This document shows positions 1-64,000 of a stretch of DNA of 64,000 bases, in pieces (position 1 is the first letter of the stretch; every line of letters starts with the position of its first letter). Both the position numbers and the translations under genes were made by a program. The DNA lies in contig DP000238.1 of NCBI GenBank assembly GCA_000200715.1, positions 1,018,593 to 1,082,592 of the forward strand. The letters run 5' to 3'. The DNA is from Cenarchaeum symbiosum A. Its GTDB lineage: Archaea > Thermoproteota > Nitrososphaeria > Nitrososphaerales > Nitrosopumilaceae. The notes below the pieces were generated by a model that saw only the letters and a program-made list of their open reading frames with translations, had not been told where the DNA came from and made no database searches.

Positions 1-347
1 TTCCCGGACGGGACAGTCTCGCCGCCTTCTGCCCGCATACCCGATGTCACACAGGAGAAAAACTGCAGGCGCGGGCCGGCGCGCGGGCTTAGCCTCTCGC
101 CTCCGCGGAACAGCGAGTAATAGGTCCGGTTTATCGATACCTGGCAGCCTGGCGCGTCGTATAGCAGCGCAGATCCCCCGTCCACAAAGGCCATCTTGCG
201 GGGCTCCCCGCACGGCCCTATCCCCGTGATGCCTGATGGATCCAGTGTATGCATGGTGCCGTCGTGGCCTAGCACCCCGTCGAGGTGCCCCCTGCCGGAG
301 GCCTGCTCCCCCATGTATCCCGCCAGCTCCCTTACCGGATCGTCCAT
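1..347 (-). CDS. NurA-like nuclease domain protein, N-terminal part (cut by window edge)
   Basis: An open frame of 115 codons begins at ATG 347 and runs off the left edge without a stop. The protein carries 'MAFVDGGSALLYDAPG' near residues 56-72, which resembles the first acidic motif of NurA 5'-3' nucleases (hydrophobic stretch then VDGG/VDGS), followed by a Tyr-rich strand. NurA works with the HerA ATPase in DNA end resection; HerA is not visible here. A TATA-like ATTTAATGG lies about 25 nt before the ATG on the minus strand. It is divergent from nadX. The family call rests on one motif and the overall look, so it is moderate. Confidence 0.5.
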   Translation of the reverse strand, partial: MDDPVRELAGYMGEQASGRGHLDGVLGHDGTMHTLDPSGITGIGPCGEPRKMAFVDGGSALLYDAPGCQVSINRTYYSLFRGGERLSPRAGPRLQFFSCVTSGMRAEGGETVPSG

Positions 348-394
348 GGGATAAGCCGGCAGGCTCCATTAAATATCATTTTCATGCATGAATA

Positions 395-422
395 GCTGAC
401 CCAGAGTCAGCTGCGGGTCAGC
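395..422. promoter_or_regulatory. Perfect 8-bp dyad (GCTGACCC-N12-GGGTCAGC) in the nurA/nadX intergenic region
   Basis: GCTGACCC at 395-402 is repeated in inverted orientation as GGGTCAGC at 415-422 with a 12-nt spacer that itself contains GTCAGC. It sits 28 nt before the nadX start, directly upstream of where the TATA box would be. This is the geometry of a two-half-site operator. The regulator is unknown; a NAD-responsive repressor is only a guess from position. Confidence 0.4.
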
Positions 423-449
423 CGCGGGACAGGGTTATTACGGGCGTAG

Positions 450-1280
450 ATGCCAGATATATCGTTGAGGAGGATCGCCCTGCTCGGCTGCGGCGCAATG
501 GGCACCCGGATAGCCCGGGCGATAGATTCTGGGGGGATAAACGCCGTGCTGACCCACGTGTACGACCAGGCGCCCGAACGCTCTAAAGGGCTAGTCGACA
601 GCCTGAAAACCAAGCCGATAATAGTAGAGAACACACACCTGCTCTCCTCGAATAATACAAACCTGGTAGTCGAGGCCGCCTCCCAAGACGCTGTAAAGGA
701 TGTAGCCCTAAGTGTAATACAGAACAAAAAGGACCTGCTGATCATGAGTGTGGGGGCTCTGCTTGATGAGGCCATATTCGAGGTGCTAGCCGACGCGTGC
801 AGGGAATACGGCAGGAGCATATACCTTCCATCGGGGGCCATAGCCGGGATAGACGCGCTCAGGGCGGTGCGCGGCGAGCTTGAATCTGTCACCCTTACCA
901 CAACAAAGAACCCAAGATCCCTCTCAGGGGTCCCCTACATAGAGCAGTCCGGCGTGGACCTCGGATCCCTGGACGGCCCCGCAGAGGTCTTTGCGGGAAC
1001 GGCTGCAGATGCGGTCCGCCACTTTCCCGCGAACATCAACGTGGCCGCCCTCATCGATGTTGCATGTGCCGGGGGAGGCTCGACAAAGGTAAGGATAGTG
1101 GCGGATCCCTCCATCGACAGGAACATACACGAGGTCCGGGCGTCAGGCGGGTTTGGCTCGATGATTATAAGGGTCGAGAATGTGCCCGACCCGGACAACC
1201 CCAGGACGAGCCTGCTGGCCGCGCTCTCCGCCATCGAGAGGATCCGCGGGCTATGTTCCGGCGGCATAATGGCCGGCTGA
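450..1280 (+). CDS. nadX: L-aspartate dehydrogenase
   Basis: 276 aa. It oxidizes L-aspartate to iminoaspartate with NAD(P), the first step of de novo NAD synthesis, replacing L-aspartate oxidase (NadB). The N-terminus has a Rossmann fingerprint (ALLGCGAMG, residues 9-17). The middle has 'LPSGAIAGIDALRAV' (about 130-144), typical of the NadX family, and 'TTTKNP' follows. The size is slightly above the usual 250-270 aa. The next gene on the strand is nadA, so iminoaspartate is made and used by neighbours. A dyad lies just upstream of the promoter. Family assignment is confident. Confidence 0.9.
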   Translation: MPDISLRRIALLGCGAMGTRIARAIDSGGINAVLTHVYDQAPERSKGLVDSLKTKPIIVENTHLLSSNNTNLVVEAASQDAVKDVALSVIQNKKDLLIMSVGALLDEAIFEVLADACREYGRSIYLPSGAIAGIDALRAVRGELESVTLTTTKNPRSLSGVPYIEQSGVDLGSLDGPAEVFAGTAADAVRHFPANINVAALIDVACAGGGSTKVRIVADPSIDRNIHEVRASGGFGSMIIRVENVPDPDNPRTSLLAALSAIERIRGLCSGGIMAG

Positions 1281-1369
1281 TACGGCAATTATTGCCGGGA
1301 CCCTTGCGGCGGGCGAACATATATGCACAAATCCCTCTCTTTAAATCCGCAGGCTGCCCATCGTATGCA

Positions 1370-2323
1370 ATGCAGGTACAGGCAGAGGGGCTGCACGACG
1401 AGATAATCCGCCTAAAGAAGAAGACGGACACGATAATACTGGCGCACAACTATCAGGTGCCCGCCGTGCAGGACGTGGCAGACCTTGTGGGCGATTCACT
1501 GGGGCTGGCAAGAAAGGCAGGCACTACAAGCAACAGCAGGATACTATTCTGCGGGGTGCATTTCATGGCAGAGACTGCCTCTATAATCAGCCCGGAGAAA
1601 AGGGTGCTGATACCGGACCCGGCTGCAGGCTGCTCTCTCTCTGATTCCATAACGCTCGATGATCTGCGCAGATGGAAAAAGCAGCACCCGGGGGCAGTAA
1701 GCGTCGGATACGTAAACACCACCGCAGAGATCAAGGCTGAGCTTGACTATTGCTGCACATCGTCTAATGCTGCCGCAATAGTGGAATCGATACCCAAAGA
1801 CAGGGAGGTATTGTTCCTGCCTGATATGTTCCTCGGATCATACGTGGCAAAGGCCACCGGCAGAAAGAACATGTTCATCTGGCCCGGCGAGTGCCACGTG
1901 CACGCGGGGATAACCCCAGAGGATGTTCAAAAGAGGCTCGACTCCATGCAGGATGCCGAGTTTGTCGTGCATCCAGAATGCAGCTGCACAACGCCGATGC
2001 TCCACGACATAGCGTCCGGCGCCTACAAGGACACAAAGGCAAAGATCCTCTCCACCGAGGGCATGATGAAGCACGTGGCAAAATCGGATACGAAAAATTT
2101 TGTGGTGGGCACAGAAACGGGCATACTGTACAGGATGCGCAAAGAGAACCCGGACAAGACGTTTCTGCCGGCATCCGACAAGGCAGAATGCCAGTTTATG
2201 AAGATGATCACCCCTGAGAAGGTCCGCGATTCCCTGCTGTACGACAAATTCGAGGTGAGTGTGCCCCCGGAAACCGCCCGCAAGGCCAGGCGCGCCATAG
2301 AGAGAATGCTCGAGGTGGGCTAG
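1370..2323 (+). CDS. nadA: Quinolinate synthase A
   Basis: 317 aa. It condenses iminoaspartate with dihydroxyacetone phosphate to quinolinate using a [4Fe-4S] cluster. Visible family motifs are 'AHNYQVPAVQDVAD' near residue 26, 'FCGVHFMAETA', 'HPECSC' and 'KAECQFMKMI'; the Cys residues in the first, second and last of these blocks are the expected cluster ligands. The open frame extends upstream to 1064, but TTTAAAT at 1341-1347 lies about 25 nt before ATG 1370 and the protein begins at the usual place there, so I use 1370. It follows nadX and overlaps nadC tail-to-tail by 4 bp. Confidence 0.95.
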   Translation: MQVQAEGLHDEIIRLKKKTDTIILAHNYQVPAVQDVADLVGDSLGLARKAGTTSNSRILFCGVHFMAETASIISPEKRVLIPDPAAGCSLSDSITLDDLRRWKKQHPGAVSVGYVNTTAEIKAELDYCCTSSNAAAIVESIPKDREVLFLPDMFLGSYVAKATGRKNMFIWPGECHVHAGITPEDVQKRLDSMQDAEFVVHPECSCTTPMLHDIASGAYKDTKAKILSTEGMMKHVAKSDTKNFVVGTETGILYRMRKENPDKTFLPASDKAECQFMKMITPEKVRDSLLYDKFEVSVPPETARKARRAIERMLEVG

Positions 2324-3135
2324 CCTGTGACATCCAGGGAATAGTCTATACCCCGGACAGAGTGCGTAAGCGAGCCGACAGATATCATGTCGGCGCCAAT
2401 CCCCGCGTACCTGGCTATGTTCTGTACGGTTATGCCCCCGGATATCTCTATCCGCGGCCTTGGCCTGCGCCTGCGCAGCTCCGATACCGCCCTGGCTGCC
2501 TGCCGCGGCGCAAAGTTATCAAGCAGTATCACATCCGCGCCGCAGTCTGCGGCAAGAACCGCGGCCCCTATATCCTCCACCTCCACCTCTATACGCCGGT
2601 GCTTGCGCCGTGCCGCGCGTATCAGATCCTCCATGGAGCCCCCCGCCGCTATGTGGTTGTCCTTGATTAGCACCGCCTCGTCAAGCGACATGCGGTGCGC
2701 GTGCCCCCCGCCTGCCACCACCGCCTCCTTGTCAAAGCGCCGCAGCCCCGGCGCCGTCTTGCGCGTAGAATAGATGGCAGTCTTTCTGCCGACCTTGCGG
2801 ACCATCCGGGCAGTCATTGTGGCTATCCCGCTCATTCTCGACATCAGGTTTAGCGCGGTCCTCTCTGTCGATAGAACGGCGCGCGCGGGCCCCGCCACAT
2901 CCATTATGATATTGCCGCGGCGCGCGGACCGGCCGTCGCCGACGCATACGCGCGCACTGCACCCGCCCATGATGAATAGCTCCCGGGCATGCCGCGCGCC
3001 AGAAACCGTGCAGCCCTCCCGGGCGATAACAGACGCCTTGATCCTCCCGGGTGAAAGCAGCGCGCTTGTGATATCCCCCCGCCCTATGTCCTCGGCGAGG
3101 AACCGCCGCAGGTCCCTCCTCAGGGACTGGTCCAA
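2320..3135 (-). CDS. nadC: Nicotinate-nucleotide pyrophosphorylase (quinolinate phosphoribosyltransferase)
   Basis: 271 aa, TTG start. It converts quinolinate and PRPP to nicotinate mononucleotide, CO2 and PPi. Family motifs are 'EDIGRGDITS' (about 15-24), 'TERTALNLMSRMSGIAT' (about 89-105), 'TRKTAPGLR' (about 123-131), 'KDNH' and the C-terminal barrel strands 'ILLDNF' and 'ISGGI'. The TTG lies one base after the spt4 stop, so nadC is the last gene of an rpoE'-spt4-nadC operon, on the opposite strand to nadX-nadA. Together the three nad genes cover aspartate to NaMN. Confidence 0.95.
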   Translation of the reverse strand: MDQSLRRDLRRFLAEDIGRGDITSALLSPGRIKASVIAREGCTVSGARHARELFIMGGCSARVCVGDGRSARRGNIIMDVAGPARAVLSTERTALNLMSRMSGIATMTARMVRKVGRKTAIYSTRKTAPGLRRFDKEAVVAGGGHAHRMSLDEAVLIKDNHIAAGGSMEDLIRAARRKHRRIEVEVEDIGAAVLAADCGADVILLDNFAPRQAARAVSELRRRRPRPRIEISGGITVQNIARYAGIGADMISVGSLTHSVRGIDYSLDVTG

Positions 3136-3136
3136 C

Positions 3137-3325
3137 TTAGGTTACCTTGATTGCGTACTTGCCCTTTGTCGTTATCCCGAGGGTGGAGGCGACGCGTGAG
3201 TTCTCTGGGTCCACCACCAGGACTATCCCGTTCCAGTCGGGCGTCAGGTCGGATGACTTGCATGAAGGGCAGACCTTTCCCGATGTCACATACTTGCACT
3301 TGCGGCAGGCCATCTCGCGGGCCAT
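3137..3325 (-). CDS. spt4: Transcription elongation factor Spt4 (RpoE'')
   Basis: 62 aa. Archaeal Spt4 pairs with Spt5 and binds the RNA polymerase clamp as a processivity factor. Two CxxC pairs, 'CRKCKYV' (8-14) and 'CPSCKSSDLT' (19-28), form its zinc ribbon, followed by 'DWNGIVLVVDPENSRVA', the typical beta strand region. It starts one or two bases after the rpoE' stop and nadC starts just after its own stop, giving a compact operon. The rpoE'-spt4 pairing is common in archaea. Confidence 0.93.
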   Translation of the reverse strand: MAREMACRKCKYVTSGKVCPSCKSSDLTPDWNGIVLVVDPENSRVASTLGITTKGKYAIKVT

Positions 3326-3326
3326 T

Positions 3327-3977
3327 CTATTTTACCCCTGCTACCTTTTTTGGCTCCGGTGCCGCCTTCTTTTGCTCGGGTGCTGCCTTTTGCGCGGCGG
3401 CCTTTTTCTTGTCCGGCGGGGCGTTGCCCTCTGCTGCGGCTATCTCTTCTCCTATCCACTCGGCAGTCCCGAGGAACGGCTGCCTGCAGGTTATCCCTAT
3501 CTTGCCCATTGCGGCAGCCTTGCCAAGAGATACTGCCGTGATCCTTGCGCGTATTGTCGAGCCCACCTTGAGAGTCCTGCCGCTCTGGTTGGCCATTATC
3601 AGGCCGGCCTTTACGTCGCTCTTTAGATAGTCGTCCATCACCTGGGATAAATGCAATAGAGCGTCTGTCGGGCCTATCCTGACAAACGCCCCAAAGTCGG
3701 TTATATCGACTATCTCGCCCTGGATTATCTCCTGGAGCTTTGGATAGAAGGTCAGCGCGTTGAACTCGACCTTGTGGAAGGTGCCGCCGTCTCCTGCGAT
3801 CATCTTGCCCATCTCTTCGACCTTGGCGTCGAGAATCATTATGATATAGCCGAGATCAGCATTGATCATGCTCTCGTACTTTTCCTTCAGTATGTTGATG
3901 GCCGCCTTCTTTAGGGTGGTCCCGAATAGGCTGGGCGGGATCCTCACCACGTCGACCAGCGTGGATATTGAAAACAC
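3327..3977 (-). CDS. rpoE: DNA-directed RNA polymerase subunit E' (Rpo7)
   Basis: 216 aa from GTG 3977. It forms the RNA polymerase stalk with Rpo4 and binds RNA. The N-terminal RNP-like part begins 'VFSISTLVDVVRIPPSLFG'; the S1/OB domain lies near residues 80-160 ('GEIVDITDFGAFVRIGPTD'). The last 40 residues are an Ala/Lys/Pro/Glu-rich tail absent from the core fold. A minus-strand box CATAAATT about 27 nt before GTG 3977 supports this start; the frame stays open further upstream but without homology. First gene of the rpoE'-spt4-nadC operon. Confidence 0.92.
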   Translation of the reverse strand: MFSISTLVDVVRIPPSLFGTTLKKAAINILKEKYESMINADLGYIIMILDAKVEEMGKMIAGDGGTFHKVEFNALTFYPKLQEIIQGEIVDITDFGAFVRIGPTDALLHLSQVMDDYLKSDVKAGLIMANQSGRTLKVGSTIRARITAVSLGKAAAMGKIGITCRQPFLGTAEWIGEEIAAAEGNAPPDKKKAAAQKAAPEQKKAAPEPKKVAGVK

Positions 3978-4213
3978 TACACGGCAGGCCCCGGCGGCGA
4001 ATTTATGAACCTTTGTATGGCAGATCGCACGAATCTTGCCCCGCGCAGGCCCTGTTTGCACATACTATGCCCCCCCGGCCCTTTCCGCACCGCCAGGGCC
4101 CGTGAGAATCTGCCGGCGCCAAGGGATGGCGGCTCGGGCGCGGCCTTGACAGAAGACTCCTGTCTGCGCGCCTTTGCCGAATATTATTATACCATTGTAT
4201 TCATTAACGGTAT

Positions 4214-5344
4214 ATGACGGTAATAGGATTTGATGCCAAGCGCTTTGCCCGCGGAAGGCCGGCATCGCATGAATCCAAGGAGCGCGGATGCTCTGGCTTT
4301 AGCACGCATCTTGGCGTGGGCGTCTCCATCGACGACCCCCGGGCTTTTGCAGACAGGTACACCGATGTAAACAGCAAGCTAAAGGGGGATTACCAGGTGG
4401 AAGACGATGCGCCGTTTTTTTCGAGCTCGCATCTGAAAAAACATTCGGGGATGAAAAAGGCCATATCCTTTGCAGACCGGCTCATCACCGAGATGCAAGA
4501 ATACATCAGCTCGGTCCATTATTCGTATGTCATACTTTCACAAAAGGAACTGCCCGCAATCAGAACAGGCGGCTTGCAGAGTTATACGAAGTTTGTGCCC
4601 ACAGCCGACTTTGTCGAGAAGCTGGGCCCCATGTTCCCCTATCTTACCGCGCACAGCTTCCTGTGGATGAACGGATACTCGGATGCGGGCAGGCTTGAGC
4701 TGCACATAGACGGGTTCAGATCAAAGCAGACGAGGGCGTGGGATCAGCTCTCCGGCAGGGCGGAGCCGAAAATATTCACAAGGGGCGACGAGTGCAACCC
4801 CTACATCTCCTGTGCGGACATGATCATATTTCTCACCGATGCCAAGCTCTATGGCCAGCATCTTCTGCTGAACAGGGAAAACCTGGAAAAAGTGTGGAAG
4901 GGGCATGATTTTGACGTGACGGTGCAGTTCTTTGATAAAAGAAACATCCCGTACTATTCATGGGAGGACAATACCAGCATAAACCTGGCCAAGCACCTGG
5001 CCAGGCCGGCGGTCTTCCTTGCTGTCGACAGTATCGAGTTGAAAGGCCATGACTTGTATAATGAGGAAGAAGATCAAGACGGTGACAGGCCCCAAAAAAT
5101 GCGTTCGATCGTAGAACAGACTCCCGTTTATCACGCAGCTGTTCATTACGCCTACAAGAAAGGCGGGTGCCTGAAGTTTTTCAGCAGGACGGAGGATCTT
5201 GCGCTGATGCGCGACGGCGATGTATTCATCCATGTAGGGGCCAATTCAGAAAAGATTGCAAGGGCCCTGCAGCAGGGCCTCAAAATAGAGGTTCGTTCCG
5301 GGCTCGAGGTCAGGAATATTGTGGAAAAAGAAAGACATTGCTAG
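4214..5344 (+). CDS. Hypothetical protein, possibly RNase H-like (DUF3800-like)
   Basis: 376 aa; no confident family. It begins 'TVIGFDAKRFARG', an Asp-bearing first strand, and near residues 185-215 has 'ELHIDGF' and 'NPYISCADMIIF'. This order (early Asp strand, then a late polar-ADxI helix) resembles the RNase H-like DUF3800 family, but the match is weak and inferred by eye. There is no signal peptide or membrane span. An AT-rich box (ATTATTATA, about 4181-4190) lies upstream. It stands alone, divergent from rpoE'. Confidence 0.7.
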   Translation: MTVIGFDAKRFARGRPASHESKERGCSGFSTHLGVGVSIDDPRAFADRYTDVNSKLKGDYQVEDDAPFFSSSHLKKHSGMKKAISFADRLITEMQEYISSVHYSYVILSQKELPAIRTGGLQSYTKFVPTADFVEKLGPMFPYLTAHSFLWMNGYSDAGRLELHIDGFRSKQTRAWDQLSGRAEPKIFTRGDECNPYISCADMIIFLTDAKLYGQHLLLNRENLEKVWKGHDFDVTVQFFDKRNIPYYSWEDNTSINLAKHLARPAVFLAVDSIELKGHDLYNEEEDQDGDRPQKMRSIVEQTPVYHAAVHYAYKKGGCLKFFSRTEDLALMRDGDVFIHVGANSEKIARALQQGLKIEVRSGLEVRNIVEKERHC

Positions 5345-5620
5345 CGCTGTTGAAAATATCTCCGGTGCGGGGATTATCTTCACAGGACACAGTATCCATG
5401 TATTAGATTTTGCCGGGGGCAGGGGCCTGGGGTGACATGGCGGAAAACCGGGGCCCGCAGGCAGGGCGGATGATACCCCACAGGTGCCATGTGCGGAACA
5501 GGCGCCCATATGCAGGCCCCCCCGGCAGGGCCGTCTAGACACGGCTGGCAGGGCTTTAGGGCCGGTTCTTTCAGCCGGATCCGCCTATCTTTAAATAATG
5601 AAAACACACTCACTGAAAAC

Positions 5621-6802
5621 ATGGTTGGCGTAGATCAGGTACTTGAGAGCCTCGGCAAAGTGATTGATCCGGATCTCAAAAAGGACATCGTATCCATGGG
5701 GATGATAAAGGATCTCGAGCTAGATGACGGCAACCTCAAGTTTACACTGGAGCTTACCACCCCCGCATGCCCCTTTAACGTAGAGATAGAAGACGACGTA
5801 AGAAAGGTGATAGGCGAGCTCGACGGCATAAAGAACCTCAACCTCAACGTTACAGCAAAGGTCATGGAGGGCCGTTCGCTCGACGAGGACGCCGGCATGA
5901 CCACCGTAAAGAACATCATCGGGGTCGCCAGCGGGAAAGGCGGCGTGGGCAAGTCGACTGTGGCGCTCAACCTCGCGCTGGCGCTCGGCCAGACCGGCGC
6001 CAAGGTGGGCCTGCTCGATGCCGACATATACGGCCCCAGCATACCGCTGATGCTCGGCATGAAGGAGGCATTCATGGAAGTAGAGGCAAACAAGCTGCAG
6101 CCCGCCGAGGCCAGCGGGATAAAGGTGGTCTCGTTTGGATTCTTTGCAGAGCAGGCGCACAAGGCGGCCATATACAGGGGCCCCATCATATCGGGGATAC
6201 TCAAGCAGTTTCTAGTGGATACAAACTGGAGTGATCTTGACTATTTGATAGTGGACCTGCCGCCCGGGACTGGCGACATACCGCTGACGCTGGCCCAGAC
6301 CATACCCATAACGGGAATACTGGTGGTTACAACCCCGCAGAATGTTGCAAGCAACGTTGCAGTCAAGGCGGTAGGCATGTTCGAGAAGCTCAACGTGCCG
6401 ATAATAGGGGTAGTCGAGAACATGAGCGGGTTTGTATGCAACAAGTGCGGCGAAAAGCACAATGTATTTGGAGAAGGCGGCGCCAAGAGGATAAGCGAGC
6501 AGTTCAAGATACCGCTGATAGGCGAGATCCCCCTGACCGCAGGCATAATGGCGGGCTCTGAAGAGGGCAGGCCGATAATTCTGACCGACCCCGACTCCCC
6601 GAGCTCCAACGCATTCAGATCATCGGCAAAGAACATTGCTGCACAGTGCAGCATAATAGCTGCAAAGCTCCAGGAGGAGATGGCAGCAGAAGCTGCCGCC
6701 TCGCCGGATGCAGGCGGCGCCGAAGGGCAGAGCCCTCCCCAGCAGGACGCCGGAAAGCCGCTCGGTGTGGCTAGCGCCGCAGAAAAAGACGGCGGGCTTT
6801 GA
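5621..6802 (+). CDS. Mrp/NBP35-type iron-sulfur cluster carrier ATPase (ApbC)
   Basis: 393 aa. Mrp proteins bind and transfer [4Fe-4S] clusters to apoproteins. The N-terminal DUF59/MIP18 domain covers about residues 1-85. The deviant Walker A 'GVASGKGGVGKST' is at about 101-113, and 'DADIYGPSIP' and 'DLPPGTGD' follow as expected. The cluster-binding pair is 'CNKCG'. The C-terminus is a long Ala/Gly/Gln-rich tail. The frame is open back to 5489, but TTTAAAT at 5590-5596 lies about 27 nt before ATG 5621. The stop overlaps the TTG start of the next gene. Confidence 0.93.
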   Translation: MVGVDQVLESLGKVIDPDLKKDIVSMGMIKDLELDDGNLKFTLELTTPACPFNVEIEDDVRKVIGELDGIKNLNLNVTAKVMEGRSLDEDAGMTTVKNIIGVASGKGGVGKSTVALNLALALGQTGAKVGLLDADIYGPSIPLMLGMKEAFMEVEANKLQPAEASGIKVVSFGFFAEQAHKAAIYRGPIISGILKQFLVDTNWSDLDYLIVDLPPGTGDIPLTLAQTIPITGILVVTTPQNVASNVAVKAVGMFEKLNVPIIGVVENMSGFVCNKCGEKHNVFGEGGAKRISEQFKIPLIGEIPLTAGIMAGSEEGRPIILTDPDSPSSNAFRSSAKNIAAQCSIIAAKLQEEMAAEAAASPDAGGAEGQSPPQQDAGKPLGVASAAEKDGGL

Positions 6803-7296
6803 GGCTGCCCGAGGGCCTCCGCGAGGGGCTCAGGGAGCCGATGGGCACGCTCATACTGGATTCCATGGTGAATAAAGAGGCGGTTCTGCGCGAGGCGCCC
6901 CCGGGCACTATACTGGTTACAGTGGGCGATGTCACATCCGAGAGAATCTCCGGGTTCGGGATGACCCCGCTGCTCCAGATAATAGACGGCAAGACCAGAA
7001 GGGCCGCGCATGAACCAGCAGGCCCCCCGCCGGATGTCGAGATCATCCGGTGTGAGAACCCCGCCGGCGGGATAAGCCCCGAATGTATAGAGACAATCCG
7101 CAGGGCCCTCGGGTCATCATCCCCGCTGCGGCTCGTGGTCAGCGGCGAGGAGGACCTCTTGGTCATTCCCGCGTGTATATACGCGCCAGACGGGGCGGTG
7201 ATAATGTACGGGCAGCCCGGCCGCGGCCTGGTCGCCATCCACGTGGATGCGGGGATCAGATATAAGGCCAAAGGCCTGCTCGATTCGGTGTCATGA
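6799..7296 (+). CDS. GTP-dependent dephospho-CoA kinase (DUF359)
   Basis: 165 aa. Archaeal DUF359 proteins phosphorylate dephospho-CoA with GTP, the last step of CoA synthesis. The start is TTG 6799, inside the end of the mrp gene (TTTGA). It gives 'MRLPEGLREGLREPMGTLI', the expected N-terminus of this family, so a later ATG at 6841 would lose conserved sequence. 'VTVGDVTSERI' (about 40-50) and 'IDGKTRR' (about 63-69) match the conserved GD and DxKxxR nucleotide-site motifs. It is translationally coupled to mrp. Confidence 0.88.
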   Translation: MRLPEGLREGLREPMGTLILDSMVNKEAVLREAPPGTILVTVGDVTSERISGFGMTPLLQIIDGKTRRAAHEPAGPPPDVEIIRCENPAGGISPECIETIRRALGSSSPLRLVVSGEEDLLVIPACIYAPDGAVIMYGQPGRGLVAIHVDAGIRYKAKGLLDSVS

Positions 7297-7297
7297 C

Positions 7298-7355
7298 GGG
7301 GCGTGATGAGACGGTGGCTGTATGATATATGATTTGGCCTAAACATTCTGACCCC
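7298..7355 (+). ncRNA. Candidate C/D box sRNA (2'-O-methylation guide)
   Basis: A perfect C box GTGATGA (7303-7309) and D box CTGA (7348-7351) are 38 nt apart. They are flanked by GGGG (7298-7301) and CCCC (7352-7355), which can form the terminal stem of an archaeal C/D sRNA. The size, about 58 nt, fits. The internal boxes are degenerate (CTGT as D', ATATGAT as C'). It begins two bases after the dephospho-CoA kinase stop. The guide candidate is the stretch just before the D box (7335-7347). No rRNA target was tested. Confidence 0.4.
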
Positions 7356-7425
7356 TTTAGAATAGACAAGGGTCCGGACAACTCTTGACAACCCCAGATA
7401 AATCCCGGCGCGTACAACACACCCC

Positions 7426-7803
7426 ATGAGGCTGGACCCGGAGATGCGGCTTGGCATACTCGAAAAGATAGGCGTCTATTCCGAGAGGTTCTCGATACCC
7501 GAGCCGCGCGTCCTGCTGACTACTCGCGAGGTGCTCGAGATGCCAAAAGAGGCGACTGCCGGCCGCCGCACGTCTGCATACAAGTACTATGGGGTGTCGT
7601 ACCTGCGCCACAACGCGGTATTCATCAACGTCAGAAAGATCCCCGATGAAAAAGAGCTCGAAAAGACCATAGTGCACGAGCTCATCCACATGCGCTTCCA
7701 GTACCTGGGGCACGGCAGGCGCTTCAACCGGCTGGTCCGGCGCGGCCTGCGCGGGGGCGGCTTTGCCCCGTACAAGAGAAGAACGGCCCCCGCAGCCATT
7801 TAG
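7426..7803 (+). CDS. SprT-like zinc metallopeptidase
   Basis: 125 aa. The motif 'TIVHELIHMRFQYLGHGRRF' (about 84-103) gives HExxH plus a later GH, the zincin arrangement of SprT/WSS1-like proteins. These often act on DNA-bound or damaged proteins, but the role here is unknown. The N-terminal half has no clear domain. The start ATG 7426 has an ATAAAT box about 30 nt upstream. hppA follows 35 nt later with its own TATA box. Confidence 0.75.
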   Translation: MRLDPEMRLGILEKIGVYSERFSIPEPRVLLTTREVLEMPKEATAGRRTSAYKYYGVSYLRHNAVFINVRKIPDEKELEKTIVHELIHMRFQYLGHGRRFNRLVRRGLRGGGFAPYKRRTAPAAI

Positions 7804-7838
7804 GGTTTATATTTACGCCCACAGGCGGGCAGCCGTAT

Positions 7839-9878
7839 ATGGCCGGAGAGGAGATACTGCCCATAGGGGCCGGCATCGCCTCGTTTGTGGTGGCGGCAGG
7901 GCTGGCTGCGTGGATAACTAGGCACCCGCCCGGCACGAAAGAGCAGATGGAGATATCCGAGGCCGTAAGGGTCGGCGCATCGGCGTTCCTGAAGAGGGAG
8001 ATGAAGGTTATAGTGCCCGTAGCCGTCGGGCTCGCAGTAATCATAGGCGCATTTTTGCAGCCATCAAACGGGATAGCCTTTGCCGTGGGGGCGACGCTCT
8101 CTGCGGTGGCGGGGCTGATATCCCTAAAGATAACGGTAAAGGCAGCCGTGCGCGCGGCCAATCTGAGCAGCAAGGGGCTCGGCAAGACCTTTGCAATGGC
8201 GTTCCGGGGCGGGGCAACAGTGGGCCTTGCAGTCCCCGCGATGGCGCTGCTGGCGATAACTGGCCTGTACATGATATACCCGGATCCCATATCGATAGCA
8301 GGAGTCGGGATAGGGGCCAGCCTGATAGCCCTGTTCATAAGGATAGGCGGCGGCATATTCACAAAGGCGGCAGACATGGGGGCGGACCTTGTGGGAAAAG
8401 TAGAGGCCAACATACCAGAAGACGACCCTAGAAACCCCGCAACCATAGCGGACAACGTAGGGGACAATGTCGGGGATGCTGCAGGCATGGGCTCTGACGT
8501 GTACGAATCATACATCGTGACCATTCTTGCGGCCCTTCTCATAGCCGCCCTGATAGGAGCTCCAGAACTGCTGATGTTCCCGGTCATGGTGGGGGCGGCA
8601 GGCATGCTCGCCTCGATAGTGGGCGTGGTCATAGTGGGCTCCGGCGAGACCAAAGACGTGATGAGGCCGCTCAACCGCTCGTTCTATGTATCCGCGGGGA
8701 TAGCAGTAGGCCTCAATCTGGCATTTACGATAATATTCCTGGGCGAGAGCGCGTCTGCGTACTCCCTGTTCGGCTCGACCCTGATAGGGGTGGCCCTTGT
8801 GCCCGTCATACAGCGCATAACAGATAGGTATACAAACCACAAGTACGGCCCGGTAAACGAGATAGCAGAATCGGCAAAGTGGGGCTATGCGTCCCTTACC
8901 CTCATGGGGATAATCAAGGGACTGCAGTCGACGGGCCCCTTTATGATAGCGCTGGTCACGGCGATAATCGCGTCATACGCGCTGGGCTCCTCGTTTGCCC
9001 CAGAGGGCGCGGACCCTGTGCTCTACGGGATATTCGGAACGGCCATGACCGCCATGGCGATGCTGAGCCTGGCGGGGATAGTCCTCAGCATAGACGCCTT
9101 TGGGCCCATAGCGGACAACGCGGGCGGCATAGTAGAGATGACAGGCATGGGCGAGGAGAGCCGCAAGGTGACCGACGAGATAGATGCAGTAGGCAATACA
9201 ACAAAGGCAGTCACCAAGGGCTTTGCAATAGCTAGCGCGGCGCTTGCGGCACTTGCCATGATCCAGGCGTTCCAGTTCGAGGCGGCGCACATATTCGAGG
9301 GCGTTTTAGAGCTTGATTACAGCCTGACAAACCCCGCGGTCATAACGGGCCTGCTTGTCGGCGGCCTGCTCCCGTTTATAATAACAGGCCAGCTGATAAG
9401 CGGCGTATCGAGGGCCGCCATGAAGATGGTCGACGAGGTAAGGCGGCAGTTCAAGGCGGAACCCGGCATACTCACCGGCGAGACAAAGCCCGACTATGCG
9501 CGGTGCGTGGACATTGCCACTGTCGCGTCGATAAAAGAGCTCTGGAAGTCTGCAGTAATAGCCATAACGGCGCCGATAATACTGGGCATACTGCTGGGCC
9601 CTACCGCTGTGGCGGGCCTGCTCATGGGCTCGGTAGTAACAGGGATATTTCTCGCGTACCACCTTGCAAATACCGGCGGCGCCTGGGACAATGCGAAAAA
9701 GCTCGTCGAGATGAGGGGCGAGAAGGGCAGCGAGATACACAAGGTTACAGTAGTCGGCGACATAATAGGCGACCCCTACAAGGATACAGCAGGGCCTGCG
9801 CTCAACACTGTAATCAAGCTGCTAAATACTATAGCCATAGTGTTCGTCTCGGCGTTTGTATCAGTCCTGGTACTCTAG
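7839..9878 (+). CDS. hppA: Membrane-bound proton-translocating pyrophosphatase (K+-independent type)
   Basis: 679 aa, many membrane helices. It couples PPi hydrolysis to H+ pumping. The catalytic loops are visible: 'DVYESY', 'ADMGADLVGKVEANIPEDDPRNPA' region near residue 180, 'DNVGDNVGDAAGM' and, at the C-terminus, 'GDPYKDTAGPALN'. The diagnostic segment reads 'AVGNTTKAVTKG'. Lys after GNTT marks the K+-independent H+-pumping subclass; K+-dependent enzymes have Ala there. TTTATATTT lies about 28 nt before ATG 7839. The pump recovers energy from PPi made by biosynthesis. Confidence 0.96.
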   Translation: MAGEEILPIGAGIASFVVAAGLAAWITRHPPGTKEQMEISEAVRVGASAFLKREMKVIVPVAVGLAVIIGAFLQPSNGIAFAVGATLSAVAGLISLKITVKAAVRAANLSSKGLGKTFAMAFRGGATVGLAVPAMALLAITGLYMIYPDPISIAGVGIGASLIALFIRIGGGIFTKAADMGADLVGKVEANIPEDDPRNPATIADNVGDNVGDAAGMGSDVYESYIVTILAALLIAALIGAPELLMFPVMVGAAGMLASIVGVVIVGSGETKDVMRPLNRSFYVSAGIAVGLNLAFTIIFLGESASAYSLFGSTLIGVALVPVIQRITDRYTNHKYGPVNEIAESAKWGYASLTLMGIIKGLQSTGPFMIALVTAIIASYALGSSFAPEGADPVLYGIFGTAMTAMAMLSLAGIVLSIDAFGPIADNAGGIVEMTGMGEESRKVTDEIDAVGNTTKAVTKGFAIASAALAALAMIQAFQFEAAHIFEGVLELDYSLTNPAVITGLLVGGLLPFIITGQLISGVSRAAMKMVDEVRRQFKAEPGILTGETKPDYARCVDIATVASIKELWKSAVIAITAPIILGILLGPTAVAGLLMGSVVTGIFLAYHLANTGGAWDNAKKLVEMRGEKGSEIHKVTVVGDIIGDPYKDTAGPALNTVIKLLNTIAIVFVSAFVSVLVL

Positions 9879-10060
9879 TCTGCGCCCTTTACTAGCATCA
9901 TATCGAGCTCGTCTATCTGTTCTAGCACGGCCTTTCTGAGCGCGGTATTGTGCTCGGGGCAGAACTTGAAGTAATCATCTTCGGTAAGAAAGCACCCGCA
10001 GATCCACCGGGTCTTTTTGTCGCCCTCGACAGTAAGGCGGGAGTAGGGATGCCCGTCCAT
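9875..10060 (-). CDS. Small hypothetical protein with Cys-rich motif
   Basis: 61 aa, not a family I recognise. It has 'WICGCFL' (19-25) and 'FCPEHN' (33-38), a CxC...CPEH set that could bind one metal ion. The C-terminal half is a helix of Leu/Glu/Asp. ACTTTTTAGG lies about 27 nt before ATG 10060 on the minus strand, supporting a leaderless gene. It overlaps the hppA stop by 4 bp, tail to tail. Confidence 0.65.
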   Translation of the reverse strand: MDGHPYSRLTVEGDKKTRWICGCFLTEDDYFKFCPEHNTALRKAVLEQIDELDMMLVKGAD

Positions 10061-10120
10061 ACAGGCGGCAACGCGGCGGCGCCTAAAAAGTCATAGCATG
10101 AGAAAAAAAGGGATGGCGCC

Positions 10121-10378
10121 CTAGGGGCAGCCTTCCATCTTTTGTATGTAATAGCCGTCCTTCTCGATCGCCTGTGTGACCGGGGCCGGGGCATCCTGCG
10201 AGTGGCAGAACTGGCACTCGTTCTGGGTCATTGTTGCGCTACCTTCGCCTATGGTCTCTAGCCACTGCTTGCCGAACTCGATCGCCTTTGCATGGTCTTT
10301 TTCGCCTGTGATGACGTCAAAGTGCATCGTGCGCCCGTCGCCGGCCTTGACGTAGGTGTCGTACACGTGAATCTCCAT
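10121..10378 (-). CDS. DUF2024 family protein
   Basis: 85 aa. It begins 'MEIHVYDTYVKAGDGRTMHFDV', the DUF2024 signature, and has the conserved 'NECQFCHSQDAP' Cys/His block near residue 55. The function of the family is unknown. The frame is open to 10435, but the family start and the CATATTTAATCC-type box 25 nt upstream place the start at ATG 10378. Monocistronic; divergent from the CNNM gene. Confidence 0.82.
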   Translation of the reverse strand: MEIHVYDTYVKAGDGRTMHFDVITGEKDHAKAIEFGKQWLETIGEGSATMTQNECQFCHSQDAPAPVTQAIEKDGYYIQKMEGCP

Positions 10379-10538
10379 GGTATAGAGCAGGCAGAGGCCA
10401 TATTTAATCCAAATCGGGCGGATCACGGGCCGCAAAATCCTTAAAAATCATACCGGCCTATGTATGAGCAGCCCGGAATGGTGAATACGCAAGTAAAATG
10501 AGCAACAGCCCCACGGCACGCACCCTGCGGGGGTCCCG

Positions 10539-11795
10539 ATGGTAGATCTCTGGGTCGAGTTCCTATCACTGGCGGTCCTCATAGGCCTCTCGGGCTTTTT
10601 CAGCGGCCTCGAGGTGGCCTTGGTTGGAACCCGCAGCTCAAAGGTCAGGCAGCTCCTCAAGGACGGCACAAAGGGGGCGGCCGCCCTGCACAGGCTCAAG
10701 TCTAACCCCGGCTGGATGATGTCGAGTGTAAACCTGGGCAACAACCTGGTCAATGTTGGCTCTGCCGCCCTGGCAACCAGCATAGCCCTGCGCACGTTTG
10801 GCGACGACGGGCTCGGCATAGCAGTCGGCGTGATGACCTTTCTGATACTTGTGTTCGGCGAGATAACCCCAAAGACCTACTGCAATGCAAATGCCGTGGC
10901 CATATCGCTCCGCTTTGCGCCCGTGTTGATTGCGTTTGGGTACGCGCTCTGGCCGGTGGTCAAGGTATTCGAGTACATAACAAGGGGCATGGTGAAGCTT
11001 ACCGGTAGCAGCTATTACGCGCCGCCTATAACAGAGGACGAGATCAGGGGGGTGGTCGAGCAGGGCCTTGCCGACAAGGCAATAGAGGAGGAAGAAGGCG
11101 AGCTTGTGCACGGGGCCCTTGGATTCGATGATACTATAATCCGGGCGGTGATGACCCCCCGGACCAGGATGTTCACGCTAAATGCAAAGATGCTACTCTT
11201 CGAGGCGCTGCCGCTGATAAACCAGAGGGGCCACTCGAGAATACCCATACTCGGCGAGGGGGGAAACGAGATAGTCGGCTTTGTCCATGCAGGAGATATC
11301 CTCAAGGAGCTAGAACATGACAAGAGGGTGGTCACCCTCGAGCAGATTGCGCGAAAGCCGGTCTTTGTATCCCAGGAAAAGCGCGTCTCGTCTTTACTCA
11401 AGGAGATGCAGGGCAGAAAGGTGCACATGGCGATGGTCATAGACGAGCACGGGGGGATAGTGGGCCTGGTCACCCTCGAGGACCTGCTCGAAGAGATAGT
11501 GGGCGAGATAGAAGACGAGACCGACAAGACCCGCCCGCAGGAATACCACAGCATAGACCGCGATACTATAATCACCAGCGGGGACATAGAGATAAACAGG
11601 ATAAACGAGATCTTCAAGGCAGACGTGCCCGAGGGCGAAGACTATGCGTCCCTGTCGGGCCTACTCCATGAGAGGCTGCACGACATACCCCAGGAGGGCG
11701 ACAAGGTGGAGGTGGGCTCGCTCCGCATAATCGTAGAAGAGGTCAAAAAGAACGTGCCAAAAAAGGTCCGCATAGAGCGGATAAGGCGCGCATAG
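10539..11795 (+). CDS. CNNM/CorC-type transmembrane CBS-domain protein
   Basis: 418 aa. Layout: CNNM (DUF21) membrane domain with about four helices (residues 5-165; 'GFFSGLEVALVG', 'NNLVNVGSAALATS', 'GEITPKTY'), tandem CBS pair (about 205-325; 'VMTPRTRMF', 'EHGGIVGLVTLEDLLEEIVGEI'), and CorC_HlyC domain at the C-terminus ('GLLHERLHDIPQEGDKVEVG'). Relatives export Mg2+/Co2+ or Na+. TTAAAAATC at about 10440 would give a 5' leader of about 70 nt, unusual here where most genes are leaderless; two tiny ORFs lie in that leader. Confidence 0.88.
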   Translation: MVDLWVEFLSLAVLIGLSGFFSGLEVALVGTRSSKVRQLLKDGTKGAAALHRLKSNPGWMMSSVNLGNNLVNVGSAALATSIALRTFGDDGLGIAVGVMTFLILVFGEITPKTYCNANAVAISLRFAPVLIAFGYALWPVVKVFEYITRGMVKLTGSSYYAPPITEDEIRGVVEQGLADKAIEEEEGELVHGALGFDDTIIRAVMTPRTRMFTLNAKMLLFEALPLINQRGHSRIPILGEGGNEIVGFVHAGDILKELEHDKRVVTLEQIARKPVFVSQEKRVSSLLKEMQGRKVHMAMVIDEHGGIVGLVTLEDLLEEIVGEIEDETDKTRPQEYHSIDRDTIITSGDIEINRINEIFKADVPEGEDYASLSGLLHERLHDIPQEGDKVEVGSLRIIVEEVKKNVPKKVRIERIRRA

Positions 11796-11796
11796 G

Positions 11797-12840
11797 TCAG
11801 CGCGCGAACGTATCCTCGAGGATCTTTTTCTTTTCGCCCATGCGGAACAGCGATTCTGTGCGGGCTGCAGCCTCTGCGTATGGCCGCCCAAACAGCATGG
11901 CCTGGAGCAGCATGTGGTTTTCAGGTATGACTATGCCCGTCTGGTCGTCCGAATACATCAGCTGGATTGTATCGCCTGCCGCAGACGCCATGTTGGCGTG
12001 CACGTGAACCATGTTGGTATCCGCAAAGCCAAACCCCATTGAATCGGCGCACTGGCGGACCTCGCGCGTGCCCCGGGCTGTCCATAAAATGGCCACGCCC
12101 TGCTCGCCGGATAGCGCGTCTAGCACTTCATCTGCCTGCGGGGCCCCGCCTGTAAATCGCACGTCCATTATGTGCAGGTGCATCTGCCTGGTTGGCACCT
12201 TTATCGCGCGCAAAAACAGCGGTATGTCCCCCATGTACGACCGTACATCCTCGCCGTGGTGCGGGTGGGGCGTCATCTCGATTGTATCTGTTATCTCCTT
12301 GTCCTTTTGCTCTATGTCGGCCCACCTGCGGACCAGGGTGACGTCTATCCTCCCCATGCGGGAGCCGAACTTTTCGTAGAGCGGCTTGAGTATCCTGCCC
12401 ATGCCAGTTACATTGCAGCTGCCCTGCAGGATGTGGCTCTTTCCAATGGCTGAATCATAGTTGGCGCGCGAGTTGAAGAGAACATCGGATACTGCGCGCT
12501 CCCCGTATATCGTCTCGCCGCCCTGGTATATCGCCATCCTGCCAAGCGGCTCGTACAGGGATTTCTTGTTGTCGTATCCTCTGCCCCCGGGCGAGGCGTC
12601 TATTACAAGGTCGCAGCTGCGCACAGCATCCTCGATAGAGCCCGCCGTCTCGTATTCTGCAAACTCGGACTTTTTCTCGTGTGGAACATACACGTTGAGG
12701 CCCTTTGAGCGGGCCTCGGAGACCCCAGCGCCGGGCGAGTACTTTGCAACCCCGGTGAGATCAATCTCGTCGTCTTCGGAGAGAAAGGACGCCAGCCGCC
12801 TGCCTATCGAGCCGTACCCGTTGACAAAGACGCGCTTCAC
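11797..12840 (-). CDS. gap: Type II (archaeal) glyceraldehyde-3-phosphate dehydrogenase, phosphorylating
   Basis: 347 aa, GTG start. The N-terminus 'KRVFVNGYGSIGRR' is the dinucleotide site of archaeal GAPDH. The catalytic Cys is in 'QGSCNVTGMGR' near residue 140, and 'HPHHGEDV' is the family's conserved His block. It interconverts glyceraldehyde-3-phosphate and 1,3-bisphosphoglycerate; in this group it serves mainly gluconeogenesis (known biology). ACTTATTAGAC about 27 nt before GTG 12840 supports the start. Convergent with the CNNM gene, one base apart. Confidence 0.93.
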   Translation of the reverse strand: MKRVFVNGYGSIGRRLASFLSEDDEIDLTGVAKYSPGAGVSEARSKGLNVYVPHEKKSEFAEYETAGSIEDAVRSCDLVIDASPGGRGYDNKKSLYEPLGRMAIYQGGETIYGERAVSDVLFNSRANYDSAIGKSHILQGSCNVTGMGRILKPLYEKFGSRMGRIDVTLVRRWADIEQKDKEITDTIEMTPHPHHGEDVRSYMGDIPLFLRAIKVPTRQMHLHIMDVRFTGGAPQADEVLDALSGEQGVAILWTARGTREVRQCADSMGFGFADTNMVHVHANMASAAGDTIQLMYSDDQTGIVIPENHMLLQAMLFGRPYAEAAARTESLFRMGEKKKILEDTFAR

Positions 12841-12994
12841 GCCGCGATCAGGCGGGCCGGTCTAATAAGTGAGTGTCTGCGCGACTCTGGTCCAAAGATG
12901 TGACCTTTTGGCACCCGGTGGTCCATTAGTGAGCTAGACACGAGTATCCCTGACAAACGTGTACGTGCTGGGAACGGGATGACACAAAGCAACA

Positions 12995-13495
12995 TTAAGG
13001 AACTACACAAACTGTTACATTAGTTGGTTTAAACAATGCAATCTGATCATATCCAGATTTCCACGAAAATATTTTTGCTGTATAATCTCCATCCATATTG
13101 AGTTGGAATTCCTGAGGCCAGCAACTTGTCTTGCCTGCAGCTAATGTATCACATACAGTTTTGAGGGATGTGCTTATTGGAATAGTACTATCCATTTGAA
13201 CTAAATATATCAATTTCTGGTCATGATTTTGATTGTTGGTTATATCCGCAGTGATATGTATACGTTGATTGATTTTCACAGTATCAATTTTTCTTCCAGA
13301 GAGATCTGTTATACGAGCATTATTAATGCTAATTCTTTCTGGATACCGTACAAGTATAGGCAGTTCATCAATTCGGTATAATTTCATATCACACGCGTCA
13401 CATCTCAAGTCTTCCGGTTTCGGAACTTGTTTGACTCTTTTGTTACGCGCACACTCCAGACAAATATAATCTACATAGTCAAAACTCACATTCAA
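12995..13495 (-). CDS. Hypothetical protein with N-terminal zinc ribbon, AT-rich
   Basis: 166 aa. The N-terminus has 'CLECARN' (12-18) and 'CDACDMK' (32-38), a two-CxxC zinc ribbon. The rest looks like a beta-sandwich: 'RIHITADITNNQNHDQKLIYLVQ' pattern followed by 'GDYTAKIFSWKS'. Similar Ig-like modules occur in many proteins of this group (recollection, not searched). TTATATAATATTA lies about 26 nt before TTG 13495, a strong TATA box; GTG 13489 is an alternative start. The base composition is much more AT-rich than its neighbours, suggesting recent acquisition. Confidence 0.7.
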   Translation of the reverse strand: MNVSFDYVDYICLECARNKRVKQVPKPEDLRCDACDMKLYRIDELPILVRYPERISINNARITDLSGRKIDTVKINQRIHITADITNNQNHDQKLIYLVQMDSTIPISTSLKTVCDTLAAGKTSCWPQEFQLNMDGDYTAKIFSWKSGYDQIALFKPTNVTVCVVP

Positions 13496-13722
13496 GTAGA
13501 AGATGTAATATTATATAACATTACTGATGTTCGGATCTGATGCCATCATACGACCTGCTCGTGGCCGGTGTATGTGAGATCGACTCTTTTCAGACATGAA
13601 AACTCCCGAACTTAACAGCGCAGTGAAACCGCCCGCAGACGTGACGGAGCATGGGTCATGTCCCCATAACGTAAGAGCCACATAAGTGAAGTTTTTTATA
13701 CCAAAAGAATCCATACCTGTTG

Positions 13723-13869
13723 ATGGATGACAGCACCGACCCTCGGGATGAGGCGCCAGGAAACACACCGGGATCAGACAAGGATGTCAAAAAGGGCAAG
13801 CGTAAGGAGCGCGTCGTATATTTTGACGGCTCACAGGAATACGTGACTCTAAAATGCGTCATGGACTAG
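13723..13869 (+). CDS. Small basic/acidic hypothetical protein (48 aa)
   Basis: A 48-codon frame from ATG 13723 to TAG 13869. TTTTTATA at 13692-13699 sits about 25-30 nt upstream, exactly where leaderless genes of this window have their TATA box. The product is hydrophilic: an acidic, Pro-rich first half (DSTDPRDEAP), a basic patch (KKGKRKER) and a short beta-like end (VVYFDGSQEYVTL). A hairpin starts three bases after the stop. Function unknown; the call rests on the promoter and terminator context. Confidence 0.5.
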   Translation: MDDSTDPRDEAPGNTPGSDKDVKKGKRKERVVYFDGSQEYVTLKCVMD

Positions 13870-13871
13870 CC

Positions 13872-13903
13872 TGTTGGCCGTAATGGGAATATTCAGGCCA
13901 ACA
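13872..13903 (+). terminator. Hairpin downstream of the 48-aa gene
   Basis: TGTTGGCC (13872-13879) and GGCCAACA (13896-13903) form a perfect 8-bp stem with a 16-nt loop, beginning 3 nt after the preceding stop codon. It may end or stabilise that transcript. Archaeal termination depends more on T tracts, so the role is uncertain. Confidence 0.35.
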
Positions 13904-13941
13904 ATGTTCAAGCGTAGAATTCTGCACGATTTTCACTTATT

Positions 13942-14148
13942 TTACGGATATAGGACCATTGACGAGTCAAAATCACACAGATAAATCCGGTCACCGTAGA
14001 GATCGAATAGACTTGTCCGTGATACTTTGTTCAAGTTTAAGTGAATAACCATTCTTGTGTTGTCGTCCAAGAGGTACTCTGACGATTCGTACGATATTGT
14101 CTTGTACATACACGCTTCTTTCTCAACATTCTCCATTAATTGGGCCAT
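13942..14148 (-). CDS. Hypothetical protein (68 aa), uncertain
   Basis: 68 aa from ATG 14148 (64 aa from a later ATG). It is AT-rich like the zinc-ribbon gene at 12995 and unlike the surrounding genome. The residues alternate in a way that suggests beta strands ('RMVIHLNLNKV', 'DRIYLCDFDSSMVLY'). There is no clear TATA box; a purine run GGAGGG lies about 15 nt upstream. No family recognised. It could be a remnant. Confidence 0.4.
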   Translation of the reverse strand: MAQLMENVEKEACMYKTISYESSEYLLDDNTRMVIHLNLNKVSRTSLFDLYGDRIYLCDFDSSMVLYP

Positions 14149-14382
14149 GGTAATGATGACTTCCCTCCCCTGCGCCTCTTTGTTCGCCTCTGGCCGAACT
14201 CCCTATTCTTTCCAGATACTCCCTTTTGAGCTCCAAAAATTTGGCCAGGGCCCGCCACCCATGTCACAGCCGTTCAGCCAGTCTAGGCACGTGTCACATG
14301 CATTCAACAGGGAATTTTGTCCCCAGGAGGGGCAAGCACGCGCCCTACAAAGGCCCAAATATGCGCCCCTGAATAGGCCCGC

Positions 14383-15063
14383 ATGGAACTGCACGGGCCC
14401 TCAGTAGGGATAGGCGCAGGCGTGACGGCAGCCGTGATAGTAGCCGCATTCTTTGCCCTTGATATAGGCCAGGGTCCCGAGGCAGAATTGCGCACAGTCC
14501 AGCCCCAGACACAGCTCGCCCTGTACACAGAGAACGGCTCGCCTCCCCTCGGCGACCCGGGGGCGGCAGTCACCCTTGTGGAATTCGGGGACTATCAGTG
14601 CTTTTACTGCAACCAGTTCTTTCATGATACGGAACAGGCCATACTAGACGAGTACGTATCGACTGGAAAGGTGAGGATGATATTCAAGGACTTTACCATA
14701 ATAGGGCCGGATTCTGTAGCAGCTGCCCACGGGGCCCGCTGTGCGGACGAGCAGGGCAGCTTCTGGGAGTACCACGATATCCTGTACTCCAGATGGGCAG
14801 GCGAGAACACGGGATGGGCCTCTGCAGAGAACCTGCTGGATATGGCAGGGACTGCCGGCCTTGATGTAAACGCATGGGGCATATGCATGGACGAGGGCAG
14901 GCACGAGGGTGCCCTGTCTGCGAGCAACAATGACGCAAGGTCGCTTGGCCTGACGGGCACGCCTGCGTTCTTTGTGATTGATACAGACGGGGGCGTCACC
15001 AAGATAGAGGGGGCCCGCCCGTACGCAGACTTTAAGGCAGTGCTGGATTCGGCGCTCGCCTAG
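14383..15063 (+). CDS. DsbA-like extracytoplasmic thiol oxidoreductase
   Basis: 226 aa. One N-terminal membrane helix or signal anchor (about residues 8-27). The thioredoxin-fold DsbA domain follows, with 'VEFGDYQCFYCNQFF' at about 66-80: the active site is CFYC. 'GTPAFFVID' near residue 193 is the cis-Pro loop (TP). It probably makes or rearranges disulfides outside the membrane. Many DsbA-like proteins are known in this phylum. A CAAATAT box lies about 25 nt before ATG 14383. Confidence 0.88.
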   Translation: MELHGPSVGIGAGVTAAVIVAAFFALDIGQGPEAELRTVQPQTQLALYTENGSPPLGDPGAAVTLVEFGDYQCFYCNQFFHDTEQAILDEYVSTGKVRMIFKDFTIIGPDSVAAAHGARCADEQGSFWEYHDILYSRWAGENTGWASAENLLDMAGTAGLDVNAWGICMDEGRHEGALSASNNDARSLGLTGTPAFFVIDTDGGVTKIEGARPYADFKAVLDSALA

Positions 15064-15144
15064 GAGACAGCCGGCCCGGCGCCCGTGTAATATACTTTAT
15101 TTGATGCTGTATGCTTTTATGTAGATAACCGGGGTTTGAGGCGC

Positions 15145-16539
15145 ATGGCGGCAGGGATAGACGACATATCGGTGTACATACCCAAGTTGTACCTGGACGC
15201 GGGCGACTATGCTCTTATGAGAGGGGTGGACGCGACAAAGCTGCGCGACGGGCTGGGCGTCAACCAGATGGCGATGGTTGATAGCAACCAGGACCCGGCA
15301 TGCCTTGCAGCAAACGCGTGCCTGCGGATAATGCAGAGCAACAAGCTGTCCCCCGACGACATAGGCAGGCTGTATGTGTCCACAGAATCGTCCTTTGATG
15401 AATCCAAGGCGATGAACTCGTATGTGATAGGCATGCTAGAACAGGTCTACGGGCAGGGCTCGTTTGAGCACTGCGGCGGAGTGGAGACCAAGTTTGCATG
15501 CGTAAGCGGGTCGTATGCCCTATACGACAACGCCAACTGGATCAGGGCAGGCGAGGCAGAAGGCATGAACGCGCTGGTGGTGGTCTCGGATATAGCAAAG
15601 TACGACAAGGGGTCGTCAGGCGAGATGACCCAGGGGGCGGGCGCTATCGCCATGCTGCTCAACGACGAGCCTAGATTGCTCGCGTTTGACCCAAAGGTTA
15701 CAGCAACATCGATAAAAGACGAGTACGACTTTTACCGCCCGTTTGGCAAGGAGACGCCGATAGTGCACGGGCAGTACTCGAATCTTTTGTACCTTATACA
15801 GGTGAGAAACGCGCTCGAGATATACAAGAAAAAGGCCGCTGCATCGGGGATCATATCGGTCGGGGAGGGCAGGTCCGTCCTTGACTATATAGACCACCTC
15901 AACATGCACCTTCCATATGCAAAGATGGGCAAAAAGGCGCTCGCGTATCTTGTAAGGCACGAATGGCGCAGCCTGCCCCGGTGGAAGGGGGTAATAGACA
16001 AGGTTGGCATGCCCGAGCCCGTCCCCAAGGATCCGCGCGGGACGATAGAGTCCATCCTGGGCGATGCAGAGTTCATGGAGAGCGACCGCGAGTTCCAAAA
16101 GAGGTTCACAAGGACAGACGAGTTCCAGGAGGTCTACGAGTCCAAGCTAGCAAGCTCGCTTGTCGCCTCGTCGATGGTGGGCAACCTGTACACTGCGTCT
16201 CTATACCTCGGCTTTAGGAGCACGATAGAGTTTGAGTTCCAGAAGGGGGCCGACCTAGAGGGGCAGCGCTTTGGATTTGGGTCATACGGCTCGGGGAGCT
16301 CGGCTATGATATTCTCAGGAGTCATACAGCCGGGGTATGTGCAGCTGGCCCGGGACATGAACCTAGAAGCGGAGATAGGCCCCAGAAAGAGGCTATCCGC
16401 GGACCAGTACGAGATGATCCACGGAAACCAGCTGTCTCCTGAAGAGTCCATACTGTCATCGAGCAAGGAGTTTGTCCTGGTGGACGTCAATACCACCCCT
16501 GAATCAAGGGGCCAGCGGAGATACGTCTTCAATGAGTAG
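15145..16539 (+). CDS. Hydroxymethylglutaryl-CoA synthase
   Basis: 464 aa. It joins acetyl-CoA and acetoacetyl-CoA into HMG-CoA, the first committed step of the mevalonate route to archaeal lipids. The catalytic Cys is in 'ETKFACVSGSYALYD' near residue 118; an earlier 'GRLYVSTESSFDESKAMNSY' region carries the catalytic Glu pattern. It is longer than the roughly 350-aa euryarchaeal form and nearer in length to eukaryotic enzymes. ATG 15145 is preferred over an in-frame TTG three codons earlier. Its stop overlaps the next start by 8 bp. Confidence 0.9.
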   Translation: MAAGIDDISVYIPKLYLDAGDYALMRGVDATKLRDGLGVNQMAMVDSNQDPACLAANACLRIMQSNKLSPDDIGRLYVSTESSFDESKAMNSYVIGMLEQVYGQGSFEHCGGVETKFACVSGSYALYDNANWIRAGEAEGMNALVVVSDIAKYDKGSSGEMTQGAGAIAMLLNDEPRLLAFDPKVTATSIKDEYDFYRPFGKETPIVHGQYSNLLYLIQVRNALEIYKKKAAASGIISVGEGRSVLDYIDHLNMHLPYAKMGKKALAYLVRHEWRSLPRWKGVIDKVGMPEPVPKDPRGTIESILGDAEFMESDREFQKRFTRTDEFQEVYESKLASSLVASSMVGNLYTASLYLGFRSTIEFEFQKGADLEGQRFGFGSYGSGSSAMIFSGVIQPGYVQLARDMNLEAEIGPRKRLSADQYEMIHGNQLSPEESILSSSKEFVLVDVNTTPESRGQRRYVFNE

Positions 16540-17077
16540 CGACGAGCCAAACCCCATAAAGGACATACTGTACGATGTAATAGATACGGCGGGCGAGGAC
16601 TGGATAAAGCAGAGGGTTCTCGACGGGGACACAGCCGGGGCCATAAACAGGCTGGTATCCGATTCGATGGGAAGGGTCGCTGATTTGGAGGGCGACCCCG
16701 AGGTCAATGGATCAAAGCTGCTCAACTCGATGCTCCACTATATGCTGACCCTTGTCATGATCCCCACCCAGAGAAAGTTCGACGAGCAAGGCACGGAGGT
16801 GGACATTGCCATACCGGATATGAAGACGGTCCGGTCCAGCCCCCGCGATGCCCTTCTCATATGCATACCCGCGTTGCATGAGAACAGGGAGGCCCACGCC
16901 AAGACGGTCGCCGGCATGCACCCGGAAAAAGAGAACGTCTGGTATGTGGGGGAGGGCGGTTCCAGCGGCAGGACCTATTCCGCGTCTGACGGGTCGGTAA
17001 ACAGGATAATAGACGATATAAACGCCTTCTTCAAGGAGAGAAAGGCGCCGCGGTTCAGGTTTGTAGGCTCAAACTGA
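16532..17077 (+). CDS. Conserved-looking hypothetical protein coupled to HMG-CoA synthase
   Basis: 181 aa from ATG 16532, which overlaps the HMG-CoA synthase stop (ATGAGTAG), so the two are translationally coupled. The first third is helical and acidic. The middle has 'VDIAIPDMKTV' followed by 'ALLICIP', a D-x(n)-K pattern on adjacent strands that could be a nuclease-like or Rossmann-like core; this is only a visual impression. No signal or membrane span. Its 3' end overlaps bioD tail to tail by 23 bp. Confidence 0.7.
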   Translation: MSSDEPNPIKDILYDVIDTAGEDWIKQRVLDGDTAGAINRLVSDSMGRVADLEGDPEVNGSKLLNSMLHYMLTLVMIPTQRKFDEQGTEVDIAIPDMKTVRSSPRDALLICIPALHENREAHAKTVAGMHPEKENVWYVGEGGSSGRTYSASDGSVNRIIDDINAFFKERKAPRFRFVGSN

Positions 17078-17750
17078 GCAGTCCGGGCACATCGATTGCG
17101 GTAGATACTGCGAGTGCAGCCTCCTTGGGTCCTGCGGATTCTAGCGCGGGAACAGCACCTAGCACCTCCATGCCGGCAAGCTCTGATACATCCCGGCAGA
17201 GCATATCCGCCTTGTACCCCCCGGGATCCACACAGTTGATGACAGCCCCTATAATGGGCACGCCCGCATCCTTGCAGGCCCGGGCGGTCAGTATAGAATG
17301 GTTGACGGCGCCAATCCTGTTTCCGACAACTACAAGGGCGCCAAGCCCCATGTCCAGTATGAGATCCGCCACGGAATAGTCGCTCAATATCGGGGTCATT
17401 ATGCCGCCTATCCCCTCGGCGATTATCACCCCGTGTGTCTTTTGCAGTCTTTCAAAGCACTCTAGTACTGTCCCCGTGTCGGGGGCCGTGCCAAGCTCCC
17501 GGGCTGCAGCATACGGGGATGCGGGCAGCGGATAAAACTGCGGGTTTACAAGAGATGACGGGTCGCTGCAGCGGGCGGCCTCTATGAGCAGCTCCACGTC
17601 GTCCCTGGAGCCTGCTGCAAACGGCTTCATGACTCCCACGTCCGCGCCGAGATCAGAGGCTGTTCTGGCAAGGCCGGCCGACACAAGCGTCTTGCCCACG
17701 CCGGTATCGGTCCCTGTTACAAAGACTGACCTCACGGGGATGCTGCCCAT
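17055..17750 (-). CDS. bioD: Dethiobiotin synthetase
   Basis: 231 aa from ATG 17750. It closes the ureido ring of dethiobiotin from DAPA, CO2 and ATP. Walker A is 'VTGTDTGVGKT' (about 11-21); 'KPFAAG' gives the catalytic Lys region; 'EGIGGIMTPI' near residue 105 matches the conserved EGAGG loop. A minus-strand GTTTAATC box lies about 20-25 nt before the ATG. It is opposite in strand to bioA, bioB and bioF, separated by a 25-codon ORF. Confidence 0.93.
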   Translation of the reverse strand: MGSIPVRSVFVTGTDTGVGKTLVSAGLARTASDLGADVGVMKPFAAGSRDDVELLIEAARCSDPSSLVNPQFYPLPASPYAAARELGTAPDTGTVLECFERLQKTHGVIIAEGIGGIMTPILSDYSVADLILDMGLGALVVVGNRIGAVNHSILTARACKDAGVPIIGAVINCVDPGGYKADMLCRDVSELAGMEVLGAVPALESAGPKEAALAVSTAIDVPGLLSLSLQT

Positions 17751-17850
17751 TGTACAGTGATTAAACCCTTGCAGGGGTTGCGGGATGCCCCGTAGTGCGG
17801 CAGTTGTACCAGGGCCGCGGCAGGCCCGCACGTGGCAAAAAAACTAAAAA

Positions 17851-17928
17851 TTACTCTTTTTTCTTCTTCTTCTCGGCCTTGAGGCGGGCCAGCTCCAGCT
17901 CCAGATTTGTATGCTTGAACTTTTTCAT
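17851..17928 (-). CDS. Putative 25-aa Lys/Glu-rich peptide gene
   Basis: A 26-codon frame from ATG 17928 to TAA 17851. TTTTTATAG lies about 30 nt upstream on the minus strand, a good TATA box with nothing else nearby to serve. The peptide starts MKKFKHTN, has an amphipathic Leu/Glu stretch and ends in a run of Lys. A helix that binds nucleic acid or another protein is possible. It lies between bioD and bioA. Expression is inferred from the promoter only. Confidence 0.4.
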   Translation of the reverse strand: MKKFKHTNLELELARLKAEKKKKKE

Positions 17929-18044
17929 ATAACGGATTTACACGCACGTGTTACTATAAAAACTAACTTGCGGCCGCGTGCTGATCCCGGGAGGCACCAG
18001 CAATATGCCCGGAACATGGCGATCCGTGGCGGGCAGGATTAATA

Positions 18045-19364
18045 GTGGAGCAGGCGGGGGAGCAGGCGTTGTCGAGTGTAGTATGGCACCCCAACACGCA
18101 GATGGGCGAGTGGGACGAGTTTGGGGAGATAGTGCAGGGGCGCGGCATGCACCTGATAGACAAAAAGGGCAGAAAGCTGCTCGACGGGGTGGCATCCATG
18201 TGGTGCAACGTCTGGGGTCATTCCAGGCCCGAGCTGGTAAGGGCGATAACCAGGCAGGCTGCAAGGCTCCAGCACTCGCCGCTCTTCAACCTTACAAACG
18301 GGCCCGCAGAAGAGCTTGCCCGGATGCTGATAGAAACCATACCCGGCATGCACAGAGTCTTTTATTCGGACAACGGCTCGACTGCAATGGAGGTAGCCTT
18401 CAAGATGGCCATCCAGTACTGGTCCAATGAGGGCGACAGCGGCAGGAACAGGATTGCCGCGCTAAGCAACGGGTACCACGGGGATACGTTTGGGGCAATG
18501 TCGGTCGGGTATATGCCGGGCTTTTTCGGGGCGTTCAAGGGGCAGCTATTCCCCGCGGTCCGGTTCGACGCGCCGGGAGGCAGGGAGGCGCCCGGGGGCC
18601 CCACCGACAAAGAGATAGAAGAAGAGTGCCTTGGGAACATGGAGGAGAGGTTCGCAGACGGCACGATAGCCGCGCTGGCCATGGAGAGCGGGGCGCAGGT
18701 GGCTGGCGGCGTCAGGATATACCCCCGCGGCTTTCAGCGTAGAGTATCCAGGATATGCAAAAGGCACGGCGTGCTGCTCATACTAGACGAGGTTGCGACG
18801 GGCCTTGGGCGCCTCGGGTCGATGGCAGAATACGAGGCGCAGGGAGGGCGCCCAGACATAGCGGCCTACGGCAAGATGCTCACCGGCGGGTACCTTACCA
18901 TGTCGGCCACCCTTGCCACAAAAAAGGTATATGATTCGTTTCTTGGGGGATACGACGAGAACAGGCACCTGTTCCACGGCCATACGTATACAGGCAACCC
19001 GCTGGCGGCAGCTGCAGCAATAGAGAACCTGCGGATGTACAAGAGGAGAAACCTGCTGGACAAAGTGGCAAAGGGAGCGCGCGTGCTGGGGGGATATACC
19101 GAAGAGATATCCGGGATGGGGCGCGTATCTGATGTCCGCCATGCGGGGATGCTCATGGGGATAGAGCTGTCCCGCGGGGCGCCAAAGGGAGGGCCGTCGA
19201 CCAACAAGATAATCTTTGAGGCGGGCAGGCGCAACGGCGTGTACTTGCGCACGCTAGGTGACGTAGTCATGCTGGTGCCGCCCCTCGCCATGGGCCCCGC
19301 AGACCTGCGGAGGCTCGTCGAGGGGACGGTGCGGGCGGTCCGCGAGGCCCCGCTGGATGGTTAA
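18045..19364 (+). CDS. bioA: Adenosylmethionine-8-amino-7-oxononanoate aminotransferase
   Basis: 439 aa, GTG start. A fold-type I PLP aminotransferase making DAPA from KAPA. Family signatures: 'WHPNTQMGEW', 'LLDGVASMWCNVWGH' (about 45-60), 'DNGSTAMEVAFKMA' and the PLP lysine in 'AAYGKMLTGGYLTMSATL' (about residue 276). Length is normal. Its stop codon lies inside the first half-site of the BirA-type operator that precedes bioB, so bioA is upstream of that control point. Confidence 0.95.
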   Translation: MEQAGEQALSSVVWHPNTQMGEWDEFGEIVQGRGMHLIDKKGRKLLDGVASMWCNVWGHSRPELVRAITRQAARLQHSPLFNLTNGPAEELARMLIETIPGMHRVFYSDNGSTAMEVAFKMAIQYWSNEGDSGRNRIAALSNGYHGDTFGAMSVGYMPGFFGAFKGQLFPAVRFDAPGGREAPGGPTDKEIEEECLGNMEERFADGTIAALAMESGAQVAGGVRIYPRGFQRRVSRICKRHGVLLILDEVATGLGRLGSMAEYEAQGGRPDIAAYGKMLTGGYLTMSATLATKKVYDSFLGGYDENRHLFHGHTYTGNPLAAAAAIENLRMYKRRNLLDKVAKGARVLGGYTEEISGMGRVSDVRHAGMLMGIELSRGAPKGGPSTNKIIFEAGRRNGVYLRTLGDVVMLVPPLAMGPADLRRLVEGTVRAVREAPLDG

Positions 19365-19388
19365 CCATACCATATACGCGGGTTAACC
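19359..19388. promoter_or_regulatory. BirA-type biotin operator before bioB
   Basis: GGTTAACC at 19359-19366 and again at 19381-19388 with exactly 14 nt between. Read as TTAACC-N14-GGTTAA it matches the core of the BirA-binding signal described for bacterial and some archaeal biotin genes. It sits right before the bioB TATA box (TTAATTA, about 19394-19400, 27 nt before the ATG), so a bound repressor would block the TATA/BRE. It overlaps the bioA stop. Confidence 0.75.
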
Positions 19389-19423
19389 TTATCTTAATTA
19401 GGAGCAATGCCAGCCCGGACCGC

Positions 19424-20380
19424 ATGGGCATAGCAGAGTGCAGGGACAAGGTGCTCGGCGGCGGGGAGCTTACAAAAGACGAGGCCCGGGGCCTGATGGA
19501 GGCAGATGTTACAGAGCTGGCGGCTGCGGCAGACGAGATCACGCGCCGCTTCAACGGGGACGGCGTGGATGTAGAGCAGCTGAATAACATAAAGAGGGAC
19601 GGGTGCAGCGAGGACTGTACTTTTTGCGGCCAGTCGGCGTTCTATGATGCGGACAAGGAGCCGCACCCGCTGCCGGAACCAGAAGAGGTGGTCCGCGCCG
19701 CGCTCAAGGCGAAAAAAGAGGAGGCCTCGTCATACTGTTTGGTGGCCGCATGGAGGGAGCCCACCCCCGAGGGGTTTGAAAAGGTCTGTACCATAATACA
19801 AGAGATCAATACACACGTGGGGATATCAGTAGAGTGCAGCTTGGGGTTTCTCACAAGGGAGAGGGCGGCGCGCCTCAAGGGGCTGGGCGTCAAAAGATAC
19901 AACCACAATCTTGAGACGGCGCGCTCCAAATTTCCCGAGATATGCAGCACCCACACGTACGAAGACAGGCTGGACACGCTGGAGATAGCCCGGGAGGCGG
20001 GGCTCGAGCTGTGCACCGGGGGGATAATCGGCATGGGGGAGAGCAGGGGGCAGAGAATAGAGCTGGCCATGGAGCTTGCCCGGATACGCCCAGAGGAGGC
20101 GACGGTAAACATCCTTGTGCCCGTGCAGGGGACCCCGATGGAGCTGCAAGCCCCGCTGCCGCCGGGCGAGGCGGAGAGGTTTTTTGCGCTTGTGCGCTTT
20201 TTGCTGCCGCGCTCGGTAGTCAAGATATCAGGCGGCAGGGAAAAGGCCCTTGATGATGACGGCAGGGCGATACTCCGGGGCGGGGCCAACGGGATAATCA
20301 CGTCGGGCTACCTGACCATGGGCGGCAACGATTCATCTGCCGACATGGAGATGATAAGGGAAGCCGGGCTTGAGGCATAG
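19424..20380 (+). CDS. bioB: Biotin synthase
   Basis: 318 aa. A radical SAM enzyme that inserts sulfur into dethiobiotin. The SAM cluster motif 'GCSEDCTFCGQS' (about 65-76) gives CxxxCxxC. The second-cluster residues appear as 'SYCLVAAWREP', 'SVECSLGFLT' and the late Arg. 'YNHNLETAR' is highly typical of BioB. It has its own promoter below the BirA-type operator and overlaps the bioF start by 11 bp, so bioB and bioF are cotranscribed. Confidence 0.96.
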   Translation: MGIAECRDKVLGGGELTKDEARGLMEADVTELAAAADEITRRFNGDGVDVEQLNNIKRDGCSEDCTFCGQSAFYDADKEPHPLPEPEEVVRAALKAKKEEASSYCLVAAWREPTPEGFEKVCTIIQEINTHVGISVECSLGFLTRERAARLKGLGVKRYNHNLETARSKFPEICSTHTYEDRLDTLEIAREAGLELCTGGIIGMGESRGQRIELAMELARIRPEEATVNILVPVQGTPMELQAPLPPGEAERFFALVRFLLPRSVVKISGGREKALDDDGRAILRGGANGIITSGYLTMGGNDSSADMEMIREAGLEA

Positions 20381-21491
20381 CCCTGCGGATGCAAAGCTTG
20401 CCCGGATACGCCGCGAGGGGCTGTACAGGAGGCTCACACCGGGGATTATACGCGGTGCATACATTGTCGTGCGGAACAGGAAACTGCTCAACTTATGCTC
20501 AAATGACTATCTTGGGCTTGCTTCGCGCGGCCCCGTTCCGGGGCAGCCGCAGGCAAGCTCCCGGCTTGTATCGGGGAGCGACCCCGCGCATACAACGCTA
20601 GAAAAGGCCCTTGCAAGGCACGCAGGTACAGGTGCTGCCCTGCTGTACCCTACCGGATACATGGCCAATCTGGGGGCAATACAGGCATTAGTGCGAAAAG
20701 GCGACCGCATATTTTCCGACGAGCTTAATCATGCGAGCATCATAGACGCGTGCGCGCTCTCCGGGGGGAGGGTCTCCGTATACGCCCATAACGACATGGA
20801 TGAGCTGCGGCGCATGCTAAAGAGATGCAGGGGCAGGGCCCACGTGATAACCGAGGGGGTATTCAGCATGGACGGCGATATGGCAAAGCTGATAGAGATA
20901 ACGGAGCTCGCACGGGGCAGAGCATCGGTCATACTTGATGATGCACACGGGGACTTTGTGTGCGGGAGGAGCGGCCGGGGCACAGCGGAGCTTCTCGGGG
21001 TACGCGGGAAAGTAGACGTGTATACTAGCAGCCTCAGCAAGGGCCTCGGGTCCTTTGGCGGGTATATGGCTGCCGGCAGGGATGATGTCAAGCTGTGCAT
21101 TAACGGCTCTAGGGCGTTTATCTATACGTCCGCGCTGCCTGCGCATATAGCCCGCGATGCCCTGCGGAGGATATCTGCTGATGCGGAGCCCAGGAGGCGC
21201 AAACTCGCAGAGAACGCCCGGAGGCTCTCAGAAGGGCTGCTAGATGCAGGTTTTAGGGCTGGCTCTGACTCCCACATAATACCTGTCCACGTAGGCGGCG
21301 AGCGCGCCGCTGTAGAGCTAGGTAGGCAGCTGGCCCGCGAGGGCGTCTTTGCGCAGCCGGTCAGGTATCCAAGCGTCCCGAGGGGCAAGGCCCGGATCCG
21401 CATATCGGCGACGGCTCGGCTGACCAAGGGTCATGTCGAGGGTGCGCTTGAAGCGTTTGGGCGCGCAGGGCGGCGCCTCGGCCTGGTATAG
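20370..21491 (+). CDS. bioF: 8-amino-7-oxononanoate synthase
   Basis: 373 aa from TTG 20370, inside the bioB end. A PLP alpha-oxoamine synthase that joins pimeloyl-CoA/ACP and alanine. Motifs: 'NLCSNDYLGLAS' (about 41-52), 'DELNHASIIDA', 'LDDAHGDFVCG' and the PLP lysine in 'SSLSKGLGSFGGY' (about residue 225). With bioD, bioA and bioB it completes the four late steps. No pimelate-forming gene (bioC, bioH, bioW, bioI) is in the window. Confidence 0.94.
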   Translation: MRHSPADAKLARIRREGLYRRLTPGIIRGAYIVVRNRKLLNLCSNDYLGLASRGPVPGQPQASSRLVSGSDPAHTTLEKALARHAGTGAALLYPTGYMANLGAIQALVRKGDRIFSDELNHASIIDACALSGGRVSVYAHNDMDELRRMLKRCRGRAHVITEGVFSMDGDMAKLIEITELARGRASVILDDAHGDFVCGRSGRGTAELLGVRGKVDVYTSSLSKGLGSFGGYMAAGRDDVKLCINGSRAFIYTSALPAHIARDALRRISADAEPRRRKLAENARRLSEGLLDAGFRAGSDSHIIPVHVGGERAAVELGRQLAREGVFAQPVRYPSVPRGKARIRISATARLTKGHVEGALEAFGRAGRRLGLV

Positions 21492-21596
21492 TCACCGGAG
21501 CGTGTCAAAGCCGCCGAACATGGGCGAGCCTATGAGAAATGCGGCCGATATGACCGCGGCCAGCAGCACCCCCGCCACGATAAAGCGCTTGTTCAT
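21492..21596 (-). CDS. Small single-helix membrane protein (34 aa)
   Basis: 35 codons from ATG 21596 to TGA 21492. CTTTTTATCC lies about 25-28 nt upstream on the minus strand. The product starts MNKR, has one hydrophobic helix (about residues 5-23) and ends 'FGGFDTLR'. It is tail-to-tail with bioF with no gap. One of several tiny leaderless membrane proteins in this window; function unknown. Confidence 0.6.
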   Translation of the reverse strand: MNKRFIVAGVLLAAVISAAFLIGSPMFGGFDTLR

Positions 21597-21754
21597 GCTG
21601 CTCCGGACAGAGCAGGGGATAAAAAGCATCCCGCGGTACTAGGATAACCATTTTGGGAGTACATGCGGTCCTGATCGGCAGGGCCGGCGCCCAAGATCGG
21701 CACCCATACAGCCGGGTTGAAATATTTAATAATCAGGCCTTTTGGGAACAGAAC

Positions 21755-22423
21755 ATGTTTAGTAAAACATACGCAATAACGGGGACCGGCCTGGCTGCCG
21801 TGCTTGCCCTTCTGGCGTTCACCCCTGCCACTGCCCAGTATATGGGCGTGCAGGAGGTCGGGTCAGGAGTGCAGATGTTCGGCATGGCTGAGCTGGTTCA
21901 CAGGGATGGCGACGGCGAGATCTTGGGATCATCGTCGGTACACAACCAGCTTGTGGACGGCGGGGAAGAGCTCATACTCAATACCATCTTCAATACGACC
22001 TTGGGCGGTGACGCTAGGGCAGTTCCTCTAGACAACAGGATCGACACCATCTGTATCAGTACCACCGATGGCTCACAGATTGGTACAGAAGCTGGCGACC
22101 CCCTTGACAGGGACAGCTTTGAATCACCAGCTAGACCGTCAGGCGCTGCCGCATGCCTGCAGGATACCGACGGCGTGACTGCAGCCGGCGACGGACTGGC
22201 CATCATAGGCCCGATCACGTATACCGCGGGTACAGACTTCAATGCCGGTGAGCAGATTAGTACTATACTAGTATGCGCCGAGGTTCAGGGCAACACAAAC
22301 TATGGGGAATGCTCCTTTTTGGGCCCCCTCTTTGCAGCAGTTGATGTAACCGATGTAACCCCGACTGGCACGGATACTGTCGATGTGACGTATACGTTCA
22401 ACCTCACCACACCCATCACCTAG
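21755..22423 (+). CDS. Secreted protein, paralog family A, member 1
   Basis: 222 aa from ATG 21755. A signal peptide covers about residues 1-28, ending near 'PATAQY'. The mature part has 'MFGMAELVHRDGDGE' (about 39-53), 'SVHNQLVDGGEE', several Cys and a terminal beta strand 'VDVTYTFNLTTPIT'. Two relatives lie at 26311 and 63704, sharing the 'G-MAE-VHR' block and/or the 'TYTF' ending. It looks like an all-beta surface or extracellular protein. ATATTTAATAATC lies about 30 nt upstream; a T6 tract follows the stop. Confidence 0.75.
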   Translation: MFSKTYAITGTGLAAVLALLAFTPATAQYMGVQEVGSGVQMFGMAELVHRDGDGEILGSSSVHNQLVDGGEELILNTIFNTTLGGDARAVPLDNRIDTICISTTDGSQIGTEAGDPLDRDSFESPARPSGAAACLQDTDGVTAAGDGLAIIGPITYTAGTDFNAGEQISTILVCAEVQGNTNYGECSFLGPLFAAVDVTDVTPTGTDTVDVTYTFNLTTPIT

Positions 22424-22438
22424 ACAATACAATCATAC

Positions 22439-22444
22439 TTTTTT
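22439..22444 (+). terminator. T6 tract after secreted protein gene
   Basis: Six T residues 16 nt after the stop at 22423, in an otherwise mixed sequence. T tracts are the usual intrinsic signal for archaeal RNA polymerase termination. Confidence 0.35.
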
Positions 22445-22621
22445 GTCATCCCGTAAGGTGCCCTGCGCACAGATGACAGGGCCCCGCATGGCAGATCCAG
22501 GCACCTGCAGGATGCCAGAGGCAAAAACAGGCCACGGCCATACAGGGGCGTGATTCCAGCACTATAGAAACAGGATCATTCAATACAAAACGCTTTAAAG
22601 CATAGCACGCGTGTGTGCCGC

Positions 22622-23353
22622 ATGGCTGAGATCACCCTGGCAGTGGCCGCGTTAGCAGGCATAGGCTCCTTTGTGGCCCCCTGCATACTGCCCATGATTC
22701 CCGCGTTTTTGGCATACATATCGGGCACGACCATCACCGAGCTGGGACAAAAGCAGGGCAGCGTCCTGACGATAAACCGCATGAACGTGATACTAAACAC
22801 GGTCTTTTTCGTGCTGGGCTTTTCGATGGTATTCTCCACCTTGGGCGTGATCATAAACAGCGTCCTTTCCGACCAGGCCTCCGATCTCATAGACAGCTTC
22901 AGCCAGATAGGCGGGGCGATAATAATCGCGTTCGGGGTGTTCCTGCTTCTCTCGTTCCGCTTTAGATCACTCAACATGGAGAAAAAGTTCTTTCCCAAGA
23001 GGGGCAAGGCAAGCTACCCAATGTCGTTTCTCTTCGGGCTGGCGTTTGCGGCCGGATGGACCCCGTGTGTGGGGCCTGTCCTGGGGACCATACTCACGCT
23101 GGCAGCCACCACGCCGTCGTCGGCGTTCAGCCTGCTGCTGGTGTACTCGCTTGGCCTCGGCATCCCGTTCATAATAATGAGCATCTTCTTTTCTCGGGCC
23201 ACCCGCGTGATACGGGCGCTCAGCAAGCACCTGAAATATTACTCCATAGTGCTTGGCGGCATGATAATACTGCTGGGCATCCTGGTCTTTACAAACCAGC
23301 TGGCCCTGATAGCGAACTTTCCTCTTCTAAACGAGCTGGTGCTGCTAGGGTGA
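22622..23353 (+). CDS. CcdA/DsbD-type transmembrane thiol-electron carrier
   Basis: 243 aa, six predicted membrane helices. The two active-site Cys lie in 'GSFVAPCILPMIPAF' (about 17-31) and 'GWTPCVGPVLGT' (about 143-154), as in CcdA/DsbD. It moves reducing equivalents across the membrane to an outer thioredoxin-like partner. The partner is almost certainly the next gene, one base later. Together they match the membrane and periplasmic halves of fused DipZ proteins. ATG 22622 is favoured over GTG 22613. Confidence 0.9.
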   Translation: MAEITLAVAALAGIGSFVAPCILPMIPAFLAYISGTTITELGQKQGSVLTINRMNVILNTVFFVLGFSMVFSTLGVIINSVLSDQASDLIDSFSQIGGAIIIAFGVFLLLSFRFRSLNMEKKFFPKRGKASYPMSFLFGLAFAAGWTPCVGPVLGTILTLAATTPSSAFSLLLVYSLGLGIPFIIMSIFFSRATRVIRALSKHLKYYSIVLGGMIILLGILVFTNQLALIANFPLLNELVLLG

Positions 23354-23354
23354 C

Positions 23355-24470
23355 ATGATGCAGTCGGGAACAAAGACGGCAGTCTACTTTGGGGGCGGGC
23401 TGCTCGCAGTAATCGTGGCAATATACGTGGGCCTCTCGACGCTCGACGAGGCGGCGACTGCCATTCCGACGGTGGCCGAGCAGGGAGCCACGCCTGTTGC
23501 CGTAGACAAGTCGCGCTTTGATCAGGCGCCGCAGCTGGTCGGCATAGCAGATTACATCAATACGAGCCCAGAAGAGCTCGACGCAGAGATAGAGGGCAGC
23601 GTCGTTCTGTACGACATATGGACCTACTCTTGCATAAACTGCATACGCACCCTCCCGCACATAACCGCATGGGATGAAAGGTATGCTGACGACGGCCTGC
23701 TGATAATAGGGATACACTCGCCAGAGTTTGAGTTTGAAAAGGATCTCAACAATGTGATCATGGCAGTAGAGAACAACGGCATAGAGTACCCGGTGGTCCT
23801 TGACAACGACAAGGAGACCTGGAAGGCCTTCGAGAACAGGTACTGGCCGAGAAAGTTCATCGCGGACCATGAGGGGTTCATAAGGTACGACCACATAGGC
23901 GAGGGCGCGTATGACGAGACAGAAAGGGTCATACAGCGTCTGCTAGAGGAGAGGGCAGAGGCGTTTGGCATGCAGGTGGCGGCAGCCGAGGGGCTCGTAG
24001 ATATTGACGCGTTTGAGCATTCGAGCTTTAGGACGCCCGAGTTATACTTTGGGTATCTATTCGCGCAGGGCCGCAACCAGCTCGGCAATCCAGAGGGCTT
24101 TGAGCCGGGATCCGTCGTGGATTATTCCCTGCCGCAGGACTTTCGCAAGCACTACTTTTACCTTGATGGGACATGGGGCAACCACCAGGACGGCATGAGC
24201 CTTGTCTCGGATTCAGGCGTGATAGTATTGGAGTATGCCGCAAAGGAAGTCAACATAGTGGCAGGCGGGGATGCAGACCTGAGAATAACCCTCGACGGCA
24301 TGCCCGTCCCCGATAGGGTGGCCGGCGCGGATATCACCGAAGACAGCACCATACAGGTAAGGGAGCACGACCTGTACAACGTGATAAGCGGCGACGCCTC
24401 GGAGACCCACCTGCTCAGGATAGAATCAGACCAGCCGGGCTTTGAGATATTCACGTTTACGTTCGGCTAG
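23355..24470 (+). CDS. DipZ-like extracytoplasmic thioredoxin-domain protein
   Basis: 371 aa. An N-terminal anchor helix (about 8-28), then a thioredoxin/TlpA domain with 'LYDIWTYSCINCIRTLPHI' (about 83-101; active site CINC), and a C-terminal beta domain with 'HYFYLDGTWGN' as in actinobacterial DipZ. In those proteins CcdA, thioredoxin and this C-terminal domain are one chain; here the CcdA part is a separate gene ending one base before this start. It likely receives electrons from that protein and reduces outer disulfides. A hairpin follows the stop. Confidence 0.88.
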   Translation: MMQSGTKTAVYFGGGLLAVIVAIYVGLSTLDEAATAIPTVAEQGATPVAVDKSRFDQAPQLVGIADYINTSPEELDAEIEGSVVLYDIWTYSCINCIRTLPHITAWDERYADDGLLIIGIHSPEFEFEKDLNNVIMAVENNGIEYPVVLDNDKETWKAFENRYWPRKFIADHEGFIRYDHIGEGAYDETERVIQRLLEERAEAFGMQVAAAEGLVDIDAFEHSSFRTPELYFGYLFAQGRNQLGNPEGFEPGSVVDYSLPQDFRKHYFYLDGTWGNHQDGMSLVSDSGVIVLEYAAKEVNIVAGGDADLRITLDGMPVPDRVAGADITEDSTIQVREHDLYNVISGDASETHLLRIESDQPGFEIFTFTFG

Positions 24471-24501
24471 TGTGACCGCAGGGTGCGTCACTGCGGTGAC
24501 A
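24471..24501 (+). terminator. Hairpin after the DipZ-like gene
   Basis: TGTGACCGCAG (24471-24481) pairs with CTGCGGTGACA (24491-24501) with one mismatch and a 9-nt loop, starting directly after the stop codon. It could protect the 3' end of the ccdA-dipZ transcript or be an operator for the CdvB gene downstream, whose box is about 20 nt further. Confidence 0.4.
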
Positions 24502-24563
24502 TGAACGCCGGTGGCAGCCCCGCTTAAAACCCCATCCCGGGAGCACCGCGGGGTGGAATACTG

Positions 24564-25193
24564 ATGGGTTCATGGAACGGCGGAAGCCTCTCGCAGAGGT
24601 TCCTGGGCAGGGTCAAGCCGGGCGCCCCCCTAAAGAACAGGATTGAAGCAGCCCAAGGCACGCTCGGCTCGCAGATTGAAAAGCTAGCGGCCATCCATGA
24701 AAAGCTGCACAAAAAGCACAATGCGGTATTTGGCAGGATAGTCGAGGCCCAGAGGTCGGGGAACACGGCCCATGCAAGGGCGTATGCGATAGAGCTTGCC
24801 CAGATAAGAAAGATGGAGGGCATGGTGGGCGGCGCAAAGCTTGGCATGGAGCAGGTCCAGATGAGGCTCAACACTGTATCAGAGCTTGGCGACATAGTGG
24901 TCACTCTGAGCCCGTGCATGTCTGTAATCAAGGGGATCACCTCGTCGATAGAAGGCGTGATGCCGGAAGCGGGTTCATCCATGCAGGATCTATCTGATAT
25001 ACTCGGGGACGTGCTCGCGGGATCGTCAATGGGCGGGCACGAGATTGCGCCTCCTGTGGCAGGGGGGGCAGATGCTTCTGCAATACTAGACGAGGCGCAG
25101 TCGGTGATGGAAGGGCGCGCAAAGGAGAGCCTGCCCGAGGCGCCAGAAGAGCTCAAACAGGACATAATTGACAGGCGCGAAGTATACACCTGA
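24564..25193 (+). CDS. CdvB-family (ESCRT-III/Snf7-like) cell division protein
   Basis: 209 aa. A highly helical, charged protein with heptad-like 'LGSQIEKLAAIHEKLHKKHNAV' pattern around residues 33-55 (shown in part) and 'KMEGMVGGAKLGMEQVQMRL', resembling the Snf7 core of archaeal CdvB paralogs. These polymerise at the membrane in archaeal cytokinesis. The C-terminal third is a linker plus 'PEELKQDIIDRREVYT'; I see no winged-helix domain, so it is nearer to the short CdvB1/B2-type paralogs. It stands alone here, away from any cdvA or cdvC. A CTTAAAACC box lies about 38 nt upstream. Confidence 0.75.
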   Translation: MGSWNGGSLSQRFLGRVKPGAPLKNRIEAAQGTLGSQIEKLAAIHEKLHKKHNAVFGRIVEAQRSGNTAHARAYAIELAQIRKMEGMVGGAKLGMEQVQMRLNTVSELGDIVVTLSPCMSVIKGITSSIEGVMPEAGSSMQDLSDILGDVLAGSSMGGHEIAPPVAGGADASAILDEAQSVMEGRAKESLPEAPEELKQDIIDRREVYT

Positions 25194-25198
25194 GCAGC

Positions 25199-25531
25199 TC
25201 AGCCGGGGATCTTCCCGGCCAGCCTTTTTTTTATGCGGGATATTGTCGGATAGCTGTACCCTCTCCGCCTGTAGCTTGCTATCATCATCTTCCAGTTGCG
25301 CAGCCGCCAGCGCGCCTGCTCTGCAGTTACAGAGCTAGTCTCTTTGTCTATTATGCTCTTGCGGCCCACCCGGAGCGTGCCTGAATCCTTTGCAGACCAT
25401 CTGTTTCTTGCAAACTTGAGGCCGGATAGGACCTCCTCGATGGGCAGCTCTTCGAGGTACTTTTGCAGCTCGGCAAGCTGCATATCCGAAGGATCGCCTG
25501 GTACTTTGAGCTTGATGGTGCGCCCTGTCAT
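25199..25531 (-). CDS. Hypothetical basic protein (110 aa)
   Basis: 110 aa, no family recognised. The N-terminal half is mixed ('LKVPGDPSDMQLAELQKYLEELP'-type start, shown elsewhere only in part), the C-terminal half is very basic and aromatic ('RWRLRNWKMMIASYRRRGYSYP'), ending with 'ISRIKKRLAGKIPG'. This looks like a nucleic-acid-binding helix pair. CCTATTATG about 26 nt before ATG 25531 supports a leaderless start. Convergent with the cdvB gene. Confidence 0.65.
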   Translation of the reverse strand: MTGRTIKLKVPGDPSDMQLAELQKYLEELPIEEVLSGLKFARNRWSAKDSGTLRVGRKSIIDKETSSVTAEQARWRLRNWKMMIASYRRRGYSYPTISRIKKRLAGKIPG

Positions 25532-25568
25532 GTATCAGCAGGGGGGCCTGTCGCATAATAGGGCTCCC

Positions 25569-25691
25569 CTAGCAGTTGAACAGGTTGATGTGCGTGTTCT
25601 TGCAGATTGTATTGTATATGGCGACCCCGAATACCAGCACTGCTGCAGCGCCCAGCGGCGCCACGATCAGCAGGTTCGTCTTGAGGCCCAT
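25569..25691 (-). CDS. Small single-helix membrane protein (40 aa)
   Basis: 41 codons from ATG 25691 to TAG 25569. CTTTATATG lies about 25-28 nt upstream on the minus strand, an excellent TATA box. The product has one hydrophobic helix (about residues 6-26) and a short tail with two Cys ('TICKNTHINLFNC'). It lies between the 110-aa gene and the DUF371 gene. Function unknown. Confidence 0.6.
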   Translation of the reverse strand: MGLKTNLLIVAPLGAAAVLVFGVAIYNTICKNTHINLFNC

Positions 25692-25736
25692 TGGACGGAA
25701 TGCAGCCACCCGGCATATAAAGCCCGGCGTATATCC

Positions 25737-26153
25737 CTAGAGGACCTCTATTCTCAGGGTGCCGCGGCACGACGGGTCCTGCAGGGCCCTTACCATTTTG
25801 CGCGGGACAGAATCCGACGCCCCGTCGCAGCCGACGGCAAGCGTCCGGGGGCAGACAAAGCCGCTCATGCGGACCACGATATCGTCTGCATGGGAGAGCT
25901 CCAGCCCTGCGTGGCCCCTGCCTGTCACCGCGTGTGACATGCCAGATGCCAGTATTGTACACCGCACCCGGGAGCCCGGGTCCCGGAGTTTCTGCTTCAT
26001 CTGTTCCGGGAGCCCGCTGCACCCGCAGTCGGCCCCCACGCCCACTATGCAGTCGCCTGCAACTCCGAGCTCATCCTCGCGGGTTATCTCGATTGTGCTC
26101 CTGTGAAGCGACCGGACGTTTGCGTGTCCCCGAAAGCCGATCTCAAACATCAA
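25737..26153 (-). CDS. DUF371 family protein
   Basis: 138 aa. It begins 'FEIGFRGHANVRSLHRSTIEITRE' in pattern, with 'DCIVGVGADCG' near residue 34: the F-x-GH, T-x-E-x-T and GDCI-GV-A blocks are characteristic of archaeal DUF371. No function is established for the family. The start could be the first or second of two adjacent ATG codons. The next small gene (25691) is on the same strand 45 nt downstream with its own promoter. Confidence 0.82.
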   Translation of the reverse strand: MMFEIGFRGHANVRSLHRSTIEITREDELGVAGDCIVGVGADCGCSGLPEQMKQKLRDPGSRVRCTILASGMSHAVTGRGHAGLELSHADDIVVRMSGFVCPRTLAVGCDGASDSVPRKMVRALQDPSCRGTLRIEVL

Positions 26154-26310
26154 CTATGAAGGGCGCATACCATGGGAAAATAACCCTTCGGTTCCGGGCC
26201 GCACCTGTGGGATGGGCCGTCCAGAAAGCCGGCATGGCCGCGGATCATCCCCCGGGACATCAGCACGGCCGCTCAAAAATCCTTATAACAGGTTTGCACG
26301 GGCAGAGGCC

Positions 26311-26958
26311 ATGCCAAGATCTGCGTATGTGCTGGCCGGATCTGCCGCGGTACTTGCACTGCTGGCGCTCGTCCCCGCCGCCTCGTTCTCACCGCCGGAT
26401 GCCGGCGCCCCTGCATTCTACGGCATGGCCGAGATGGTGCACAGGGGGGCAGACGGCGAGACGATCTCGTCACATACAGTCCATAACAGGCTGCTGGATG
26501 TAGGTGAGCAAGTCACAATTGGACTGGTGTTTGGGGACTTTGATGCAATACACAGGCCAAGCATCATCTGTATAACCGACGAGGGCGGGGTTGATTTCCT
26601 GGCCGATGACATGTCAGAGGATACAGATGCCGACGATCTCAATCCAAGCATGGATTTCGGTGGTGACGAATCGATACCGGAGACAGATACCTGCATAGAT
26701 GCCGATATTGACACTTCAACGGACACAAGCATGGCAGTAATGACCGCCGAGTTTACCGGGGGAGACAACCTCAATGCAGGCCAGTCGGTACAATCGATCG
26801 TCATCTGCACCACCTCGCAGCAGCCTGTCACGTCCCGGGTAAGCTGCGCAAACGCAGGCTTTGCATTCGCAGCCATCGGCGTGCCCCCGACTCTCGTTGG
26901 GGACACCGAAACGCTGGGCATAACATACACCTTTGATCTTAGATCCGACAGCAGCTAG
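26311..26958 (+). CDS. Secreted protein, paralog family A, member 2
   Basis: 215 aa from ATG 26311. A signal peptide covers about residues 1-25. It shares with the 21755 protein 'FYGMAEMVHRGADGE' (about 35-49), 'HTVHNRLLDVGE' and a terminal 'LGITYTFDL'. The middle is very Asp-rich and contains paired Cys. Likely an acidic, beta-rich extracellular or cell-surface protein. CTTATAACA about 27 nt upstream supports the start over the longer open frame from 26212. Confidence 0.75.
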   Translation: MPRSAYVLAGSAAVLALLALVPAASFSPPDAGAPAFYGMAEMVHRGADGETISSHTVHNRLLDVGEQVTIGLVFGDFDAIHRPSIICITDEGGVDFLADDMSEDTDADDLNPSMDFGGDESIPETDTCIDADIDTSTDTSMAVMTAEFTGGDNLNAGQSVQSIVICTTSQQPVTSRVSCANAGFAFAAIGVPPTLVGDTETLGITYTFDLRSDSS

Positions 26959-27086
26959 GCGGGATCCTCCACGGTATACAATTCATGCCCTGCAGTTCCG
27001 GGGCCCGCTCTTTGGGTAGATTCCACCCCGGCAGGGATATCACACCCGATCAGGCAGGCCCCACAGGGATCACGGCAGGTGCCGCC

Positions 27087-27114
27087 CCGGGAACCCCGTT
27101 CCAAGGGGTCCCGG
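27087..27114 (+). other. GC-rich hairpin in the 26959-27177 intergenic region
   Basis: CCGGGAACCCC (27087-27097) can pair with GGGGTCCCGG (27105-27114) with one bulged A. It lies about 130 nt after the secreted protein gene and 64 nt before the proteasome gene. Two copies of GATCAGGCAGG (about 27048 and 27114) flank it as a direct repeat. Possibly a terminator or a small RNA; no more can be said. Confidence 0.35.
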
Positions 27115-27177
27115 ATCAGGCAGGTTTTGAAACAGGGCAAGCTAGGCTTAAATTAACGCTACAAGGGCCGTGCTCAC

Positions 27178-27915
27178 ATGCTACCCGCGCAGCAGGGATA
27201 CGACAGGGCAATCACGGTCTTTTCCCCAGATGGCAGGCTCTACCAGGTGGAATACGCCATAGAGACCGTCAGGCGCGGGACCATAGCGGTGGGCGTAAAG
27301 TCGACCGGGGGGATAGTGATAGCAGTCGAGGAGAAGCCGCGCAGGCTGCAGATATCCGATACGATACAAAAGATATTCCAGGTGGACGACCATTTGGGGG
27401 TGGCTGCAGCCGGGTACATACCGGATGCGCGCAGCCAGGTGGAGAACGCGAGGTTCTTTTCCCAGAGCAATCGCATGATGTATGACGAATCAGTCGAGGT
27501 TGAGGCCGTTGCAAAGCATCTCGCGGACCAGTGCCAGCAGTTCACCCAGTATGCCGGAGTGAGGCCGTTTGGCGTCGCCCTGATAATAGGCGGCGTGGAC
27601 GACGGTGGAAAGGGGCAGCTATTCCTTACTGATCCGAGCGGGACCTACATATCGTACGATGCGATAGCGATAGGGGCGGGATCCGAGCAGGTGACCGAGT
27701 TTCTGGAGAAATCCTACAAGCCGGGGTCCATGGAGGACGCGGCGGTACTGGCGGCAGCGGCAATACGGATAGCAGGCGAGGAGACGGACACGGAATCGCA
27801 CATCAGGATGGCCCGGGTATCCGCGGATAACAGGCGCTTTGAGATGGTGCCAGATGGAGAGGTTGCCTCTTTTGCCGCCAAGGCGGCAGCAAAGTACCCC
27901 CCGAGGAGCGGGTAG
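27178..27915 (+). CDS. psmA: Proteasome alpha subunit
   Basis: 245 aa. It forms the outer rings of the 20S proteasome. The N-terminus 'GYDRAITVFSPDGRLYQVEYAIE' region (residues 7-29, given here in part as YDRAITVFSPDGR and YQVEYA) is the alpha signature, and 'RRGTIAVGVK' follows. As expected for an alpha subunit there is no N-terminal catalytic Thr. GGCTTAAATTAACG lies about 30 nt before ATG 27178. No beta subunit is in the window. Confidence 0.95.
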   Translation: MLPAQQGYDRAITVFSPDGRLYQVEYAIETVRRGTIAVGVKSTGGIVIAVEEKPRRLQISDTIQKIFQVDDHLGVAAAGYIPDARSQVENARFFSQSNRMMYDESVEVEAVAKHLADQCQQFTQYAGVRPFGVALIIGGVDDGGKGQLFLTDPSGTYISYDAIAIGAGSEQVTEFLEKSYKPGSMEDAAVLAAAAIRIAGEETDTESHIRMARVSADNRRFEMVPDGEVASFAAKAAAKYPPRSG

Positions 27916-27951
27916 AACCGTTTTTTAGCGGGATCCATCAGGGCCCGCTAC

Positions 27952-28749
27952 ATGGAACTATCAGTGGCTATACCGGATTCCTGCCTTGCAGATGAATCGA
28001 CCCAGATGGACAAGTCGAGAAAGGCGTCTGTTATAGCCAGGGCGTGCTCTGTATTCGGGGTATCTGCTGTATACGTGTACAAGGACGGAGGCGGGGACGG
28101 CAGGCTGCTGACCACGATACTCCGGTATTTGGAGACCCCGCCGTTTTTGAGAAAGAGGTTGTTTCCCCGGATAAACGAGCTAAAGTATGCGGGGGTGCTC
28201 AGCCCATTGAGGATACCAAGCCATACTGCATCGTCGGACCCAAAGTCGGTATCCCGCGGGGATGTAAGGGAGGGTGTAGTGCTCTCCAAGGGGGGAAGAA
28301 AGTTTGTCGACATAGGCCTGGGCAGGCCTGTTCCATATTCGGGGCAGACTATACCGCCAAAGAGGGTGACGGTCCGGTTTGAGAGGGCGCCGCCTGACCC
28401 TGTAATCAGGGAGATACCAAGGGAGGAGGCCGGCGCATACTGGGGGTACAGGGTAAAAGAGAGGGGCCGGCTCGGCGAGCTGCTCTCCGGATGGAAGGGC
28501 AGGATAATACTTACATCGAGAAAGGGCTCGGCGATAAGCCAGTCGGGGATACGCAGCTATGCTGGAACAGGGGAGGTCCTGGTGGTCTTTGGGTCGACAG
28601 ACAAGGGGATACACGGGATGCTCGGCGGGGGAACAGGCAGGGTGCAAAATGCAAGGGTGCTCAACTTTTTCCCCGGACAGTCGTCTGAGACTGTAAGGCT
28701 TGAGGAGGCCATGCTTGGGACATTTGCGATACTAAGGTCAGGGGTATGA
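27952..28749 (+). CDS. SPOUT-class RNA methyltransferase (DUF171 family)
   Basis: 265 aa. 'ELSVAIPDS' at the start, 'ARACSVFGVSAVYVYKD' (about 30-46), 'LKYAGVLSPLRIPSH' and the C-terminal 'VLVVFGSTDKGIHGML' and 'LNFFPGQSSETVRLEEA' are the hallmarks of the archaeal/eukaryotic C9orf114-like SPOUT family, in which the trefoil knot at the C-terminus binds SAM. An OB-like insertion lies near 100-150. The target RNA is unknown. The TGA overlaps the ATG of a 32-aa gene (ATGA). Confidence 0.85.
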   Translation: MELSVAIPDSCLADESTQMDKSRKASVIARACSVFGVSAVYVYKDGGGDGRLLTTILRYLETPPFLRKRLFPRINELKYAGVLSPLRIPSHTASSDPKSVSRGDVREGVVLSKGGRKFVDIGLGRPVPYSGQTIPPKRVTVRFERAPPDPVIREIPREEAGAYWGYRVKERGRLGELLSGWKGRIILTSRKGSAISQSGIRSYAGTGEVLVVFGSTDKGIHGMLGGGTGRVQNARVLNFFPGQSSETVRLEEAMLGTFAILRSGV

Positions 28750-28844
28750 AAGATGTCAGGTTTTTGATAATGGCTGCAGCAATGGGCGTGCTCGGCGTGA
28801 TAATAGGGGCGGCAGTAATACTAGATGCGATAGGCAGGTTATAG
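28746..28844 (+). CDS. Small single-helix membrane protein (32 aa)
   Basis: 33 codons from ATG 28746 to TAG 28844, overlapping the SPOUT gene stop as ATGA, so translationally coupled. The product is KDVR plus one long hydrophobic helix (Met/Ala/Gly/Ile/Val-rich, about residues 5-27) and a short 'DAIGRL' end. Its stop is immediately followed by the convergent wecC stop. Function unknown. Confidence 0.6.
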   Translation: MKDVRFLIMAAAMGVLGVIIGAAVILDAIGRL

Positions 28845-30194
28845 TCATCCGCCGAGCCTGACCAGCCGGGTTGATGAGGCAGAGTTTGGGGCCAGTATCG
28901 ACTGGCAGTCGTATATGAAGGGGACCTCGGATTTTAGGTATATCTCGGATATTCTTGGGGCGGCAGCTTCATGGTGCTGCACTATGCAGAGGCAGTCAGT
29001 CCCCTTTACTGTTCTTGCATCCAGGGTTTCAATGGCCGCCCAGTCCGCCCTGCCCCTGTTCTCAGCGAGGTACTTTGCGGCCAGGCCCACGTTGAAGAAC
29101 GGGTCGTACCCCTGGACTGTAAAGCCGCGGCGGGATAGCTCGTCTGCCACCTTGAAGCCGGGTGAATCCCTCATGTCCTCGACGTTTGCCTTGTAGGCTA
29201 GCCCGCAGACTATGATCCTCCCGTCAAGGCCGAGCTCGTCCAGGGCTGACCCTATGCGGTCGGCCACGTATGCAGGCATTCCCCCGTTGACCTCGAGTGC
29301 GCCATCTATCATGGAATGGGCAGAGCCCAATCCCCGGGCCGACTCCAATAGAAAGCGGGGATCCTTTGGTATGCAGTGGCCCCCCGCGCCGGCGCCCGGA
29401 TAATGAGGGATAAACCCGAATGGCTTTGTCGATGCAGCATCTATTACATCCCGCGCGCTTATTCCCAGCCGGTCGCACAGCATGGCGAGCTCGTTTACCA
29501 GGGATATGTTGACCAGCCGGAAGGCGTTCTCGAACGACTTTACAACCTCGGCCGTCCGCGGCGAGCCCACCCGGGACAATACGCCTCCGTTGACGTGCCC
29601 GTATACCTGCAGGGCAATCCGGTGGGTGTAATCATCAGACGAATATATCACGCGCGGTATGCCCTCCATGCCCCATTCCTTGTTGGCTGGATCTACCCTC
29701 TCGGGGCAGAAGCACAATCCATAGTCCTCCCCCACTTTGTGCCCGCGCGATTCAATCATATTGCGAACCATCTCGGTGGTCCCCACCTCGACGCTGCTCT
29801 CCAGTATGAGGACATCGCCTCTCCTCGACACGGAAAGAAACGATTCTGCCGCGGCCTTTACATGCACGGCAGAATCCGAGCCCCATCCGGGCAGCGGAGT
29901 CGGGACGCAGATCATCCCTACTTTGGGGTCCGACGAGCGCCCGGGTGCCGCATGCAGGCCGAGTTTTCCGCTGCCCATAACTTCCTCGAATTTTTTTGCC
30001 ATGGGAAGCTCGGTATCTACAAGCTCGCCCTCAGAAAGGCGCTGGATCCGCCCGGGGTTGGTGTCTATCCCGTTTACCCTCACCCCGCCGGAGGAGAGCC
30101 GAACTGCAAGCGGGAATCCAACATACCCTAGGCCGAATATATCGACCGAGAATTTGCCCGCCTCTACGAGTTCCGCGCTCTCCTGCAGCTTCAC
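28845..30194 (-). CDS. wecC: UDP-N-acetyl-D-mannosamine dehydrogenase (nucleotide-sugar dehydrogenase)
   Basis: 449 aa, GTG start. It oxidizes a UDP-hexosamine at C6 to the uronate. The Rossmann site is 'IFGLGYVGFPLA' (about 19-30). 'FENAFRLVNISLVNELA' and the catalytic Cys in 'GAGAGGHCIPKDPRF' (about residue 270) are typical; 'AYKANVEDMRDSP' is the C-terminal UDP-binding motif. Next to the UDP-GlcNAc 2-epimerase, so the product is most likely UDP-ManNAcA. Last gene of the minus-strand glycan operon (33661 down to 28845). Confidence 0.9.
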   Translation of the reverse strand: MKLQESAELVEAGKFSVDIFGLGYVGFPLAVRLSSGGVRVNGIDTNPGRIQRLSEGELVDTELPMAKKFEEVMGSGKLGLHAAPGRSSDPKVGMICVPTPLPGWGSDSAVHVKAAAESFLSVSRRGDVLILESSVEVGTTEMVRNMIESRGHKVGEDYGLCFCPERVDPANKEWGMEGIPRVIYSSDDYTHRIALQVYGHVNGGVLSRVGSPRTAEVVKSFENAFRLVNISLVNELAMLCDRLGISARDVIDAASTKPFGFIPHYPGAGAGGHCIPKDPRFLLESARGLGSAHSMIDGALEVNGGMPAYVADRIGSALDELGLDGRIIVCGLAYKANVEDMRDSPGFKVADELSRRGFTVQGYDPFFNVGLAAKYLAENRGRADWAAIETLDARTVKGTDCLCIVQHHEAAAPRISEIYLKSEVPFIYDCQSILAPNSASSTRLVRLGG

Positions 30195-30245
30195 GTGAAC
30201 AGTGCAATGCCGGAGTTATTTTTACTTGCTGATCCGCCCCTTGCA

Positions 30246-31286
30246 TCAGGCCCCAAGAAATCTCGCTATCCGGGCACCTGCGCCGCCCCTACCGTATGGG
30301 TAACTCCGCGATGCAAGGCGCGGGTTCTGTGCCGCCTCCCTTATCGCGCGCGAGACCGCCGTATCTGACAGGCCGACCAATGTGGAGAGGTCGCCGAGCC
30401 CCTCGGGCCTGTCGCTGCTCTTGCGCAATACAAGCACCCTCTTTCTTATTGCGGGCGCGGTGGCCTCCTCTTGGAGGCCGCCAGAGTCCGTCACCACAAA
30501 CAGGCACCCCTGTAATAGGCCCAGCATCTCGAGATACCCTTGTGCATCCAGCAGCTCTACATTGGGCGCCCGCTCGAGCATCTTGTACAGTCCAAAGCGT
30601 TGCAGCCTGTCCGCTGTGCGCGGATGGACCGGAAAGACCACCTCCTCTCCCGACATGACAATTCCCCGCAGTATGCTATTCAGTATGCGTCGGTCGTCCA
30701 CGTTCTCCTGCCGGTGTAAAGTTAGCAGGATCTTGCCCGGGCGCCCGGACTTGGCAGCTCCCGCATACATGTTGACTGCATCTATGGCGGTATTCCCCGT
30801 TATTACAATCCTGCCGTGCACGCCTTCTGATGTGAGGTTGGACCTGGCGGATTTCGTGGGCGCAAAGAGCATCTCAGACAGATGGTCGACGGCCACCCTG
30901 TTGTACTCTTCGGGCATCCTCCAGTCGCGGCTCCGGAGCCCCGCCTCTACATGGAATACGGGTATGCCGCACCTTACTGCCGCCACGGCTCCCGCCAATA
31001 CAGTATCGGTGTCACCCTGGACCACCACTGCATCCGGCCTGTCCTCTTCCAGTATGCGGGCAAGCCCTTGAATCATGTGGCCCGTCCTTGCGGCGGGCCC
31101 GCCACGCGGCGCTATGGAATATCCGGGTTCCGGCAGCCCCAGCTGGCGCATAAAGAGCCTCCCCATGTTGTAGTCTTTATGCTGGCCCGTAAACACGGTA
31201 TAGTGCCTGCGCCTACCGAGACATTTTATCACGGGGGCGAGCTTGATTATCTCGGGCCTTGTGCCCATTATTATGGCCGGCTTCAT
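30246..31286 (-). CDS. wecB: UDP-N-acetylglucosamine 2-epimerase (non-hydrolysing)
   Basis: 346 aa. It converts UDP-GlcNAc to UDP-ManNAc. Motifs: 'GTRPEIIKLAPVI' (about 8-20), 'FTGQHKDYNM', 'VQGDTDTVLAGA' (about 94-105), 'HVEAGLRSRDW' and 'VVTDSGGLQEEA' near residue 270. It starts 9 nt after the stop of the upstream glycosyltransferase gene, whose last codons are a G12 tract; a one-base loss there would make the upstream stop overlap this ATG as ATGA. Supplies the substrate of wecC. Confidence 0.92.
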   Translation of the reverse strand: MKPAIIMGTRPEIIKLAPVIKCLGRRRHYTVFTGQHKDYNMGRLFMRQLGLPEPGYSIAPRGGPAARTGHMIQGLARILEEDRPDAVVVQGDTDTVLAGAVAAVRCGIPVFHVEAGLRSRDWRMPEEYNRVAVDHLSEMLFAPTKSARSNLTSEGVHGRIVITGNTAIDAVNMYAGAAKSGRPGKILLTLHRQENVDDRRILNSILRGIVMSGEEVVFPVHPRTADRLQRFGLYKMLERAPNVELLDAQGYLEMLGLLQGCLFVVTDSGGLQEEATAPAIRKRVLVLRKSSDRPEGLGDLSTLVGLSDTAVSRAIREAAQNPRLASRSYPYGRGGAGARIARFLGA

Positions 31287-31295
31287 GTGAGATGC

Positions 31296-32426
31296 CTACC
31301 CCCCCCCCCCAGTTACCATCTCTGTGATAATCCGGGCGTTTCCTGCCTCTGTCTTTTTGACGTCGAATATTGCTGCCGTCTCTTGGACCCTGCGAGAGTA
31401 CTTTGCGCGCAGCGCCGGATCGCGCAGGAGGCCATTTATCCTGTCGGCAAAAGACCGCGGGTTGTCGTCCGCGTACACGACGGCGCTGCCAAACCCCTCA
31501 AACTCCTCCTTGGCCTGCGGGACCACAACAGGTACACCTGCCGCCATCGACTCTATTACCGGTATGGCAAGGTTGCCAAGCTCCGGCTTGTACCCCATGG
31601 CAAAGACGTCGGCTGACCGGTAATAGCCGTGTATGGAACTGTTGGGCACGGACCCTTTGAAGGTGACCCTGTCCGCAATGCCCTCGGACGCCGCCAGGGC
31701 CTCGAGCTCCCCGCGCATCTCCCCGTCGCCTATTATGAGCAGGTGTGCGTCTATGTCTTTCATGGCCCGGATCACGGTGTCAAGACCCTTGACGGCAGTG
31801 AGCCTTCCAACGGAGAGCACAAGCGGGCGGGGCAGCGACTCGTTCCTGCCGCCTTCTGAGAACTTTGCCAGGTCTACACCGTTGTGTATTATGTCCAGCT
31901 TGGCCTCGTGTCCGTGCCTCCTCACATAGGGCGTTATGCTGTCATACACTGCAATTATCCTGTCGGCGCTCTCCAGGACGTACGGCTCGATGAACCTGCC
32001 CGTGTAGACGTGCACCAGGTACTTTGGGAGGCTCCTCCGCCTGAGAAACTGCCTGCTGCCGTCGAGCTGTGTGTGCAGGCGCACAAGGAATGGGACTCCC
32101 AGTCTGCGGGCGCACCGGGCTCCAAGGTACCCCCCGTACAGGGCATTGTACGAGATTATTACATCGGGCCTTGCAGCACGCACCTCCTCCACGGTCCTGC
32201 GCGCCTTGGAGCGCACGTTGAACAGGTTCGCCCTCCCCATGCAGTGTATCTCCACCTTTGCATCCCCGCACATCATCTGCACCTCCCGGGGCTCGAGATC
32301 CACCTCCGAGGGCGGGAAGAAGAATATCTCGTCAAAAACGTTCCCAGGGTTGTAATAACGCGGAATCCAGTATCCTTTTTTTACATGGGACGAGAGGGGC
32401 CCGTTGGGAAATATGCAAGCTCGCAC
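31296..32426 (-). CDS. GT4-family glycosyltransferase, paralog 1 (tandem copy)
   Basis: 376 aa from GTG 32426. A GT-B retaining glycosyltransferase: 'LVLSVGRLTAVKGLDTVIRAM' region near residue 190 (SVGRLTAVKG) starts the nucleotide-sugar domain; 'GYYRSADVFAMGYKPE' and 'PVIESMAAGVPVV' hold the acidic ExxxxxG/E motif. It is closely similar along its length to the next gene (32519) and to 38077; all begin 'RACIFPN-PL', which with ATAAAATA about 26 nt upstream fixes the start. The last four codons before TAG are GGG (a G12 run). Confidence 0.88.
   Translation of the reverse strand: MRACIFPNGPLSSHVKKGYWIPRYYNPGNVFDEIFFFPPSEVDLEPREVQMMCGDAKVEIHCMGRANLFNVRSKARRTVEEVRAARPDVIISYNALYGGYLGARCARRLGVPFLVRLHTQLDGSRQFLRRRSLPKYLVHVYTGRFIEPYVLESADRIIAVYDSITPYVRRHGHEAKLDIIHNGVDLAKFSEGGRNESLPRPLVLSVGRLTAVKGLDTVIRAMKDIDAHLLIIGDGEMRGELEALAASEGIADRVTFKGSVPNSSIHGYYRSADVFAMGYKPELGNLAIPVIESMAAGVPVVVPQAKEEFEGFGSAVVYADDNPRSFADRINGLLRDPALRAKYSRRVQETAAIFDVKKTEAGNARIITEMVTGGGG
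31299..31310. repeat. G12 homopolymer at the 3' end of a glycosyltransferase gene
   Basis: Twelve C on the plus strand, read as four GGG codons just before the TAG of the minus-strand gene. Such tracts are prone to slippage. Loss of one base makes the frame end in a TGA overlapping the wecB ATG; gain of one reads on past the normal stop. Confidence 0.85.
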
Positions 32427-32518
32427 GGGCCCCCGCACACCCGCCGAGTATTTTATCCTTGGCAGGAAAATATTGCGAGTGTTTATCCCACCATTACTGA
32501 TGCCGGGCCGCGTGGGAT

Positions 32519-33661
32519 TCACTGCGCGCTGTGTACATCTGCGCCCGATACCAGATCCGCCACTATCCGGGCGTGTCTTGCCTCCAGCTTTCTGACGTCA
32601 AATATTACTGCATTCTCCCTGACTCTGTCAGAATACTCTGCACGGAGCACTGGATCACGCAGGAGGCTGTTTATCCTGTCGGCAAACGATCGTGGGTTGT
32701 CGTCCGCGTACAAGACAGCACTGCTGAATCCTTCAAACTCCTCCTTGGCCTGTGGGATCACAACAGGTACTCCCGCCGCCATCGACTCTATCACTGGTAT
32801 GGCAAGGTTGCCGAGCTCCGACTTGTATCCCATGGCAAAGACGTCGGCCGACCTGTAATAGTCGTGTATGGAGCTGTTGGGCACGGACCTCTTGAAGATG
32901 ATCTTCTCCGCCACGCCCTCGGATTCAGCGAGGGCCGCAAGCTCCCCGCGCATCTCCCCGTCGCCTATTATGAGCAAGTGTGCGTCTACGTCCCGCATGG
33001 CCCGGATCACTGTCTCGTGACCCTTGACAGCCGTGAGCCGTCCTACAGAGAGCACAAGTGGGCTGGGCAACGACTCGATTCTGCTCCCCTTTGAGAACTT
33101 CTCAAGGTCTACGCCGTTGTGTATTATGTCCAATTTGGACTCGTATCCGTGCCTCCGCACATAGGGTGTTATGCTGCTGTACACGGCGGTTATCCTGTCG
33201 GCGCTCTTCAAGACATACGGCTCGATGAACCTGCCTGTGTACACGTGCACTAAGTACTTTGGCAGGTTCCTGCGCCAGAGGAATCTCCTGCTACCATCCA
33301 GCTGGGTGTGTAGCTGCACAATAAACGGGACGCCCAAGCTGCGGGCGCACCGGGCGCCAAGGTATCCGCCATACAGTGCATTGTACGAGATTATTACGTC
33401 TGGTCTTGCCGTTCGCACCTCCTCCACGGCCCTGCGCGCCTTGGCACGCACGTTAAACAGGTTCGTTCTCCCCATACAGCATATCTCTACTCTTGCATCC
33501 CCACACATCATCTGCACCTCCCGGGGCTCAAGGTCTCTCTCCGATGGAGAAAAGAAGAATATCTCATCAAAGATGTTCCCGGGGTTATAATGACGAGGTA
33601 TCCAATATCCCTTTTCGACGTGGGACGAAAGAGGGTCATTAGGAAATATACAAGCCCGCAT
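32519..33661 (-). CDS. GT4-family glycosyltransferase, paralog 2 (tandem copy)
   Basis: 380 aa from ATG 33661. Near-duplicate of the downstream gene: the same 'RACIFPNDPLSSHV' start, 'GYWIPRHYNPGN', 'IISYNALYGGYLGARCARS' region, 'LVLSVGRLTAVKG' and 'PVIESMAAGVPVV'. ATAAAATA about 27 nt upstream of ATG 33661 repeats the promoter layout of its paralog, so the ATG eight codons earlier is not used. The 92-nt gap to paralog 1 holds the latter's promoter. Differences are spread evenly, so this is an older tandem duplication. Sugar specificity is unknown. Confidence 0.88.
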   Translation of the reverse strand: MRACIFPNDPLSSHVEKGYWIPRHYNPGNIFDEIFFFSPSERDLEPREVQMMCGDARVEICCMGRTNLFNVRAKARRAVEEVRTARPDVIISYNALYGGYLGARCARSLGVPFIVQLHTQLDGSRRFLWRRNLPKYLVHVYTGRFIEPYVLKSADRITAVYSSITPYVRRHGYESKLDIIHNGVDLEKFSKGSRIESLPSPLVLSVGRLTAVKGHETVIRAMRDVDAHLLIIGDGEMRGELAALAESEGVAEKIIFKRSVPNSSIHDYYRSADVFAMGYKSELGNLAIPVIESMAAGVPVVIPQAKEEFEGFSSAVLYADDNPRSFADRINSLLRDPVLRAEYSDRVRENAVIFDVRKLEARHARIVADLVSGADVHSAQ

Positions 33662-33978
33662 CGGTTCTATGTGCACCAGTCGCATATTTTATTCTTGAGA
33701 GAGATCCAGTCGAGTGCCCGTCCTATGCGGATGTAATCCCGATCAATTTTTCCTCTGCCACACCACCGGGCGCGACCGGAGCACGCACAGCATCCCTCTG
33801 ATCCCACGATAGCGCTGCCTGACTCCATCTGGAATATCCAGGGTATCCATAGCAGGTTATTATGATATTGACTCCCAGTGGAGACGTCCACGTGGGCACC
33901 CAGGCCTAGCAGCCGCACGACATGTATAGCGCCATCAGATTTTCCAAACAATATACCCGGATCCAGCAGATTCCCCAC
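33662..33978. other. Intergenic region between two glycosyltransferase genes
   Basis: Holds the promoter of the 32519 gene (AATAAAATATG near 33690). A 103-codon minus-strand frame (33667-33978) fills it, but its Trp/Cys-rich product shows no motif, starts right after the neighbour's stop and overlaps that promoter. I see it as noncoding or a decayed remnant. Confidence 0.35.
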
Positions 33979-35145
33979 CTAACCGGAGCCCACGTGCTTT
34001 TGACGGGCCTGCTGCGCGGCCCCGATTATCTCCCCGACCACCGTGTCCCACGAGTACCGCCGGACCATCCGGCGTGACTCCTCGCCCATTCTCTTGGCCA
34101 GCCCAGGGTCGCTTAGCAGCAACGAGGCCTTTTCAACCAGGTCGTCCTCGTTGTCCACGAGGTATCCGTTCTTGCCATCGGCCAGTATCTCGCCGGTGAG
34201 GGTGCCCCTCTTTGCTATCAGCGGTAGCGATGCCGCCATGTATTCTAGCACCTTTATCGGAAGGGCGCCGCGCGTCACCTCGGTCTCCCGCAGGGACGCG
34301 AGGCCGACAGATGCGTCTGCCACGTATCCAGGTATTAGATCCCGCTCGACCCATCCTGCAAACTCCATACTCTCCCCAGCGCTGCTTCCTGCGGCGACCT
34401 CCCTTAGGGATCCCAGCGTGGGGCCGTCACCCACTACGACTAACTTCGCGCCCTTCACCCTCTGGATGATCCGTGGCATGGCGGAGATCATGATCTCAAG
34501 GCCACGGTGGCCGTATATGGCACCGGTGAAGATTATCTTCAGGCCGTCCCTCCGGTCGGCCGCATGAAACATCGAGAGATCCACCCCGTTGGGGACGGTC
34601 ATGATCCTTGCAGGATCCACGCCATACTCGGCGGCCACTATTTCCCCGGAGAGCTCGTTGGATACGAGCAAGCTGGAGGCCGCCCTGAGGGTCCTGCTGC
34701 TTACCGCCTTCTCGGCGCGCCTCTGCAGTGATTTAAGACCCGACGACATCTGGTACACGGCATCATCAATCTTGACCACGCACGGTATTCCCAGCTCGGA
34801 TGCCGCCTCTACTGCAGCCTTGGGCGCCAGATGGAAGGGGTGGAATATGGAGAACACAAAGTCAAACTTGGCCGCCCTGCCCTCCCTTATGGCGGCCTTC
34901 TTCATGCCGTACTGGCAGAGCCTGGCGGCGATCTTGATCCTCGACCCGAACTGTACGTGCGTCCTGACGGTCCTGATCCGGGGGTCCATCTCCGGCTGGT
35001 ACTTTGGCCCATCCCAGTCCAGCAGGGGAGCTATCACGGTCACGTCGTGCCCCATCTTTGCCATCGTGTTCAGTATGCTCGTTATCACCACCACGCCGCC
35101 CCCGCTTATGGGCGGGTAGTGGAAGAACATGGCGAGGATTCTCAT
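33979..35145 (-). CDS. GT4-family glycosyltransferase
   Basis: 388 aa from ATG 35145. It begins 'MRILAMFFHYPPISGGGVVV' (given in part), the usual GT4 N-terminal strand plus Gly-rich loop, and has 'FTGAIYGHRGLEIMISAM' and 'LPIKVLEYMAASLPLIAKRG', the donor-site domain and its acidic motif. It differs from the three closely related paralogs at 31296, 32519 and 38077. TTTTTTACC about 28 nt upstream supports the start; the open frame to 35265 is not needed. Divergent from the FkbM gene. Confidence 0.87.
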   Translation of the reverse strand: MRILAMFFHYPPISGGGVVVITSILNTMAKMGHDVTVIAPLLDWDGPKYQPEMDPRIRTVRTHVQFGSRIKIAARLCQYGMKKAAIREGRAAKFDFVFSIFHPFHLAPKAAVEAASELGIPCVVKIDDAVYQMSSGLKSLQRRAEKAVSSRTLRAASSLLVSNELSGEIVAAEYGVDPARIMTVPNGVDLSMFHAADRRDGLKIIFTGAIYGHRGLEIMISAMPRIIQRVKGAKLVVVGDGPTLGSLREVAAGSSAGESMEFAGWVERDLIPGYVADASVGLASLRETEVTRGALPIKVLEYMAASLPLIAKRGTLTGEILADGKNGYLVDNEDDLVEKASLLLSDPGLAKRMGEESRRMVRRYSWDTVVGEIIGAAQQARQKHVGSG

Positions 35146-35401
35146 GCGGTAGGCTGCAGCCGAGGGGTAAAAAATTGTTGCCACGCGGCATCCCCGCCCG
35201 CACTCCAGACCAAGATCCGGATGCAGCCTACCCGCGCCCGTATGTTCCGTACGATACTGTCGCATTCACCCGGCAAGGGTTTGTCCCGGCTGCAAGTTTT
35301 CCACGGATGCAGACAGGCTGTTAGCGGGCTTTTTCATGCATACGGCCCAAGCTTCCCGGCCCGCCCCAAATCAACTTATAAACTGACACGGAACAGGCAA
35401 G

Positions 35402-36337
35402 GTGTTGGGCATATTCGGGGTGGCAAAACACATAGTCCACTGTACCAGATTCTATGGAAAGCATTATGGAGCCGCCAAGGCTGCAAGGGCCCTTGCCCAG
35501 TCTTCGTACGTGGCTGCAAGGAGGGGCCTGCGGAGGCAGGACAGTGAGACGGCGGACGTAAACGGATACAAGCTCGCTTTGGTGCCCGGCGACGTGGGCA
35601 TATGCGCAGAGCTGCAGGAGGTCGGGGTGCACGAGCCCCTGTTGACAAGAATTATCCCCCGCGTGCTCCGAGCCGGCATGACATGCATAGACGCTGGGGC
35701 AAACATAGGGTATTACGCCCTGATGGAATCGCGCGCGGTGGGGAGCAGCGGCCGGGTTGTGGCATTGGAGCCGTCACCCGTCAACTATGAACGCCTCGGG
35801 GAGAGCATCAGGCTCTCGGGTGCGGAGAACATAGACACATACAACATGGCGGCAGGGAACGCCGATGGCAAGGTCGATTTTCTGCTCTCCGACCATTGCA
35901 ACATATCCCATGTGGTGCCCCCCGGCGAGGAGCCCCGGATGCGGGGAACAATCACGAAGGTACCCGTCAGGCGCCTCGACGGGTTTCTCTCAGAAGTCGG
36001 ACTAAGGAGTATAGACTTTGTTAGGATGGACGTGGAGGGGTACGAGGTACAAGTGCTCGAGGGCATGCAAGAGACACTTGCCCTTTACCACCCTATTGTA
36101 CAGATGGAGATCCACCATTTTATCATAGGGGATGGGGGCACCGAGCGCATACTGGAGCTCTTCCAAAAGGCCGGATATGAGGTGGCATATTACGTGCCGA
36201 GGGCCCTTGATACGGCCATCATAGGGACGCCGGGTGACATAACAAGGCCGGAGATGGGGAAGCTGATGCGCATGATACATGACGGATCCATTCCAGGAAC
36301 GTTCCATGTGATGATGAGGCACCCCGTCGGCCCGTAG
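35402..36337 (+). CDS. FkbM-family SAM-dependent methyltransferase
   Basis: 311 aa, GTG start. SAM site 'CIDAGANIGYYALM' (about 95-108), 'VVALEPSPVNYERL' and 'IDFVRMDVEGYEVQVLEGM' (about 200-218) are typical of FkbM methyltransferases, which often O-methylate sugars in surface glycans. CTTATAAACTG about 28 nt upstream gives a leaderless GTG start. It lies inside the glycan locus, supporting a sugar target. Confidence 0.87.
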   Translation: MLGIFGVAKHIVHCTRFYGKHYGAAKAARALAQSSYVAARRGLRRQDSETADVNGYKLALVPGDVGICAELQEVGVHEPLLTRIIPRVLRAGMTCIDAGANIGYYALMESRAVGSSGRVVALEPSPVNYERLGESIRLSGAENIDTYNMAAGNADGKVDFLLSDHCNISHVVPPGEEPRMRGTITKVPVRRLDGFLSEVGLRSIDFVRMDVEGYEVQVLEGMQETLALYHPIVQMEIHHFIIGDGGTERILELFQKAGYEVAYYVPRALDTAIIGTPGDITRPEMGKLMRMIHDGSIPGTFHVMMRHPVGP

Positions 36338-36346
36338 CGGGGGAGC

Positions 36347-37858
36347 TCAGGGGCGCGCCCCGCCCCGCGTACGGCTCAGCACCTCGCCTAGCACCGCGCC
36401 CACGAGGCGGCGGGTGTGCGCATCCACGGCGTAGGTTACAAGCACGTATGCGGCAAACGTCAGCGCGACCAGCCCGAGCAGCGCCGGCAGGAGGACCAGG
36501 AGCGGCCCGTCGTATTCCAGTACGTGCGGTATTGCAAGAAATGCAGGCGCGTACACGATGGCGGTGGCGCCGGCATACTTTGTTATGCGCACCGCATCCA
36601 CCCGGGGGGCGAACCTACGCCGGGCAAGCAGCACAAAATAGGCCGTAAACGGGACGTGTGTGATCAGCGCTATCACCGACCAGGCCACCACGAGGTCTAC
36701 TCTGTCCTGCACCACGCCCGTGAGCAGCGCCAGTCCGGCCGCCAGTACTGCCCAATATACAAACTTGTGAGCCAGCATCATCTTGGGCAGGCGGAACAGG
36801 TCGCTCCGCAGGTACCTGCGAAACGAGGTATCCGTAGACATGTCAACCTTCTCTATGCCCCGCAGTGCGTTGATGAAGAGTGCGTCCAGATTGGCCAGCA
36901 GGGCCACCACGGCAAGCATTCGGGCCGCCGGCACGGCTCCGGCATACACGGGGTTGAGTGCATGCACTATCGGCTCGGCAAACACGATGGACACCGCCAT
37001 GAACGGCAGGGCAAAGTACAGCAGTAGCGCGAGACTCTCCTGCAGATATTCCCTGGAGCCGCCGCCGAGCAGCTTGGCGTGCAGGGACTGTACGAGTCTG
37101 CTGGCATGCTGCGCTATAGACGAGGAGGTAAGTGCGACGGTCCAGTGAGCCAGTCCAGCGGCCCCTCCCGTAATGGCCGAGAAGATGACCACTTCCAGCA
37201 TGACCATCGTCGGAAAGCGTTCAAAGAGCGGCAGCCACGAAAGGCGGGCCCAGGACCGCAGGTATGCTACAGAGAATTTACCCCGGAGCTTCTCCCTTAC
37301 AAGGTACGCCAGCACCACGTCTACCACCAGGTACGAGATAGCCAGCGAGACTATCACCCCTGTGATGCCCCAGTCCAGTTGGTACACCAAGAGCAGCGCA
37401 GTGGGTATCTTTACCAGGTCCAGTATTACGAGGCCGTAGCTTGCCATGTGCGGCCTCCAGCCCAGAGCCACCGAGGCCAGTGTAGAGTTTAGAAACTGCA
37501 GTGGAATCAACGCAGCCGCGTACAGGATGATCTCCGGATCCGTGTCCGAGCCCACGAATACAAAGTAGGCCATAATTACAAACCCCACCGTGCCCACGGA
37601 AGCAAAGAGGCCGCCTGAGAGCACCGCGGTCCTCCCCGAATCTCCCCCCCGGGCCACCTGCCTTATGTTCCAGTAAGAGATCACTGGCTCAATTATAAGC
37701 ACGTACGTGAAGAGGCCCCCTATCAGAGTCCATGCACTCAGGTCAGCTTCTGAGATGCTCCGGGTCATAATCAACACAAAAATGAGTCCCGTCAGCGCGG
37801 AGAGCAGGCCGAGTGCAAGCGAGATCAGGCCCGAGTATGTCACCCTGACATCAGACAT
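36347..37858 (-). CDS. Polysaccharide flippase (Wzx/MATE-like)
   Basis: 503 aa with about 12-14 hydrophobic helices spread over the whole length. The N-terminus ('YSGLISLALGLLSALTGLIF' type, followed by 'MTRSISEADLSAW') matches the polysaccharide biosynthesis exporter superfamily. It likely moves lipid-linked glycan across the membrane. Only flippase candidate in the locus. It ends 10 nt from the convergent FkbM gene. Confidence 0.85.
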   Translation of the reverse strand: MSDVRVTYSGLISLALGLLSALTGLIFVLIMTRSISEADLSAWTLIGGLFTYVLIIEPVISYWNIRQVARGGDSGRTAVLSGGLFASVGTVGFVIMAYFVFVGSDTDPEIILYAAALIPLQFLNSTLASVALGWRPHMASYGLVILDLVKIPTALLLVYQLDWGITGVIVSLAISYLVVDVVLAYLVREKLRGKFSVAYLRSWARLSWLPLFERFPTMVMLEVVIFSAITGGAAGLAHWTVALTSSSIAQHASRLVQSLHAKLLGGGSREYLQESLALLLYFALPFMAVSIVFAEPIVHALNPVYAGAVPAARMLAVVALLANLDALFINALRGIEKVDMSTDTSFRRYLRSDLFRLPKMMLAHKFVYWAVLAAGLALLTGVVQDRVDLVVAWSVIALITHVPFTAYFVLLARRRFAPRVDAVRITKYAGATAIVYAPAFLAIPHVLEYDGPLLVLLPALLGLVALTFAAYVLVTYAVDAHTRRLVGAVLGEVLSRTRGGARP

Positions 37859-38076
37859 GTCTAGATACCACCGGTCCGCATACGCTCCAGAGGCCTATTG
37901 GCGCGGCTAGAAGCCGGCGGATGGGGAGCTGCCATGTATTGGATCGGCTGCAGCGCCGTATATGAAAAGTGTGCGGGAGCTGGCCGCGGGTTCCAGCCCC
38001 CGCAGGCACCCGGCACGGAATTGCATGGGCGGCCCGGCCCTGCCTTTATTTGGCCCCCTGCGCAAACCCGGCTGCA

Positions 38077-39237
38077 TTGAGGGCATGCATATTCCCAAAC
38101 GGGCCGCTGTACACACATCAAAAGAAGGGATACGTCATACCAGGCTACTACAATCCGGGGGATTTTTTTGACGAAATCGATTTTCTGGTTCCGGCATGGG
38201 AGGATTTGGCCCCCTCCGAGGTACAAATTCTCTGCGGCAGGGCCCGCGTAAGGATACACCCCATAGGGAGGATCAATGCGTTAAACCTCCGCAGCAGAAC
38301 CCGCAAGGCAGTAGAGATTGCAAGAAATGCGCAGCCAGACGTGATACGCGCCTACAACCCATTCTACGGAGGATACATTGCTGCAAGATGCGCCCGCGAA
38401 TTGGGAATACCGTTCTGGGTATCCTTGCACACACAGCCGGACGGGAACAGGGATCGGGGAGGGGGACGCAGTCTGGGCAGGCTTCTGGTGCTCAAGTATA
38501 CAGGGATGTTCGTCGAGCCCTTCGTACTCAAGCAGGCAGACAAGGTAACCGCAAGATATAGCACGATTATACCATACGTAAAGAGGCACACGGGAAAGAA
38601 TCCCGAGATCATATACGGGGGGGTCGACCTGGCAAGGTTCGGGGGCGGTTCTACAATGGACTCACTTCCAAGGCCGCTTGTACTTTCTGTAGGCAGGCTG
38701 ACCGCCGTCAAAGGACACGGCACCCTGATCAACGCCATGAAGGATGTAGACGCCCACCTGCTCATAATAGGCGACGGCGAACTGCACGGGGAGCTGCGCG
38801 GGCTTGCTGAAAAGATTGGCATCTCCAAGAGGGTGATCTTCAAGCAGAACGTCCCACACAGTTCAATACACGACTATTACAGGTCTGCCGACGTCTTTGC
38901 ACTGGCGTACAACCCCCGGGTCGAGAACGTGCCGATTCCGGTCATGGAGGCGATGGCCTCCGGCCTCCCGCTGGTTGTGCCGCGGCCAGCCGCCGAGGAG
39001 TTTGACGGGTTCGAAGACGCGGCAGTACATGCGGACGATCCGGCCTCGTTTGCGGCAGGAATCAACATGCTGCTCTCCGACAAGGGCCTCCGGAAAAAAT
39101 ACGCGGGGAAATCCCGGGACAAGGCCGCGGCCTTTGACATAGGGCGCACCGCCAGTAGGGAGGCCGAGATATACGCGGAGCTGGCGGGGCGGCGCCCCCG
39201 CGCAAGCGCCCGCCGGGGCCAGGCGGCCCGCTCATGA
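38077..39237 (+). CDS. GT4-family glycosyltransferase, paralog 3 (opposite strand)
   Basis: 386 aa from TTG 38077. Related over its full length to the tandem pair at 31296 and 32519: 'RACIFPNGPLYTHQKKGY', 'FYGGYIAARCARELG', 'LVLSVGRLTAVKG' and 'PVMEAMASGLPLV'. The shared first residues and a CTTTATTTGG box about 30 nt upstream place the start at TTG 38077 although the frame opens at 37969. The tail is Arg/Ala-rich. It overlaps the next gene by 4 bp (ATGA). Confidence 0.87.
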   Translation: MRACIFPNGPLYTHQKKGYVIPGYYNPGDFFDEIDFLVPAWEDLAPSEVQILCGRARVRIHPIGRINALNLRSRTRKAVEIARNAQPDVIRAYNPFYGGYIAARCARELGIPFWVSLHTQPDGNRDRGGGRSLGRLLVLKYTGMFVEPFVLKQADKVTARYSTIIPYVKRHTGKNPEIIYGGVDLARFGGGSTMDSLPRPLVLSVGRLTAVKGHGTLINAMKDVDAHLLIIGDGELHGELRGLAEKIGISKRVIFKQNVPHSSIHDYYRSADVFALAYNPRVENVPIPVMEAMASGLPLVVPRPAAEEFDGFEDAAVHADDPASFAAGINMLLSDKGLRKKYAGKSRDKAAAFDIGRTASREAEIYAELAGRRPRASARRGQAARS

Positions 39238-40217
39238 AGTTCCTCTTCATAGCACCAAGGTATACTGGCGGGATCGGCGGCCATGCGGCAAGACTCGCCG
39301 CAGGGCTCCGCGGAATCAACATCGAAGTGGACCTGCTGCACGCGCCCCACCTGAACGCAGCCGGCCTGAGGAACCCCAGCTTTGCCCTGTCGAGTGCCAT
39401 AACGGCGCTGTTCCGGCGTAAACAATACGGCATAGTGCACGCGTTCAACGTGCCCTCGGCCCCCGCCATGAGGTGTGCAAGGGGTATCGTCAGGGTACTT
39501 TCGGTACACGGCGAGTACGCCAGACAGGTGGGGGCGCTGCATGCGGGGGCTGCCGCGCGCGCGGCAGGTGCTGCCGAGTCCCTGGCATTCCGGTGGGCCG
39601 ACGGGCTTGTCACGGATTCCAGGGCAGTCCAGGAATCGTACGCGGCATCCGGTGCGAGCTTTGAGGTGCTGCCCAATCCGCTGGACACTATACAGCTTGA
39701 AAAGATAGGCAGGCCCGAGAAGGTGCCCGGACAGGTCGCATATGTAGGGCGCGACAGCTATGAAAAGGGAATAGACATACTGCGGGGAATAGAGGGCAAT
39801 ATCCGCGGCACCGCCGTCTACTGCACTGGCATGCCGTGGGCCGAGGCCATGCAAAAGCTCGCAGAATCAGAGCTGCTGGTGCTCCCCTCGAGGATGGAGA
39901 GCAGCCCGCAGGTGATAAAGGAGGCGTTCTATCTGGGGGTGCCCGTTGTGGCGGCCAGCGTGGGCGGGGTGCCAGAAATGGTGATTGACGGCGAGAACGG
40001 GGTGCTGGTGCCGCCCGAGGACCCGGGCGCCCTGCTGAATGCGGTAAACGACGTGCTCGATGACTCCAAGTGGGCCGCCAAGCTGGCCCGGGCAGGCCGT
40101 GAGTCGGCGCGCGAATACACGTGGAAGGAGGTGCTGCCAAAATACATCAGGTTCTACCGCGATCTCGTAGAGCCAAAGTGTGATTTCCGCAGTCCCTCCT
40201 CGAGTTCTATAGAGTGA
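39234..40217 (+). CDS. GT4-family glycosyltransferase
   Basis: 327 aa. 'KFLFIAPRYTGGIGGHAARLA' (in part) is the GT4 N-terminal loop; 'VAYVGRDSYEKGIDILRG' and 'SRMESSPQVIKEAFYLGVPVV' hold the donor-binding motifs, with 'GGVPEMVIDGENGVLVPP' after. Somewhat short for the family. It is translationally coupled to the gene before it, so the two probably act in sequence. Its last 64 bp overlap the 3' end of the convergent epimerase gene, which is a long coding overlap. Confidence 0.88.
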   Translation: MKFLFIAPRYTGGIGGHAARLAAGLRGINIEVDLLHAPHLNAAGLRNPSFALSSAITALFRRKQYGIVHAFNVPSAPAMRCARGIVRVLSVHGEYARQVGALHAGAAARAAGAAESLAFRWADGLVTDSRAVQESYAASGASFEVLPNPLDTIQLEKIGRPEKVPGQVAYVGRDSYEKGIDILRGIEGNIRGTAVYCTGMPWAEAMQKLAESELLVLPSRMESSPQVIKEAFYLGVPVVAASVGGVPEMVIDGENGVLVPPEDPGALLNAVNDVLDDSKWAAKLARAGRESAREYTWKEVLPKYIRFYRDLVEPKCDFRSPSSSSIE

Positions 40218-41053
40218 GACCAGCCTATGAGCTGCCGGGCGAGCGCCGTATCCGCCCTGCTAAAGGCGACTTCATCCCCGGGAGGGTCCGCAAACTCCGG
40301 CTCAAGATCCGCACCTGACAGTTTGATCATCATGCGGGCAAGCTCGAGCACGGATGTCTCTATGCCCGTGCCTATGTTGATGGAGCATGAATCCGCGGGG
40401 CTCTCCATGGCCATCAGGTTCGCCCGGGCCACGTCTTCCACGTGGACATAGTCGCGCGTGTGCGAGCCGTCGCCAAAGATTACCGGAGGCTTGCCGGATT
40501 CTATCCTGTTGTAAAACCCCGTTATCACCCCGGCATATGCGGCGCTCTGGCCCCTTCCGTACACGTTAAAGTAGCGCAGTGAGACTATGCGGGCCCCCAT
40601 CGAGGCATACTTGTCCGCGAGCACTTCTCCCTGCGCCTTGGTCTCGCCGTAGGGTGTAACGGGGTCCCTCACGGAATCCTCCCCTATGGGAAGAGATGTG
40701 GCGTCGCCGTAGATGCTCGAGCTGCTGGCCCATACTGTCTTTATGCCAAGATCCAGAGAAGCGGCAAGCACGTTCTCCGTTCCGTTTACGTTTACCTGGT
40801 GGTACAGCTCCTGGTTGGAGAATGACTCCTGTACAGAGACAAGTGCGGCCTGGTGGAAGACGCCGTCTGTTCCGTCTAGTGCGCGCCGGAGAGCCGCGGC
40901 ATCACGTATGTCGGCACGGTGCAGCTCCACCCTTCCCTCCAGGTCCACGGCATCATTGCTGTCGATTACCGTTACGCTGTGGCCCCGGTCCAGCAGGTGC
41001 CGCGCTATGTGGCCCCCTATGAAGCCGGCCCCGCCGGTAACGGCATATTTCAT
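40154..41053 (-). CDS. NAD-dependent sugar epimerase/dehydratase (GalE-like)
   Basis: 299 aa from ATG 41053. An extended SDR: 'YAVTGGAGFIGGHIARHL' (NAD site), 'HQAALVSVQESF', 'SSSSIYGD' and the catalytic 'PYGETKAQGE' (YxxxK, about residue 150); 'RYFNVYGRGQ' follows. Archaeal relatives act as UDP-glucose or UDP-GlcNAc 4-epimerases, but the substrate cannot be fixed here. CTTTAAG about 27 nt upstream sets the start. It shares its TATA element with the divergent AsnB-like gene. Confidence 0.88.
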   Translation of the reverse strand: MKYAVTGGAGFIGGHIARHLLDRGHSVTVIDSNDAVDLEGRVELHRADIRDAAALRRALDGTDGVFHQAALVSVQESFSNQELYHQVNVNGTENVLAASLDLGIKTVWASSSSIYGDATSLPIGEDSVRDPVTPYGETKAQGEVLADKYASMGARIVSLRYFNVYGRGQSAAYAGVITGFYNRIESGKPPVIFGDGSHTRDYVHVEDVARANLMAMESPADSCSINIGTGIETSVLELARMMIKLSGADLEPEFADPPGDEVAFSRADTALARQLIGWSHSIELEEGLRKSHFGSTRSR

Positions 41054-41076
41054 GCGGCCGCCCACCTGATGCCTGT

Positions 41077-41083
41077 CTTAAAG
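41077..41083. promoter_or_regulatory. Shared near-palindromic TATA box for two divergent genes
   Basis: CTTAAAG reads CTTTAAG on the other strand, and both look like the TATA boxes used elsewhere here. It is 24-27 nt from the minus-strand ATG 41053 and from the plus-strand GTG 41103. The whole gap between the two starts is only 49 nt, so one box probably serves both. Confidence 0.5.
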
Positions 41084-41102
41084 TCTTGCCGGCAGGGGCC
41101 CG

Positions 41103-42329
41103 GTGCGAATATACGGATGGTGTACAATGGGCATGACCATGGATGAGGAGAGCCGCCCCAGGGCAATCAGGGAGATACTCACGTTAAGATACTGGACCGC
41201 GCTCAGGCAGGGCCGGGCTTTTTCTGCTGCAGACTTTGAGCCGGGAGACAGCACGGAGGTCATCGGGGATCTCATAATCCGCCACATCAAGGGCCTGGAT
41301 CTTAAGAGTGCATGTGTGGCGCTCAGCGGGGGAGTAGATTCTACGCTGGCGCTGGTCATGCTGCGTGCCGCCATGCCCGACGCCAAGATAGATGCGGTAT
41401 CCGTGAGGTTTGCCGACAGTGCGGATGAGACCGGCGTGGCGTCTAGAACTGCAGAGCTCTTTGATGCCGACCACCACGTGATAGAGGCCGACGACTATCT
41501 TGGCGACCTGCCAAAGGCCATAGGGATCACGGGCCTGCCGTTTTGGGACAACCACTGGTATCACGTGGCAAGAGAGGCCCGCAGGTTCTCCCCCACGGTG
41601 GTATCAGGGGACGGAGGTGACGAGCTCTTTGGTGGGTACACCTTCCGATACTCCAAGTTTCTCGCAGGATACAGTCCATCCATGAGCCCCCGGGAAAGGG
41701 CGGAGCTCTACATGGACTGCCACCAGAGGGACTGGGTCCCAGACCAGATAGAGCTATTCGGGCAGAAGGCGCGGTTCGGATGGGATGCAATATACTCGGG
41801 GATTGTGCCCTATTTTGAGAACCGGCTCGCACCGCTAGACCAGGTCTTTCTTGCCGATATCAACGGCAAGCTTCCCTGCAACTGGCGGCCCCTCAATGCG
41901 GCATTTAACGGTCACTTTGGGCTGCAGTCGGTCACGCCGATACTCGCCGACGAGCTTGTCGAGTATGCAACCCACTTGTCCAACGGGTCAAAGTACGACC
42001 AAAAGACCGGAGTAGGGAAGCTGCCGCTCAGGAGGCTGCTCGAGGAGCGCGGAGGGCCCGGGCTTGTCGTGCCCGGCAAGCAGGGCTTTTCGGTGGATAC
42101 AAAAGGCCTGTGGGGATCCCACGGGCGGGAACTGTGCGGGCAGTATCTGGAGGATTCCAGGGCAGTCCGCGACGGGTGGATAAATAGAGAGTGGATAGCC
42201 AAGCACCTGCACAGGCCCGAGCCGGACATCCGGTACATCAACAAGATGCTGGGGCTTTTGGCGCTTGAAATATGGTACAGGATATTTGTCACCAAAGAGA
42301 CGGGCGCAAATGAGACGATAGGTGTGTGA
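41103..42329 (+). CDS. Asparagine synthase-like PP-loop amidotransferase lacking the glutaminase domain
   Basis: 408 aa. The PP-loop ATP site 'VALSGGVDSTLALVML' (about 64-79) and 'VVSGDGGDELFGGYTFRY' (about 165-182) are those of AsnB. The N-terminal glutamine-hydrolysing domain (starting with a catalytic Cys) is absent. Such shortened homologs in polysaccharide loci are thought to turn sugar uronates into amides. With UDP-ManNAcA made by wecB and wecC nearby, that is a reasonable inference. Start: GTG 41103 fits the TATA spacing; ATG 41127 is an alternative. It overlaps the next gene by 4 bp (GTGA). Confidence 0.82.
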   Translation: MRIYGWCTMGMTMDEESRPRAIREILTLRYWTALRQGRAFSAADFEPGDSTEVIGDLIIRHIKGLDLKSACVALSGGVDSTLALVMLRAAMPDAKIDAVSVRFADSADETGVASRTAELFDADHHVIEADDYLGDLPKAIGITGLPFWDNHWYHVAREARRFSPTVVSGDGGDELFGGYTFRYSKFLAGYSPSMSPRERAELYMDCHQRDWVPDQIELFGQKARFGWDAIYSGIVPYFENRLAPLDQVFLADINGKLPCNWRPLNAAFNGHFGLQSVTPILADELVEYATHLSNGSKYDQKTGVGKLPLRRLLEERGGPGLVVPGKQGFSVDTKGLWGSHGRELCGQYLEDSRAVRDGWINREWIAKHLHRPEPDIRYINKMLGLLALEIWYRIFVTKETGANETIGV

Positions 42330-43498
42330 GGCGGCGTGGCTGCACGCCCTTGGTATTTATTGCCGCTGCCGCGCCTGCCGCACCGTTGAAGCCCGAGCTT
42401 GCAGGATACATCTCATGCCCGCGCTGCGCATCAGCGCTGAAGGCAAAGCCGAGCGCCACAAAAAACGGCGAGATATTATCAGGCAGCCTCACCTGTTCCC
42501 GCGGGCACAGGTTCCGCATAACAGGGGGCATACCGAGGTTGGTATCCGGCATGTCGGGCACTGCAGTCAAGACCGGCAGGTCGTTTTCGTCAAAGTGGTC
42601 GAGGTATTACAAAACATACCACACGAAAGAGTGGGCGGCCATGCAGGCGGACTGGCTGATCAGGCGCTTTGGCTGGAAGAGCAGGGCAGGGCTGGACAGG
42701 TTTCTCCGCACACGGGGAACGATACTTGATGCGGGCACAGGGGCGGGCAACAGCGCAAAGCTGCTCTCGTCGAACCCCCGCTCGCAGGTATTCGCCATGG
42801 ATGTAAGCTCTAGTGTCGACTTTGCATACAAAAAGTTCGGGGGCGAGCCCAACATACACTTTATCCAGGCCAGCATAGAGAGTCCGCCCTTTGGGGGGGG
42901 GGGGCTCTTTGACTTTATACTCTCAGACCAGGTCCTGCACCATACACGGGATACGCGCAAGTCAGCGGCCAGGCTTGCCAGGCTGCTGGCACCCGGGGGG
43001 CAGTTCTCCATGTACGTGTACAAGGTAAAGGCCCCGATACGCGAGATGGGGGACGACTATATCAGGGCCCGCACTACAAAGATGACCGAGGGACAGTGCG
43101 CCGCCTTCTCCAAAGAGATGGCGGAGCTTGGCCGCAGCCTCTCTGCAATCCGCCAAAAGGTCAGGATACCGCGGGACATACCTGTCCTGGGGATAAAAAA
43201 GGGGTCGTACGACGTGCAGCGTCTCGTATACTGGAACTTTCTAAAATGCTGGTGGTCTGGGAGTGTTCCATTCGAGCAGAGCGTGGCCACAAACTTTGAC
43301 TGGTACTTTCCAGAGCATGCATTCAGGCACACGCCCAGGGAGGTAAGATCGTGGTTTCGCAGCATGGGGCTGAGGATAACCCACTTTGACGAGATAGAGA
43401 GCGGGATAAGCGTGAGCGGCAAGAGGCCGGCGCGCCGCGTCAAGGCGCGCGTATCCAAGAGGGCCGCGGCCGGCAGAAAACAGCAAGTCTTGCACTAG
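42326..43498 (+). CDS. Class I SAM methyltransferase with N-terminal zinc ribbon
   Basis: 390 aa, GTG start overlapping the previous stop. The N-terminus has 'ISCPRCASALK' (about 29-39) and 'LTCSRGHRFRI' (about 55-65), a Trm112-like zinc ribbon. The methyltransferase motif I is 'ILDAGTGAGNSAKLL' (about 133-147) and motif IV-like 'FDFILSDQVLHHTRD'. A run of four Gly between them (PPFGGGGLFDF) is encoded by a G12 tract. The C-terminus is very basic. Probably the last gene of the glycan locus; its substrate may be a sugar or lipid carrier. Confidence 0.8.
   Translation: MRRRGCTPLVFIAAAAPAAPLKPELAGYISCPRCASALKAKPSATKNGEILSGSLTCSRGHRFRITGGIPRLVSGMSGTAVKTGRSFSSKWSRYYKTYHTKEWAAMQADWLIRRFGWKSRAGLDRFLRTRGTILDAGTGAGNSAKLLSSNPRSQVFAMDVSSSVDFAYKKFGGEPNIHFIQASIESPPFGGGGLFDFILSDQVLHHTRDTRKSAARLARLLAPGGQFSMYVYKVKAPIREMGDDYIRARTTKMTEGQCAAFSKEMAELGRSLSAIRQKVRIPRDIPVLGIKKGSYDVQRLVYWNFLKCWWSGSVPFEQSVATNFDWYFPEHAFRHTPREVRSWFRSMGLRITHFDEIESGISVSGKRPARRVKARVSKRAAAGRKQQVLH
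42893..42904. repeat. G12 homopolymer inside the methyltransferase gene
   Basis: Twelve G, read as four GGG codons in frame, about midway in the coding region and just before motif IV. Any indel not a multiple of three would truncate the enzyme. Confidence 0.9.
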
Positions 43499-44024
43499 CG
43501 CCTGCGTTTTAGAATAGCTAAAGACTGGCAGTACGGGTTACTGTGGAATATACCAAGATGAATGCGAATATCAGGGCTCTTAACTTGAATTGATCTAGCC
43601 TAGCTTCCGTTAAGAAGTGGTTTATTCTAGAGCGCCAGCTACAACCAGCTAATCTCACAAATATTCCGAATTTGACCCTTCCGGGGAGCTTGGGCGGACC
43701 GGCTTCCCGGGGGCACCATCTTGACTTGCTGGCACGCTTCGTGGCGGAATTGTCCTTGCCCAGTGTTTTGAAGTCATTATGGTCGTTTATACACATGGTC
43801 GGGTATCTATAGTACTCACCGGTGCCGTGCAAGGATGGTAGGAGCCTCATACCTTATCTCATACAACCAGATTAAACAGTGTCGGTAATGACAAGCTGAC
43901 ACGCCTATAAGAGTGATTTAGCCTACTAACTAATCAACAATAAGATTTACCTGACCTACATTATATAGAACAGTCTAAATACTAGTAATTTTAGATAACG
44001 TATAGGAGTTCAATGTGAGAATAA
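43499..44024. other. Intergenic region, edge of the accessory island
   Basis: 526 nt in which base composition falls from the GC-rich genome level to AT-rich. A 110-codon minus-strand frame (43518-43850) shows no motif and no promoter and I do not call it. The last 80 nt hold several TATA-like boxes (ATTATATAG, CTAAATAC) and an AGGAG about 16 nt before the next ATG. Nothing else is seen. Confidence 0.5.
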
Positions 44025-44495
44025 ATGTCCACCAATAAAGTTCTTGAATTGATAACATATCAGTTTGGACCACCAGTTGCTTGGTTCATACCCATTATTA
44101 ATGCAAAACGTGAAAATCAGAATACTATTAAATTTGATGCAAATATAACATTATCAACTTATCGCAAGTTGTCTGATTTAATGGATAACACTAGAAAATC
44201 ATGGTTTGTACATGATAATACATCAACCCCTTATTTCAAAATTGATGGTTTTGTATCGCAAATATCTGATTTCAAAGAATTTGATACTAATAAAATATGC
44301 GATTCTGCTACATGGGCTGTAACGATAACCAAAGAGCCGGTAACTTTACCTAAAGATGATTATCTCTGTTATATGTGTTGTAATGAATGTGGTCTAACAC
44401 ACACAGGTGAAGTAGCGAGCCGCAATACGTTAAGTTGTCATAAGTGTCACAAGACAATTAGTTTACCTACTGATGGAGATGATGTGATAATATGA
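44025..44495 (+). CDS. Hypothetical AT-rich protein with C-terminal zinc ribbon
   Basis: 156 aa, no family recognised. The first 110 residues are mixed alpha/beta; the C-terminus has 'CYMCCNECG' (about 115-123) and 'LSCHKCHK' (about 136-143), probably a zinc ribbon. AT content is far above the genome and codon choice differs (many A/T third positions), so horizontal transfer is likely. It overlaps a 35-codon gene (ATGA) carrying another CxxC. First gene of the island left of the tes copy. Confidence 0.7.
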   Translation: MSTNKVLELITYQFGPPVAWFIPIINAKRENQNTIKFDANITLSTYRKLSDLMDNTRKSWFVHDNTSTPYFKIDGFVSQISDFKEFDTNKICDSATWAVTITKEPVTLPKDDYLCYMCCNECGLTHTGEVASRNTLSCHKCHKTISLPTDGDDVII

Positions 44496-44599
44496 CACTA
44501 TTATGCCCTCTCTGTCAAAGTAGCAACATTGATTCCTCGCCAGAACTATTTCTTGTTTCTAAGAAATTATGCAAACAAAGGAGATTGTTGCATAACTAG
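44492..44599 (+). CDS. Small Cys-containing peptide (35 aa), possibly truncated
   Basis: 36 codons from ATG 44492 to TAG 44599, overlapping the stop of the previous gene as ATGA. The product begins 'TLLCPLCQSSNID', one CxxC, with a later Cys. A complete ribbon would need a second CxxC, so it may be a cut-off zinc protein or a remnant. AT-rich like its partner. Confidence 0.4.
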   Translation: MTLLCPLCQSSNIDSSPELFLVSKKLCKQRRLLHN

Positions 44600-44878
44600 C
44601 CTAAACGGTCAGTGTAATATCATTTCCCTTATACGTCACGTGCGCATGACCACAAACCGGTTGTAGGCCAACATCTTGCTCAGTATCTCCTGTATGATGT
44701 TCTCTACCTTCCTGGCTAGTTAGTAAATCGTACAGATCCTCCTGAAACGAACATGTCCAATAATGTGCCCCAAGCAAGTAGAATGAGACACTCACAGGGC
44801 CGCGCCGGTAAAAAGCCTAATTGCCGCGTGGGCCGCCTGGAAGATGAATGATTGTAAATGTCGGACTAGATGTGTCGG
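44600..44878. other. Intergenic region between AT-rich genes and tes copy 1
   Basis: A 64-codon minus-strand frame (44601-44795) is present but lacks a promoter and a motif, and I do not call it. The last bases before the tes stop share scattered matches with the region after tes copy 2 (GGAAGAT, TAGAT), suggesting part of the 3' flank was duplicated too. Confidence 0.4.
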
Positions 44879-46543
44879 TCACATGGTTGCCTGTGCGGCT
44901 TCGTGATACATCTCGCTCTTTGCACAGCCGGCGGCCAGCTCGTCGCCGGCGCCGCGCCTCATCAGCCCGCGGTAAAGACCGTCCTCGAGCTTTACGCCCT
45001 CGCGCTCCTCCCACTCTTCGACAGTGGTAGAGTATTTCTTCTGGATCCTGTCGCGGTACCATTCGGGTATCACATTGAATGCACAGAATGGTATGACCCT
45101 CAGGTCGGGCGTAAGATAGTGTATGTCGCATCTCTGGAGCCTCTCTAGATCCTCATTGTACTTGTCCTGAAAATGCATCATGCCCAAGAATAATCCCTTT
45201 ACGTGCCATGAGCCGACAGAGCCAAATGATCTCTTCATCAGGATATTCCCGAACATCTTTGCGAGATCGAGGCCGGCTGGCTGCTTTTTCGCATCTACAA
45301 AGCTCTTTAGCTTTCTGACGACTTCTAACATTGTAAAGTACTTGTTCTTGCCGGAGCGGATCTCTTCGGACTTGTCCTCGAATAGCTCCAGCATGCCCTG
45401 TATGTCACAGAATTTGGTCAGGGGGACGAACTTTTTGGTCTCGGCATCCTCGAAGATGTACGTGCCAGCACCGCATGCAAAGTGTATTGACAGCTCGTAT
45501 TTCGGCTTGCTGGAGAATGCCTCTATCACGTTGGTAAGGGGCATGCAGCTCGGTACTGGGAACCAGTCGTCGATAGTCACTTCACCGTTGGTCTGCTCTT
45601 CGATCCTCTGTATACAGTCGGGGATGGTAATCCTGAACTTTTCGCGCTCTTGCTTGCCCATTCTTCCTGTCAGGGATACGGGCTGGAAGTTGACCGCGTG
45701 GACTACATCCAGGTTCTTTTGTGCATATCGGATAATTCCGCCGAGTTCGTGGTCGTTTATCGATTTTATTACGGTCGGTACGAATACTACTGTCGTCCCC
45801 GTCTTGCGACAGCTGTCCAATGCATGGGGGATCTCCCAGTGGTTCTTTGGGTTGGTCCGTGCGGTCACACCGTCAAAGCTGAGGTACAGATTGTTGCACC
45901 CTGCAAGGCGCACATCGCGTGCCGCTTCCGGATCCATTGCGTGCCGTATACCGTTTGTATTCATCTGGATATGGTCTACGCCTTCTTCCTTCATTATCTT
46001 GATTATATCGGTAATATCGGTGCGAAGCATCGGCTCGCCGCCTGTAATCTGTATAGAGTTGCCGGCGATAGGCCTCTCTGAACGGAGGGTCTTCATCATG
46101 GCCCTTACTTGATCTAGGGAAGGCTCGTACATGTAGGCGCCCTCGAGGCCTTTCTTTACGTAAAAGAAACAGTACCAGCAGGTAAGATCGCATCTGTTAG
46201 TCACTATCATGTTGGCAAGGCCGCTGTGGGAAAGGTGGTTTGTGCATAACCCGCAGTTGTTGGGGCAGGCACACTTGTCTACCATTACGTTTGGTGCGTG
46301 TGCGCCCTTGCCGTCCTGCCAGTAGGTACTGAACTTTTGATATAATTCGTATGATCCATAATACAGCTCCTCGCACTCGCCGTGAGTGGGGCATGTCTTT
46401 GTCATGGATACCTTGCCGTCGCGCTCGAATATCTCTGCGTCGAGGATCATGTTACAGTCGGGGCAGATGCTCTGGGTAAACCTGATCGTGGACTTTTTGC
46501 CCAGATTCTTTGGTGCCTGGTTGGTTATCTGTATCAGAGCCAT
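44879..46543 (-). CDS. tes: Tetraether lipid synthase (Tes) family radical SAM protein, copy 1
   Basis: 554 aa from ATG 46543. Tes joins two diether lipids tail to tail to make membrane-spanning GDGT lipids. Cys blocks: CPDC (27-30), CPTHGEC (51-57), CACPNNCGLC (91-100), the radical SAM triad 'TNRCDLTCWYC' (Cys 118, 122, 125) and 'ITGGEP' (166-171). 'VNFQPVSLTGRMG' and 'DDWFPVPSC' are typical of Tes. The extra cluster cysteines and length match the family. TATATAATA lies about 25-30 nt upstream. The protein is identical to that of copy 2 at 52881, but the DNA has many silent differences. Confidence 0.85.
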   Translation of the reverse strand: MALIQITNQAPKNLGKKSTIRFTQSICPDCNMILDAEIFERDGKVSMTKTCPTHGECEELYYGSYELYQKFSTYWQDGKGAHAPNVMVDKCACPNNCGLCTNHLSHSGLANMIVTNRCDLTCWYCFFYVKKGLEGAYMYEPSLDQVRAMMKTLRSERPIAGNSIQITGGEPMLRTDITDIIKIMKEEGVDHIQMNTNGIRHAMDPEAARDVRLAGCNNLYLSFDGVTARTNPKNHWEIPHALDSCRKTGTTVVFVPTVIKSINDHELGGIIRYAQKNLDVVHAVNFQPVSLTGRMGKQEREKFRITIPDCIQRIEEQTNGEVTIDDWFPVPSCMPLTNVIEAFSSKPKYELSIHFACGAGTYIFEDAETKKFVPLTKFCDIQGMLELFEDKSEEIRSGKNKYFTMLEVVRKLKSFVDAKKQPAGLDLAKMFGNILMKRSFGSVGSWHVKGLFLGMMHFQDKYNEDLERLQRCDIHYLTPDLRVIPFCAFNVIPEWYRDRIQKKYSTTVEEWEEREGVKLEDGLYRGLMRRGAGDELAAGCAKSEMYHEAAQATM

Positions 46544-46565
46544 CCTATATCGTCCCGTCCGAGAT

Positions 46566-46577
46566 AGTATATAATAC
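46566..46577 (-). promoter_or_regulatory. TATA box of tes copy 1
   Basis: AGTATATAATAC on the plus strand, 23-34 nt before the ATG at 46543, repeated with one change before copy 2 (about 54568-54579). The stretch from here to the ATG is otherwise the same in both copies. Confidence 0.6.
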
Positions 46578-46609
46578 ATTACCACCCCATACAAGTTGGA
46601 AAATCTGTA

Positions 46610-47093
46610 ATGTGCGGATTTTACGCGTGGGTATACAGGTTTCAGGCACGGGCTTTACCGGGGGACTCTATCCCCAGTCCGGGCGATCAGACTGGAATCC
46701 CCTGTAGGTTTGAATGCAGGGCCTGATCAATTCAGGAAGCATTTACGGCCCTGGCAAGTTAATCCGACTTCTAGGCCCGTTGGTTAGTGGCGCTCATTAC
46801 TGCAGATATGGAATCAGATCTCCCAAATCTGGCCCTCTGGACCACCCTACACACTGGTCCCCGTGTGCCCCTGCCCAGTATCAAGATCGACCAGACCCTT
46901 TGGACTGCTTTTCTCTAGTCTAGAGGGATCCCGGGAGCTGAGGGCGAATGGGGAATAGTCATGGTCGGTGCCCGTCAAAAACGACATTGGTCCCGGACCT
47001 TGCATGAGGGCTGAGACATCTCCGCCCGTAGGAACAACAGGTATGCCTGCGGCCGTCTTGGCTTTTTACCTCTGGAGGCGGTATTTGCTCTAT
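46610..47093. other. Intergenic region between tes copy 1 and the Type ISP gene
   Basis: About 480 nt with no convincing gene, tRNA or repeat. The first 60 nt loosely resemble the flank of tes copy 2 (both contain TTCAGGCACG). Plus-strand frames here lack start signals and motifs. It marks the left junction of the restriction-modification segment. Confidence 0.4.
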
Positions 47094-50000
47094 TCATGCA
47101 GGTATGACCCTTCCATGGCAGGCCTTGCACGAACTGGTTAAGGTGAGGGGGTCCAGTACCACAATTATGTCATTATAGTCTCGATAATACACTGTAGCAT
47201 TTCGGGCCCGGTTGCCGTCCTGGTCCTTTTTGTCAAGCTTTGGGTTCCTGACCAGAATGGTTATAACCACGGGGGTACGAGAGCCAGAACCGAATATTTT
47301 ACCACCCTCTTCGTCAGATTCTTTACCCTGAACACCCACCTGCCTTCCCCGCAGATCAAAACACCATACCTCATTGAACTCTTTTTTTAGACATACACGA
47401 AGTCCAGCTGCACTACTATTTCGTAGAAATCCCGCATTGGTGACAAATGCTATCACGCCTGCATTTCCTATACGGTCACTGGCCCAGCGAATTGAACGAA
47501 TGTAAGAATCAAACAGCGAGTTGATGTTTCCACCTTCCGGGTATTTTCTCTTGAATTCCATTGCATACGTATCCTTTATTCTAGCATCAATTAATGGATA
47601 TTTTGCATTTTCGTTTGCAAATGAATATGGAGGATTCCCCATTATCACATGTATATGCTGCATATTTATTTTCTGTATATTTTCATTTATCTCCTCCATC
47701 TTGCCGGCGAGCTTGATTATCTTTCCACGCTTGGATTTGTCCACCCTCTGCGTAGGATGGTGCGTCAGAGTATCCGTATAATTGATGCTTTCAAATGACA
47801 CATGTCCACCGTTCCTTATCGAGGCATATGTAGACTCTATATTCACGGAAGCAACATAGTACGCCAGCAATGAGAGCTCGTTGACCCAGATGTCATGCTT
47901 GTACTTGCGGTACAATTTCTCCTTGCCTATGAGGCCCGATTCGAGGAGATGTGTTACAAACGCCCCAGTTCCGGTAAATGGGTCAAACACCTTGACTGAC
48001 GTGTCTGTCAGACTCGACTTGAAGTGGTGTTTTAGGACATCCTGTACGCTGTGTATGATGAAGTCAATAACCTCGTCAGGTGTATACACTATGCCGTTCC
48101 TGCTCTGGTTGTCAGGATCGAACCCCTCTAGAAAACTCCCGTATATCTTCTTAATTAACTCCTGTTTGCCCTTTACAGTTCTGAAATTGGACATCTCATT
48201 TCGGGTTTCCTTGTAGAATCTCTCGAAGTCCTCGAGCTCGTATGTCAAACCTATCTTTCTCATGGCTGCATCCAAGGCAGACGCTACCGGATTTGATGAT
48301 CGGAACTCCTCTGCGAACAGGACGTTAAACACCTCGGAGAGAGCCTTGTGCTGTGCTAGCACTTTGACGGTCTCCTTTTCATCCACCGAATCATTGACCA
48401 CTTTTTTGAGATCCAGACACAGCTCATCCACCGTTCCGACCACATTTTTGTTCCCCCTATCATAGGCCCTTTGGATTACCTCGGCCATGCCCTTTGCTGT
48501 CTTGCCGAGCTTCCGGGCCTTGAGCTCAAAATATTGTCGATGGCTGTTGACCTCGATGAGCTTGGTGGCGACCGTCCGTGCGAGCACGGGGGTCATGCCC
48601 TCGCCCCTGTCCCCCTTGTAAATTATCTCCACACATCCGGGAAGCAGGCCGTCCGGTCCCTCTGGAGTCTCACCGTTGCCATCCACGGCCAGACGGTTTA
48701 TTTCTGCCACCAGGTTCTTGTCGTGGGACTGTAGGGCCTTGATCACCTGCCAGACGGTCTTCCACTTGGCCTCGTCCTCCATCGATTGTGCGAGTGTCAT
48801 GTCTCTTCTTAATATTATTGGCAGTATGATGTAGCCGTATTCCTTCTCGTCTCCGGCCCTTCGCATGACCCGTCCGACACTCTGTATCACGTCAACCTTG
48901 GACTTGCGAGGTTTGAGGAATATTATCCCGTCCAAGTTGGGCACGTCTACCCCTTCCGAGAGACACTTGGCATTGGATAGTATTCTACACGTCTCCGGAT
49001 CGGACCCGCTGTCCCCCAGCCAGTCCAATTTGGCTGCCCGCACGCCAGATCTCATGGTGCCATCTATATGGCGCACCTGTACCCCGTTGAACTTTCCCTT
49101 CTTCGCCAGATTACGGAGTTTTGGCAGTCTCGATACAGTTCTGTTAAAACTCCTGTCGACGGTCCTGTCTATTATCTCCTTGTCGTCCTCGTCCTGGGTC
49201 CTGTCATCCTCCTTGTATTTGCCGGCAAACTCCTGTGATGCCTTTATCCTGTCGGTAAATGCGATGACACGCTGGAGCATTTTTTTCTGCCGCTCGTTGT
49301 CATAATTGAGTCCCTTCCATACCGAACCAAAGAGTATTCTCTCATCTAGTCTACCCTCTTCATCTATCGCGTTATCTTCACCGTCCGCCAGCTCCTCCTC
49401 GCGCAGTATGGGGACGCGTATCTTGTATTCGGTAAGAAGTCCCTTTGCCACAGCCTCGCCAAACGTGAACTCATGGAAAAGAGGTCCGTACGACTCCTCA
49501 TCATCCATTGAAAAGACGTCTTTCTCACTCCGTATTTTTTCCCCATAGATCCTCTCTGTGGCGGTCATGTACAGACGCTTTGCGCTTTGTACATGTTCAT
49601 CCTTGTGGGCCATTATGAAAGGAGAATCCTTCTCATTCCCCTCTATCCCAGTGGTACGGTGTGCCTCGTCACAAAGTATGAGGTCAAATTTTTTGCCTTC
49701 CATTGCCTTGGAAACCTGTTCTATCGACTGGTACGTGGAGAACACCACACACATGGATTTTAGAGGCTTTTCGTACATTATCTTCTTTATCTCATCCTTG
49801 TCGGTCGTGGGCGGAAATGGCACCTCGATGACACTTCCTTCGTCACCTGAACTCTTGTCAGAACACACCACACAATAGTGGTGTCCCATCTTGGCATTCT
49901 CGGACCACTCTCTGATGGTCTGCCGTATCAGCGATATAGAGGGCACAAGATATAATGCATATCCATTACCCACTATTTTCTCGGCTATACGGAGTGATGT

Positions 50001-50621
50001 GAGTGTCTTACCGGTACCACATGCCATTATCATCTTGCCCCGATTGCTCCTCTTGAATCCATCCATCACATTATCCATGGCACCTAGCTGGTGCGGGTAC
50101 AGCTCCTTGACCGGCTTTACGTGCCACTTGGGATACATCGACCAGTCTATTGAGCTTGACCTGAATACGTCTCGCCCCATGAGATAGCACTTATGGTATT
50201 TCAGCTTGGATTCAGCCTCCCGGGTTATCCTATGGGTCGTATATGCGAACAGCGTGTTGACGGTTCTCTTGTGTTTTTTTTCCAGGCTAGTAGCCTTGGA
50301 TAGAAACTTGCTCACATCACTATCATCAACGGTGCTGCTCTTGTCCTTGTCATAAAACTTGCATTGTATGGCACACCACTCTCCGTTATGCTCTACTGCC
50401 ATGAGGTCGATACCTGTTAGGCGGTCATCTTTCCTATCCGGCCACTTGTTCCACATATGCACCTCCTTGAACCTCTTGGCGAACTGCCTGTCCTTGAGCA
50501 GGAATTCTCTGGTTAGTTTCTCAAATTTGGCCCCCTTTACGGTGGTGCTTTTTGATGTCTTATCGATATAGTCTAACACGTCATCAAAGGTCTGTATGGT
50601 CTTTATCTCGACTGTAGTCAT
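47094..50621 (-). CDS. Type ISP restriction-modification enzyme, nuclease-helicase-methyltransferase part
   Basis: 1175 aa from ATG 50621. Domains: Mrr-like nuclease (E34, 'TGIDLMA' D72, 'IQCK' Q86/K88); SF2 helicase with Walker A 'ACGTGKT' (200-206), DEAH, 'MTATE' and 'QSVGRVMRR'; N6-adenine methyltransferase motif I 'DPFTGTGAF' (880-888) and motif IV 'NPPYS' (996-1000). Homology stops at 'VYYRD' (residue 1148); the last 27 residues are unrelated tail. Intact Type ISP enzymes continue for about 500 residues with the target-recognition domain; that part is at 50673-52247 on the other strand. Without it the protein should lack sequence specificity. The promoter lies within the inverted segment. 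Confidence 0.9.
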   Translation of the reverse strand: MTTVEIKTIQTFDDVLDYIDKTSKSTTVKGAKFEKLTREFLLKDRQFAKRFKEVHMWNKWPDRKDDRLTGIDLMAVEHNGEWCAIQCKFYDKDKSSTVDDSDVSKFLSKATSLEKKHKRTVNTLFAYTTHRITREAESKLKYHKCYLMGRDVFRSSSIDWSMYPKWHVKPVKELYPHQLGAMDNVMDGFKRSNRGKMIMACGTGKTLTSLRIAEKIVGNGYALYLVPSISLIRQTIREWSENAKMGHHYCVVCSDKSSGDEGSVIEVPFPPTTDKDEIKKIMYEKPLKSMCVVFSTYQSIEQVSKAMEGKKFDLILCDEAHRTTGIEGNEKDSPFIMAHKDEHVQSAKRLYMTATERIYGEKIRSEKDVFSMDDEESYGPLFHEFTFGEAVAKGLLTEYKIRVPILREEELADGEDNAIDEEGRLDERILFGSVWKGLNYDNERQKKMLQRVIAFTDRIKASQEFAGKYKEDDRTQDEDDKEIIDRTVDRSFNRTVSRLPKLRNLAKKGKFNGVQVRHIDGTMRSGVRAAKLDWLGDSGSDPETCRILSNAKCLSEGVDVPNLDGIIFLKPRKSKVDVIQSVGRVMRRAGDEKEYGYIILPIILRRDMTLAQSMEDEAKWKTVWQVIKALQSHDKNLVAEINRLAVDGNGETPEGPDGLLPGCVEIIYKGDRGEGMTPVLARTVATKLIEVNSHRQYFELKARKLGKTAKGMAEVIQRAYDRGNKNVVGTVDELCLDLKKVVNDSVDEKETVKVLAQHKALSEVFNVLFAEEFRSSNPVASALDAAMRKIGLTYELEDFERFYKETRNEMSNFRTVKGKQELIKKIYGSFLEGFDPDNQSRNGIVYTPDEVIDFIIHSVQDVLKHHFKSSLTDTSVKVFDPFTGTGAFVTHLLESGLIGKEKLYRKYKHDIWVNELSLLAYYVASVNIESTYASIRNGGHVSFESINYTDTLTHHPTQRVDKSKRGKIIKLAGKMEEINENIQKINMQHIHVIMGNPPYSFANENAKYPLIDARIKDTYAMEFKRKYPEGGNINSLFDSYIRSIRWASDRIGNAGVIAFVTNAGFLRNSSAAGLRVCLKKEFNEVWCFDLRGRQVGVQGKESDEEGGKIFGSGSRTPVVITILVRNPKLDKKDQDGNRARNATVYYRDYNDIIVVLDPLTLTSSCKACHGRVIPA

Positions 50622-50672
50622 GCCCCCACCACCCTCATACAAATTATTCAAATTCCAGTTATTAAACGAGAC
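47178..50672. other. Apparent inverted segment splitting the Type ISP gene
   Basis: GTCTCG at 47178-47183 and CGAGAC at 50667-50672 are inverted copies, set in a weaker inverted context (GTCANNANN before GTCTCG on both arms, ACTG 7 nt after). Both encode R-D: '...VYYRD' in the minus-strand gene and '...KRDIGDSHDRDSK' on the plus strand. Flipping this 3495-bp segment joins codon 1148 of the first part to the second part in frame and restores an enzyme of about 1671 aa, close to the length of known Type ISP proteins. Confidence 0.8.
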
Positions 50673-52247
50673 ATTGGTGACTCACACGACAGGGATTCAA
50701 AGCTTGACATACTTCAAAAAATAAAATCACTATATGTGAAAAAATCCATTGAAGGGGTAGGCGACTGGAAGGTCATCGAGCCCGATGGCAAAGAGAACTG
50801 GATAAACCTACCAATAAACAATCCATACGTGCCAATGGGTAGCAAGGAGGCAAAGAAAGGCGCAAACGCCCATACCATCTTTAGTAAGTATTCTCTGGGG
50901 ATAGCAACACATCGTGACGCTTGGGTTTATAATTCATCTGATAAAGAGCTTGCCAAGAATATCAAGGTACATATCAAATATTGTAATGAGGAAGGACCTA
51001 CAAAACCCGACAAACCCAATCCAAAAAGAGGTAGCTGGAGTAGTGATTTAGATGGAAAATTGGAGAGATTGTCAAAGCAGGGTAAGAAAATGATATTTGA
51101 CGCAAAGAAAATACGAACCTCGTTATACAGGCCGTTTTTCAAACAACAATTATACTTTGACGACATATTGGTAACTGCCAGATATAAAATTGACGATTTT
51201 TATTCAAATAACGATACGGTTAATCCAGCAATAATTGTACCATATCATGTTAGTAAGCCATTTTCCACATTTATTACTTGTATAACCCCGGATTTGCAAA
51301 TAATCCAAAATGGACAATGCTTTCCACTCTATACATACAATGATGGGGTAAAAAAAAACAACATAACGGACTCTATCGTAAAAGAGTATCGTGAACATTA
51401 CAGAAATAACAACATATCCAAAGATGATATATTCTATTACGTGTATGCCATTCTCCATCATCCAAGATACAGGAACTATTTTAGAAATAATCTTATTCGT
51501 GATCTGCCCGGAATTCCAATGGCACCAGAGTTTGAGCGGTTCCAGAGGGCTGGCCGAGAACTCGCCAACATACATCTGAATTTTGATACGGGCAAAAGAT
51601 ACAGCTTAGGCAAACCAGCATTCCACCCCAAGGGCTTTATCAAGATCACGTTTGGCGGTAAGAATGAGGCTGACAAATCAATCATACGTGTAGACGGCCA
51701 TGAGTTATTCAATGGAGTGCCAATATCCAGTTATACGGTCAATGGTAGAACGCCTGTGGAATGGATAGCGGAGAGATTTGAAAAAAATAAGAAGATACCT
51801 AAAGATAAAAGTGGCAATTTCAATGACCCCTGTACGGGCACAGATATCGTAGCCGTTATCGAACGGGCCGTCTACGTGGGCCTTGAATCTGACCGCATAA
51901 TCAAGACCCTGCCAAAGGAGTTTGAGCCCAAGAACTGGAAGCCCAAGGCGGATCCAGCCAGCCTCGATGCATACAGTGAAAATGGCCAGAAGACCAGGGC
52001 ACGTCCTGCCAAAGAAACCCGCAAGAGTCGGTCCAAGTCGTATGATGTGCACGATAGCATGGTGAAACGAGCCCAAGACTTGCTGGTCGGGAACCATGTC
52101 CGCAAAAAATTCGACAAATATCAGGTCGTTGACAAAGAGAAAAAGTACATCATTGACGAAGATGACCTCCGCTGTGCCTGCCCGGTCTACAAAAAGTTCA
52201 ACGAATGTTCCCACGTATGGGCCGTCGAGCTATGCAGGAGAAAGTAG
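50673..52247 (+). pseudogene. Type ISP target-recognition part with C-terminal SWIM-like zinc motif (separated 3' half)
   Basis: 525 codons, open from the breakpoint to the stop; the first usable start inside is GTG 50736. The beginning 'GDSHDRDSKLDILQKIKSLY' and later 'RTSLYRPFFKQQLYFD', 'NGQCFPLYTY', 'ISKDDIFYYVYAILHHPRYR' and 'ELANIHLNFD' are the C-terminal target-recognition region of Type ISP enzymes. The end has 'CACPVYKKFNECSHVW', a CxC-x(n)-CxH SWIM zinc motif, not a usual part of these enzymes. No promoter of its own is seen, so it is probably silent in this orientation. It is AT-rich in its first two thirds. Confidence 0.8.
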
Positions 52248-52481
52248 CCTGCTACAGGGTAGCTGTCCAACATACGCAGGTACATCACCACCGTCTATGC
52301 CTCCGGCGCCGATAAATGATTGTGGGGCATCCCCCATAGGCGACTACACCGGGCGCGGACCAACGGTGGTCGAAGAGTTGCCAGGAACGCCGGCTCCGCG
52401 GCATTGAGACACGGGCCGTGGACTGGGTCCAAACAGAACGGGTCTGCCCGGTTTAAATATCATCATCACCGGTTGAGAACG
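52248..52481. other. Intergenic region after the Type ISP 3' half
   Basis: No gene seen. It ends with TTTAAATATC (52452-52461), the promoter of the small gene at 52482. Confidence 0.4.
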
Positions 52482-52586
52482 ATGAGTACGAATGGAATCA
52501 TAATAGTATGCGCGATCGCGGCAGTCATCATGTCTGCCAGTGCCCATGACGCAAATTCAGGCTATTTCCGCGACGCATCTGCCTGA
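52482..52586 (+). CDS. Small secreted or membrane protein (34 aa)
   Basis: 35 codons from ATG 52482 to TGA 52586. TTTAAATA at 52452-52459 lies about 25-28 nt upstream. After 'STNG' there is one hydrophobic helix (Ile/Val/Ala, about residues 6-20) ending 'SASAH', which looks like a signal-peptide cleavage site, then a 14-residue polar tail. If cleaved, a tiny peptide would be exported. It sits between the restriction-modification segment and tes copy 2. Confidence 0.55.
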   Translation: MSTNGIIIVCAIAAVIMSASAHDANSGYFRDASA

Positions 52587-52880
52587 CTTTTCACGAGTGG
52601 TAATACAGGCAGGAAGGGTGCCGGGGCATAATGGCGAGCCCCCTGTCCGATCTTTTCCACAGTACAAGGCTGTTTTCGGCCTTCTAGTTTGCCACCCCAC
52701 AGTGACTATAATGCCGCCCGACATTTGCAAGTGCATTGCGCCCCGGACGTACATAAAACCGCGGGACATTCCCGCGTTACGCTAGAATTTGGCGGCAATC
52801 GCCAAGGTACACGAAAACGCAGTCTTGCAGCAGGACAGGTTCTGGAAGATTGTGAATATTAGATTAAGGGTGCGGCCTGC
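52587..52880. other. Intergenic region before tes copy 2
   Basis: 294 nt. No gene, RNA or repeat is recognised. The stretch just before the tes stop has partial similarity to the region after copy 1. Confidence 0.4.
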
Positions 52881-54545
52881 TCACATGGTAGCCTGTGCGG
52901 CTTCGTGATACATCTCGCTCTTTGCACAGCCGGCGGCCAGCTCGTCTCCGGCGCCGCGCCTCATCAGCCCGCGGTACAGGCCGTCCTCGAGCTTTACGCC
53001 CTCGCGCTCCTCCCACTCTTCGACAGTGGTAGAGTATTTCTTCTGGATCCTGTCGCGGTACCATTCGGGTATCACATTGAATGCACAGAATGGTATGACC
53101 CTCAGGTCGGGAGTAAGATAGTGTATGTCGCATCTCTGGAGCCTCTCCAGGTCCTCGTTGTACTTGTCCTGGAAGTGCATCATGCCCAAGAATAATCCCT
53201 TTACGTGCCAAGAGCCGACAGATCCAAATGATCTCTTCATCAGGATATTCCCGAACATCTTTGCGAGATCAAGGCCGGCCGGCTGCTTTTTCGCATCTAC
53301 AAAGCTCTTTAGCTTTCGGACCACTTCTAACATTGTAAAGTACTTGTTCTTGCCGGAGCGGATCTCTTCGGACTTGTCCTCGAAGAGCTCCAGCATGCCC
53401 TGTATGTCGCAGAATTTGGTCAGGGGGACGAACTTTTTGGTCTCGGCATCCTCGAATATGTACGTGCCGGCACCGCATGCAAAGTGTATTGATAATTCGT
53501 ATTTCGGCTTGCTGGAGAATGCCTCTATCACGTTGGTAAGGGGCATGCAGCTCGGCACGGGGAACCAGTCGTCGATAGTCACCTCGCCGTTGGTCTGCTC
53601 TTCGATCCTCTGGATGCAATCCGGGATGGTAATCCTGAACTTTTCGCGCTCTTGCTTGCCCATTCTTCCTGTCAACGATACAGGCTGGAAGTTTACCGCG
53701 TGGACTACATCCAGGTTCTTTTGCGCATACCGGATGATCCCGCCTAGTTCGTGGTCGTTTATTGACTTTATCACAGTAGGTACGAATACTACGGTAGTAC
53801 CAGTCTTGCGACAGCTATCTAACGCATGGGGGATCTCCCAGTGGTTCTTTGGGTTGGTCCTAGCAGTCACGCCGTCAAAGCTGAGGTACAGGTTGTTGCA
53901 CCCTGCAAGGCGCACATCGCGTGCAGCTTCCGGGTCCATTGCGTGCCGTATACCGTTTGTATTCATCTGGATATGGTCCACGCCTTCTTCCTTCATTATC
54001 TTGATTATATCTGTAATATCGGTCCGGAGCATCGGCTCGCCTCCGGTAATCTGTATAGAGTTGCCCGCTATAGGCCTCTCTGAGCGGAGTGTCTTCATCA
54101 TGGCCCGCACCTGATCCAGGGAAGGCTCGTACATGTAGGCGCCCTCGAGGCCCTTTTTCACGTAAAAGAAGCAGTACCAGCAGGTAAGATCGCACCTGTT
54201 AGTAACAATCATGTTGGCCAGGCCGCTGTGAGATAGGTGGTTTGTACACAAGCCGCAGTTGTTGGGGCAGGCGCACTTGTCGACCATTACGTTTGGCGCG
54301 TGTGCGCCCTTGCCGTCCTGCCAGTATGTGCTGAACTTTTGGTATAACTCGTATGATCCATAATACAGCTCCTCGCATTCCCCGTGTGTCGGGCATGTCT
54401 TTGTCATCGATACTTTGCCGTCGCGCTCGAATATCTCTGCATCCAGTATCATGTTGCAGTCGGGGCAGATGCTCTGGGTAAACCTGATCGTTGATTTCTT
54501 GCCCAGATTTTTAGGTGCCTGGTTGGTTATCTGTATCAGTGCCAT
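52881..54545 (-). CDS. tes: Tetraether lipid synthase (Tes) family radical SAM protein, copy 2
   Basis: 554 aa from ATG 54545. The amino acid sequence is the same as copy 1 at 44879 in every block compared, with the three extra Cys clusters, the CxxxCxxC SAM motif (118-125) and GGEP. The DNA differs at many third positions (for example the codons for LTGR and DMQGM). No amino acid change with many silent changes means strong selection on both copies, or very biased conversion. A TrmB regulator gene is divergent from it, 169 nt away, and could control it. Confidence 0.85.
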   Translation of the reverse strand: MALIQITNQAPKNLGKKSTIRFTQSICPDCNMILDAEIFERDGKVSMTKTCPTHGECEELYYGSYELYQKFSTYWQDGKGAHAPNVMVDKCACPNNCGLCTNHLSHSGLANMIVTNRCDLTCWYCFFYVKKGLEGAYMYEPSLDQVRAMMKTLRSERPIAGNSIQITGGEPMLRTDITDIIKIMKEEGVDHIQMNTNGIRHAMDPEAARDVRLAGCNNLYLSFDGVTARTNPKNHWEIPHALDSCRKTGTTVVFVPTVIKSINDHELGGIIRYAQKNLDVVHAVNFQPVSLTGRMGKQEREKFRITIPDCIQRIEEQTNGEVTIDDWFPVPSCMPLTNVIEAFSSKPKYELSIHFACGAGTYIFEDAETKKFVPLTKFCDIQGMLELFEDKSEEIRSGKNKYFTMLEVVRKLKSFVDAKKQPAGLDLAKMFGNILMKRSFGSVGSWHVKGLFLGMMHFQDKYNEDLERLQRCDIHYLTPDLRVIPFCAFNVIPEWYRDRIQKKYSTTVEEWEEREGVKLEDGLYRGLMRRGAGDELAAGCAKSEMYHEAAQATM

Positions 54546-54611
54546 CCTATATCGTCCCGTCCGAGATAGTATATAATAGATTACCACCCCATACAAGTTG
54601 GAAAATCTGTA
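52881..54611 (-). repeat. Direct repeat, right copy (tes gene plus about 66 nt of promoter)
   Basis: Partner of 44879-46609, same orientation. The two copies flank about 6.3 kb holding the split Type ISP system and a small secreted-protein gene. Homologous recombination between them would delete that segment and leave one tes gene. Confidence 0.9.
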
Positions 54612-54714
54612 TAGGGCAGGATTCAGGCACGAATGGACAGCAGGGATCATCCCCGGAACGATATATCCGCACAATCCCTCACGGGTTTAAATACAGATCC
54701 CCGGCGGTTATCCC

Positions 54715-55482
54715 ATGCGCATAACAGACAGGACGCGCAAGGCCCTGACCAGCATAGGCCTGACTGGATACGAGATCAGGGCGTACATGGAGCTGCTCAG
54801 ATCGGGGGGGATGACCGCGTCGGAGATAAGCCAGAGATCTGGCGTATCCTATTCGAAGATATACGAGGTATTGGGATCGCTCGAGGAAAAGGGCTGGACT
54901 AGCTCCGATGATTCCAGGCCGACAAGGTATACCGCAAAGTCCCCGGCGACGGGGCTCGAGACTGCAAAGCAGAGGATAGATTCAGAGTTTTCCGGAAACT
55001 CGGGCGTGATAACAGGCGAGCTTGCCCCATTATACGAAAAGAGCGGGACAAGCGAAAAGCCCGACATATGGTTTCTATCCGGGACTGTAAACATAGCGGC
55101 CAAGGTTCTAGAGATGGTAGAGACGTGCAGGAATGAAGTGTTAGTGGCTGTCCCCGAGGCGGGAGAAGAGCTGATAAAGCAGGCCATGCCCAAGCTGAGA
55201 TACCTGCATGATCGGGGGGTCGACATTACAGTGCTGACATCGGATAAAATGGATGCAGAGGCCATCAAGGCGCTAGGCAGGATATCTGCTGTCAAGATAA
55301 AAAAGGGCCTCTTCGGGGGCGGGATAATATCGGACAGAAGATACGTCGTGATACTGCTCGGGCATGAAATGGGCGGGGCGCCATCGAGCGAGACCGTGGC
55401 CATATGGGCCGACCACGCAGGGCTGGCGGGCTTTGCCAGGGAGTACTTTGAATATTTATTAAAAGAGGCGAGGGCGGTATAG
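54715..55482 (+). CDS. TrmB-family transcriptional regulator
   Basis: 255 aa. N-terminal winged helix: 'IGLTGYEIRAYMELLRSGGMTASEIS' pattern (about 13-38, in part), 'GVSYSKIYEVLGSLEEKGW' is the recognition helix and wing. The C-terminal region resembles the TrmB phospholipase-D-like/sensor part. TrmB proteins of this phylum regulate metabolism, metal and redox genes. TTTAAATACAG about 27 nt upstream gives a leaderless start. It is followed 2 nt later by a DtxR-type regulator and is divergent from tes copy 2. Confidence 0.88.
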   Translation: MRITDRTRKALTSIGLTGYEIRAYMELLRSGGMTASEISQRSGVSYSKIYEVLGSLEEKGWTSSDDSRPTRYTAKSPATGLETAKQRIDSEFSGNSGVITGELAPLYEKSGTSEKPDIWFLSGTVNIAAKVLEMVETCRNEVLVAVPEAGEELIKQAMPKLRYLHDRGVDITVLTSDKMDAEAIKALGRISAVKIKKGLFGGGIISDRRYVVILLGHEMGGAPSSETVAIWADHAGLAGFAREYFEYLLKEARAV

Positions 55483-55484
55483 GC

Positions 55485-55931
55485 ATGGAGCCGGACCATG
55501 AGACGCTGTTTGTGGGGACGGCCGAGGCGGAACATGTCGAGATGTACCTCAAGGCGATATGGCACATCAAGGAGCGCAACGAGGATGTAAAGATAATATC
55601 GATAGCCAAGATGCTCAACGTCAGGCAGCCAAGCGTAGTCCAGATGCTAAAAAAGCTCCACCAGAGAAAGCTAGTCCATTACAGCAAGGCTGGAGTATAC
55701 CTTACAGAAGAGGGCAGCGGAATAGGGAATACCATGATGAGAAACAGCAGGCTGCTCGAGGTTCTGATGGACAGCGCGCTAAAGATAGAGATAAACGAGG
55801 AGATGGTCTGCGGGGTTGAGCACCACATGAATACACAGTTTTCCGATGCCCTGTGCACGATGCTGGGGCACCCCAGAAAGTGCCCCCACGGGCTGGAGAT
55901 ACCGATGGGCAGCTGCTGCAGCGCGGACTAG
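55485..55931 (+). CDS. DtxR/MntR-family metal-dependent regulator
   Basis: 148 aa. 'VEMYLKAIWHIKE' (about 18-30) is the first helix of the winged-helix domain, with 'SIAKMLNVRQPSVVQMLKKLHQR' pattern as the recognition helix (about 40-62). The dimerisation/metal part has 'EMVCGVEHHMN' (E, C, E, H ligands) and the end 'CPHGLEIPMGSCC', as in archaeal DtxR proteins. It lies 2 nt after the TrmB gene, so both are one transcript. Confidence 0.88.
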   Translation: MEPDHETLFVGTAEAEHVEMYLKAIWHIKERNEDVKIISIAKMLNVRQPSVVQMLKKLHQRKLVHYSKAGVYLTEEGSGIGNTMMRNSRLLEVLMDSALKIEINEEMVCGVEHHMNTQFSDALCTMLGHPRKCPHGLEIPMGSCCSAD

Positions 55932-55966
55932 AATATACCGGCCCGCGAAAGCCACATATTTGGATT

Positions 55967-56296
55967 ATGGTGTGCGGTAGCGTGGCAAAGGCTGCGATGG
56001 TAATATCCACATACCCGGACAAAAAATCAGCGTCAAAGGCTGCCCGCGGGGCCGTAAAGTCAGGCTTGGCCGCATGCGTGAACATATCGAGGATATCCTC
56101 GGTATACTCCTGGAAGGGAAAGATAGAGGAGGGCTCGGAATACCTTGCGATATTCAAGACCACCCAGGGGAGAAAGGCGCGGTTAAAGCAGGAGATAGGC
56201 AGTAGTCACCCGTACGATCTGCCCGAGATAGCCGAGATAGGCATGGGAGAGGTGGACAGACAGTATATGCGGTGGATTGAAGAGTCTACGGCTTGA
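55967..56296 (+). CDS. cutA: Divalent cation tolerance protein CutA
   Basis: 109 aa from ATG 55967. 'MVISTYPDKKSASKAAR', 'LAACVNISRISSVYSWKGKIEE' (in part) and 'HPYDLPEI' are CutA1 signatures; the trimeric fold binds Cu2+ and other metals, though the role is unsettled. GAATATACC lies about 30 nt upstream, so the open frame from 55853 is not used. It follows a metal-type DtxR regulator by 35 nt, a sensible pairing. It overlaps pelA tail to tail by 11 bp. Confidence 0.92.
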   Translation: MVCGSVAKAAMVISTYPDKKSASKAARGAVKSGLAACVNISRISSVYSWKGKIEEGSEYLAIFKTTQGRKARLKQEIGSSHPYDLPEIAEIGMGEVDRQYMRWIEESTA

Positions 56297-57317
56297 ACCT
56301 GAGGGTGGCTATCACCCCGCCGAGACCGTCGACGCGCAGGCCCGCATCGGTGGTAGAATCCGCGCCAAATATGCCGGCGCCAGTCGCCTGTGCATTGTTT
56401 AGAAAGTCTACAGCCTGCTGCTCGCCGGCTGCAGATATCAGCCCGTCGGAGAATACAAGCGATTCTATTGCGCCGGCTTCTGCGGCAGCCCTGGTCTCTG
56501 CATACCCCATGGAGAACTTGGCAGACTTTTTGCTGGCAAGCAGCATTACAGAGTCTATGATATCCATTACGCGCGCCATCCTGCTGCCCGACATGGAATC
56601 CCTCATGGCGTCGGACCGGGTGAACAAGCGGATGCCGTCTTCTCCTGCAGAGTCTATCCCCTCGACTACAGCTGGTTCCGGCAGGCGCCGGCCCTGCATC
56701 AGGTTTGCCAGCTTCTTGCGGGTCTCGCCGGGCCCGAACACTATGAGAGAATCGCCCTTGCGGACAGCCAGGCCGGCAGCGGCGGCGGCAGCCTCGAGGT
56801 ATCCTCCAATGTTAAAGCTGGTCTTGTAGCGCTTGCCGGGGGAGCCCGAGCGCAGGGTCGTGATCATCTCAAGGTGCGTCCCGTGCAGGCGCGCTATTCC
56901 GCACTCGGACGTATCCACTGCCACCAGGACAAAGCCCTGGCCGCCGCTCCCCCTCAGGAGCTTCCTCTCCCCGGGCCCCCAGTCCTTTGTTATAGATATG
57001 GCGTCGCCTGCGTGTACAGACAAGGAATGGTGCGAGCCGCGCTTGACCTGCTCGCTGCTGGATTCATGTATTGTTCCGCCCAGCCTGAGCCGGCCGAGCA
57101 TCCCGTCTAGAGAGGCCGCCTCCACCTCGAGTGATATCTTGATCCGCACCCTCTCGCCCCTGTCGGGCCGGGCATACTCCCTTTCCTTCCGTATCGCGCG
57201 GGTTGTGCTGCCAGCCACCCTGTCGCCTGCGCGCACCACCCTTCTCAGGGCAAACAGGTCGTCGGGATTCTGGGGGACCACGGAGACAGACCTGTCGTCT
57301 ATCTTTCTGTATATCAT
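56286..57317 (-). CDS. pelA: Pelota (Dom34) mRNA surveillance protein
   Basis: 343 aa. Three domains: N-terminal Sm-like (1-125; 'VVPQNPDDLFALRRVVRAGD'-like start, 'VEVEAASLDGMLGRLRLGG' region), central RNase H-like (about 128-260; 'FVLVAVDTSECGIARL'), C-terminal L7Ae-like ('SLVFSDGLI'). It resembles eRF1 without the GGQ motif and rescues stalled ribosomes with the archaeal Hbs1-like factor. Normal length. Next gene on the strand starts upstream at 57734, 16 nt away. Confidence 0.92.
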   Translation of the reverse strand: MIYRKIDDRSVSVVPQNPDDLFALRRVVRAGDRVAGSTTRAIRKEREYARPDRGERVRIKISLEVEAASLDGMLGRLRLGGTIHESSSEQVKRGSHHSLSVHAGDAISITKDWGPGERKLLRGSGGQGFVLVAVDTSECGIARLHGTHLEMITTLRSGSPGKRYKTSFNIGGYLEAAAAAAGLAVRKGDSLIVFGPGETRKKLANLMQGRRLPEPAVVEGIDSAGEDGIRLFTRSDAMRDSMSGSRMARVMDIIDSVMLLASKKSAKFSMGYAETRAAAEAGAIESLVFSDGLISAAGEQQAVDFLNNAQATGAGIFGADSTTDAGLRVDGLGGVIATLRFKP

Positions 57318-57332
57318 GCGGGTAGAGCAGCC

Positions 57333-57734
57333 TCAGCCGCCGGACTCTTTGGCCTTCTCCCGGACATAGTTCTCGACCCATTTGAGGTCTATCACGCCTG
57401 CCTCGGAGAGGTTGACGAGCGTGTTCGACGAGGCCTCCCCCGTCACCTTGCCGCTGTCCCTCCTGACCTGGCGCCACTTGAGGCGGGTGTTGCCGCTCCT
57501 TGACGTGTATATGACTCCCAGCACGTCGAGCGCGTTGACAAACGTCACATCCCTTATCTTTTTGAGCGTGACCTTGTCGGCTGCCTCCACGTATATGGGC
57601 CCAAGCGATTCCTCGCGCTCGGCAAAGACCTCGGGGTCCCGGATGTAGCTCTCCGGGGCGTACGACTTGCACGTGCTCACCATGACGAACGTGCGGAAGC
57701 TCTCCAGAGAGGAGGGGGTATCGATTGCAACCAT
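57333..57734 (-). CDS. Hypothetical protein upstream of pelA
   Basis: 133 aa from ATG 57734 (an ATG or GTG further up would give 141 aa). No family recognised. Mixed alpha/beta, with 'SRSGNTRLKWRQVRRDSGKVTGEAS' region basic and 'GVIDLKWVENYVREKAKE' helical at the end. No Cys motif, signal or membrane span. Its closeness to pelA (16 nt) suggests one transcript. Confidence 0.7.
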   Translation of the reverse strand: MVAIDTPSSLESFRTFVMVSTCKSYAPESYIRDPEVFAEREESLGPIYVEAADKVTLKKIRDVTFVNALDVLGVIYTSRSGNTRLKWRQVRRDSGKVTGEASSNTLVNLSEAGVIDLKWVENYVREKAKESGG

Positions 57735-57908
57735 TTTCAGGCAATACGCCGCGGCCACTTATCAAGGTTCTTGAAAATGTTCAATTAGGATCCGCACAGG
57801 CAGGTGCGTGCAGACGCTGACGAATGCAGACCCCGCTGAAACGGTGATGAGGATCTTGAGTTCCGAGTCTGCCCAGAATTTTTATGGGGCGCGGCAGGCC
57901 GCCGCCCC

Positions 57909-58328
57909 ATGAAGTCGCTTACCGAATACCTCGATATGGAGGTGCCGTCAAGGAGGGGCTTTGTCAATTTGACGCCCCGGGTGGAGGAGGCTGTGGAGAG
58001 GAGCGGCATCAGCGAGGGGCTCTGTCTCGTCAACCCCATGCATATAACGGCCAGCGTATTCATCAACGACGACGAGCCGGGCCTGCACTCGGATTACGAG
58101 GGGTGGCTCGAGGGGATTGCCCCGCACGAGCCCACGGGCAGGTACAAGCACAATGATACGGGAGAAGACAACGCCGACGCGCACCTGAAGAGGCAGGTGA
58201 TGGGCCGCGAGGTGGTGGTGGCCATAACCGGGGGCAGGCTGGATCTTGGAACATGGGAGCGCATATTCTATGGCGAGTTTGACGGCATGAGGACCAAGCG
58301 CGTCCTTGTAAAGATAATAGGCGAGTAA
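57909..58328 (+). CDS. YjbQ/UPF0047 family protein
   Basis: 139 aa. '[13 protein letters not shown]', '[15 protein letters not shown]' (about 47-61), '[22 protein letters not shown]' (in part, the conserved His/Asp block) and '[14 protein letters not shown]' are UPF0047 signatures. Some members have thiamine-phosphate synthase activity in vitro; the true role is open. GAATTTTTATGG about 28 nt before ATG 57909 is a good TATA box. Confidence 0.92.
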
Positions 58329-58329
58329 T

Positions 58330-58560
58330 CTAGAACTCTACTTCCCTTTTCTGGCTCCGGCTCTCGTTTGCACGCGCTGCCGCCCTGTACTCGTCGTCAT
58401 GGTTCTGCGGGCCGTGGCCGCACGACATGCATGCTATCTTGAACCCGTCGGGGTTGCGATCGTATTCCTTGCAGCCGCAAAAGCATGCCATGTATGTGGT
58501 AGCGCGTTCATATGATATATCTCTTGCCGGGAACACCTGTAAGAGTTTGTCTTCTTCCAA
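58330..58560 (-). CDS. Small zinc-finger-like hypothetical protein
   Basis: 76 aa from TTG 58560; an internal ATG (residue 24) would give 53 aa. 'MACFCGCKEYDRNP' and 'KIACMSCGHGPQNHDDEY' give CxC and CxxCxxGPxxH, likely one zinc site. The last 15 residues are charged. It ends 1 nt after the convergent YjbQ stop. Similar short proteins are widespread in this phylum (from memory). Start choice is uncertain. Confidence 0.65.
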   Translation of the reverse strand: MEEDKLLQVFPARDISYERATTYMACFCGCKEYDRNPDGFKIACMSCGHGPQNHDDEYRAAARANESRSQKREVEF

Positions 58561-58708
58561 AGTGCTATTTCAGGCAGGGATCCCGCTTTGGGGGTTTTCC
58601 CGTGCAGGAAGCCAGACTTGGATATCTCTTCCAGCATGGGACACAGATTGGAGGCAGGGAGGATCCCCGTGCGGTACATTTTAAATAATATATCATCGAT
58701 CACGCAAT

Positions 58709-58837
58709 ATGGGGCAAAACGACGAAGATATGGATGAGAGGGGATTTATCCTAAAAGGCAGCCAGCCATTGCCCGACCCGCCTGCCTGGCTCGGCATAAG
58801 GGTGAGCAAGTACAAGCCAAGTGATGATGAAGAGTAG
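58709..58837 (+). CDS. Small hydrophilic protein (42 aa)
   Basis: 43 codons from ATG 58709 to TAG 58837. TTTTAAATAATATAT at 58678-58692 lies about 25 nt upstream, one of the strongest TATA boxes in the window. The product is acidic with a Pro/Trp core ('PLPDPPAWLGIRVSKYKP') and ends in DDEE. No membrane helix. Function unknown; it could be a small ligand or adaptor peptide. Confidence 0.6.
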   Translation: MGQNDEDMDERGFILKGSQPLPDPPAWLGIRVSKYKPSDDEE

Positions 58838-58964
58838 GATTTGCTCTTTGACCCGCCCAATGCCGCCATCAGATAGCAGTTCGTGCCGATTAAACCCGAG
58901 TGTTTCTTCAAGCTTGTCATCGTATCAGGAATTTGTTCTAGAGTTGATTTCGTAACGCGCACAC

Positions 58965-60734
58965 TTACACGCCGGGCTGCCCGTCGGGGACCACCTTCTT
59001 CTGGCTCTTGTACAGGGCTATCACCTCCTGGTCGGTCGACGCGTCTTCTGCCGTTTTCTCCGTCCTCAGCTTGCCCGTAAACTTTGGAAACCGCAGGGCA
59101 AGCCCCGCGCCCTTTCTAACAGAATCCAGCGCGGTCTTGTGAACCGGGCTGAGCGTTATCTCAGAGGCGACCACCTCCATTACAACCTCCGGGTCAAACC
59201 ATACATCTGCCTCCATGCCGCTGTCTATGCGCGGGTTTCTCTTGAGTGTCACCCGCGGCGAGAGCAGCTGGTACAGCTGGTCGAGATCCTCGTCGGTAAA
59301 GCCCGTCCCCACCTTGCAGATGCTAGGGAATGTATCGCGCGAATCATCATAGGTGGCAAGCAGCAGGGTCCCGTACCTGCCGGTCCTCCTCCCCTTTCCG
59401 AAAAACGCCCCTATTATCACAAGGTCCAGGCTGTCGCCAAGCTCGTTTCGGTACTCCCTTTTCAGCTTGAGCCAGTATCCCCCGCGCGAGCCCGCCCTGT
59501 ACGGGGCATCCGGCAGCTTGAGCATGAGCCCCTCGCAGCCGGCGTTGATGCTGTTCTCGAGGGAATCCTCGAGCGCGGACTCGTCGGGGATGGTGGATAC
59601 CGGCACGCACCTTGCAAAGGAATCCTCGTCGACCACCCCCTCCAATAGAGCACGCCTCTCGGAATAGGAAATGCCGAGGCAGTCCCTCCCGTCAAGGTAC
59701 AGTATGTCGAAAAAGTTGACCGTTATGGGATACCGCATGACCGCCTTGTCGATATCGTACTTGCGCCTCCTGTGCATGAGCTCCTGGAACGGCAGAAACT
59801 CGCCCGTCTCCTCGTTGACGGCCACGGCTTCTGCCTCCAGCACGGCCTCCCTTGCCCTCAGGCGGCCTGGAATCCTCTCTACAATATCCGGATAGTATGC
59901 GGTGATATTCTCGAGGCTCCTGGAGAAGAGCTCCACGCGGCCGCCAGAAAGGTGCACCTGCACGCGCTCGCCATCAAGCTTGTACTCGGCAGCAAGCCCG
60001 GCGCCCATCTTTTCGAGAGCCTCTGATTCGCTCCGGACCCTGTCGGCTAGCATGGGCCGTATGGGGCTGAATACCGCCACGGCAAAGCCGCGCACAGCCT
60101 CGAGGCCTCCAGAAGAGACGGCCTCTGCCACGCGCCCAAGGTCGCTCGATACGTTGTACGCCCTTTCAAGCTCCGGCCTGTTGGACTTTGAACCGGTAAA
60201 TGCGGCAGCCAAGGCATCCATTACCGTGTTCTCTGCTATTCCAAGGCGGAGCGTGCCGAGAATCAGCTTGAGGATATAGCACGCGTCGCGCGGGCTTGCA
60301 TCGTTGAGAAGGCTCGATATGTGCCTCATCTTCATGTCCTGCGAGCGCGCGCCCTCGAGGCGCGCTATCCTCATGAGGGTATCATATACGCGCTCGACTG
60401 TGATCTCTTCAGCAAGAAACGTAGTCTGCGTTTTCTGTTCCAGAATGGACGAGGCGGCGCGGCCAAGATCCCCGTCCCTGCGGTAGGCGGCCTCTATGCG
60501 GGCCGCCGGCATCCCCGACGACTTGGAGACTGCGCGGACTGCAAGCTTCTCAGCCACGCCAAGCTCTATCCCTTCAAACTCCGGGCGGAGCTTGCCCTGT
60601 ATCAGGTAGACTATCTGGGCTATTACTTCATGCGGGGTCTCCCGGAGGAGCTCCTCGAGTATTCCGGTAAGCTCGAGCCGCTTGGCCGTGGACTCCATCT
60701 TTTCAAGGGAGCCGGCTAGGACAGAGAATTGCAC
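58965..60734 (-). CDS. lig: ATP-dependent DNA ligase
   Basis: 589 aa, GTG start. N-terminal DNA-binding domain (about 1-210), adenylation domain with the active-site Lys in 'AAEYKLDGERVQVH' (about residue 250), 'FSRSLENITAYYPDI', 'EAEAVAVNEETGEFLPFQ' and 'EGLMLKLPDAPY', then the OB domain 'LDLVIIGAFFGKGRRTGRYG'. Replicative and repair ligase of archaea (Okazaki fragments). Normal length. No neighbour on its strand within 30 nt. Confidence 0.95.
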   Translation of the reverse strand: MQFSVLAGSLEKMESTAKRLELTGILEELLRETPHEVIAQIVYLIQGKLRPEFEGIELGVAEKLAVRAVSKSSGMPAARIEAAYRRDGDLGRAASSILEQKTQTTFLAEEITVERVYDTLMRIARLEGARSQDMKMRHISSLLNDASPRDACYILKLILGTLRLGIAENTVMDALAAAFTGSKSNRPELERAYNVSSDLGRVAEAVSSGGLEAVRGFAVAVFSPIRPMLADRVRSESEALEKMGAGLAAEYKLDGERVQVHLSGGRVELFSRSLENITAYYPDIVERIPGRLRAREAVLEAEAVAVNEETGEFLPFQELMHRRRKYDIDKAVMRYPITVNFFDILYLDGRDCLGISYSERRALLEGVVDEDSFARCVPVSTIPDESALEDSLENSINAGCEGLMLKLPDAPYRAGSRGGYWLKLKREYRNELGDSLDLVIIGAFFGKGRRTGRYGTLLLATYDDSRDTFPSICKVGTGFTDEDLDQLYQLLSPRVTLKRNPRIDSGMEADVWFDPEVVMEVVASEITLSPVHKTALDSVRKGAGLALRFPKFTGKLRTEKTAEDASTDQEVIALYKSQKKVVPDGQPGV

Positions 60735-60770
60735 GCCGTTGGCATCAGGCGCCCCGGAATAAGTATGGAT

Positions 60771-61193
60771 CTATATGTAGCGAAATATGGTCCTCTTGGG
60801 GGAGCCGGGCACATCGGATACCAGGGCAAAGTTGTACAGGGGGTATGCCTCCTTGTACTGCCTCATATAGCTCCACGCCACATCATGCGTGTGAAACTCG
60901 GTCCTTATCCCGGATATGGACGATTCGGATCCGAACACATCAAAGGGGACCACGGAATAGTTCTGCGGCCGGTTGCGCGGCCGGGCCTTTAGGAACCACA
61001 GGAATACGAACACAAAGACCGCCCCGAGGACTACCGCCACGCCCGCCTCCCTGAAGAACGCCAGGACGGTAGACGGTATGGTCTGGCCGAAGAGCTGGAC
61101 CATAAAGTTGGAGAACGAGACCACCGCCAGGACCGTTGCTATGTAGGTGTAGATGTAGGTCCTGATGCGGAACAGGGCCACCAGTTTTCCCAT
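60771..61193 (-). CDS. Membrane protein with two helices, unknown function
   Basis: 140 aa from ATG 61193 (a further ATG at 61217 would add 8). Helices at about 11-32 and 46-65; then a soluble C-terminal part with 'TEFHTHDVAWSYMRQYKEAYPLYNF' (in part) and a basic end. CATAAATGAAA about 24 nt upstream fits ATG 61193. It lies 36 nt before the ligase gene in the same strand direction. No family recognised. Confidence 0.7.
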   Translation of the reverse strand: MGKLVALFRIRTYIYTYIATVLAVVSFSNFMVQLFGQTIPSTVLAFFREAGVAVVLGAVFVFVFLWFLKARPRNRPQNYSVVPFDVFGSESSISGIRTEFHTHDVAWSYMRQYKEAYPLYNFALVSDVPGSPKRTIFRYI

Positions 61194-61660
61194 GATATGT
61201 ACAACACCTAATTTCATTTATGCTTATCGCACGATCTGTCCTATTGTGTTCGATATGAAAATCATGTCCGCCAGTCATCGCCATCCCCCGTCCAGATAGG
61301 ATTGGCCTCCCGGACCCCCTTGGAGGCCCTACTCCCAAAGGCCCCCAGGGACCCCGTAGCAGGCCATGTCCGGAGGGGTGGATCCCACTCTATTTGCAAT
61401 GCCCCATGAAACGCCTCCACGTCCTCAAAATAGAGATCCCCAAAGGCCCGGAAGAACCGTTCCAGCTTGCCGTCTGGGGGCGGCACGCCCTAGAGTTGAT
61501 CAGGCGTATCTTGTTCTGTAGATCATCCTCGAAGAGGTGGCTCGCAGAGGCGGTAAAAATCCGCTTTGCCGCGCTTCCGCGGGAGCGGACATGGTTTCGG
61601 GATCCCGCACCAAAATTATTGAATGTCAATCTTTAAAGCCCCTCTAGTGTTATAGTTAGC
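61194..61660. other. Intergenic region with possible gene remnant
   Basis: Two overlapping minus-strand frames (61390-61629 and 61262-61486) could be pieces of one gene broken by a frameshift near 61470 ('DDLQNKIRLINS' leading into 'GKLERFFRAFGDLYFEDVEAF'), but a plus-strand frame covers the same DNA (61394-61636) and none has a promoter at its start. CTTTAAAG at about 61630 belongs to the next gene. I call no gene. Confidence 0.35.
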
Positions 61661-62164
61661 ATGAGTGTTAAAGAGACGACAGCGCCAAACATGCATGACA
61701 CCGTATTCATGACATTGCTTGCCAACAAAGACAAAAAAAGCGATTCCAATGATATTCAGAAATTGGGATATTTGTGGCATCATCATGTTGAAAATATCAG
61801 CGGTGTCAGATTCAAGCCAAGCTTATATGGTCCTTTTAGCAACAGATTAGCGATGGCAATAGATGAAATGACGGCACTTGGCTTTATCAATGAAAACGTG
61901 ACCATAAATGCAAGTGGAGAAAATGCATATTATGAATTAACAAAGAACGGGGAGGAAACAGATGAAGATGTTGCTGATAATTATAAATCAGAATTTAATA
62001 AAATAAAGGACATTATTAGCATATGTTACAAGGAAGGTGATTTAGAGCACGATCAGATGGATGGCAGGTATGATAATTCATTTACAAAAAAAATAATCAA
62101 AACTCACGATATGTTGTTAAAAGATTCGGATGTAAATAGATGGAAAAGAGCATATCAACAATAA
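61661..62164 (+). CDS. AT-rich hypothetical protein, weakly YwgA/Panacea-like
   Basis: 167 aa. 'DIQKLGYLWHHHVENISGVRFKP', 'LYGPFSNRLAMAIDEMTALGFI' (parts) resemble the helical 'QKL-Y...YGPFS...L..LG-I' pattern of YwgA/DUF4065-type proteins, some of which act as antitoxin or phage-related domains; this is a visual match only. AT-rich unlike neighbours, so probably transferred. CTTTAAAG about 28 nt upstream. It lies about 600 nt from a tRNA gene, a common integration target. Confidence 0.65.
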   Translation: MSVKETTAPNMHDTVFMTLLANKDKKSDSNDIQKLGYLWHHHVENISGVRFKPSLYGPFSNRLAMAIDEMTALGFINENVTINASGENAYYELTKNGEETDEDVADNYKSEFNKIKDIISICYKEGDLEHDQMDGRYDNSFTKKIIKTHDMLLKDSDVNRWKRAYQQ

Positions 62165-62778
62165 CATTCTAAATTGGAAACAGAACTCATTGTATCCAAC
62201 GAATTTAATCAATAGACATTATGCGTATTGGTGCCAGATCCACGGTTATCAGGCACGGGATCGCATTTTGTCAACTTGCACATATTATGGATCACGAGAT
62301 CCCCCATCAGAGCAGGGGCATGCGGGGCGAGGCCGCATCCGGGAAAGAGAACAAGAGGGAGAAGGCCGCGGATAAGAGGCACGCGGCCTAGATCAATAGG
62401 CCGAAGATAGAATGTGAATCAAGCAGGACACCAGCTGGAACGACACGCTGCCCTCAAGACGCAGCTGCAAATCATGTTCGGCGTAGTCGTCAACGTAATG
62501 TGGATGCGCGGGGGTGCAGACATGGGGGGCCTGCTGCGCCCGGGGATCACCGGAAAGAAGCTAGCGGAGCGCGTGCGTGATATCGCAATCCACAGGCCCG
62601 ACTGCATGCTGGCCTACAAGAAGCTGGACCAATTACACGTAGTTCCAGACGATGCTGGCCAGGTTCACGCTAGCGAGGGACGAAAGGCGCCCCCCTGCAG
62701 GTATTCGCGACAAGATCCCGGGCAGGCGATTCCGCCCAAATTAGACTTAAATGAGTGCCCCCCCGGCGCCCCACCGGT
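62165..62778. other. Region between the AT-rich gene and tRNA-Ile, with one doubtful small ORF
   Basis: A 57-codon plus-strand frame (62221-62391; a His-rich middle and a Lys/Glu/Ala-rich end) is the only candidate. It has no clear promoter spacing, so I leave it uncalled. A GTG-started frame (62414-62788) runs into the tRNA and is unlikely. CTTAAATG at about 62745 is the likely tRNA promoter. Confidence 0.35.
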
Positions 62779-62853
62779 GGGCTCGTAGCTCAGCTTGGCT
62801 GGAGCGTTCGACTGATAATCGAAAGGTCATGAGTTCGAATCTCATCGGGCCCA
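62779..62853 (+). tRNA. tRNA-Ile (anticodon GAT)
   Basis: 75 nt. Acceptor GGGCTCG (62779-62785) pairs with CGGGCCC (62846-62852) with one G-U. The D stem is GCTC/GAGC, the anticodon stem TTCGA/TCGAA with loop CTGATAA (anticodon GAT), and the T stem ATGAG/CTCAT with loop TTCGAAT. Discriminator A 62853; CCA is not encoded. No intron. Confidence 0.95.
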
Positions 62854-62936
62854 TCCGTCATTGCAGCGTGTACGGGGGCCGCGGCGCCATGCCTGTTATA
62901 ATGATAAGACGGGGGCAGGGGCCCCCGCCAAGACTC

Positions 62937-63533
62937 TCAGGAGTCGTCTTGTTCTTCAGAGGCCCACTCGAGGGCGCTTGAGAGCTCCCCGGCGGCCACC
63001 ATCTTGAGGTGGGCGCGCGCCATATCCTCCACATGGCCGCCCTCCACCGCGTCCCCGAGGGCGCACCTTGAAATCCGTCCAAAGACGGGCGCCATGTCCA
63101 GGCCCGCCACTTTTTCCCATGCCGCCATGCGGAGGTTGGCGACAGATCCGCCAAAGCCCTCCTTGTAGGCGCGCATTACAGTCATTTCGCAGTTGTCACA
63201 CTCTTCGAGGTGCCTCCTCACCTCCGGGTTGACCGAGTCCATGACCACCTTTCTAAAGGCGTGCATGTCCTCTGACCTGCGCTCTCTCCAGTCTACCGAC
63301 CTTGCGGTCCTTACCTTGTAGTTTAGCATCCTCTGCCTGCCGTCGGGCATGCGCAGCACGACTGCATAGTCGGCCGTCTCGCCCGGGCAGGCATCCAGCG
63401 TCTCTTCCAGGCCGGACCGGCGCAGCAGGTTGCATACGCCGCCCAGCATGTTCAGTTCCATCAGTTCCGAATGGGGTATGATCCGGTCATTCCGGAGGTC
63501 CCACACTTCTATTGCTTTTGTTGTGTCTTTCAT
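62937..63533 (-). CDS. Hypothetical protein with HxxxCxxC motif
   Basis: 198 aa, no family recognised. 'VRRHLEECDNCEMTVMRAY' (about 103-121) has the H-x3-C-x2-C spacing of anti-sigma-like zinc domains. The N-terminal half is mixed ('AIEVWDLRNDRIIPHSEL', 'YAVVLRMPDGRQRMLNYKVR'), the C-terminal half helical and acidic. TTATATGG about 28 nt before ATG 63533 gives a leaderless start. It stands alone between the tRNA and the secreted-protein gene. Confidence 0.7.
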   Translation of the reverse strand: MKDTTKAIEVWDLRNDRIIPHSELMELNMLGGVCNLLRRSGLEETLDACPGETADYAVVLRMPDGRQRMLNYKVRTARSVDWRERRSEDMHAFRKVVMDSVNPEVRRHLEECDNCEMTVMRAYKEGFGGSVANLRMAAWEKVAGLDMAPVFGRISRCALGDAVEGGHVEDMARAHLKMVAAGELSSALEWASEEQDDS

Positions 63534-63703
63534 GGTTATTTGAGGGGGCCTTTCCCCATATAATCAGATACCCCCGCGGCACCCTGCGAGACGGGTGCCC
63601 GGCCCCGAAAGGCCTCATAGGGACGCTGATTCTGCCCCGGGTGGCCCTTTTGCAGGCACGGCTGCATATACGATGCCCTGGGCGTGTCTATACGGGCATG
63701 CCG

Positions 63704-64000
63704 CTAGCTCATGGGGGACGAGATGTCAAAGGTGTATGTTATGGTCAGCGTGTCGCCGTCCCTGAACTGCACGCCGGACGTATCGATGGCGGCAAAGACA
63801 TTCCCGGAGTTGTTGCAGGTAATATCAGCGGTGTTGATGGCATCCCTGGCGCACACAGCGACCGTGTTTATCGGTATGTGGTCGAAGAAATTCGATCCAA
63901 TCTGTACCGTGCCCGAGTTGAAGCCGGAAGTTTCAAAGGGAAAATCTATCGGCCCGATGGTTGCCGTACCGTTTACAATCCCCACCGAGGAGTCGGCCCT
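63704..64000 (-). CDS. Secreted protein, paralog family A, member 3 (C-terminal part, cut by window edge)
   Basis: 99 codons including the stop, open to the right edge, so the start lies outside the window. It shares the family ending 'DTLTITYTFDIS' with the proteins at 21755 and 26311, and the spacing of the two Cys ('VAVCARD', 'ITCNNSG') and 'GNVFAAID' with their 'GPLFAAVD' and 'GFAFAAIG' segments. Likely an all-beta extracellular domain. Confidence 0.7.
   Translation of the reverse strand, partial: RADSSVGIVNGTATIGPIDFPFETSGFNSGTVQIGSNFFDHIPINTVAVCARDAINTADITCNNSGNVFAAIDTSGVQFRDGDTLTITYTFDISSPMS

Follow-up and report, generated by a model that had tools for sequence, protein, structure and literature searches.

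The window (the whole stretch of 64,000 nucleotides of Cenarchaeum symbiosum A that was analysed) carries the biotin genes in the order bioD on the minus strand, bioA, bioB and a bioF-like gene, and a dyad located between bioA and bioB is a predicted operator of the BirA type. The features are as follows.

17055–17750, minus strand: bioD, divergent (TIGR00347, 131.8 bits, cut-off 83), without a dyad of its own
18045–19364, plus strand: bioA (TIGR00508, 421.5 bits, cut-off 405), with its stop codon in the left arm of the dyad and without a dyad of its own
19359–19388, no strand assigned: predicted BirA-type operator GGTTAACC-N14-GGTTAACC, core GTTAACC-N14-GGTTAAC at 19360–19387
19393–19400, plus strand: TATA-like box CTTAATTA in the promoter of bioB, four bases 3' of the right arm
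19424–20380, plus strand: bioB, biotin synthase (TIGR00433, 357 bits, cut-off 225), the first gene behind the operator
20370–21491, plus strand: bioF-like gene (best NCBIfam match TIGR00858, bioF, 323 bits, below the cut-off of 426)

The bioF-like gene overlaps the end of bioB, its start codon is uncertain, and it is probably co-transcribed with bioB. bioB starts with the ATG at 19424, which is 36 bases downstream of the right arm and about 27 nt downstream of the centre of the TATA-like box; the latter distance indicates that the bioB mRNA is probably leaderless. The word cttaatta is also found 3' of the dyad in many relatives.

The letters confirm the dyad TTAACC-N14-GGTTAA with extended arms that the original prediction placed at 19359–19388: both arms read GGTTAACC, the left at 19359–19366 and the right at 19381–19388, with the N14 spacer at 19367–19380. 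The claimed overlap with the bioA stop is found as well, with the TAA at 19362–19364 inside the left arm, as is the location directly upstream of the bioB TATA box, where CTTAATTA starts at 19393. That bioA and bioD have no such site also holds: with the pattern GTNAACC-N13–16-GGTTNAC no further plus-strand match with up to two mismatches is found near either gene, and with zero or one mismatch there is no second place on the plus strand of the window besides the bioB dyad. The shorter pattern TTAACC-N12–18-GGTTAA has one match in the window, with 0.02 expected from shuffles, and one in the 2.045 Mb genome (a single contig of 2,045,086 bases), where the reversed pattern has none; for the 16 specified bases of the dyad 0.0004 matches per genome are expected under a mononucleotide model. 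Each arm is itself palindromic, and in C. symbiosum alone the dyad would also fit a direct repeat whose period is 22 bp. This reading was dropped since relatives carry GTAAACC..GGTTTAC, which are inverted and not direct repeats, and the window dyad is thus taken as an inverted repeat.

For the comparison with relatives, f and g codes denote families and genera, G genomes and L loci. Of 121 genomes of the family 106 have BioB, as do 34 of 80 genomes chosen from the order and class, giving 140 usable upstream regions out of 141 places, with the fragment G318 excluded. A dyad was called as GTNAACC-N13–16-GGTTNAC with at most two mismatches, within 140 bp upstream plus 20 bp. The scan before bioB that the original prediction had proposed finds the site conserved, with the dyad in 94 of the 140 upstreams (64 with no mismatch) against 1 of 140 when the upstreams are reversed; among those without it one has three mismatches and 45 have four or more. 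The half-sites are conserved and keep a fixed place before bioB, while the spacer between them varies. In a separate scan of 80 named loci, the first 53 of which are thaumarchaeal by title or list rank and which partly overlap the set of 140, the dyad is present in 47 of the 52 thaumarchaeal loci with upstream DNA. Several bacterial bioB upstreams, searched over 400 bp and including Phascolarctobacterium and Romboutsia, carry the same dyad, indicating that the archaeal dyad resembles an ordinary bacterial signal. Genome G290 has two bioB loci (L120 and L122), each with a dyad, and is possibly a mixed bin, and in the fragmented genome G143 the bioB site is present with no BirA match.

The loose pattern TTAACC-N12–18-GGTTAA was rejected as a genome-wide marker: among 400 genomes searched in the class 208 have it, often at a lower frequency than the reversed control, and the pattern is thus non-specific in the AT-rich relatives. 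The analysis was therefore moved to the bioB upstreams, where the argument rests on position and on the longer half-sites. Other dyads in order-level genomes (L233, L240 and L243–L246) were set aside: those of L240 and L243 lie inside small related ORFs, and at the remaining ones no biotin gene was recognised.

A biotin-ligase search finds a single biotin ligase gene in the C. symbiosum genome (C1:1344733–1345701, minus strand, 323 residues), about 307 kb from the bioB dyad. The original prediction had asked for an N-terminal HTH in this protein, and the sole ligase does have one, an HTH_11 domain at residues 13–64 with 42.6 bits (cut-off 25), in addition to BPL_LplA_LipB and BPL_C domains. 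The NCBIfam models for bifunctional BirA match the protein below their own cut-offs. In an AlphaFold2 model made with a 60-row alignment (mean pLDDT 88.6) a winged HTH precedes the ligase, with a helix at residues 38–50 followed by a wing at 54–67, and the best Foldseek matches of the model are the BirA proteins of S. aureus, E. coli and K. pneumoniae.

The N-termini of 80 BirA proteins were compared, 78 of them from genomes with a usable bioB upstream (all except G385 and G318). HTH_11 matches every one of the 60 proteins in the first set with an E-value of 1e-4 or better, and six outgroup proteins are above the cut-off. The domain is deleted in three BirA proteins of genus g8 and missing in four of family f3; those of G102, G123, G146, G166 and G232 give no HTH match and retain an eroded stretch, and two are below the cut-off, namely G132, the second genome from the genus to which the window belongs, with 19.9 bits, and G120 with 13.7 bits. 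Deletion or erosion of the HTH with a retained ligase domain is thus seen in several lineages, including the window's own genus (L317–L325, L329). Within the genomes whose BirA sequence was read, a subset of the 140, the bioB dyad is present in 0 of 14 with a deficient HTH and in 51 of 64 with an HTH (Fisher p 2e-8, a value that ignores descent); the upstream sequence of G166 is shorter than 100 bp. A further 15 genomes of f3, HTH-less by match coverage only, have no bioB dyad either. The state of the HTH changes at least 8 times on the BioB tree, and when independent pairs were drawn at random 200 times no set had the site going opposite to the HTH, while a sign test restricted to well-supported branches leaves 4 pairs and is not significant (p 0.125, with little power). 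The 13 HTH-bearing genomes without the dyad are 10 of the Nitrosarchaeum type, G118, G177 and G297. Of these, G177 (L340, L159) and G297 (L350, L151) have an intact BirA HTH and no bioB dyad. That site and HTH are missing together supports BirA in particular as the protein that would recognise the dyad, and the dyads at bacterial bioB genes, like the match of helix and half-site described next, point the same way.

For genomes that have both the HTH and a site, residue X of the recognition-helix motif SR-X-A was compared with base N of the right half GTT[N]AC. Valine goes with A (SRVA with GGTTAAC) in 25 of 26 genomes and alanine with T (SRAA with GGTTTAC) in 18 of 19; in the remaining helix types threonine is found with A twice and with T once, serine with T and C, and glutamate with C. 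The exceptions are G175, G040 and G079. The left half follows the helix type less closely, the genomes of the V type having GTTAAC 17 times and GTAAAC 9 times. The recognition helix of E. coli BirA is SRAA and the right half of the bacterial consensus, as given in a passage of PMC545781, is GGTTTACAA, so this protein would fit the same rule. On the tree the change consists mainly of one switch and a few smaller changes, and a test on independent pairs is without power; the agreement is strong evidence for BirA, though not of a statistical kind. Taken with the HTH, the conservation of the site and its joint absence with the HTH, it supports the original prediction that a BirA with a DNA-binding domain controls bioB-bioF. 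As far as sequence comparison can tell, the dyad is very probably the operator of BirA, the cell's only biotin–protein ligase. We infer BirA binding and a response to biotin at the dyad by analogy.

The position of the dyad relative to the promoter differs between families. In the window's family it is located just 5' of the TATA box and ends 30–47 nt before the ATG depending on the genus (31–47 nt as genus medians), whereas in genomes of f2, f3 and f5 with an HTH it spans the TATA-like sequence (in G137, for instance, GTTGTAAACCAAACTTTTAATTACGAGTTTACAAC), with the right half ending about 12–15 nt before the bioB ATG. In B. subtilis it is the biotinyl-AMP form of BirA that binds DNA, with biotinyl-AMP as the signal (a passage of PMC4016012). 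The title of a paper cited there gives forty base pairs as the length of the site that a BirA dimer covers. From what is known of the BirA family, BirA would keep its biotinyl-AMP when the apo-carboxylase runs out, the loaded protein would dimerise with one winged HTH on each half-site, and the bound dimer would repress bioB-bioF. A dimer covering forty base pairs would reach the BRE, which immediately precedes the TATA box, and might thus exclude TFB and TBP; in the outgroup families the same operator would act across the TATA box itself. Repression is favoured because the outgroup dyads straddle the TATA box, a blocking position.

A second candidate target was found with the stricter pattern GTWAACC-N13–16-GGTTWAC, which has 66 matches in 80 genomes of the family (39 for the reversed pattern): 43 are located at bioB and 20 at the promoter of the gene for ribosomal protein L3 (PF00297), which is followed by those for L4, L23 and S19 (rpl3-rpl4-rpl23-rps19), and three (G031, G042 and one of G190) were left unplaced. 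The rpl3 dyad is found 75–78 bp 5' of the start codon and always with N14. A start was recognised in 98 of 100 L3 loci (all except G141 and G163). All 35 promoters read from the Nitrosopumilus/Nitrosarchaeum group, genera g3, g4, g7, g12 and g14 (L247:3821–3848, L248–L281), carry the dyad GTTAACC-N14-GGTTAAC, against 0 of 63 promoters of other genera and 1 of 98 in the reversed control. Twenty of the 35 had been selected for a known match, and the other 15 belong to genomes picked without regard to it; all 15 have the dyad, with one mismatch each. The L3 promoter of C. symbiosum has no dyad. In the Nitrosarchaeum-type genus g4 (13 of 13 genomes analysed) and in G118 of g14 the bioB dyad is gone, the helix SRVAVWK is intact in 10 BirA proteins of g4 and in that of G118, and the rpl3 dyad is retained in the g4 and g14 promoters read. 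For the Nitrosarchaeum type no target other than the rpl3 site was found that could account for the retention of the BirA HTH. Whether BirA in the Nitrosopumilus/Nitrosarchaeum group also controls rpl3-rpl4-rpl23-rps19, and would tie ribosome synthesis to biotinyl-AMP and thereby to carboxylase demand, we regard as an evenly balanced question.

In the other genera the word at the L3 promoter is TATAATGGGGTTAAC with a V-type BirA and TATAATGGGGTTTAC with an A-type BirA, the element being GTTAAC in the former and GTTTAC in the latter, an agreement that is confounded by descent. The pattern is suggestive, but it could also reflect a core-promoter word. In genus g2 (L298–L302, L367–L370) all 9 rpl3 promoters have a weaker dyad, with one or two mismatches, placed across the TATA box, and in g5, g22 and g21 (L303–L305, L371–L375) the word after the rpl3 TATA box is GGTTTAC and not GGTTAAC, as in their own bioB operators.

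Another regulator, for example of the Lrp or TetR type, might bind the dyad at bioB and, in some genera, at the ribosomal genes with no role for BirA, and the occurrence of the same dyad at rpl3, a gene without a role in biotin synthesis, is what such a protein could explain. It is nevertheless very improbable, because none of the 14 genomes in which the BirA HTH is deleted or eroded has the site, the variable half-site base tracks the recognition helix of BirA, and the dyad has the spacing and core of the BirA signal published in the passage of PMC545781. A chance palindrome, or a core-promoter word used without any regulator, can practically be dismissed: words of the GTTAAC type are frequent in the AT-rich relatives, but one genome match stands against the 0.0004 expected, and before bioB the half-sites are conserved in place although their spacers vary, with 1 of 140 in the reversed control. 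Archaeal activators are often located just upstream of the BRE and TATA box, and since the site in the window's family is upstream of the TATA box BirA could bind the dyad and yet activate bioB. This is very improbable given the blocking position across the TATA box in f2, f3 and f5, and since it is the biotinyl-AMP form of BirA that binds DNA (B. subtilis, passage of PMC4016012) biotin would then raise its own synthesis.

With the dyad read as a repressing BirA operator, ammonia-oxidizing archaea gain a concrete predicted feedback switch for biotin that can be tested in cultured species, in which bioB expression would be turned down when biotin is sufficient. These archaea fix carbon via a biotin-dependent acetyl/propionyl-CoA carboxylase. 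The relatives constitute a natural experiment, with HTH and operator jointly absent on several branches, a switch in helix and half-site, and an operator whose place with respect to the TATA box has shifted. Should the rpl3 sites prove to be BirA sites, ribosome production would be set in part by a vitamin ligase, and such control of ribosomal genes by BirA would be new.

A biotin regulon with a BirA signal has reportedly been proposed in both Eubacteria and Archaea, to judge from the title of Rodionov et al. 2002. A literature search of titles, abstract openings and some passages found no BirA operator in ammonia-oxidizing archaea and no BirA acting on ribosomal genes. The kind of site, an archaeal BirA operator, is therefore already known, and the predicted bioB site would be a new archaeal example. 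BioR and BioL regulate biotin genes in bacteria, according to abstracts, and so does BioQ; all three are proteins different from BirA, and their operators differ from the BirA dyad. Complementation by the bioA, bioB and bioD genes of Nitrososphaera gargensis is reported in passages of PMC6138646, in which BirA is named only as the bacterial regulator. The bacterial BirA consensus, in the passage of PMC545781, is TTGTAAACC-N14/15-GGTTTACAA, and the original prediction was right that spacing and half-sites match this known signal, with the same core and N14/15. The system of the window thus shares with the bacterial BirA regulon the half-site core, the spacer, the place before biotin genes and one bifunctional ligase with an N-terminal HTH. 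Outgroup sites such as that of G137, GTTGTAAACC-N15-GAGTTTACAAC, are close to the full consensus, whereas the window dyad matches it in 13 of 18 letters, with the variable base exchanged in both halves (GTTAACC/GGTTAAC) and no outer TT/AA, and unlike in bacteria it is placed at an archaeal promoter with a TATA box and a probably leaderless transcript.

Follow-up and report, generated by a model that had tools for sequence, protein, structure and literature searches.

In bacteria, phase variation of restriction systems is well established, and a recent review anticipates that archaea will extend the list of known phase-variable loci (PMC11868660). The Type ISP restriction-modification (R-M) enzymes LlaGI and LlaBIII have the domain order Mrr nuclease, helicase, coupler, N6-methyltransferase and target recognition domain (TRD), and the TRD core of LlaBIII begins at residue 1205 (PMC4872093). 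In Helicobacter pylori, the Type ISP genes HP0667-HP0669 and JHP0612-0613 are not expressed as one chain. HP0669, which comprises the methyltransferase and the specificity domain, has methyltransferase activity on its own, and correction of frameshifts is reported to yield an active methyltransferase (PMC3936762). Invertible Type I hsdS genes and shufflons are rearranged by inversion where the catalytic part meets the recognition part. In the literature searched, with most subscription journals outside its coverage, we found no paper in which Type ISP enzymes or thaumarchaeal R-M genes are switched by inversion or by repeats, and no report of phase-variable restriction in ammonia-oxidising archaea.

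The DNA analysed here (the window) is a 64-kb stretch of the Cenarchaeum symbiosum A genome, which consists of one contig of 2,045,086 bp. It carries a Type ISP gene that is split by an inversion, as a preliminary description of this DNA had proposed: the domains are distributed over two divergent ORFs, so that a single polypeptide is not encoded in the present orientation. The N-terminal part (47094-50651, minus strand, 1185 aa) has Pfam matches to Mrr_cat_2 (nuclease, residues 54-173, 50133-50492), ResIII (SF2 DEAD helicase, residues 183-365, 49557-50105), Helicase_C, ISP_coupler (residues 707-825, 48177-48533) and N6_Mtase (adenine methyltransferase, residues 830-1015, 47607-48164). Beyond the residues VYYRD, it runs on into 28 unrelated residues, which agrees with the earlier reading of its end. 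The C-terminal part (50664-52247, plus strand) lacks a start of its own at the joint and comprises the end of the methyltransferase part, the specificity domain and a SWIM-like tail. Its frame (50664-52244) is, as had been claimed, open back to a matching R-D, and the first common start codon past the joint is GTG at 50736. The specificity domain (Type_ISP_C, 50877-51794, 233.6 bits, E 4.4e-69) is the only match to this profile in the whole genome. Across the two parts, as in the joined protein, the order is nuclease, helicase, coupler, N6-methyltransferase and specificity domain, the order found in LlaGI and LlaBIII. The SWIM zinc-finger match in the C-terminal tail (52143-52235) is weak (E 0.0076, below the curated cut-off), and such a tail was not found in the aligned relatives.

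The inverted segment spans 3.5 kb (47178-50672) and is bounded by two inverted copies of CGAGAC, both of which were found where the preliminary description had placed them. One copy lies inside the R-D codons of the N-terminal part (47183-47178, minus strand), the other just upstream of the gene (50667-50672, plus strand). When the segment is flipped in silico, a stop-free frame results (47142-52244), which codes for a protein of 1672 aa from its ATG (1148 + 524 codons, exactly as predicted), with the joint between D1148 and I1149 (VYYRD followed by IGD). This protein has the expected size of a Type ISP enzyme. It is colinear with LlaBIII over residues 8-1539 of the latter (E 2e-198), and LlaGI is also matched; the comparison with both enzymes had been suggested beforehand. 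In contrast to LlaGI and LlaBIII, the restored protein has about 80-90 additional residues at its C-terminus, where the weak SWIM match is located, and its gene is split by the inversion. An intact archaeal relative (G006) aligns end-to-end with the joined protein at 45-47% identity, and in an alignment of nine proteins from the family the joint sits, gap-free, on a conserved Y-x-D-I-G motif. Residue 1142 of the joined protein pairs with LlaBIII residue 1155, which, with a TRD core from residue 1205 in LlaBIII, places the break some 40 residues ahead of that core, where the methyltransferase part ends. This is a small correction to the preliminary description, in which everything beyond the cut had been called the target-recognition part.

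The inversion is thus real in this sequence, and the exchange, at a word of 6 bp, was conservative and reciprocal. Two random breakpoints would share an in-register inverted identity of 6 bp or more with a frequency of about 0.0014. Weaker matches around CGAGAC had also been reported. These hold close to the word (16/26 positions for 10+6+10 bp, a value reached by a fraction of 0.014 of random inverted pairs that share a 6-mer) and are lost further out (19/36, 0.024; 21/46, 0.06; and, with flanks of 30 bp, 23/66, 0.34, which is not significant). The likeness fades within about 15 bp, and longer flanks are unlike. A 20-bp inverted pair nearby (47231-47250 and 50690-50709, 85% identical) was considered as the exchange site and rejected, its register being wrong for the restored frame.

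Relatives of this gene are broken or switchable in other ways. The specificity domain was found in 14 of 250 genomes of the family Nitrosopumilaceae that were drawn for the search, and seven Type ISP genes of the family carry long repeat tracts: (CA)21, (GA)13, (AG)21, (AC)12, G10, G10 and G18. These lengths are assembly values, many of them from metagenome bins, and their variation within populations is presumed. The tract is located at the frame break in six of the seven genes. In five of them, slippage over one or two units would toggle the gene between ON and OFF, while a sixth, incomplete gene would gain a longer frame. In two relatives the tract is at or near the joint at which the window gene is broken. 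The first has (CA)21 at the joint between methyltransferase and recognition parts (L138/L104, L138:7038) and is out of frame; a change of -2 or +1 units would give 1629 or 1631 codons. The second is the incomplete gene (L144/L032), the nuclease-helicase part of which was not matched there. Its (GA)13, read as (TC)13 at L144:7830, lies just after the same joint, and -1 or +2 would give 1057-1059 codons. Because these two relatives carry repeat tracts there, the position of the joint in the window may not be accidental. Another gene has (AG)21 inside the recognition domain (L143/L092, read as (CT)21 at L143:8287; -1 or +2 would give 1621-1623 codons), and one with (AC)12 (L142:9036) is ON now, with its frame broken by a change of one unit in either direction. 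Two genes from genomes of different genera have G10 near the same residues (about 214-227 of the query); both are out of frame, and -1 or +2 would give 1692-1693 codons in one (C10 at L145:12199) and 1558-1559 codons in the other (C10 at L017:10030). The remaining gene (L141) has G18 (L141:1459), G12 and G9 near residue 330, and a change in the G18 tract alone does not restore its frame. A further gene (L018) is interrupted by a 1.3-kb insertion carrying a transposase-like frame on the opposite strand, and two genes are intact (G006, L016; G561, L140). Among 82 loci from two collection scans, long in-gene repeats occur in three of the nine counted as archaeal versus three of the 73 others, those three all from Anaerobiospirillum. 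The tracts are candidate sites at which slippage would make an archaeal R-M enzyme phase-variable, and ON/OFF variation of this gene in the archaeal family is plausible, with repeat slippage as the mechanism in the observed cases. The gene in the window has no frame-setting tract, its only run being an in-frame A9 at 51350. The breaks differ in kind: frameshifts that are not caused by repeats in H. pylori, mostly repeat tracts in the archaeal relatives, and an inversion in the window. Two homopolymers elsewhere in the window are possible slippage sites, a C12 at 31299, where glycosyltransferase-like and epimerase-like frames meet, and an in-frame G12 at 42893 within a methyltransferase-like gene.

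Rearrangements at the same joint were also encountered in other genomes. In the relative G016, the Type ISP gene runs off the end of contig C4, and an orphan recognition part is found at the end of contig C2 (L014:1-1150, L015:1-4414). Around the joint, the two recognition parts are near-identical over about 190 bp and they are identical at the contig ends, while the core between is different; this looks like an exchange of recognition cassettes and is a candidate for one. Locus L080 of Parasutterella secunda comprises a full-length Type ISP gene (3832-8826, minus strand), a resolvase-family recombinase with an HTH_7 domain (8856-9455, minus strand) and an inverted partial copy comprising methyltransferase and recognition parts (9389-11476, plus strand). 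The inverted repeats have 85% identity over 715 bp and 73% over 714 bp. From its arrangement, this locus (3832-11476) is a candidate for a Type ISP enzyme with a specificity that is switched by inversion, and its layout matches that of invertible hsdS genes and shufflons. The window gene shares with the latter the inversion at the catalytic/recognition boundary but, unlike them, has no second recognition cassette, long inverted repeat or linked recombinase. In two bacterial loci (L064, 8514-11479; L088, 4281-10320), the enzyme is split near the joint with a YhcG/DUF1016-type or RhuM-type gene in between. The end of the methyltransferase part appears to be a recurrent site of rearrangement in archaeal and bacterial Type ISP enzymes. 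The viral contigs that were searched contain two distant Type ISP loci, neither being informative on the inversion. In one locus (L036), a second partial copy of the Type ISP C-terminus was observed 9 kb downstream (10901-11396 and 20045-20538, 89.5% identity). That contig is titled Gammaproteobacteria, its Type ISP gene is closest to archaeal ones, and it is possibly a mis-binned archaeal contig.

The R-M locus is flanked by two direct copies of a radical-SAM gene (44879-46609 and 52881-54611; 1731 bp, 93.6% identical, gap-free). Over 554 residues the two proteins do not differ; the 109 coding differences are all synonymous (5, 0 and 104 at the three codon positions) and get sparser towards the 3' end. 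Three relatives share the conserved neighbours of the copy at 52881; the additional copy is that at 44879, and most relatives have a single close match. In bacteria, some R-M genes are known to have been inserted together with long target duplications, and the two copies here may have arisen in this way.

In the present orientation, we infer that the gene is OFF, because the methyltransferase is severed from the recognition domain, so that the target would be neither modified nor restricted. The unit of methyltransferase and specificity domain, which is active in HP0669, is broken by the inversion, and therefore methylation as well as restriction would be lost at the target. The split enzyme could still be functional if both divergent parts were expressed and cooperated as separate subunits. 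The two bacterial loci in which the recognition part is a gene of its own, one gene away from the remainder (L064, MSKAKIYFHDIGDYL; L088, MSKANIYYHDIGDYL), offer a precedent, but their recognition gene starts before the IYYHDIGDYL strand. A start at GTG 50736 would drop 24 residues of this region, and the N-terminal part bears an unrelated 28-aa tail, so we consider cooperating subunits highly improbable. We also regard it as distinctly improbable that cloning is the source of the inversion, either within an insert or when clones were joined, with the archaeon itself having the joined gene. The genome was built from fosmids of an uncultured population, and the near-identical radical-SAM copies mark a spot at which the assembly could have erred. 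However, a 6-bp word is far too short for an overlap misassembly, and direct copies would yield deletions or duplications, not an inversion ending at CGAGAC.

The preliminary description had left the choice between an on/off switch and a one-time loss. A switch would require that a tyrosine recombinase from another place in the genome act on two short sites with a CGAGAC core, the joined orientation being ON. It would be in line with the exact reciprocal 6-bp exchange between slightly similar arms, with two undecayed halves and a start region that travels with the segment, with relatives that have this gene in phase-variable form and with the invertase-linked inverted copy in Parasutterella. 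The genome does code for two tyrosine recombinases (526 aa each), both more than 60 kb from the locus. No recombinase was found beside the locus, however, no serine recombinase in the genome and no long inverted repeat at the junctions, and the flanks (46595-47177 and 52245-52880) contain no remnant of a second recognition cassette. A genome-wide search for further copies of the junction site, with a pattern built from both junctions, returned only one match with two mismatches, in a ribosomal protein L13-like gene, which we take as chance, and a single orientation is on record, from one genome of the species. The programmed switch seems unlikely, and a loss fits at least as well. A single, microhomology-mediated, one-time inversion is rated most likely, at slightly better than an even chance. 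The Type ISP gene would have been an intact single-chain gene until a conservative 3.5-kb inversion, with one strand exchange at CGAGAC in the R-D codons and the other at the inverted CGAGAC just upstream of the gene. Such an inversion may have been tolerated or favoured because members of the family often do without this gene or switch it; relatives would switch or lose it via repeat slippage, insertion or cassette exchange. A one-time inversion is supported by the restored frame with its colinearity to intact relatives and LlaBIII, by the exact 6-bp microhomology with little likeness past about 15 bp, and by relatives with genes that are broken in several unrelated ways (insertion, out-of-frame tracts). 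Against it count the absence of decay in both halves over 1672 codons, which would suit a recent or a reversible event, the exactly reciprocal nature of the exchange, 10-bp flanks that are more alike than most chance pairs, and the coincidence of the joint with the repeat tracts of two relatives. The flip may be reversible.

It is tempting to combine both kinds of change and to speculate that Type ISP enzymes of ammonia-oxidising archaea are phase-variable, mostly by slippage in the helicase or at the methyltransferase/recognition joint, and here through inversion by a recombinase that acts on a 6-bp core in that joint, but this combination is unlikely. If the reading as an inversion switch were true, this would be an archaeal inversion switch within the coding frame of a single-chain R-M enzyme. 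The pattern in the relatives is the part most worth pursuing. A restriction gene that is switchable or broken in several related archaea would suggest that marine and sponge-associated archaea frequently have to balance defence against viruses with DNA exchange or self-damage.
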